A stretch of DNA of 25,102 nt, from positions 1-25,102 of IMG/VR virus record IMGVR_UViG_3300028829_005299. The stretch is one strand, 5' to 3'. The stretch comes from a virus. The position numbers were made by a program, and so were the translations under genes. Of this stretch, positions 1 through 25,102 are shown in pieces; the stretch's first letter is position 1; every line of letters starts with the position of its first letter. The notes under the pieces were generated by a model. That model ran no database searches. It was not told the origin of the DNA and saw only the letters and a list, made by a program, of their open reading frames with translations.

Positions 1-70
1 ATCATGACCCACGGGAGTAGTGATGCTGTGACGGGCCGCTTGACAAGGTCGCTACTCTTCGCATATCCTA

Positions 71-140
71 ATGTCCGTAACTGCCTTGGGGTATAGGGGT
101 CACTGCGTTCCTCCCTATCCCAGCCAAGGCCGACGGACAT
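71..140. other. 70-base near-continuous hairpin
   Basis: Three nested stems are seen directly. ATGTCCGT (71-78) pairs with ACGGACAT (133-140). GCCTTGG (83-89) pairs with CCAAGGC (124-130). GG plus ATAGGG (90-91, 93-98) pairs with CCCTAT plus CC (113-118, 119-120), with T92 bulged. Only a small internal loop (79-82 against 131-132) and the bulge interrupt it, and the apical loop is about 14 bases. That is 23 Watson-Crick pairs, far beyond chance for this length. It is the core of the candidate RNA. Confidence 0.8.
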
Positions 141-212
141 TGAATCTGCTACGTTACGCTAGCAAGTACCTGAGCAACAGAGAGTTAGGACACCACCGAG
201 ACAACTGTCACG

Positions 213-232
213 TCCGTGTAACATGACACGGA
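213..232. other. 7-bp hairpin with a competing alternative pairing
   Basis: TCCGTGT (213-219) pairs with ACACGGA (226-232) around a six-base loop. TGTCA (206-210) can instead pair with TGACA (224-228), which shares bases 226-228. GTCCGT (212-217) can also pair with ACGGAC (133-138) of the upstream hairpin. These pairings are mutually exclusive, which is compatible with a conformational switch, although short complementary stretches can also arise by chance. Confidence 0.4.
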
Positions 233-259
233 AGAGTGGCAACCCGACACACCACCCCG

Positions 260-271
260 ACCCCCGGGGGT
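260..271. other. GC palindrome ACCCCCGGGGGT
   Basis: A perfect 12-base palindrome, followed by TACC. As RNA it could form only a short stem with a CCGG loop. No T-run follows, so it is not a standard intrinsic terminator. A second C5/G5 inverted repeat, also followed by GTACC, lies at 370-391. Confidence 0.6.
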
Positions 272-289
272 ACCGATTAGGATTCCTAT

Positions 290-311
290 CTATCTATTGA
301 CTATCTATTGA
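290..311 (+). repeat. tandem duplication of an 11-bp unit CTATCTATTGA
   Basis: Bases 290-300 and 301-311 are identical copies of CTATCTATTGA, directly abutting. The stretch is AT-rich and lies between the GC palindrome and the first gene. It could be a protein-binding site (terminase, transcription factor) or a slippage product. No function can be assigned from sequence. Confidence 0.7.
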
Positions 312-321
312 TGATAAAAAA

Positions 322-363
322 AGGAGCCTCTCCCCTTTGATTTACAATCGTTTGCGAGCATGA
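322..363 (+). promoter_or_regulatory. strong Shine-Dalgarno core and possible leader mini-ORF before the first gene
   Basis: AAGGAG (321-326) is one of the best ribosome-binding sequences in the window, yet the first ATG at 360 is over 30 bases away. A TTG codon at 337, 10 bases after AGGAG, opens an 8-codon frame that ends with TGA at 361-363. That stop overlaps the ATG at 360 as ATGA, the same coupling geometry used between several genes downstream. AAAGG (320-324) can also pair with CCTTT (334-338), which would mask the site. The mini-ORF is inference only. Confidence 0.25.
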
Positions 364-821
364 AACCCACCCCCTACGGTAGGGGGGTACCAAAAAGCTT
401 TGATATTGTAAATAGGGAACCCATATCGCAAAAAATTATGACCAGAAAAAAGTCACTTGATGATATACATAACTACCTAAAAGAGGATGATTATGAAAAA
501 GCCATGGAATGTCTCCGCGATGGTATGGGAGCAACCCATATCGTACGTCAAAGTAAGGATAATGGTGAACGAGGGGTAGATTACAAAGAAGTAATTGACC
601 ACGGAACACGCCTAAGTTCGGCAAAACTGGTACTTGAGTACGGATTTGGTAAAGCAGCGACCCGAGCAGAGATAAATATCACCGATGACAGCCGCGTAAT
701 GGCTACTCCGACCGAAATTATGGCTAGATTAGCCAGTTCTGGCCAAAATTTGGCAGAAATCATCGATGTTTACTCTGAAGCAGTCAAAGAAAACCCAATT
801 GAGATCGAAAATGATGGATGA
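360..821 (+). CDS. probable terminase small subunit
   Basis: This 153-residue protein sits first in a packaging gene block that includes the large terminase. It would bind the phage DNA end or pac site and recruit the motor. The middle and C-terminal part has the pattern 'AKLVLEYGFGKAATRAEI' (about residues 90-107), which resembles the 'AKLxLEYxYGKPxxxxEI' stretch common in small-terminase-like proteins. The preceding region, with DGMGATHIVRQS, could be a DNA-binding helical part, but no clear helix-turn-helix was confirmed. The start is uncertain. ATG 360 gives the longest frame and overlaps the end of a possible leader mini-ORF. ATG 438 gives 127 residues beginning MTRKKSLDD and would leave the GC hairpin at 370-386 outside the gene. 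Neither has a good ribosome site at normal distance. The family is inferred from motif and position. Confidence 0.6.
   Translation: MKPTPYGRGVPKSFDIVNREPISQKIMTRKKSLDDIHNYLKEDDYEKAMECLRDGMGATHIVRQSKDNGERGVDYKEVIDHGTRLSSAKLVLEYGFGKAATRAEINITDDSRVMATPTEIMARLASSGQNLAEIIDVYSEAVKENPIEIENDG
370..386 (+). other. GC-rich hairpin at the start of the first ORF
   Basis: CCCCCT (370-375) pairs with AGGGGG (381-386) around a five-base loop. If translation starts at ATG 360, this hairpin falls within the first nine codons, an unusual place for a strong stem. If it starts at ATG 438, the hairpin belongs to the untranslated leader. It is followed by GTACC, as is the palindrome at 260-271. Confidence 0.6.
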
Positions 822-1395
822 TTACGAGACTGAACCTTTAAAACAGCCGTACAATATCGATGACGTCAACCCACCGAGGATCTGGAGCGACGAAGAGTTG
901 TTTGAACTAGCAATTCCTGAAATCAAGAAGTGGGAAGGATTCATTCCCCAGACCAAGATACCTACAAAAGGAGATAAATATACGATAGGCCACGGACATA
1001 CAGGTAGATATGCTAAACCAGGAGCAACTATGACTGAAGAGGAGGCTGACAAGATCTTAAGAGAAGAAGACTACCCCAGCCACCTAAAAAGAATATCTGA
1101 TATGGTGCCGGGATTCAACCAACTACCACTAGATGTAGCGGTACAGATGGCTCAGTCAGCTTTCAGGGGCGGGATAACTGGTAGTCCTGACACTGTTGAA
1201 CTCATAAATGAAAGAGCGTTTGGTAAGGCATCTAAAGAGTTTCTAGATCATGACGAATACCGAAAAGCCAAAAGAACCGGCGTCCGCGCTGGTATTGTCC
1301 CTCGTATGGATAAAGTTAGCAACACCTTAAAAAGACACGCCATCCAACCTAAGCTGGGTATGATCACAGGCAAACCCTCATACAGAGAACTTTAA
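811..1395 (+). CDS. GH24-type (T4-like) lysozyme/endolysin
   Basis: This 194-residue protein would cleave peptidoglycan glycan strands. The GH24 pattern is clear: KKWEGF (catalytic Glu about 42), YTIGHGHT (residues 57-64, Thr58 equivalent to T4 lysozyme Thr26), GSPDTVELIN (about 124-133), and RAGIVPRMDKV (about 159-169) matching the usual 'GLVxRRxxE' stretch. In T4 lysozyme an Asp lies six residues before the Thr. Here the aligned segment reads IPTKGDKYT, so the usual Asp (Cys in some relatives) is missing or displaced to D55. There is no signal peptide or transmembrane anchor, and no cysteine. The start is ATG 811 (or 814), overlapping the previous stop; an in-frame ATG at 766 would overlap the upstream gene by over 50 bases and is unlikely. 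No holin or spanin is adjacent, so it may be a virion-associated enzyme rather than the lysis endolysin. Confidence 0.8.
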   Translation: MMDDYETEPLKQPYNIDDVNPPRIWSDEELFELAIPEIKKWEGFIPQTKIPTKGDKYTIGHGHTGRYAKPGATMTEEEADKILREEDYPSHLKRISDMVPGFNQLPLDVAVQMAQSAFRGGITGSPDTVELINERAFGKASKEFLDHDEYRKAKRTGVRAGIVPRMDKVSNTLKRHAIQPKLGMITGKPSYREL

Positions 1396-1396
1396 T

Positions 1397-1582
1397 ATGA
1401 CAAAAGAAGAACCCCCCATCGATAAGTTTAAAAAAGAAATGCTTTCAGTATTTATCCGCTGGTGGGAAGAATCCGACCTAGACGATGAGGATATGACCGT
1501 CGCCACTATAGAGGTGTGTGAAGGGTTCTGCGAAGAAAGTGTCGAATTTGAATCTGACATAAACCTAGACGACGATGAGTAA
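1397..1582 (+). CDS. small acidic protein, unknown function
   Basis: A 61-residue protein with very high Asp/Glu content and a central IRWWEESDLDDED stretch. It has two cysteines close together (VCEGFC). It starts one base after the lysozyme stop, and its own stop (TAA 1580-1582) overlaps the next gene's ATG. This tight fit on both sides supports it being a real gene. No family recognised. Small acidic phage proteins can be inhibitors or DNA mimics, but nothing here shows that. Confidence 0.6.
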   Translation: MTKEEPPIDKFKKEMLSVFIRWWEESDLDDEDMTVATIEVCEGFCEESVEFESDINLDDDE

Positions 1583-1910
1583 GCTAAAACATTTTGCAAG
1601 AAGTGTGGTAAACCTACCACTAACACCGATAAATATGTATCGAAGGAGTAAAGTCCCTAGAAAATTAAAAGAAACGGCTTATGGGACAAACGCATCTATT
1701 AAATATCCGATCAACCCCAAATACTTAGAGCTCTGGAAGAACCCCAAGCACCATGCTTATGAGGTTGAATCTACATTTGATATGCGCCCACCAGCACCTC
1801 CAACACCGGTCGCACCTCCACCAGGAGATTACACACCCCACGCTTACAGTAAGAACTACAAACCAGGCATGAGTAGTCGCGGCACAGGACTCCATCCCTT
1901 AAAAAGATGA
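1575..1910 (+). CDS. proline-rich small protein, unknown function
   Basis: A 111-residue protein. The N-terminal third is basic (MSKLKHFARS, YRRSKVPRKLK). The C-terminal half is proline-rich (RPPAPPTPVAPPPGDY, about residues 71-86) and probably disordered. Its ATG at 1575 overlaps the upstream stop by eight bases (ATGAGTAA), pointing to coupled translation. It contains no cysteine. It lies between the small and large terminase genes, so a virion or packaging accessory role is possible, but no family is recognised. Confidence 0.6.
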   Translation: MSKLKHFARSVVNLPLTPINMYRRSKVPRKLKETAYGTNASIKYPINPKYLELWKNPKHHAYEVESTFDMRPPAPPTPVAPPPGDYTPHAYSKNYKPGMSSRGTGLHPLKR

Positions 1911-1911
1911 G

Positions 1912-1916
1912 CGGAG
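1912..1916 (+). promoter_or_regulatory. ribosome binding site of the large terminase
   Basis: CGGAG lies 10 bases before ATG 1927 and 13 before ATG 1930. It is one of few recognisable Shine-Dalgarno sequences in the window and favours the 1927 start (protein beginning MMDD). Confidence 0.45.
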
Positions 1917-1926
1917 TATACGGAAT

Positions 1927-3720
1927 ATGATGGACGACCCACAACAACAGCTCCACGACCTGATCCGTATTGATCCAGAGGTCTGGTTCTCAACATTTGC
2001 AGTCATAAAAGACAAGCGGGGTAAGGATATTAAACCCGTAGCTAACACTTTACAAAAGCGCATGTTCGCGCACTACAGAAAATGCCAAATCGAAAAAGTT
2101 CCTTGCAAGATGGTGATTCTAAAACCCCGCCAAAAAGGGGCAAGCACATGCGCTCAAGCGCTGACTTACCACCACATGAGAAAGAACGAGAACCTGAGCG
2201 GGAGTCTGATGGGGGACATAGCGGGAACATCGGACAAGGTATTCGAGATTTATCGGAGATATGCAGACAACGACATATTCCCATGGGACGATACAGGAAC
2301 AAACCTGGCGGACAATGGCAATCTCGCGGATGCGATCAAGCTAAACACCGGAAGCGTGTACGGAAAGGAAACGGCGGGAAGTAAAAACGCTGGTCGTTCG
2401 GGCACAATTCAGGTAGGAAACATGACAGAAACAGCTTTCTGGACTACAACGGGTAGGGGAGACCCTGCACTAGCGTATCTGCAATCACTGTATGACGGGG
2501 ATAGCATATCGCTAGTTGTGGCGGACTCTACACCAAATGGTCCATCTGGATGGTTTTACAACACCTGGGTACAGGAGAATGAGTGGGCAAAGATATTTGC
2601 CGCATGGTTTGAGTTCGAAGACTCAAAAATACCATTTGAATCCGAAGAAGCACTCCAGGAGTTCAAAGACACCATGACCGATGACGAACATTCTGAGATT
2701 GAAAGGTTTAATCCAGGATGGGAACAGATGCATTGGAGGAGAAGAACTCTCCAGGATAAGTGTAATGGTGATTTAAGTAAGTTCAGACAGGAGTATCCAT
2801 CAGATCCTGAGGAATGTTTCCTCATGTCATCTCGCCCAAGGTTCCATATTGATATCGTCAAGAAGATGGAGAACTACGCCAAAGAGGAGAAATCCGAAAT
2901 TGGAACAGTTAATCTTCAAAACGAAGGCGAATCAGCGTCATTTAGGCCTGATACCCGTGGATTCTGCGAAATCTGGGACCATCCCCACGAAGACAATAAG
3001 TATGTGATCGCAGTCGATACGTGTACGGGCGAAGATCAACAGGAGCAGGGCTTAGCTGCAGACCCCGATTATCACAGTGTTCAAGTTTGGAGAGCAGGGT
3101 TTGAGGATGTGCAGGGGGTATATCACGTCTCTAGGTTAGTTGCCTTACATCACAGTAGGGTTGACATAGGATACTTGGCCGAAGAGATCCAAGCGTTGTC
3201 CTTATATTACGGAAAAGCGTTAGTGATCCCCGAAGTAAACAATAGTGGATTAGCTCTAGTAAGATATTTAATTGATTATGGCATCCCTTGTTACAGAAGA
3301 CGCCGAATGAATGACTCCAGCGGAATGGTTGAAAAGAGCTTCGGTTGGTCAACAGATAAAATTACGCGTAAAACCGTAATAGATCACATGGCTGCCGAAA
3401 TATTAGATGAGAATTTAGATATACCATCGACCGACGTTTTAAAAGAATTCAAAACTTTTGTGGTTAACGAGAAAGGAAAGCCTGAAGCAGCTCCTGGTCA
3501 TCACGACGACCATGTTTTAGCAGCATCTATAGCCCTTTATAATATCACAGCAGCGACAAGATTTAAAGGATTCAAAAAGAAAAGGATTAGTAACGAGATG
3601 TTACGTAAAAATCCGAGCCTTATGTGTCCTGATGGATTCCTCAGGGTTCCACTAAACCAATTTGTTAAACAAAAGCAGACACGCACTAATTACAAGCGTT
3701 TGCAAGACATACATTCTTAA
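1927..3720 (+). CDS. terL: terminase large subunit (packaging ATPase and nuclease)
   Basis: This 597-residue motor protein pumps DNA into the capsid through the portal and cuts the concatemer. ATPase part: an adenine-type Q-motif region (about 38-50), a Walker A-like loop KPRQKGAST (66-74, a 'classic deviant' form with Lys at 70 instead of the usual GKS/T order), Walker B region with catalytic Glu in NMTETAFW (165-172), and the coupling motif STPNG (201-205). Nuclease part (RNase H fold): first Asp in AVDTCTG (D364), PEVNN (435-439), and GHHDDHV (524-530) with D527/D528. Motif order, spacing and total length fit an intact large terminase. It has nine cysteines, unlike the two large proteins that follow. 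The gene ends 18 bases before the next start. Confidence 0.96.
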   Translation: MMDDPQQQLHDLIRIDPEVWFSTFAVIKDKRGKDIKPVANTLQKRMFAHYRKCQIEKVPCKMVILKPRQKGASTCAQALTYHHMRKNENLSGSLMGDIAGTSDKVFEIYRRYADNDIFPWDDTGTNLADNGNLADAIKLNTGSVYGKETAGSKNAGRSGTIQVGNMTETAFWTTTGRGDPALAYLQSLYDGDSISLVVADSTPNGPSGWFYNTWVQENEWAKIFAAWFEFEDSKIPFESEEALQEFKDTMTDDEHSEIERFNPGWEQMHWRRRTLQDKCNGDLSKFRQEYPSDPEECFLMSSRPRFHIDIVKKMENYAKEEKSEIGTVNLQNEGESASFRPDTRGFCEIWDHPHEDNKYVIAVDTCTGEDQQEQGLAADPDYHSVQVWRAGFEDVQGVYHVSRLVALHHSRVDIGYLAEEIQALSLYYGKALVIPEVNNSGLALVRYLIDYGIPCYRRRRMNDSSGMVEKSFGWSTDKITRKTVIDHMAAEILDENLDIPSTDVLKEFKTFVVNEKGKPEAAPGHHDDHVLAASIALYNITAATRFKGFKKKRISNEMLRKNPSLMCPDGFLRVPLNQFVKQKQTRTNYKRLQDIHS

Positions 3721-3738
3721 CCTGAAATAAGCAACATT

Positions 3739-6207
3739 ATGGTAATGACAAGAGAAGAGTTCGAAGCGGAATTTGAAAAAAAATCCCAAGGTGGAGGTAG
3801 CAAAAAAGGTGGTCTAAGTCATGGCGACATGAGAAGCTTAGCCAAAAGGCTGGTTAACGCTATGGACGGCTCAGGCACCGGGCACGATGAGATAGAGGCT
3901 GTTTTAGGTATACTTAACTCGCACACTGCGGGCAAATCCAGTAAGGCTAGAGATACTGTTTTTAAAAGAGTAGCGCAGGAATTTGAAGCCCACTCCGACG
4001 ACAATCTCTCCCTTAGAGACGCTCTACTATCGGACTATTCAGAATTTTCTGACTGGAACATCGGAGGCACTGACCACGATGAAGACTCTATCTTAAAAGC
4101 ATTTGGTTTTGCTGAAGACGCCCTTTGGGGCGACACATCCGAAAAATCGGACGCACAGTCAACAACTGAGGGTTTAAACGTTCCTAACATGGACCGTTAT
4201 GGACCTGATGGAGATATGTCTTACGGTCGAGGCGAGCCAGAATTAGACCCATACGAGCAATACCTTGAAGACGAGGTCTTTAATAAGCCAGAATCAAAGG
4301 TCATAGACGCAGACGCAGAACCCACCCCTCCAGCCGAACCTGAATACCCAGAGGACGCAGACCAAATGCCAGACGATTCTGAGTTTGGTGTAGACACCCC
4401 ACCTCCAGGCACCGCGGATCCAGGCAATGGATTACCACCTCGTGAAGAAGGATTTGAAGAATATTTAACTGAAGAAGAACCTACCCCAGACTCAGGCCAT
4501 GGAACTTTCCCTGGAGACGGCGCCCCAGAAGGGCCTTCTCGTAAACCGCGTACATCTTCTTATGTAACGAAAAGTGGAGAGATTGTAACTGAAGATTTTA
4601 GAGATGTAGACTTCCCAGAAGAGCCTCCACCATTCCCTGAACCTCAGATTAACCCAAGGACTGGGCAGCCGGAGCAATCGATAGAAGCGCTCTATACTTG
4701 GCAAGCGCAAAACGCGAAGTATCAGCAGGACATGAAGCGAGAGGAGGCTGACCAAGCGTACAACACCGCTTTACAAGAAAGACACAACCAACTAAACCGA
4801 ACAAACACAACAGGCAGAGGGGCGAATCTTGATCGCGAATATCTTCGAGATAAAGACGGAAACATCCAGGTCAACCCAAAGACTGGCAGACCTATGTTCG
4901 AGACCGATAGCACGCACACTTCCCGCGTAAACGCACAAAGAGAGCAGATTAGGCAAGCGGCAGCTAACAAAAAAGCATTAGCTGACTTCAACAATCCGCA
5001 ACCTGACTATCGAAGAGCGGTGACCCCCAGCAACAAGAGAAATTTTGACATAAGCGACATGCCTTACGAAACGAGGATAGCGTATGAGCTAGCCAACTTA
5101 AAAGGAGCAGGCAAACTCATCGATCAAAGCCCCGAACCTAAATTCAAGCCTGCGGGCTATGGGCAAGAGCATTTAGCACACCAAAAAGGAATGCAACTAT
5201 ACGATCCGTTTGTACCTGGGCAAGCTCAGAAAGATCACAAAAGGTATATGCAAGCAAAAAGAGAGCTTGACGAGTGGAATGCTAAAACATCCGAGCAAAT
5301 ACTTGCAGAAGCAGACGCCGCTCAAGAAGAGAGAATGGCTGCGGATATAAGAGATAAGATGGGAGCAGGGGCAGGCTTAAAAACTAAAAAATTTACTGGG
5401 GGTATTGGATCTTCTGCGTTTGGAATCCTTCCAGACGCTAACAGGTCAGGCAGCTTCCACAAAGGCTGGACAGGTGCTCACGTACCAGAAGGCCCTGATG
5501 ATGAAATGTGGTCCCCCGAAGGGATTGAGAATCTCGAAGGACAGATGGAAATTGCGGGTTTAATCGACGGCGCTGATGAGGCCGCTTGGGAACCGGAAAT
5601 TCCAGCAGGGATTGATGAAAGCGAACTAGTAGATGAGCCTACAAGACTCCCTTCAGGCGAAATATTACCCCCACTGCCAGAAGACTTAATAAACCAACCC
5701 GACTCACATCAAGTAATCGATGCGCCGGACGGCACGCAGGACACAATTGACTCATACATGACCGACCCTAACAGATGGGAACGTAAGGATCAAATCCCGC
5801 CCCTAAGCAGCCAGATTAACTCTGCAGATAGATTGTTAGCAGAGATGGAAAGAGATCGTTTAATAAACCAACCTGACACACATCAAGTAATCGATGTGCC
5901 AGGAGCGCAAGAACCGGAACCTCCACAAAGTGGGTACGGAGACAGCGGAGGTTTTGGATTAGATACAATGGGATCTAGTCCCGACAATATGTATAACGGC
6001 CCATTAATGCCGTTTGATGCCTCAGGCCCAACAAACATTTATGATGGCCCTCTATATGAAGAGGAAGATGAGGAGCTACAAAACACTATTGACGCATATA
6101 TGAACGGTGAAGGTTGGGGCAACAATTCGGACTACGACCCGTGGAACCCTGGACTAGGGTATTCCGAGTCTTTTTACGATCCTCAAGATCCCTGGAATAG
6201 TTATTAA
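3739..6207 (+). CDS. large acidic, probably disordered protein; candidate virion/ejected protein
   Basis: An 822-residue protein with no recognised family. The N-terminal 135 residues look helical and folded. Residues about 150-310 are rich in Pro, Asp and Glu and probably disordered. Residues about 320-550 are charged and helical with many Gln and Asn. The C-terminal 270 are again acidic and low-complexity. A motif LINQPDxHQVID occurs twice (residues 650 and 708). The C-terminus carries YDPWNPG and DPQDPWNSY, matching a YDPW motif at the start of the next protein. There is no cysteine in the whole protein. The start is ATG 3739 or 3745; no Shine-Dalgarno is visible. It ends two bases before the giant gene. 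A scaffold, internal virion protein or chaperone of the giant protein is plausible, all by context. Confidence 0.85.
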   Translation: MVMTREEFEAEFEKKSQGGGSKKGGLSHGDMRSLAKRLVNAMDGSGTGHDEIEAVLGILNSHTAGKSSKARDTVFKRVAQEFEAHSDDNLSLRDALLSDYSEFSDWNIGGTDHDEDSILKAFGFAEDALWGDTSEKSDAQSTTEGLNVPNMDRYGPDGDMSYGRGEPELDPYEQYLEDEVFNKPESKVIDADAEPTPPAEPEYPEDADQMPDDSEFGVDTPPPGTADPGNGLPPREEGFEEYLTEEEPTPDSGHGTFPGDGAPEGPSRKPRTSSYVTKSGEIVTEDFRDVDFPEEPPPFPEPQINPRTGQPEQSIEALYTWQAQNAKYQQDMKREEADQAYNTALQERHNQLNRTNTTGRGANLDREYLRDKDGNIQVNPKTGRPMFETDSTHTSRVNAQREQIRQAAANKKALADFNNPQPDYRRAVTPSNKRNFDISDMPYETRIAYELANLKGAGKLIDQSPEPKFKPAGYGQEHLAHQKGMQLYDPFVPGQAQKDHKRYMQAKRELDEWNAKTSEQILAEADAAQEERMAADIRDKMGAGAGLKTKKFTGGIGSSAFGILPDANRSGSFHKGWTGAHVPEGPDDEMWSPEGIENLEGQMEIAGLIDGADEAAWEPEIPAGIDESELVDEPTRLPSGEILPPLPEDLINQPDSHQVIDAPDGTQDTIDSYMTDPNRWERKDQIPPLSSQINSADRLLAEMERDRLINQPDTHQVIDVPGAQEPEPPQSGYGDSGGFGLDTMGSSPDNMYNGPLMPFDASGPTNIYDGPLYEEEDEELQNTIDAYMNGEGWGNNSDYDPWNPGLGYSESFYDPQDPWNSY
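5686..5900 (+). repeat. two near-identical 41-bp copies within the 822-residue gene
   Basis: Bases 5686-5726 and 5860-5900 match at 38 of 41 positions and encode LINQPDSHQVIDAP and LINQPDTHQVIDVP. The copies are 174 bp apart (58 codons, in frame). The sequence between and after them differs, so this is a short duplicated motif in an otherwise divergent region. The pattern fits a repeated peptide binding site. Confidence 0.85.
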
Positions 6208-6209
6208 TC

Positions 6210-9200
6210 ATGTGGGAAGACGAAGGCTTCGGCGGTAGTTCTTATGATCCGTGGAGTAGTTCCACTGATTTATGGGGCTCCCCCGCATCTAAACCTAGAG
6301 AAAAAGAAAAGCTAAGCACGGAGCAACCATCGCGTGTATTTTCTGACAATTCTCTAAATGACATCCTCAATAATTTTTATAAAGAAAAACAACGTCAAAA
6401 AAACACGACACCACCCTCGGCATTTCGTGAGGTAAAGGATGTAAGATTTCATGAAGCGGACTATTCAAATGTTGTAGAACAACCCCAAAGCAAACAAGCT
6501 TTTCGCCAATACAGAGAATGGGAGGAGACTGGAAAATTCCACTTTGACGAAGAGAAATTAGCTAAGGATAATTTCACAGCCTACTCGCAAGTAAAAGACA
6601 ATTTTTACAAAGAGAAACTCGTACCCTTTTACGAAAAACTTTTCTTTACAGAACCCACAAATGAATTCACCGCTTTTGATGAGTTGGAGGAGTATTTTAA
6701 AGACCCCAACAACGATGCTACTGAGTGGGGGAATTATCGAGACGCATATCTTAGAGTTCGGGAGAATTACAAAAAAGCCGAAAACAATTATCTCGGGAAA
6801 AAAGACGCTAGTATTGATTTTAGAGACCGCAAGCAACAAGTTGATCCCGCTTTTCGAAGGGCCTACCAAGATTGGTCTACAAATACTAAATACGATAAGG
6901 GGACCCCAGTAACTTCGGAAGATAAGAAGAAGGCATTGTTTCTGGAAAATTGGGACATGGGTTTAACTGGGGACGAGAACGACCCTTTATTTAGCCTTAA
7001 AGGTTTACTAAAACAGAAGTACGACCCCAAAGCCACGCAAGACGATTTCATGGAATTGATGGAAGAGCACAAGCAAGCAGACTATTTGTCTGGAGCTGGC
7101 TTCCAAATACCACCCTCTAAGCTCGGTAAAGTGGGAGGTATTTCAAACAGGTTAAGACCTGACGAACGTAAGTTCTTGTTCCTTAAAAGGGCCAAACAAA
7201 ACAACATCTCACATATGATGGTCGATGGGGTAAAAAAACCGATCGACGACATGTTCTTTGACTTCAAAAACTTTACCGATAAGGACGAGGCTAATCTCGA
7301 GCTAATGGATAAGTTTTTCAATGACTCAGCACTCCACAATAAAGCGGTCACTGAGTACTGGGCTAATGTGGCAGACATGAGTCCCGAAGAGCGAAAAGAG
7401 GCTCAATCGAAAAACAAACTATTGCTCGGGATTGTAAAACAAAGAGCTGTCGAACTAGAAGCCAACGGGTTAATCGACGAAGCTTACAATCGCTCGGAAT
7501 CTCTCAATGAATTAGGCAGACTTTCGTCATGGACGAAGACAGGTACATTAGCGGCAAAGTCGGCTGATCTACTTCAAAACGCTATAGCTATGGGCGGAGA
7601 CGTCCCTATGAGCACATGGCAGCAGCTGTCTGAAGTTACAGAAATGCAGCAAGATTTAGAAGAACACAAAGAGAAAGAAGGGTACTCAGCGCTTGCTGAA
7701 ATACAAAAGCTTGAACAAGAAGAAGGGACTACTGGATGGATGGATACGATAGGCAGATGGTTAGGGAACCCGGAAGCTATTGTACAAACCGCTGTAGAAT
7801 CGTTCTCATCTCTTGTACCCGCATATTTAAACACAGCTCCGGAGACTATAGGGTCATCAGCAGCCGCAGGAGCGTTAACAGGAACTATCCTACCTGGCGC
7901 TGGAACTGTGGCTGGAGCTGTTACTGGCTCTTCAATTGGAGCGAAGATAAATTACGGCATCGCATCAGGCTTTCTTGAAGCATCCTCTAAAGTTATAGAG
8001 GTGATGAATGATATGGGTATAGACACCACAGACCCAAATCAACTTGCGGGAGCGTGGGCCAACCCTACAGCAAGAGAGGAAATACGAGAGAAAGCATTAA
8101 AGAAGAGCGTCCCTATTGCGATTATGGACGGACTCAGCGCTGGACTTGCAGGTAAAACTGCTGCGATATTTAGACAACCAACGATTTTAAAAAAGCTCCC
8201 ATCATCACTCCCAGGAGGAAAGAAATACTATAAGGGTTTAAGTGATAAAGCTAGTGATGAGTTAGGCGCATTAAAGAAGAAAAAAAGAAAGAGCGGGCTC
8301 AACAACAAAGAGACTGAAAGAGAGAAATTTTTAGACTCAAAAGTAAAAGGAATTGTCCCGACCGAATCGGCGTTCTCTAGAGCAGCAAGACTTTCTGACT
8401 CAAAAGTACACAGATACACAAAGATGCAGCGTGCTAAAAACGCAGGTCTTGAGATGGGGACACAAATGGCTTTTGGTGCTGGAGGGGAAGTTGCAGGACA
8501 ATTATGGTCTAGAGACCCTGGCGACCCATTAGATAAAAACGCTGTAATGGGTGAGATCTTTGGTGAATTAGGTGGTATAGGTACTGTCACTTCAGCGCTA
8601 GAGATAGCAGGTAAAAGAGGCAATCCTCTGTCTAAGAAAGAGGAGATTGATATGCGTAGCTCCGGTTTCGTTAGCGATAAGGGGCAAGAGATAGATAACG
8701 CAGATGCGGAGATTCCTTATAAGGGGACAATGTATCAGGTTGACAGAGCTGGCTGGGTCCACCCTGCGCTTGAAGTTGAGACCGCCGGTGATGCTACAGG
8801 CTTCATCGCTGAAAAAGCTGGGATAGCCGCCACTATTGAAAACCCAGACCCTCAAAAAACAGACCCTATGGTAAACCCCCAGCTTCAAGTTATGGAGGAA
8901 TATATCCAGGGAGTAATGAATTTAATGAAGGCGTCTCCGATGACGTCTGGTAAACTTAAAATAGCTATTACAGACAGGACTCCAGATGGAAATAAAGCTA
9001 AGGGATATACGCAAGTCGACCAGGAGTCTGGGGACACATACGTCTATTTAAACCCTCAAGCAGCTAAAGATCAGAATACTGATATTATGGGGGCTGCCAT
9101 TCACGAATTTCCACACATATTAGGAAAAACAGTTTGGGGCGAAGCCCAAATCTTAAAGTGGTATTCTGAGTTAACTGGCCCACAACAAAGACAAACAGCA

Positions 9201-12200
9201 GCACATTATCTTTTTAAAGATGAAGTAGACAGCGCGGGCGTGTCAAAAGCACATATTGACTTTAATAAACCAGGAGCGTTAACAGAGGCAGAAGAGCAAG
9301 TTCTTGGTAACTACATGTCGTCAACTACACCAGAGGAAAGAGCCATGGAGTGGTTTTCTTTTGAGTACGCGCGAACACTTTTAGGGGGGATATATGACGA
9401 AGATAAGCAACACAGCGTCAGGATTAAAAAAGCAGATCCAGACTCTACAAGCCCTAATGAGGTAGACCAATATTTAGATATGCCAACCTCCCTCCCCACA
9501 GGTTTAAATAAAGACATATTAACTTTAGTAGATAGACATATTGCCCAACCTTATATGAAATATATAGGTTCTGGAGCTCGCAACCAATCTGCAAATATCG
9601 CGAACCCCACTATCGAAAACAGGATGGCTGGGCAGTATGTAGACGATAAAGGTAAACCCAGCCTCTCATCTAACGCAGCTCTTCGACCCGAGAAAATGGG
9701 CATCCCTGAGATGTACGCGATCATACTTGAACAGTCAGGATGGATGAAAACTCCAGACAACAAGCTTAAGTATGTAGGCCCAGACAAGGTTGTTAAAGGG
9801 CTTGAGGTAAATCGCTTTGGAGATCTGACTGAGTCTAGAAACAAACTACTTGATGAAGCTCAACATGTTAGACGGTTATCAAGAATTGTTGGGCTAACAG
9901 GTCCGGAAAGAGTTCAACTCCAACAAATGATTGGGGAGAAGGGTGAGGTCACTTTAGAGAGAACTAAAGAGAACCCCAAAGGATATGAGACTCAAGGCTT
10001 TGGGTCTCAGTCGAAGGCCGATACGGACGATTTAGTCGAGACTGAACTTTCTAAAATGGAGGCCCAGGAGCGTGAACGCCCATTTCAACCGGCCGACAGG
10101 ACATTACAAAAAAGTTCGGACATTGGAACAACTGAAGAGGAGATCGGCGTACTTGAAGACGAGTATGCTGAAACTGAAGAAACATCTACCAGAACTACTC
10201 GAACACCTCTCAGGAAAAACGAAGAGTTGTCAAAAGCCCGTCAAGAAAGAATTTCAGGATCTCAAGAGCCGGGAGAAGGACAACTTCCAGTCGCCACTAA
10301 AGGGACTAGTTACAACAAGGGAGACAGCACAGAAGACTCTGTAATTACTGGAGAGAAAACGACTACATCCAAGGGGACTAAGCAAGTCACTAAAGGTGGG
10401 ACAGTCTATCGCGACTCACAAGGCAGAGCATACACATTAGGCGAAAAGAAAGAACGCCCAAGACCTGGCTACGCAGGAGATGAAGACGATAAAGGACACC
10501 CAGCTGATCGCAGAAACTATTTAAGTACCTCTGAGATCGCCAAAATAAAGTTTAACCCTGGTAAAGAAACAGCCCAAAGATTGTTAGTTGGGGTAGATGA
10601 AAAACAAGATCCTATTGGAGAGGTCGATCAAGATATAATTGAAGAATCTTCAGAACGTGGAGGTGAAAGGCTCTTAAAGAGAATGGGCCTCCGCAATCTC
10701 GAGGAGATCCATACCGACATTAGTAAAATGTTGAAGGAGGGCACAAAGAGAGGTTTAGACAGAAAAGAAATATGGCAAACAGTGGGGTATAAAAGGCTTT
10801 TAGAAGAGCGCACTATAACAGCTAACGTGTTAAAAGAAGCTAAGTCTAAGGTAAAAAAAGATGTGTCTAAAGTCACGGACATCCCCAAAAATAAAAGCCC
10901 AAAAGCAAGCGCTGAAGAGTTAATAACTAGAATTGAAGAAAGGCGCACAGAGTTTAGAGACAAATTTGACGGAGCCACTCCCGAACAGAAGATTAAAGAG
11001 TTAAAGAAACTTCTTAAATCTAACGATAAGAAGTTCATGGAGTCTACTAAAGATATAGTTGATAAGCTAAAGAAGGAGAGAGGCCGCTTTACTGAAGAAG
11101 AGTTTTTAGGAGAGGTTGCGCGTTCGTTTGGTTTAGATGAAATGGCAGACACCTTTAAAACAGGTAGATCCAAACTAAATTTAAAGGCTGACCAGAAGTC
11201 CGTCACTGAAGCATACGCATTAGCTGAAGAGCTTGTTAAAAACGAAATCGAACTCCTTGATACAAAAAAACAGGAGTTATCACAAAACCTCAGAGATACA
11301 GAAGGCGAGATTAAGACGCAAACAAGCGAGTGGGGTGACGGACCAAAGTTGGCAGAGTTTTTCCAGGATAAAAAAGGAGCTGACGGAAAGGTCATCTTTA
11401 AAGATGGCAAGCCTGTAAAAGAGAAAAAGACAGTAGCGTCTCTGGACGATAAACAACTTAATCAACTGGTAGACACCATAAAGAAAGCCGCTAAAACAAA
11501 AGATTTTAAAACTTCGGCCGACATTAAATCGATTTTAAAAATTGAAAATAAAGAAGCAAAAGAAGTAATAGCTAACGCAATTTTAAATTTAAACAGTGTA
11601 TTACCTGGTAAAGGTATTGATTATTTAAAAACTGGAAAGTCATTAGCGGGGACAGGTTTAAGCAATGACCAAATTAGGGTAGCGCAATATAGCGTTGAAC
11701 AGTTTCAAAATTTAGCAAAAACAGGCGCAATACTTAGGGTGCAGACTCGACCCGAAAATACGAAAGCTTTAAAAGCTAGCAAAGATAAAGCCGCAGCACT
11801 AAAGACTAAAATCCAGAGATTAGATAATCTTGTTGATTCAATAGGTGTAGGTTCCGCAACACAGACCGCAGGTTGGAAAAATATACAACCTCAAGGAAAA
11901 GACATGTTTGGTTATTTCAAAAAAGTGTGGGACAGCAAAACCAAAACAAATATAGAGGTACCAATAACCTTAGGTGATTTAACAGGCACAAAGAAGATGG
12001 ATGTTTATCGCAAAAATTATAAAGGGATTGAACAGAAAGTGCCCTGGACAAACCCGGCAAATGAGCTGAAAAAACATTTAGACAAAAATCTAGGACCAGA
12101 AGGAATGCGTAGCTGGGGGGACGAGATTATTGGAAACCCTGGGCAGACATATGGCGACTACGCCTTAGCTTTGTTGCATGCGGAAGCAGCCATACGTGAA

Positions 12201-15200
12201 GGAGAACCACAACGCACTGAACACGGCACTTTTGAAACACACTATTTTCAAGGCGACTCCACAAATATTGTAGGGGCTTTAGCTACTAGGATAAAAAGAT
12301 TACGTGAAAACATACCTCAAGCTTTAGGTAGGCTTGATGCAGACGTTCAAGGTGAAGAGTTATCAGCAGCAAACAATGATTCTGCATTAATGAAGAGAAG
12401 GCTCGAAGCCGAACGGGCAGAGCGTTTAGAAGGCGCTGATCTAGAACACTACAATCGATGGCGCGATATGCAGAGCTACGACGGTGCGTGGGCTGAAGAG
12501 CTTAAGAAAGCGCAAGATATTAGAGACGAAGCGGTAGCCAAGCAGACTGAGAAATCAAGGCTTATAGATAGGCTCTTTAAAACTAAAGACAACGAACGAA
12601 ACAGAATCCCAATAAGTCAGGCAATCGACACGGTTGAGAAGGTGCAAGATCGGACTATTGAGGAAGACGAACTTCTACAAGATTTAAAAGATTTTCGGGA
12701 CAAAATTCCTAAAACGGACACAAAGACGGGTTTTGTAGAGTACCTTAAAGAAAATAGACTTACGATTGCACAAAGAAGAGAAGACAAGGACAAAGTTCAA
12801 AAACTTCCTCTTCACATAGCTGCTGAAGATAAGATCATTTTAAATATAGCAAATACAAAACTGTCGCAGGAGATGTTTGGGGTACCTTCCAGCACAGTCG
12901 GGCAGATGCACTATAATAGAGATCAAATTGACTACCAACTCAGCGTTGAAAAAGAGCTAGATGACCACATCGCAGACCTTCAACACCAAGTAGAAATTGG
13001 CGGATCTCCAATGAGGGCGGCAACGATAGGCCAGTTTTTTAAGAAAGATGAATTGTTTAAACACGGCAGCGAGTTTAGAAGAGCGACACAAGATTTCGTA
13101 TTTTCAAGAAAAGACCACAATAAAATCCTCCTTAATTCAAACTCTAAAGTGGTCGACCGTTTAGAGTTTAAACCGAACGAGAAAGAGATTACTCCGCACA
13201 CACCAGAAGAATCTCAAAGAATTAAAGACATTTTAGAGTCGGCTGTCACAGCTAGACAACACTATCTCCTTCACCAATTTGATTTCACGGAGACTGATAT
13301 TCTGAACGCTGATCCAAGTTTAGATATTGACGGATCTCCCGTTTCGTACAGCCACCTAATCAGGTTGAAACACGAAAACCTGGCCTACAACGGCCCCTCA
13401 AATGAACGAGGAGCTGCTTACGGAGACAACAGACCTGGTAGAGATTCTACAGAACATAAGGACCCAATATTTGCGGATCCTGACTGGGGAGGGACTCGTG
13501 TAACAGTAAACGGTAAAGAAAAGTCTTGGAATGAGGCATATAAGGAAATAGCGGAGAGGCAAAGAAAAGGCGAAGCCACAGAAGAGGACGCTGAGATTTT
13601 AGCTAATCTAGAAGCCCAACGTAATAAATTTACCCGTGGAAGAGACTTTTCAGGTACTACAAGTGGGAAGCTTTTTGGAGAGGTGATTGACGCTCTTAAT
13701 AGGATCAAAGAGGAAAAGGGCGGATTAACCGAAGAGGAGATTGATTTTGTTGAGTACGACCCTCGAATGGATAGGTCGTACAACCTTGCCTTGAGGTTGA
13801 GACAAGCAATTACTCGAGGAGATAAAAGACTGCCTAAATCAGTAACCACAGTAAGAATAAACAGAGGAGGAAAGTGGATTGTCGAGACTGACATAGAAAA
13901 AATCTTACAAGACGAAGATCTTAAAGCGCAGTGGTTTAAAGATAACGCTTTTTTAGCAAAAGATTTTGTACATCACTTTGACAATCTAGCCCACAAATCC
14001 GACCCAGTTATTAGTGCAACAAATTCAATTGAAGACAACAACATGGTTAAAAACATGTTTCATAGGCAGGCACTGGAGGAGGCGAAAGACATCTCTGAAA
14101 TAGCTAAGCGAGGATACACAAAAGAGGTTTCCGCTGGAGAGATGTCCTCAATCCAGAAAGATTTAGCATTAGCCCAGCCAAACGCCTCAGGCATTGAGGG
14201 ACTCGTTAATCTTCAAAAAGAATTTAATAGCTTCGTAGAAAAGTTAAAGTCAAGTGGCGGTAGACTTGTTTACTCAGAAAATAAAATCCGAAATAACAGA
14301 AAACTATGGGTTAATCAGTACCCTATACTTGGCTTAGATATCCTTAAAGGAAAATTAAACACCCGCAAGGGAGAAGGGGGCGCATTTATAAACTCCGGAA
14401 AAGGGCACCGCATCCCCGTGCAAATGCTTTTAGAAGGTGATGAGTTTTTTATCAACGACCACGAAGGAAACCATCAAGTAATGTCTTTAACTCAAAGGTT
14501 TAAAGTTAAAGATGAGAATATGTTCAGACAAGCGATGGACTCAACCATCTCAACCGAAGAACGTATTAAAAGACTCAAGAAAGCTTTAAACGGAGTTAAG
14601 TTTAGACCAGAGACGCAAAATAAACGGGTGCTTGCTAAAGATAAAAGTTGGCAATCTAGAAAGGCTATTGATGAGGCGAACTTAGAATTAGCTGAGATGC
14701 GTGTAGGTCTAAATCAATACAAAGATATCCAAAAAAGAACAGCACCTCCAGGAAAAGAAGCTAAAAAAGAACACCGAGCAAACGTTAAAAAAGCTGTTCA
14801 AAAGGCAGAAGATAATATTAGAAAACTCGAGCTCGAAATTAAAAGCGCTCTTAATTTCTTAAAGACAGGTGAAGGCACGTTCTCATTAGGCGATACATAC
14901 TCGCAGGATGGGCTTTTAATGGAGCACTCTATGGGAGGTTGGGGTATTGTCACAGATAATGAAATGACCCCAGCTTCAGATAAGGTTGCGGCAATTCTTG
15001 ACAGATACTACTTGGACGAAGTTCATCAGATGGACCACTCCGCTGGAGCTTATGTTGATCGTTCTTCTGAAGTTCAAGATAATCAGAAATATGTTGAAAC
15101 CCGCAAACCGTCAGCAAGACAACAACTATCATCGTTTACAGTCACCCCCCGACAAGTTGGGGACTTCTTAATGAAACACGGTTTAGGGGGTGCTAATAAA

Positions 15201-18200
15201 ATAGCAGGCTCTCATTCTAAATGGCACGCGGAAACAGATGGCGGAATTCTTGGGTTAAAATATTTAGACGGCACGATTGACGAGATGTTAAACGACATGC
15301 AAAGCATTCCTGCCCGAAAAATCGAAAGATTAACCGAGCTGAAAAACAAAGCTAAGAATAAAGCTAAAATCGCACACATCGATAATCTCATAGCCCATCA
15401 GCTAAATATCCAAGAGTCATTTAAAAACACCTCTCCCGCAGATAGAGTTATGTTAGAGCATTTCTCCATGTTGATGGAGAATGTAAGTAAGGACAGTGTT
15501 GCAGACGGGTTGTTTAGCGAGAGCGATAAAAAGGTGGCACAGACAGTTTTTGAAGGAAAAGGAGACGCGATGTCTGTCGCTATAGCGCAGTCTGAGATTC
15601 CATATTCCGAAGCACGTATTGTAAATCTTGGCGTAATAGAAGAGACAAAAGATGGTAGGAAAATAAAAACCCCTATTCGCGGTTTATTGACTCCAGCTTT
15701 TAAAACCGCTCCTGACGCTGTTGAAAATAAAAAGATCGAACCTCGTAAAATAACTTACGAAACATACGAAGAGGAGGCTGGAAAAGGTAGGTCAATAAAC
15801 GAAACCGTAAAAGTAGTAGACTCTACTGGAGTAGTTGAGAGCGCTAAGAAAATAAACCTTATCCCTATTTCTAGCAGATGGCCTGTCGACCCTTCGACAA
15901 ACCAAAAGAAATCCGCTTATGTATACGACATTAAGATTTTAAGAACTGACCGCGACGTAGCTACCGCGGCCCATCTTTTAATTAAAGAAAAATTTGATAA
16001 CAAGACCGCTGAGGTTAGGGATAGATTAGTTAAATTTGAAGAACTGCATGAGCAGTATATGTCTGAAATACAAGGTAGGGAAATTAGGGACGAAGACGGT
16101 AACCTTATTCAACACATACCAACCGGTGTAGGTCAGATGACCGAAGAGCAAATTCAGAAGCTTGCAGAGAAAAAGACAAACGCTCTAGCTATTAAGCAGA
16201 AGCAAGAAGATCTCGAAAATATGTTTTCTTCTGGAAACCCAGACATCGCCAGCTTAGCTGTAATTTTTGATTTCGATAATTTACTCCCTAAGAAAAAAGA
16301 CAAGGACGGTAATGTAATTAAAACTCCCGAAGGAGCTGCGATTCGTGAAAAAGTAAAATATTCCTCCGCCCGCAAAGACACAGGTATTAATCTTCAAGAG
16401 GCTAAGTTAAGAGCTTTAGGACGTATGGTTGTTGAGTCTGGAGGAGTTAGGCATGACACCAAAAAAGATGTTAAAAAAGCTCAAGAGCAGACTGAATTAA
16501 ACGCTAAAGAGTTAGTAAAAGGAGGCGACCAAAGTAATTTCACCGAATATAACCCTGACGACGCTGAGAGTTCAGAGGGAGCGTTCGCACAAACGAAAGA
16601 CGACGATCTAGGCGCAGTCACCGATGAGGAGTTGGTACAATACCAGCAGTTTATCGACCCTGCATCTTTTGTAGACGAGGTGGATCTTGGAAACAGTGAA
16701 AGATGGATAGGCACTTCAATGTCTAAGTTTTTCACTCCAACATCGACTTTAAAGAAATTAGCTGCGCGAGCTACCCGAGGGTACTCTAATTGGGACTCAA
16801 TAGTAAAAGGCGAAAAAGATCTTCCCAAAGATGGATTTTTGGCAAAACGAGCTAAGAGTGGGTATGTACGTTTTGTCGAGCAGTTTGCAGCGTTTGAATC
16901 TCTCCACCCCGAGGTCTCAAAAGCTTTCGGTATAGATAAGAATTCAGACGAAGCAGAAAGAATAAACGTCTATTCAGAGCTCTACAGTGTGATGGGTAAG
17001 ACTGGAGATTTGATGGATCAATCTTCTCGCGAGCTAATCAACCCTATTGGAGACGCTATGTATGAAAGCAAGGTAGACCAGGAAAAACTAGGGAACTATC
17101 TTATCGCTTTAGTTGCGCCTCAGGTAAATAGGGCAGCGATGAATAATCACAACAGTACAAAAGGAAAAAAAGAAGACGCTCCTGTTGACGCCAACGGCAA
17201 ACCTAACGGTTCTGGAATGACAGACGATGAGGCAAATGCCAGAGCACGGCAGTTAGAGGGTGATATAAATATCGCTAGATTTATCGCTCATAAAAATAAA
17301 CCTATTAATAAGATTTTTGCGATACACCAAAAATCCCTACAGCTTGCTGCAGATTCAGGAATGATCGGAAAAGATCAGTACGATAAGATGTTAAGTGCAG
17401 CCAAAGATAAAGACGGAAATTTTAGAAGACTGCCTTTTAAAGGTATGTGGTGGCTTGAAGGAAATCAATGGGCCGAAGAGCATGAAATCTCTGATACTGT
17501 AGGAGGAGCCAGTCGCGCAAGTGGAAAAGGTTTAGATCAGTCCAGAAAGGCCGGACTAACCCCAGGAACTAAGGGCAGAAAAGAAGGCCAGTGGGCTGAC
17601 CCGATGGCAATGCTCGAAAACACCATTCAGATGCACCAAGAGGCTGTGATTAGGTCTCAACGTCTTGGGCCTGCTAACATGCTTATCGATATCCACAATA
17701 AGCTTAAAGAAAGCTATGAGAAAGATAAGGACTCTTATCAAGGCCGGCTGTGGAATCAATTATTCATGGAGCCAGAGGACAAAGTAGATTTTGAGTATGC
17801 AGCAATAAAGGACGCAGAGGGTAAAGAGACGGGGCAGATGACTAAGGTTATAAAACCGGCAGAAATGAACGACACCCGTTTTACTTTTTACGGCAGAAAG
17901 GACGGTGAGCCGATCATGATTAAGTTTAATAATAAAACTCAGGAAGGAGCTGATCTTGCGGCCGCAGCCAAAAACCTAAACCACCAACAGATGACTAATT
18001 TCATGGAGGGGTTAAATTTCACGACCCAATTGATGGGTAAATTGGTGACCTCCTGGAATCCAGAGTTCTGGCTTAGAAACCCTGTTCGTGATACCAGCGC
18101 AGTGTTTTTTAATATGGGAGACAGCCCAGAAGGTAAAAAGGCAAGAAAAAGGATTTTAAGCCCTAAGAAGTTTTTTAAACAGACTAAAGCTATCGCGAAA

Positions 18201-19814
18201 TACGAAAACTATTTAAACAAGCACGGAAGCGTTCACCCTGATATAGGGGACGGCCCAATTGATATAGCTAGGGTACATAGCGACCCAATGTATGCGTACC
18301 ACCACATGAAAGCTCAGGGTGGAAAAACTGCGTTCTATGTTTTTAAACCTATAGCTGATCTCATGAAAGATATGGCTAAGATTTTAAAAGAAGGTCGTAG
18401 TGGAAAGGGCGCAGCCAAAGTAATTAGGGCTTTGGGCGAAACTATTGATATGATTAACGTATCTTTAGAAAACGCCTATCGCGTAAGAGTATTTGCTGAG
18501 ATGTTGCATGACGGGGTTCATATAAAAAGAGCTGTAAGAGAAGCTCGTAACGCGACCGTAGACTTCAATAAGCGAGGCGTGAATAGTCGAGCTTTAGGGA
18601 CTTTTCTTCTTTTCTCTAATCCCACAATACAAGGTTCAAAAAGAAGTATGCAGGCTTTTGCTAAGCGAGGACCAAAAGGAGCTGCACAGGCGGGTTTTGG
18701 AATTTTCTTAACATTTTTATCCTGGAGCACTATAGCCAGGGCTCTTTCTCAAAGAGACGACGATGAAGAAGATGACGGTTCTACATACTATGACGACCGT
18801 GGAAATATTAAAAACAGTTCTTCAATCGGCATCCCTCTAGATATGTTTTTCGAAAAGTCTACTGGTAGGCATTTTGATCTCCCTGTAGATTTCTCATGGA
18901 CACCAATTGTCGGTTTAGCAGACTTAATATCAAAACAGTTGTTCTACCACGGCAGTGATAAACACGCCCCTAATTTGGTGGGCGATTTAGTAGATTACGT
19001 AGTCAACTCCTCTGTTGCAATAGCCCCTAACCCCGCCGATTTAGGTTTACCCATACTTGAACCTTTAAAAGATGTGTGGTTTAATAAAAAATCTTTTGGT
19101 GGTATGCCTATATATAATGAAGGGCCTAATTGGAACCCTGCGTCATCCCCTGAGGAGATGTCAACCAACAGAACTTCACAGGCCGCTAAAGCTCTTTCTA
19201 ACTATATTAACAGAGCAGGCGGAGGTACAGAGAAGACACCAGGTAACTGGTTGCAGTTTATGGGCGGTTTCCTCGGGCTTACCGATATAGATTCTCAAAC
19301 AGATCTGAAAGACCCAACCTTTAAAATGGGGTCTGGAGTATCTGCTCCCGTACTGTCGTACCTATTGAAAGAGTACACGAATGGTCTAGGAGAAGCAGGA
19401 GAAGATATGGCAAACTTACTGTTCTTCCCAGGAGACACATCTTCTAAGAAGTATCCTTTAGTCAATGCTTTATTAAAACCAAAAACTTCTGATTTCCCAA
19501 CAGTTAGTAGATACTATGAAATGGAAGGAAGGGCCCGATCCATCGAGAACTTAATAAAACATTGGCAGAAAGCTGGGCAGTCAGCCAAAGTTAGAGATTA
19601 TTACCGCCGTTTCCCAGAAGCCAGAAAGCTGATTACTGTAGTTAAAGCTGCCAAAAGAAACTTTGAGGGCATTAAACGCCAATCAAAGGCTCTAGATCAG
19701 AAAAACGTTGATGCCGCCACAAAAATGCAACGGTTGGATATTCTCCAAGAAAGGCGTATTAATACTATGAGACAAGCACTAGTAAAAGCGCACAAACACG
19801 GCGTACCTGTATGA
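6210..19814 (+). CDS. giant polyvalent/internal virion protein (4534 aa), LPD38-like C-terminus
   Basis: One uninterrupted frame encodes 4534 residues (roughly 500 kDa). In order: an acidic N-terminus with YDPW; helical region to about 500; a glycine/alanine-rich membrane-type module (about 505-660) starting at WLGNPEAIVQ and ending in MDGLSAGLAGK; an HExxH site (HEFPH, 965-969) with downstream Glu 1047/1052; a Lys/Glu-rich coiled-coil stretch (about 1330-1790); another helical stretch (about 2050-2250); a second HExxH string (HEGNH, 2751-2755); and a C-terminal part (about 3590-4180) with GSGMTDDEANA, NPEFWLRNPVRD (3950-3961), ENAYR (4087) and FNKRG (4119). This last part resembles LPD38 of large polyvalent phage proteins. 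A hydrophobic segment lies near 4158-4178. It has no cysteine at all. The stop overlaps the portal start. Probable role: ejected with the DNA to help entry and act early in the host. The exact activities are unproven. Confidence 0.9.
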   Translation: MWEDEGFGGSSYDPWSSSTDLWGSPASKPREKEKLSTEQPSRVFSDNSLNDILNNFYKEKQRQKNTTPPSAFREVKDVRFHEADYSNVVEQPQSKQAFRQYREWEETGKFHFDEEKLAKDNFTAYSQVKDNFYKEKLVPFYEKLFFTEPTNEFTAFDELEEYFKDPNNDATEWGNYRDAYLRVRENYKKAENNYLGKKDASIDFRDRKQQVDPAFRRAYQDWSTNTKYDKGTPVTSEDKKKALFLENWDMGLTGDENDPLFSLKGLLKQKYDPKATQDDFMELMEEHKQADYLSGAGFQIPPSKLGKVGGISNRLRPDERKFLFLKRAKQNNISHMMVDGVKKPIDDMFFDFKNFTDKDEANLELMDKFFNDSALHNKAVTEYWANVADMSPEERKEAQSKNKLLLGIVKQRAVELEANGLIDEAYNRSESLNELGRLSSWTKTGTLAAKSADLLQNAIAMGGDVPMSTWQQLSEVTEMQQDLEEHKEKEGYSALAEIQKLEQEEGTTGWMDTIGRWLGNPEAIVQTAVESFSSLVPAYLNTAPETIGSSAAAGALTGTILPGAGTVAGAVTGSSIGAKINYGIASGFLEASSKVIEVMNDMGIDTTDPNQLAGAWANPTAREEIREKALKKSVPIAIMDGLSAGLAGKTAAIFRQPTILKKLPSSLPGGKKYYKGLSDKASDELGALKKKKRKSGLNNKETEREKFLDSKVKGIVPTESAFSRAARLSDSKVHRYTKMQRAKNAGLEMGTQMAFGAGGEVAGQLWSRDPGDPLDKNAVMGEIFGELGGIGTVTSALEIAGKRGNPLSKKEEIDMRSSGFVSDKGQEIDNADAEIPYKGTMYQVDRAGWVHPALEVETAGDATGFIAEKAGIAATIENPDPQKTDPMVNPQLQVMEEYIQGVMNLMKASPMTSGKLKIAITDRTPDGNKAKGYTQVDQESGDTYVYLNPQAAKDQNTDIMGAAIHEFPHILGKTVWGEAQILKWYSELTGPQQRQTAAHYLFKDEVDSAGVSKAHIDFNKPGALTEAEEQVLGNYMSSTTPEERAMEWFSFEYARTLLGGIYDEDKQHSVRIKKADPDSTSPNEVDQYLDMPTSLPTGLNKDILTLVDRHIAQPYMKYIGSGARNQSANIANPTIENRMAGQYVDDKGKPSLSSNAALRPEKMGIPEMYAIILEQSGWMKTPDNKLKYVGPDKVVKGLEVNRFGDLTESRNKLLDEAQHVRRLSRIVGLTGPERVQLQQMIGEKGEVTLERTKENPKGYETQGFGSQSKADTDDLVETELSKMEAQERERPFQPADRTLQKSSDIGTTEEEIGVLEDEYAETEETSTRTTRTPLRKNEELSKARQERISGSQEPGEGQLPVATKGTSYNKGDSTEDSVITGEKTTTSKGTKQVTKGGTVYRDSQGRAYTLGEKKERPRPGYAGDEDDKGHPADRRNYLSTSEIAKIKFNPGKETAQRLLVGVDEKQDPIGEVDQDIIEESSERGGERLLKRMGLRNLEEIHTDISKMLKEGTKRGLDRKEIWQTVGYKRLLEERTITANVLKEAKSKVKKDVSKVTDIPKNKSPKASAEELITRIEERRTEFRDKFDGATPEQKIKELKKLLKSNDKKFMESTKDIVDKLKKERGRFTEEEFLGEVARSFGLDEMADTFKTGRSKLNLKADQKSVTEAYALAEELVKNEIELLDTKKQELSQNLRDTEGEIKTQTSEWGDGPKLAEFFQDKKGADGKVIFKDGKPVKEKKTVASLDDKQLNQLVDTIKKAAKTKDFKTSADIKSILKIENKEAKEVIANAILNLNSVLPGKGIDYLKTGKSLAGTGLSNDQIRVAQYSVEQFQNLAKTGAILRVQTRPENTKALKASKDKAAALKTKIQRLDNLVDSIGVGSATQTAGWKNIQPQGKDMFGYFKKVWDSKTKTNIEVPITLGDLTGTKKMDVYRKNYKGIEQKVPWTNPANELKKHLDKNLGPEGMRSWGDEIIGNPGQTYGDYALALLHAEAAIREGEPQRTEHGTFETHYFQGDSTNIVGALATRIKRLRENIPQALGRLDADVQGEELSAANNDSALMKRRLEAERAERLEGADLEHYNRWRDMQSYDGAWAEELKKAQDIRDEAVAKQTEKSRLIDRLFKTKDNERNRIPISQAIDTVEKVQDRTIEEDELLQDLKDFRDKIPKTDTKTGFVEYLKENRLTIAQRREDKDKVQKLPLHIAAEDKIILNIANTKLSQEMFGVPSSTVGQMHYNRDQIDYQLSVEKELDDHIADLQHQVEIGGSPMRAATIGQFFKKDELFKHGSEFRRATQDFVFSRKDHNKILLNSNSKVVDRLEFKPNEKEITPHTPEESQRIKDILESAVTARQHYLLHQFDFTETDILNADPSLDIDGSPVSYSHLIRLKHENLAYNGPSNERGAAYGDNRPGRDSTEHKDPIFADPDWGGTRVTVNGKEKSWNEAYKEIAERQRKGEATEEDAEILANLEAQRNKFTRGRDFSGTTSGKLFGEVIDALNRIKEEKGGLTEEEIDFVEYDPRMDRSYNLALRLRQAITRGDKRLPKSVTTVRINRGGKWIVETDIEKILQDEDLKAQWFKDNAFLAKDFVHHFDNLAHKSDPVISATNSIEDNNMVKNMFHRQALEEAKDISEIAKRGYTKEVSAGEMSSIQKDLALAQPNASGIEGLVNLQKEFNSFVEKLKSSGGRLVYSENKIRNNRKLWVNQYPILGLDILKGKLNTRKGEGGAFINSGKGHRIPVQMLLEGDEFFINDHEGNHQVMSLTQRFKVKDENMFRQAMDSTISTEERIKRLKKALNGVKFRPETQNKRVLAKDKSWQSRKAIDEANLELAEMRVGLNQYKDIQKRTAPPGKEAKKEHRANVKKAVQKAEDNIRKLELEIKSALNFLKTGEGTFSLGDTYSQDGLLMEHSMGGWGIVTDNEMTPASDKVAAILDRYYLDEVHQMDHSAGAYVDRSSEVQDNQKYVETRKPSARQQLSSFTVTPRQVGDFLMKHGLGGANKIAGSHSKWHAETDGGILGLKYLDGTIDEMLNDMQSIPARKIERLTELKNKAKNKAKIAHIDNLIAHQLNIQESFKNTSPADRVMLEHFSMLMENVSKDSVADGLFSESDKKVAQTVFEGKGDAMSVAIAQSEIPYSEARIVNLGVIEETKDGRKIKTPIRGLLTPAFKTAPDAVENKKIEPRKITYETYEEEAGKGRSINETVKVVDSTGVVESAKKINLIPISSRWPVDPSTNQKKSAYVYDIKILRTDRDVATAAHLLIKEKFDNKTAEVRDRLVKFEELHEQYMSEIQGREIRDEDGNLIQHIPTGVGQMTEEQIQKLAEKKTNALAIKQKQEDLENMFSSGNPDIASLAVIFDFDNLLPKKKDKDGNVIKTPEGAAIREKVKYSSARKDTGINLQEAKLRALGRMVVESGGVRHDTKKDVKKAQEQTELNAKELVKGGDQSNFTEYNPDDAESSEGAFAQTKDDDLGAVTDEELVQYQQFIDPASFVDEVDLGNSERWIGTSMSKFFTPTSTLKKLAARATRGYSNWDSIVKGEKDLPKDGFLAKRAKSGYVRFVEQFAAFESLHPEVSKAFGIDKNSDEAERINVYSELYSVMGKTGDLMDQSSRELINPIGDAMYESKVDQEKLGNYLIALVAPQVNRAAMNNHNSTKGKKEDAPVDANGKPNGSGMTDDEANARARQLEGDINIARFIAHKNKPINKIFAIHQKSLQLAADSGMIGKDQYDKMLSAAKDKDGNFRRLPFKGMWWLEGNQWAEEHEISDTVGGASRASGKGLDQSRKAGLTPGTKGRKEGQWADPMAMLENTIQMHQEAVIRSQRLGPANMLIDIHNKLKESYEKDKDSYQGRLWNQLFMEPEDKVDFEYAAIKDAEGKETGQMTKVIKPAEMNDTRFTFYGRKDGEPIMIKFNNKTQEGADLAAAAKNLNHQQMTNFMEGLNFTTQLMGKLVTSWNPEFWLRNPVRDTSAVFFNMGDSPEGKKARKRILSPKKFFKQTKAIAKYENYLNKHGSVHPDIGDGPIDIARVHSDPMYAYHHMKAQGGKTAFYVFKPIADLMKDMAKILKEGRSGKGAAKVIRALGETIDMINVSLENAYRVRVFAEMLHDGVHIKRAVREARNATVDFNKRGVNSRALGTFLLFSNPTIQGSKRSMQAFAKRGPKGAAQAGFGIFLTFLSWSTIARALSQRDDDEEDDGSTYYDDRGNIKNSSSIGIPLDMFFEKSTGRHFDLPVDFSWTPIVGLADLISKQLFYHGSDKHAPNLVGDLVDYVVNSSVAIAPNPADLGLPILEPLKDVWFNKKSFGGMPIYNEGPNWNPASSPEEMSTNRTSQAAKALSNYINRAGGGTEKTPGNWLQFMGGFLGLTDIDSQTDLKDPTFKMGSGVSAPVLSYLLKEYTNGLGEAGEDMANLLFFPGDTSSKKYPLVNALLKPKTSDFPTVSRYYEMEGRARSIENLIKHWQKAGQSAKVRDYYRRFPEARKLITVVKAAKRNFEGIKRQSKALDQKNVDAATKMQRLDILQERRINTMRQALVKAHKHGVPV
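7722..8190 (+). other. membrane-type Gly/Ala-rich module of the giant protein
   Basis: Residues about 505-660 read WLGNPEAIVQTAVESFSSLV, then a stretch dense in small residues with GxxxG-like spacing (ILPGAGTVAGAVTGSSIG), then a helical part with MGIDTTDPNQL and AIMDGLSAGLAGKTA. I have the impression that similar 'NPxxxxxxxxESxPxx... G-rich ... GxD ... DxxxxGxA' layouts recur in giant phage internal and polyvalent proteins. Membrane insertion during DNA ejection is a reasonable inference, as the uninterrupted small-residue helices could span or coat a bilayer. Confidence 0.5.
8880..9395 (+). other. zincin-like metallopeptidase domain of the giant protein
   Basis: Residues about 890-1062. A strand-like stretch SGDTYVYLNPQA precedes the helix AAIHEFPHILGKTV, containing HExxH with His965, Glu966 and His969. 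A candidate third metal ligand is Glu1047 or Glu1052 in EERAMEWFSFEYA, resembling the 'ExxAExFAxY' helix of metallopeptidase-like domains in phage polyvalent proteins. All catalytic residues of a minimal zincin are therefore present, but fold and activity are not proven. Confidence 0.5.
18042..18755 (+). other. LPD38-like domain of the giant protein
   Basis: Residues about 3945-4182. Recognisable signature elements in order: SWNPEFWLRNPVRD, then a helical segment, ENAYRVRVFAEMLHDGV, AREARNATVDFNKRG (partly, near 4104-4123), FSNPTIQGSKR (4136-4146) and a hydrophobic helix FGIFLTFLSWSTIA. This arrangement is what I recall for Large Polyvalent protein-associated Domain 38, usually found near the C-terminus of very large phage proteins encoded close to the portal, as here. 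The domain's function is not established. Confidence 0.65.
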
Positions 19815-21859
19815 TGAAATCAACCAATTTAAAGTTAGACCAAAAACAAGAAGAAGACCTTCTTGAATACGCCTGCAAAAGGCTAGAGGAGCTCAAGACC
19901 GACAATAAAGAGCGAATCGAGGTCGATAGGGGAGGTTGGAATGTGTACAATAATGACAGAGATGATCGGTCTGGAGCAGACACGGTTTTCAGCCACTCTA
20001 ATGTACCCATACCTTTAACTTCATTAGTTGTAGATCATTTTTTAGCTAGAGCAGAGGACGAGATAACTGGAACCTCTCCTTATTTTAAATTTGTACCTCA
20101 GGGGGCTGGCGACCAAACAACCTCCGAAATGTACGATAAATATTTTAATTGGAAAATTGAAAAGCAAGCTAGGACTAGGGAAAGGCTTGAAGAGGCTTAT
20201 CTCCACATGTTCATCCAAAGAGCTGCGATCTTAAAAGTGACATACCACGAAGAGATCTCCGAGTGGGTGGAATATGACCGCAAAGCTTTGTTCAACAACC
20301 AAACCGGTGAGTTCGAAAACTCTATAGCGGGTCCAATCATACAAGGCAAATCAGAGTTTGCCCCAACTATGAGTCCTGAAGGCACTCCTACAATGGCTCT
20401 GACTGAAGATCCAAGTTTTGTACTCAACCCTCAAGCACATACATTTGAAGACTACCCATATCCTGTCCCAGCCCAAGAGGTGAAGTACTCAGGTCCAAGG
20501 TCTTTGATCGTAGATAGCGATCGATTCTTAGCTCCTTTGAATGTGGAACATTTAGAGGACGCAGATTTTATAGCTGAACTCTATGACAAAGATTTAAACT
20601 GGGTTAGAAACATGTTTCTTGAAAGGGAGTGGATGAGCTCAGAAGAAGCGTTCGAAAAGATGAAAAAAGACGCAAACCCAAGAACCGAATCCGATAAAAA
20701 TGAGGAGTCTAAAGAAGACAAGTCTTTTGATAATTTAAAAAATCCTGTGTTTCAGGTCGTTGAATGTTGGATAAAGAGAGATGTTTTAGGGACTGGGACT
20801 CCTCAAGAGTTCTGCGTATTTATCGAGCCTGAGACTAAGACAGCTATTTACTATGAGTACATGGCAAAAATGACCCCTGACAACAGACTACCCTTCACCA
20901 CTATCGCTATTGGTAGGGCAAAGAATCGTTGGTGGGGGCCGAGCTTACCTGAAAAGATTAACATTTACCAGGAGTTCGTAGATAAACAATTTAACAGCGA
21001 AGCTCATAGAAACGAGCTTTCAGCAAACCCTATAATAACGGTCAACCCACAAGCTCTTGAGGATGAGCCAGACGATATTGAAATCCACGCAGGGAAGATC
21101 TTTCAACTAAAAGATCAGAACCAACTAGCGGATTTTATTGAGTTCTCACAAATCCCATCCCAAGACGCGAAGACCCAAGAACTAATAGATTTTGTTTTTG
21201 GTATGGTTCAGCTTTGGTTAGGTGTTTCTAACATGGCCCAGGGAGACTACCAAGCATTAGCTCCCGCCAATACTGCGACCGGAGTTGAAGCTACGCTTAA
21301 CGAGGCTTCCAAAATTGGTCGTCGATGGATGCGTAGAATTGTTAGAGGTTTAGAATCGCACCTGACAAAAATGGTTAAGTTAACCATGACAACTTTAGAT
21401 CAAGAAGAGGTATTTGAATACAATGAAGGAGATGTCTCAGCGTTTGCCCAGATGTCACCAGACATGATTAAAGACCTCGAGGTTAACTGCATAGTCGTAC
21501 TGTCTCAGGACCAAGGTCAAAGGGCGATGGAGAAAGCCAACCTGGCCCTTCAGACACAAGAAAGATATTTTAATTATCCTCCAGAGCTCAGATCTTTTAC
21601 TAGACCTATGCTTAAGAGAATTCTTGACGCTATGGGTTATGAAAACTCTGACGAGTTACTTCCACAAGAAGCTCCACCTGACCCTATGCAACAAGCTGAG
21701 CAAGCTAAATTAATGGCTGACGCTCAAGGCGGAGGCGGAGGCGGAGGCGAAGGAAGCGCACCTCCCCCTAAAGACGGCATAGAGGGGCAGATGCAGGGCA
21801 TGGGAAACAGTAACCCGCAAGGTCAAAACCAATATCAACAATCAACCCAACCTCAGTAG
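19811..21859 (+). CDS. portal protein (head-to-tail connector)
   Basis: A 682-residue protein that would form the dodecameric DNA channel at one capsid vertex and dock the terminase. Portal-like features: an N-terminal helical part with PLTSLVVDHFLARAEDEITG (69-88), the stretch WWGPSLPEKINIYQEFVD (374-391) typical of the clip/stem region of podovirus-type portals, and TATGVEATLNEASKIGRRWM (488-507), the usual 'TAxGxxxxxxxA' segment before the long C-terminal helix. A Gly run (about 640-646) and a Gln/Asn/Pro-rich tail end the protein and look disordered. Length is in the podovirus connector range. The start is ATG 19811, which overlaps the giant gene's stop as ATGA; ATG 19814 is also possible. 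It has four cysteines. Confidence in the family is high, though no search was run. Confidence 0.9.
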   Translation: MMKSTNLKLDQKQEEDLLEYACKRLEELKTDNKERIEVDRGGWNVYNNDRDDRSGADTVFSHSNVPIPLTSLVVDHFLARAEDEITGTSPYFKFVPQGAGDQTTSEMYDKYFNWKIEKQARTRERLEEAYLHMFIQRAAILKVTYHEEISEWVEYDRKALFNNQTGEFENSIAGPIIQGKSEFAPTMSPEGTPTMALTEDPSFVLNPQAHTFEDYPYPVPAQEVKYSGPRSLIVDSDRFLAPLNVEHLEDADFIAELYDKDLNWVRNMFLEREWMSSEEAFEKMKKDANPRTESDKNEESKEDKSFDNLKNPVFQVVECWIKRDVLGTGTPQEFCVFIEPETKTAIYYEYMAKMTPDNRLPFTTIAIGRAKNRWWGPSLPEKINIYQEFVDKQFNSEAHRNELSANPIITVNPQALEDEPDDIEIHAGKIFQLKDQNQLADFIEFSQIPSQDAKTQELIDFVFGMVQLWLGVSNMAQGDYQALAPANTATGVEATLNEASKIGRRWMRRIVRGLESHLTKMVKLTMTTLDQEEVFEYNEGDVSAFAQMSPDMIKDLEVNCIVVLSQDQGQRAMEKANLALQTQERYFNYPPELRSFTRPMLKRILDAMGYENSDELLPQEAPPDPMQQAEQAKLMADAQGGGGGGGEGSAPPPKDGIEGQMQGMGNSNPQGQNQYQQSTQPQ

Positions 21860-22134
21860 TGGCTAGTGATATAGTAATATTTGATAACCTCACCGAGATT
21901 AAAAGGATGCTGAATAGCGACCCTTTCAAGACCTTAGAAGAAGAGTATGACAAAGCGGTGGATGATTTACTCAATAAAATTTTGAGCAAGAATGTGTCTA
22001 ATGAAGACGCAACAATTGCTCGTTGGAAAACCATAGCTCTTAAAGAAAACCACCCCAGGAAGATTTTAGACGGTCTTCTTAAGAGGGTGTCAAAAAATAC
22101 TAAGAAGCGTTTCCCTGAAATGTACAGAGCATGA
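21859..22134 (+). CDS. small helical protein downstream of the portal, unknown function
   Basis: A 91-residue protein, probably all-helical, with a central Lys/Glu pattern and a basic C-terminus (LKRVSKNTKKRFPEMYRA). The likely start is GTG at 21859, whose G is also the last base of the portal's TAG stop. The first in-frame ATG (21907) would give only 75 residues and lose the conserved-looking start. The stop overlaps the next gene's ATG (ATGA). Its position between portal and fibre genes suggests a connector or virion accessory protein, but no family is recognised. Confidence 0.7.
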   Translation: MASDIVIFDNLTEIKRMLNSDPFKTLEEEYDKAVDDLLNKILSKNVSNEDATIARWKTIALKENHPRKILDGLLKRVSKNTKKRFPEMYRA

Positions 22135-24791
22135 TTAATAATTTAGAAGATAGGGTTTCACCGTATGACGACCAAATAGATGGGTTGTCCGATCGGCTTG
22201 ATTTTTTTGCTGACCGAGTAATCCCTTACGGTAAGCCAGTAGTTGTGCCAGGACCTCCTGCTCCTCCAGTACCGAAAATACCTCGCAAACCTTGGGTATT
22301 TCCAGTTGCCCACACTCCAGGAGCAGTCACTTCACTATCTGTAGGGTCGCTACCTAAATCAGTTACTAGCTTGTCGGCCTCAGCAACCCCAGGGTCTGTT
22401 ACCTCACCTACAGTTACTAAAAACCCAGACGCCCCCGTATCAATTTCCGTTGAATCTTCTCCTGGATCAGTGTCCGTTCAAGCAGGCTTTACGCCTGATG
22501 CTGTCCTAACCCCAACCGTAGAAGCCAGCCCGAACGCCCCATCAATTTCAGTACTTGCAAAACCTGTTGCTCCTTCAAATGTTGGCGCCTACATCGGTCC
22601 GCAAAGCGTTAGTACTATCATAGCTGAACACTCTCCGTCCTCTGCTACTGCAGTTACGGCAGATACCTATGAGTTCAATGATGCGTTTCTTGGTTATTGG
22701 TCTTTTGATTCAAACCCAACATCGCAAACAGATTATGTTGCGGTGCTCCACCCGTCAGCTTTTGCAGACGACATAACCGTTGGGAATTATCCTAATGGGT
22801 ACGAGTATGAGATACTCAAAATCCGTGGATGGCACGACTCAAATAACGATGGTGTCGATGATACTATTGAGACGGATGACGGATTAATAGGCGGAATTGA
22901 AGCTGGTCAAATGTTTGACGCTTCAGATCGTGGTGTTGTGTTTGAGTTTATTAAACTCGCCTCAACTCCAACAGCTGAACAATACGATCTGTATCGTGGA
23001 TCAGGCAGACCTCCAGCCCCTGTTGTTTCAATATCTTTAGAGAACACTCCTAACCCAGCATCAATATCTGTAGAGTCGACCCCTAACGTCCCAGTGAACA
23101 TCACTTCTGGTGCGTTACCTAAAGCAACAACTTCTCTTTCTGTCACGCACACTCCAAACGCTACTACTAGCGTTACTGCTGTGCCGTACACGATCCCAGC
23201 GGCTCCTTCTCAGGTAACCGCGTTGATGTCTCCTGCTACTCCATCAAATATTTTTGCAAGTAATGTGAGCACAGTTCCTAGCGCTGTTAGTAATGTGACT
23301 GCTGGTCAAGTCCCTAGCGCTGCATCTAATGTCAACGCTGCCTCCACTCCTAAACGACCTTACGCAATTGGGGTAACTGGTCTAGGACCAAAAGCGGTCG
23401 TCGGTGTGACTGTGGGCTCAACGCCTTCATCTATTTCAAATATTTCTGTAGGCGCTTTCCCGAACGCGGTTAACACTCCTACCGTTAACTCCAGTCCTAA
23501 CGCTCCCTCCGTAACTGCTGGGTCGCTCCCTAACGCTCCAAGTGTTGTAACCGTCGCAAGTTCTCCCTCATCAGTAAATAGCGTAACTTTAGCTACCTCC
23601 CCAGCAAGACCTTTCATACCAATCATATCTTCTAGCATAACCGGATTGCTCCCCATACCTCCTAGCGGTGTGAGCGCTGGCGTTGCTGCTGCTCCGCCTT
23701 CTGGTGTGGGTGCTGGGCCGACTACTTCTATCGCCCCTCCAGCAGTCCAAACTCCAATTGTGAGTAGTTCTCCAGCAGCGGTTCAAACTCCAACTGTGGG
23801 CAGCTCTCCAGCAGCGGTTCAAACTCCAACTGTGAGTAATGTTAGTTTTCCAGCGCCAGTTCAAACCCCCATTGTGAGTAGTTCTCCAGCGGCAGTTCAA
23901 ACTCCAACTGTGAGCAGTTCTCCAGCGGCAGTTCAAACTCCAACTGTGAGCAGTTTTGCATCAATCTCAGCCCCCACCTCAATAGTAGCCTCTCAAAGAA
24001 AATTTATAGGCTCGTTTATGAGCAGCTCTATTGCATACACTGATGTGGTTAACACGGCTACAAACGCCGTTAAACTATATGCTTCAGGCCTAAACACCAT
24101 ACAGTATAGAATTTGTACTCAGGGGTATGAGCGACCATCGACCGGGAGTTGGTCTGGGCTCGATCCAGAGAGGATGGAGTTTAACACTTTGGCTAATAGG
24201 TTAGAAAACACTTCTGACTCAGCAGAGATTCCGGGTGGTATTGTCTACAATACGATTCATACCCATGGACTAAACGGGCCTGAAAATGGATATGAGATAG
24301 AAAACGTTATAGTTAATAGCAGTAAAGAATTAACAAATTTCGATCTATATCGAACCCCCAGCACTTCGTCTTATCCGTTCGGATTTACCGGTTCGAAATA
24401 TCTATCGGGCGACCACGGTTTTGCTTATATCGGATCAGATATCGTAACTAAATATGACGGGTCTAATACCTTCTACCTACAGGCAAAAGGTTCAGGCGGG
24501 CCAGGACAGTTTACCGTTGTTAAACCACAAAGTTGGGTGTCTGGAGGTTACGAGACCAAACGAAACTCTATCGATTATTACAACGCTTCCTGGGTGGGGA
24601 GTTCTGCACTTACTACTACATACACAGGTAATACAAGCATTAGCAGCAATTCTTTTAATATCACTATTCCCGCAATGTTTGATAATCACACGAGCGATTG
24701 GTTTAGGGTTAGTATCTATTTTATGTCGGACTCCCAAACCTATAAGACTGATACATCTGCTTTAAGTTTTAAACTACAACAAACAACATGA
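22131..24791 (+). CDS. repeat-rich fibre/adhesin-like protein (886 aa)
   Basis: An 886-residue protein with a modular plan. Residues 1-40 contain a short helical start. Residues about 41-172 and 292-620 consist of roughly 12-residue repeats of the type P-x-[AS]-V-x-S-x-[ST]-V-x-x-[ST]. A globular insert lies at about 175-290 and a second globular part at about 625-886, rich in aromatics and Ser/Thr. The insert has a DSNNDGVDD calcium-loop-like sequence (236-244). Both globular parts end with a [YF]DLYR motif (286 and 738). The protein is poor in Lys/Glu compared with its neighbours and has one cysteine (RICTQG). The ATG overlaps the upstream stop, and its own stop overlaps the following ATG. 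A tail fibre, tail spike or capsid decoration protein is likely from composition and position. The family is not recognised. Confidence 0.8.
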   Translation: MINNLEDRVSPYDDQIDGLSDRLDFFADRVIPYGKPVVVPGPPAPPVPKIPRKPWVFPVAHTPGAVTSLSVGSLPKSVTSLSASATPGSVTSPTVTKNPDAPVSISVESSPGSVSVQAGFTPDAVLTPTVEASPNAPSISVLAKPVAPSNVGAYIGPQSVSTIIAEHSPSSATAVTADTYEFNDAFLGYWSFDSNPTSQTDYVAVLHPSAFADDITVGNYPNGYEYEILKIRGWHDSNNDGVDDTIETDDGLIGGIEAGQMFDASDRGVVFEFIKLASTPTAEQYDLYRGSGRPPAPVVSISLENTPNPASISVESTPNVPVNITSGALPKATTSLSVTHTPNATTSVTAVPYTIPAAPSQVTALMSPATPSNIFASNVSTVPSAVSNVTAGQVPSAASNVNAASTPKRPYAIGVTGLGPKAVVGVTVGSTPSSISNISVGAFPNAVNTPTVNSSPNAPSVTAGSLPNAPSVVTVASSPSSVNSVTLATSPARPFIPIISSSITGLLPIPPSGVSAGVAAAPPSGVGAGPTTSIAPPAVQTPIVSSSPAAVQTPTVGSSPAAVQTPTVSNVSFPAPVQTPIVSSSPAAVQTPTVSSSPAAVQTPTVSSFASISAPTSIVASQRKFIGSFMSSSIAYTDVVNTATNAVKLYASGLNTIQYRICTQGYERPSTGSWSGLDPERMEFNTLANRLENTSDSAEIPGGIVYNTIHTHGLNGPENGYEIENVIVNSSKELTNFDLYRTPSTSSYPFGFTGSKYLSGDHGFAYIGSDIVTKYDGSNTFYLQAKGSGGPGQFTVVKPQSWVSGGYETKRNSIDYYNASWVGSSALTTTYTGNTSISSNSFNITIPAMFDNHTSDWFRVSIYFMSDSQTYKTDTSALSFKLQQTT
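23736..23954 (+). repeat. six 36-bp tandem repeats encoding SPAAVQTPTVSS
   Basis: Units begin at about 23736 (partial), 23769, 23805, 23847, 23883 and 23919, with a 6-bp insertion before the unit at 23847. Units 23883 and 23919 are identical over 36 bp; 23769 and 23805 differ only in the last codons. Each encodes S-P-A-[AP]-V-Q-T-P-[TI]-V-[SG]-S. The nucleotide identity between units implies recent amplification or ongoing gene conversion, and unit number probably varies between relatives. Confidence 0.9.
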
Positions 24792-25102
24792 AGATATTCG
24801 TAAACTGGACCGACAATTCTAATAACGAAACTGCTTTTGTTTTATCCAAAAGTACAAGTTCGAGCATGTCCAGCAAGACTCAATTTGCTCGCGTCGAATA
24901 TGCAAATAATTCGTGGGCTGTTTCTGGATCAGGATCAAATCTAGCTTTAGTTTCAAAAGATGTCGGAGCTCCTTCAAACACGGGGGATGTTTTTGAAATA
25001 TCATACGATGAACCTACCAACGGCGTCTTTTATTATGAGGTGGCTGTTGAATCAGTAGGAGGAGTTTTAAACTCCGACTCTTCGTCAATATCTGGCCCAA
25101 CA
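24788..25102 (+). CDS. fibronectin type III-like protein, 3'-truncated by the window end
   Basis: ATG 24788 overlaps the preceding stop (ATGA), and the frame stays open for 105 codons to the window end. The start of the protein, VNWTDNSNNETAFVLSKS, matches the B-strand signature of fibronectin III domains ('LxWxDNSxNExGFxIxRS'). The later segment GVFYYEVAVESVGG (about 86-99) matches the F/G strands ('YxYRVxAxNxxG'). The first domain therefore starts almost directly at the B strand and lacks an obvious A strand. Such proteins in phages are commonly fibre, adhesin or capsid decoration components. The rest of the gene lies outside the window, so length and further domains are unknown. Confidence 0.75.
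   Translation, partial: MKIFVNWTDNSNNETAFVLSKSTSSSMSSKTQFARVEYANNSWAVSGSGSNLALVSKDVGAPSNTGDVFEISYDEPTNGVFYYEVAVESVGGVLNSDSSSISGPT

Follow-up and report, generated by a model that had tools for sequence, protein, structure and literature searches.

Cysteine exclusion in a giant LPD38 phage protein, its variable partner and unrelated proteins ejected by short-tailed phages

Cysteine-free proteins in described phages

The absence of cysteine from the virion RNA polymerase (vRNAP) of N4-like phages is stated in four papers (PMC3715699, PMC2784036, PMC3915230, PMC4837373). Three of these propose that it reflects passage through the tail and/or disulfide catalysts in the periplasm (PMC3715699, PMC2784036, PMC3915230), and two of the N4-like phage papers credit Kazmierczak 2002 for the observation. 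In the open literature searched, we found no-cysteine statements for the N4-like vRNAP only and no wider rule. The cysteine-free vRNAP is thus already published together with both explanations, and its breadth across families was not found stated in the literature searched.

We analysed a 25.1-kb window (the whole stretch of DNA studied here) out of a 26.1-kb viral fragment, which encodes a cysteine-free protein of 4534 residues, hereafter the giant, and a cysteine-free partner of 822 residues. N4 vRNAP (gp50) resembles the giant in being a very large cysteine-free protein, and it is an injected virion protein of a short-tailed phage. A first-pass annotation of this DNA had named the N4 enzyme as cysteine-free, and our count (0/3500) bore this out. 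In contrast to vRNAP, the giant carries LPD38 and a zincin motif, with no T7-like RNA polymerase domain reported by Pfam and PHROG sequence scans, and the cysteine ban observed here covers the whole LPD38 family as well as a hypervariable partner.

Phage polyvalent proteins with LPD38 and metallopeptidase domains have been described in a paper that does not mention cysteine (PMC5512222). The giant shares with these proteins LPD38 itself, a large multidomain build, a peptidase-like domain and a gene located among virion genes, but it shows few recognisable enzymatic domains. The Bcep22-like phages BcepIL02 (gp69/gp70) and JC1 (gp68/gp69) have the same C-terminal module and the same partner-giant order as the window, whose pair is syntenic with BcepIL02 gp69/gp70. 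Both BcepIL02 proteins contain 0 cysteines and gp69 carries the annotation 'virion structural protein', and JC1 gp69 (4515 aa, DarB-like) and gp68 (510 aa) were detected in purified virions by mass spectrometry (PMC9144972). Unlike the giant, in which none of these domains was found, BcepIL02 gp70 has transglycosylase, methylase and helicase domains. The proteins T7 gp15/gp16, P22 gp7/gp16/gp20 and SU10 gp20-24 are cysteine-free like the window pair and are themselves ejected from the head, but we detected no sequence similarity between them and the window pair. LPD38 is linked to the gp16 slot by position in Pelagibacter phage Lederberg only, where an LPD38 protein occupies the T7 gp16 position.

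Cysteine counts in the window, its relatives and the LPD38 family

The window encodes, in order, a lysozyme, the large terminase (TerL), the 822-aa protein, the giant, an SU10-type portal, a 91-aa protein and a fibre-like 886-aa protein (Table 1). In the window and in its relatives the giant gene sits between TerL and portal, among virion genes.

Table 1. Features of the window (positions counted from the first nucleotide of the window).
Feature	Position	Strand	Evidence and remarks
Lysozyme	766..1395	+	209 aa, 0 Cys; PF00959 E 3.6e-8
Large terminase (TerL)	1927..3720	+	PHROG terminase matches; 597 aa, 9 Cys
822-aa partner, Cys-free, acidic, Pro/Gly-rich	3739..6207	+	Directly upstream of giant
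4534-aa Cys-free giant, LPD38 polyvalent protein	6210..19814	+	LPD38 Pfam match; phrog_14770 E 4e-43
Gly/Ala-rich hydrophobic helical stretch of giant, residues about 531-600	7800..8009	+	Kept in 17 relatives; helical in model
HExxH motif HEFPH of giant, residues 965-969	9102..9116	+	H, E, H invariant in 17 aligned sequences
Glu1047 of giant, AMEW motif	9348..9350	+	E-W invariant in 17 aligned sequences
Giant C-terminal module, ~900 residues (3635-4534)	17112..19811	+	Common to distant phages; tblastn matches in 126 phage records
LPD38 core of giant, residues 4221-4355	18870..19274	+	PF18857, 32.5 bits vs cut-off 27
SU10-type portal	19811..21859	+	PF23899 E 3.5e-36; 682 aa, 4 Cys

A recount agreed with the first-pass figures, giving zero cysteines in both adjoining plus-strand ORFs and nine and four in the flanking TerL and portal, respectively. 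With the remaining window genes as background (15/2729 residues), 24.9 cysteines were expected in the giant and 0 observed (Poisson P = 1.5e-11), and 4.5 were expected in the 822-aa protein and 0 observed (P = 0.011, which is weak taken alone). When the own base composition per codon position was used instead, the expected numbers were 53.7 for the giant and 10.5 for the 822-aa protein. TGY triplets occurred 75 and 127 times in the two other frames of the giant gene and 0 times in the coding frame, and codons one step away from TGY occurred. These results show that the zero count in the window pair is exact and far beyond chance. The first-pass annotation had called the lack specific, but it extends beyond the pair: lysozyme (0/209), two small ORFs (0/111 and 0/91) and the fibre-like protein (1 cysteine vs 15 predicted by base composition) are cysteine-poor as well. 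The fibre-like protein also shows a 36-bp tandem array of about 6 copies at 23740-23955 and many Pro/Ser/Val repeats. Many relatives encode cysteine-free proteins of 195-413 aa ahead of TerL, the side on which the window has its lysozyme; the lysozyme and these counterparts may be members of the ejected set.

The giant combines several unrelated domains in one chain, namely the LPD38 module, overlapped by the phrog_14770 match at residues 3589-4347, and an invariant HExxH...E region. Judging from the aligned motifs, Glu1047 is probably the third zinc ligand of a predicted zinc-peptidase-like domain, and the Gly/Ala-rich helical stretch is a candidate membrane-inserting segment with a putative membrane role. 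The predicted model of the N-terminal part had a mean pLDDT of 71. For region 395-1080, VIA-align returned weak matches to gluzincin metallopeptidases (Z about 6, rmsd 3.6 over 143 residues) that were no better than unrelated helical ones in the list and tied with ABC-transporter helices, and Foldseek returned mostly long-helix matches. The last 900 residues were modelled with a mean pLDDT of 73.5; the predicted fold of the C-terminal module is one that a large number of viral LPD proteins share (TM about 0.66-0.70, best E 5e-26), and nothing in the PDB matched it with an E-value under 0.6. Regarding tail type, the SU10-type portal is present and 47 LPD38 records were without a sheath family, but the same search missed the P1 sheath too. 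A YDPW motif was seen twice at 6130-6260 of the window, once close to the C-terminal end of the 822-aa protein and once close to where the giant starts, and relatives of the giant carry other conserved N-terminal motifs (LDLGADDYS, QPFGG), which are possibly packaging signals.

The 822-aa protein had no Pfam or PHROG match; 18 related records yielded no relative of it, and neither did a BLAST comparison with 17 slot proteins. Its slot evolves fast: the terminases are clearly homologous, and in 17 relatives the slot is filled by proteins of which none (0/17) could be aligned with that of the window. Some slot proteins have patches in common, in mosaic fashion. The 18 slot proteins, including that of the window, contain in total 1 cysteine per 12,931 residues, and this lone cysteine sits at residue 12 in an ORF that overlaps TerL at its called start. 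The exclusion of cysteine is thus independent of sequence conservation, and a constraint on composition that persists in this way makes common descent hard to accept as its explanation.

Close relatives were IMG/VR records found via TerL with the same gene order as the window. Among 13 full-length giants distinct from that of the window (3313-5832 aa), 11 had 0 cysteines, one had 1 and one had 2, and the portals of the close relatives had 4-5. Two viral records were long (68-69 kb), and in these the giant and slot protein stood out against replication and other genes at about 1% cysteine. Starting from a C-terminal module alignment, we also collected 160 LPD38 loci, 80 from bacterial/archaeal genomes and 80 from viral contigs. 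The giants of these loci (prophages and viral contigs), which as homologues are non-independent samples but come from many bacterial phyla and range in GC content from 0.34 to 0.72, contained 24 cysteines in 394,544 residues, with none at all in 143/160. The remaining ORFs of 200 aa or more at these loci contained 2451 in 272,022 residues (0.90%). The count in homologues, which the first-pass annotation had proposed as a check, was therefore strongly positive. Cysteine was the sole strongly depleted residue (log2 ratio -7.3, about 160-fold down); the next lowest was His (-0.76), Met stood at +0.1, all non-cysteine residues lay within a factor of 1.7, and Lys and Glu were enriched. Depletion of cysteine alone, with Met slightly up, argues against sulfur thrift and general bias. 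These results indicate that the lack of cysteine in the window giant is a family trait of LPD38 giants.

Some members deserve separate mention. The LPD38 giant of the archaeal virus MetMV (7690-16698) has 3 internal cysteines in 3002 residues, and that on a contig binned as Methanoperedens (1974-3206) has 3 cysteines, which is more than nearly all bacterial LPD38 giants have; the 3 internal cysteines of MetMV are at most a hint on the Dsb-periplasm question. LPD38 phage contigs binned as an uncultured archaeon and as Nitrosotalea showed no cysteine whatsoever, and the former, a near relative of the window phage, is probably mis-binned. Shiga-toxin-converting phages occur among the matches.

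Ejected proteins, contractile-tail cargo and other threaded chains

No cysteine was found in T7 gp15 (747 aa), T7 gp16 (1318 aa), N4 vRNAP gp50 or P22 gp7, gp20 and gp16, proteins that are taken here to be ejected. P-SSP7 gp15 and gp16 contained 0 cysteines and epsilon15 gp15-17 contained 1-2 each, their ejected status being assigned by position and annotation. SU10 gp20-24, which experiment identified as ejected since they are in the virion and missing once the genome is released (PMC9509320), contained 0 cysteines in 2956 residues, and the cargo of crAss001, whose host is a strict anaerobe (Bacteroides), contained 7 in 7478. In total, 26 ejected proteins from seven phages had 15 cysteines in 22,547 residues, compared to 129 in 19,348 (0.67%) for 35 non-ejected virion proteins from six of those seven phages (Fisher P = 5e-28). 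At the family level, the counts were 1/25,701 for T7 gp16, 1/21,087 for N4 vRNAP and 0/4433 for SU10 gp24. Cysteine exclusion is therefore spread over unrelated ejected families. Contrary to the first-pass claim, it does not cleanly separate ejected from non-ejected proteins: 4/35 non-ejected virion proteins also have no cysteine and fibre-like ones are poor in it, and we rejected its absence as a clean classifier.

The residual cysteines of the ejected proteins lay at chain ends, with 10/15 within 10 residues of an end, a zone making up 2.3% of the length (P = 1e-13). Similarly, among LPD38 giants that have a start of their own, 8/13 cysteines fell in the first 10 residues, and some of these N-terminal cysteines could stem from start-codon mistakes. 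The end bias was absent from non-ejected controls and control ORFs, and cysteine is thus tolerated at the ends of the chains. As a cross-link at a chain end keeps the chain linear and threadable, exposure and threading both probably matter. A single cysteine at position 2 was seen in the gp14-type internal proteins of T7 (27728-28318), epsilon15 (11586-12128) and P-SSP7 (7956-8558), and P1 Hdf (29825-30436) and T7 gp6.7 likewise have one cysteine, at position 2, and no other; it is perhaps a functional N-terminal cysteine.

Cargo of contractile-tailed phages showed weak cysteine exclusion, with 31/9123 (0.34%) in the P1 DarB family, 16/4870 (0.33%) in T4 Alt and 12/2951 (0.41%) in phiKZ gp178. 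Compared to the N4 vRNAP, T7 gp16 and SU10 gp24 families (2 cysteines in 51,221 residues), this is an 89-fold difference (Fisher P = 2e-33), drawn from three contractile families with few non-redundant members and from cargo and conduit proteins that differ in function besides route. P1 itself encodes DarB with 9 cysteines, DdrB with 2 and the tape-measure-like Sit with 0/1140. BcepIL02 gp70 (4667 aa, LPD38) has 0 cysteines and has methylase and helicase domains in common with P1 DarB, whose Cys221, 1477 and 1529 aligned to Val, Gly and Ala in gp70. T7 RNA polymerase contains cysteine, unlike the N4 virion enzyme. DarB, Alt and gp178 keep cysteine despite a route through portal and tail, so tail passage alone is insufficient to exclude it. 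Contractile tails release their cargo near the inner membrane, whereas in short-tailed phages the ejection proteins lengthen the tail so that it spans the periplasm.

The tape-measure or tape-measure-like proteins of lambda, HK97, P1, 80alpha and TP901-1 (853-1154 aa) all contained 0 cysteines, with 0/2091 for the two Gram-positive phages (80alpha and TP901-1). The F plasmid relaxase TraI (4674-9944), a passenger of the conjugation channel, had 0 cysteines in 1756 residues, its coupling protein TraD had 11/717, and other MobF relaxases had 1-6. From F TraI, threading by itself may contribute to cysteine loss. The Gram-positive tape measures, the anaerobic Bacteroides host and F TraI together show that a Dsb periplasm can be at most one of several causes; an explanation confined to a Gram-negative, Dsb-type periplasm was weakened as a candidate by the cysteine-free Gram-positive proteins.

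Proposed exposure of unfolded chains and competing explanations

It is very probable that the giant and the 822-aa protein both belong to the virion and are ejected from it. The first-pass annotation had proposed that both are packaged and threaded unfolded through the portal and tail. Packaging and ejection agree with the BcepIL02 synteny and the JC1 virion homologues, but tail passage as the whole cause conflicts with the cysteine content of contractile cargo. We consider it reasonably probable that the head of a short-tailed phage packages giant and partner and ejects them, and that cysteine was removed as their unfolded chains are exposed outside the cytoplasm. The two proteins would be packaged in the head and ejected before or together with the DNA; parts of them would probably help build the envelope passage, and the remainder would go to the cytoplasm. 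The ejected chains would be largely unfolded and exposed outside the reducing cytoplasm, where an internal thiol could be oxidised or cross-linked to a second copy or to a host protein. The resulting looped or branched chain would block threading or refolding, and selection would strip every internal cysteine regardless of other sequence change. Synteny and homology point to the packaging and ejection of the window pair, and we infer that the chains are unfolded and that oxidation drives the selection. With moderate confidence, the cause is thereby shifted from tail passage to exposure of the unfolded chain outside the cytoplasm.

Threading alone, in which every chain that is forced through portal and tail in the unfolded state has to be cysteine-free since disulfides would jam it, is consistent with the strict zero in podovirus ejected proteins and five tape-measure proteins, with the F TraI count and with the tolerance of terminal cysteines, which are unable to loop a chain; partial unfolding of tail cargo was also inferred by the crAss001 authors (PMC10172136). 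We nevertheless regard it as rather unlikely, as P1 DarB, T4 Alt and phiKZ gp178 cross the portal and a long narrow tail at 0.33-0.41% cysteine, and within P1 both DarB and DdrB retain cysteine against none in Sit. A compositional side effect, by which long helical or low-complexity proteins use little cysteine anyway, might be read from the richness of the giants in Lys and Glu and from the scaffolding proteins of T7 and P22, which have 0 cysteines. It is very improbable given that cysteine alone is depleted and that enzyme domains are cysteine-free in BcepIL02 gp70 (methylase, helicase) and N4 (RNA polymerase) but not in P1 DarB or T7 RNA polymerase.

Avoidance of cysteine because the particle stays long in oxidising surroundings would accord with non-ejected virion proteins being somewhat cysteine-poor (0.67%). 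However, portal, nozzle, capsid and fibre proteins are stored alike yet keep cysteine, with ten times fewer in the ejected ones, and contractile head cargo is stored likewise. We gave this explanation just as little credence as the compositional one and rejected it as largely contradicted, since the co-stored non-ejected proteins retain cysteine. Chance, or codon usage peculiar to one genome, might suffice for the 822-aa protein taken by itself, but its probability is negligible in view of the Poisson value for the giant alone and of the same outcome in 160 LPD38 loci across the whole GC range. Chance, codon bias and general compositional bias were accordingly rejected on that value and on the cysteine-only depletion in the residue composition table.

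Returning to exposure of the unfolded chain, we lean towards a general ban on cysteine in proteins that phages send unfolded across the host envelope, covering podovirus ejection proteins, tape-measure proteins and LPD38 giants. Such a ban would spare chain ends, would be weak for contractile cargo delivered directly at the inner membrane, and would leave a homology-free record of the route. Through the difference between contractile and short-tailed phages, what was long a comment on a single polymerase becomes a claim about the envelope route that can be tested. If the rule holds, cysteine content would be a simple homology-free guide to those of the many uncharacterised late phage proteins that enter the cell, and would hint at the redox and folding state of the chain en route. 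These results suggest that a reactive thiol is too costly for a chain to carry while it is being injected.
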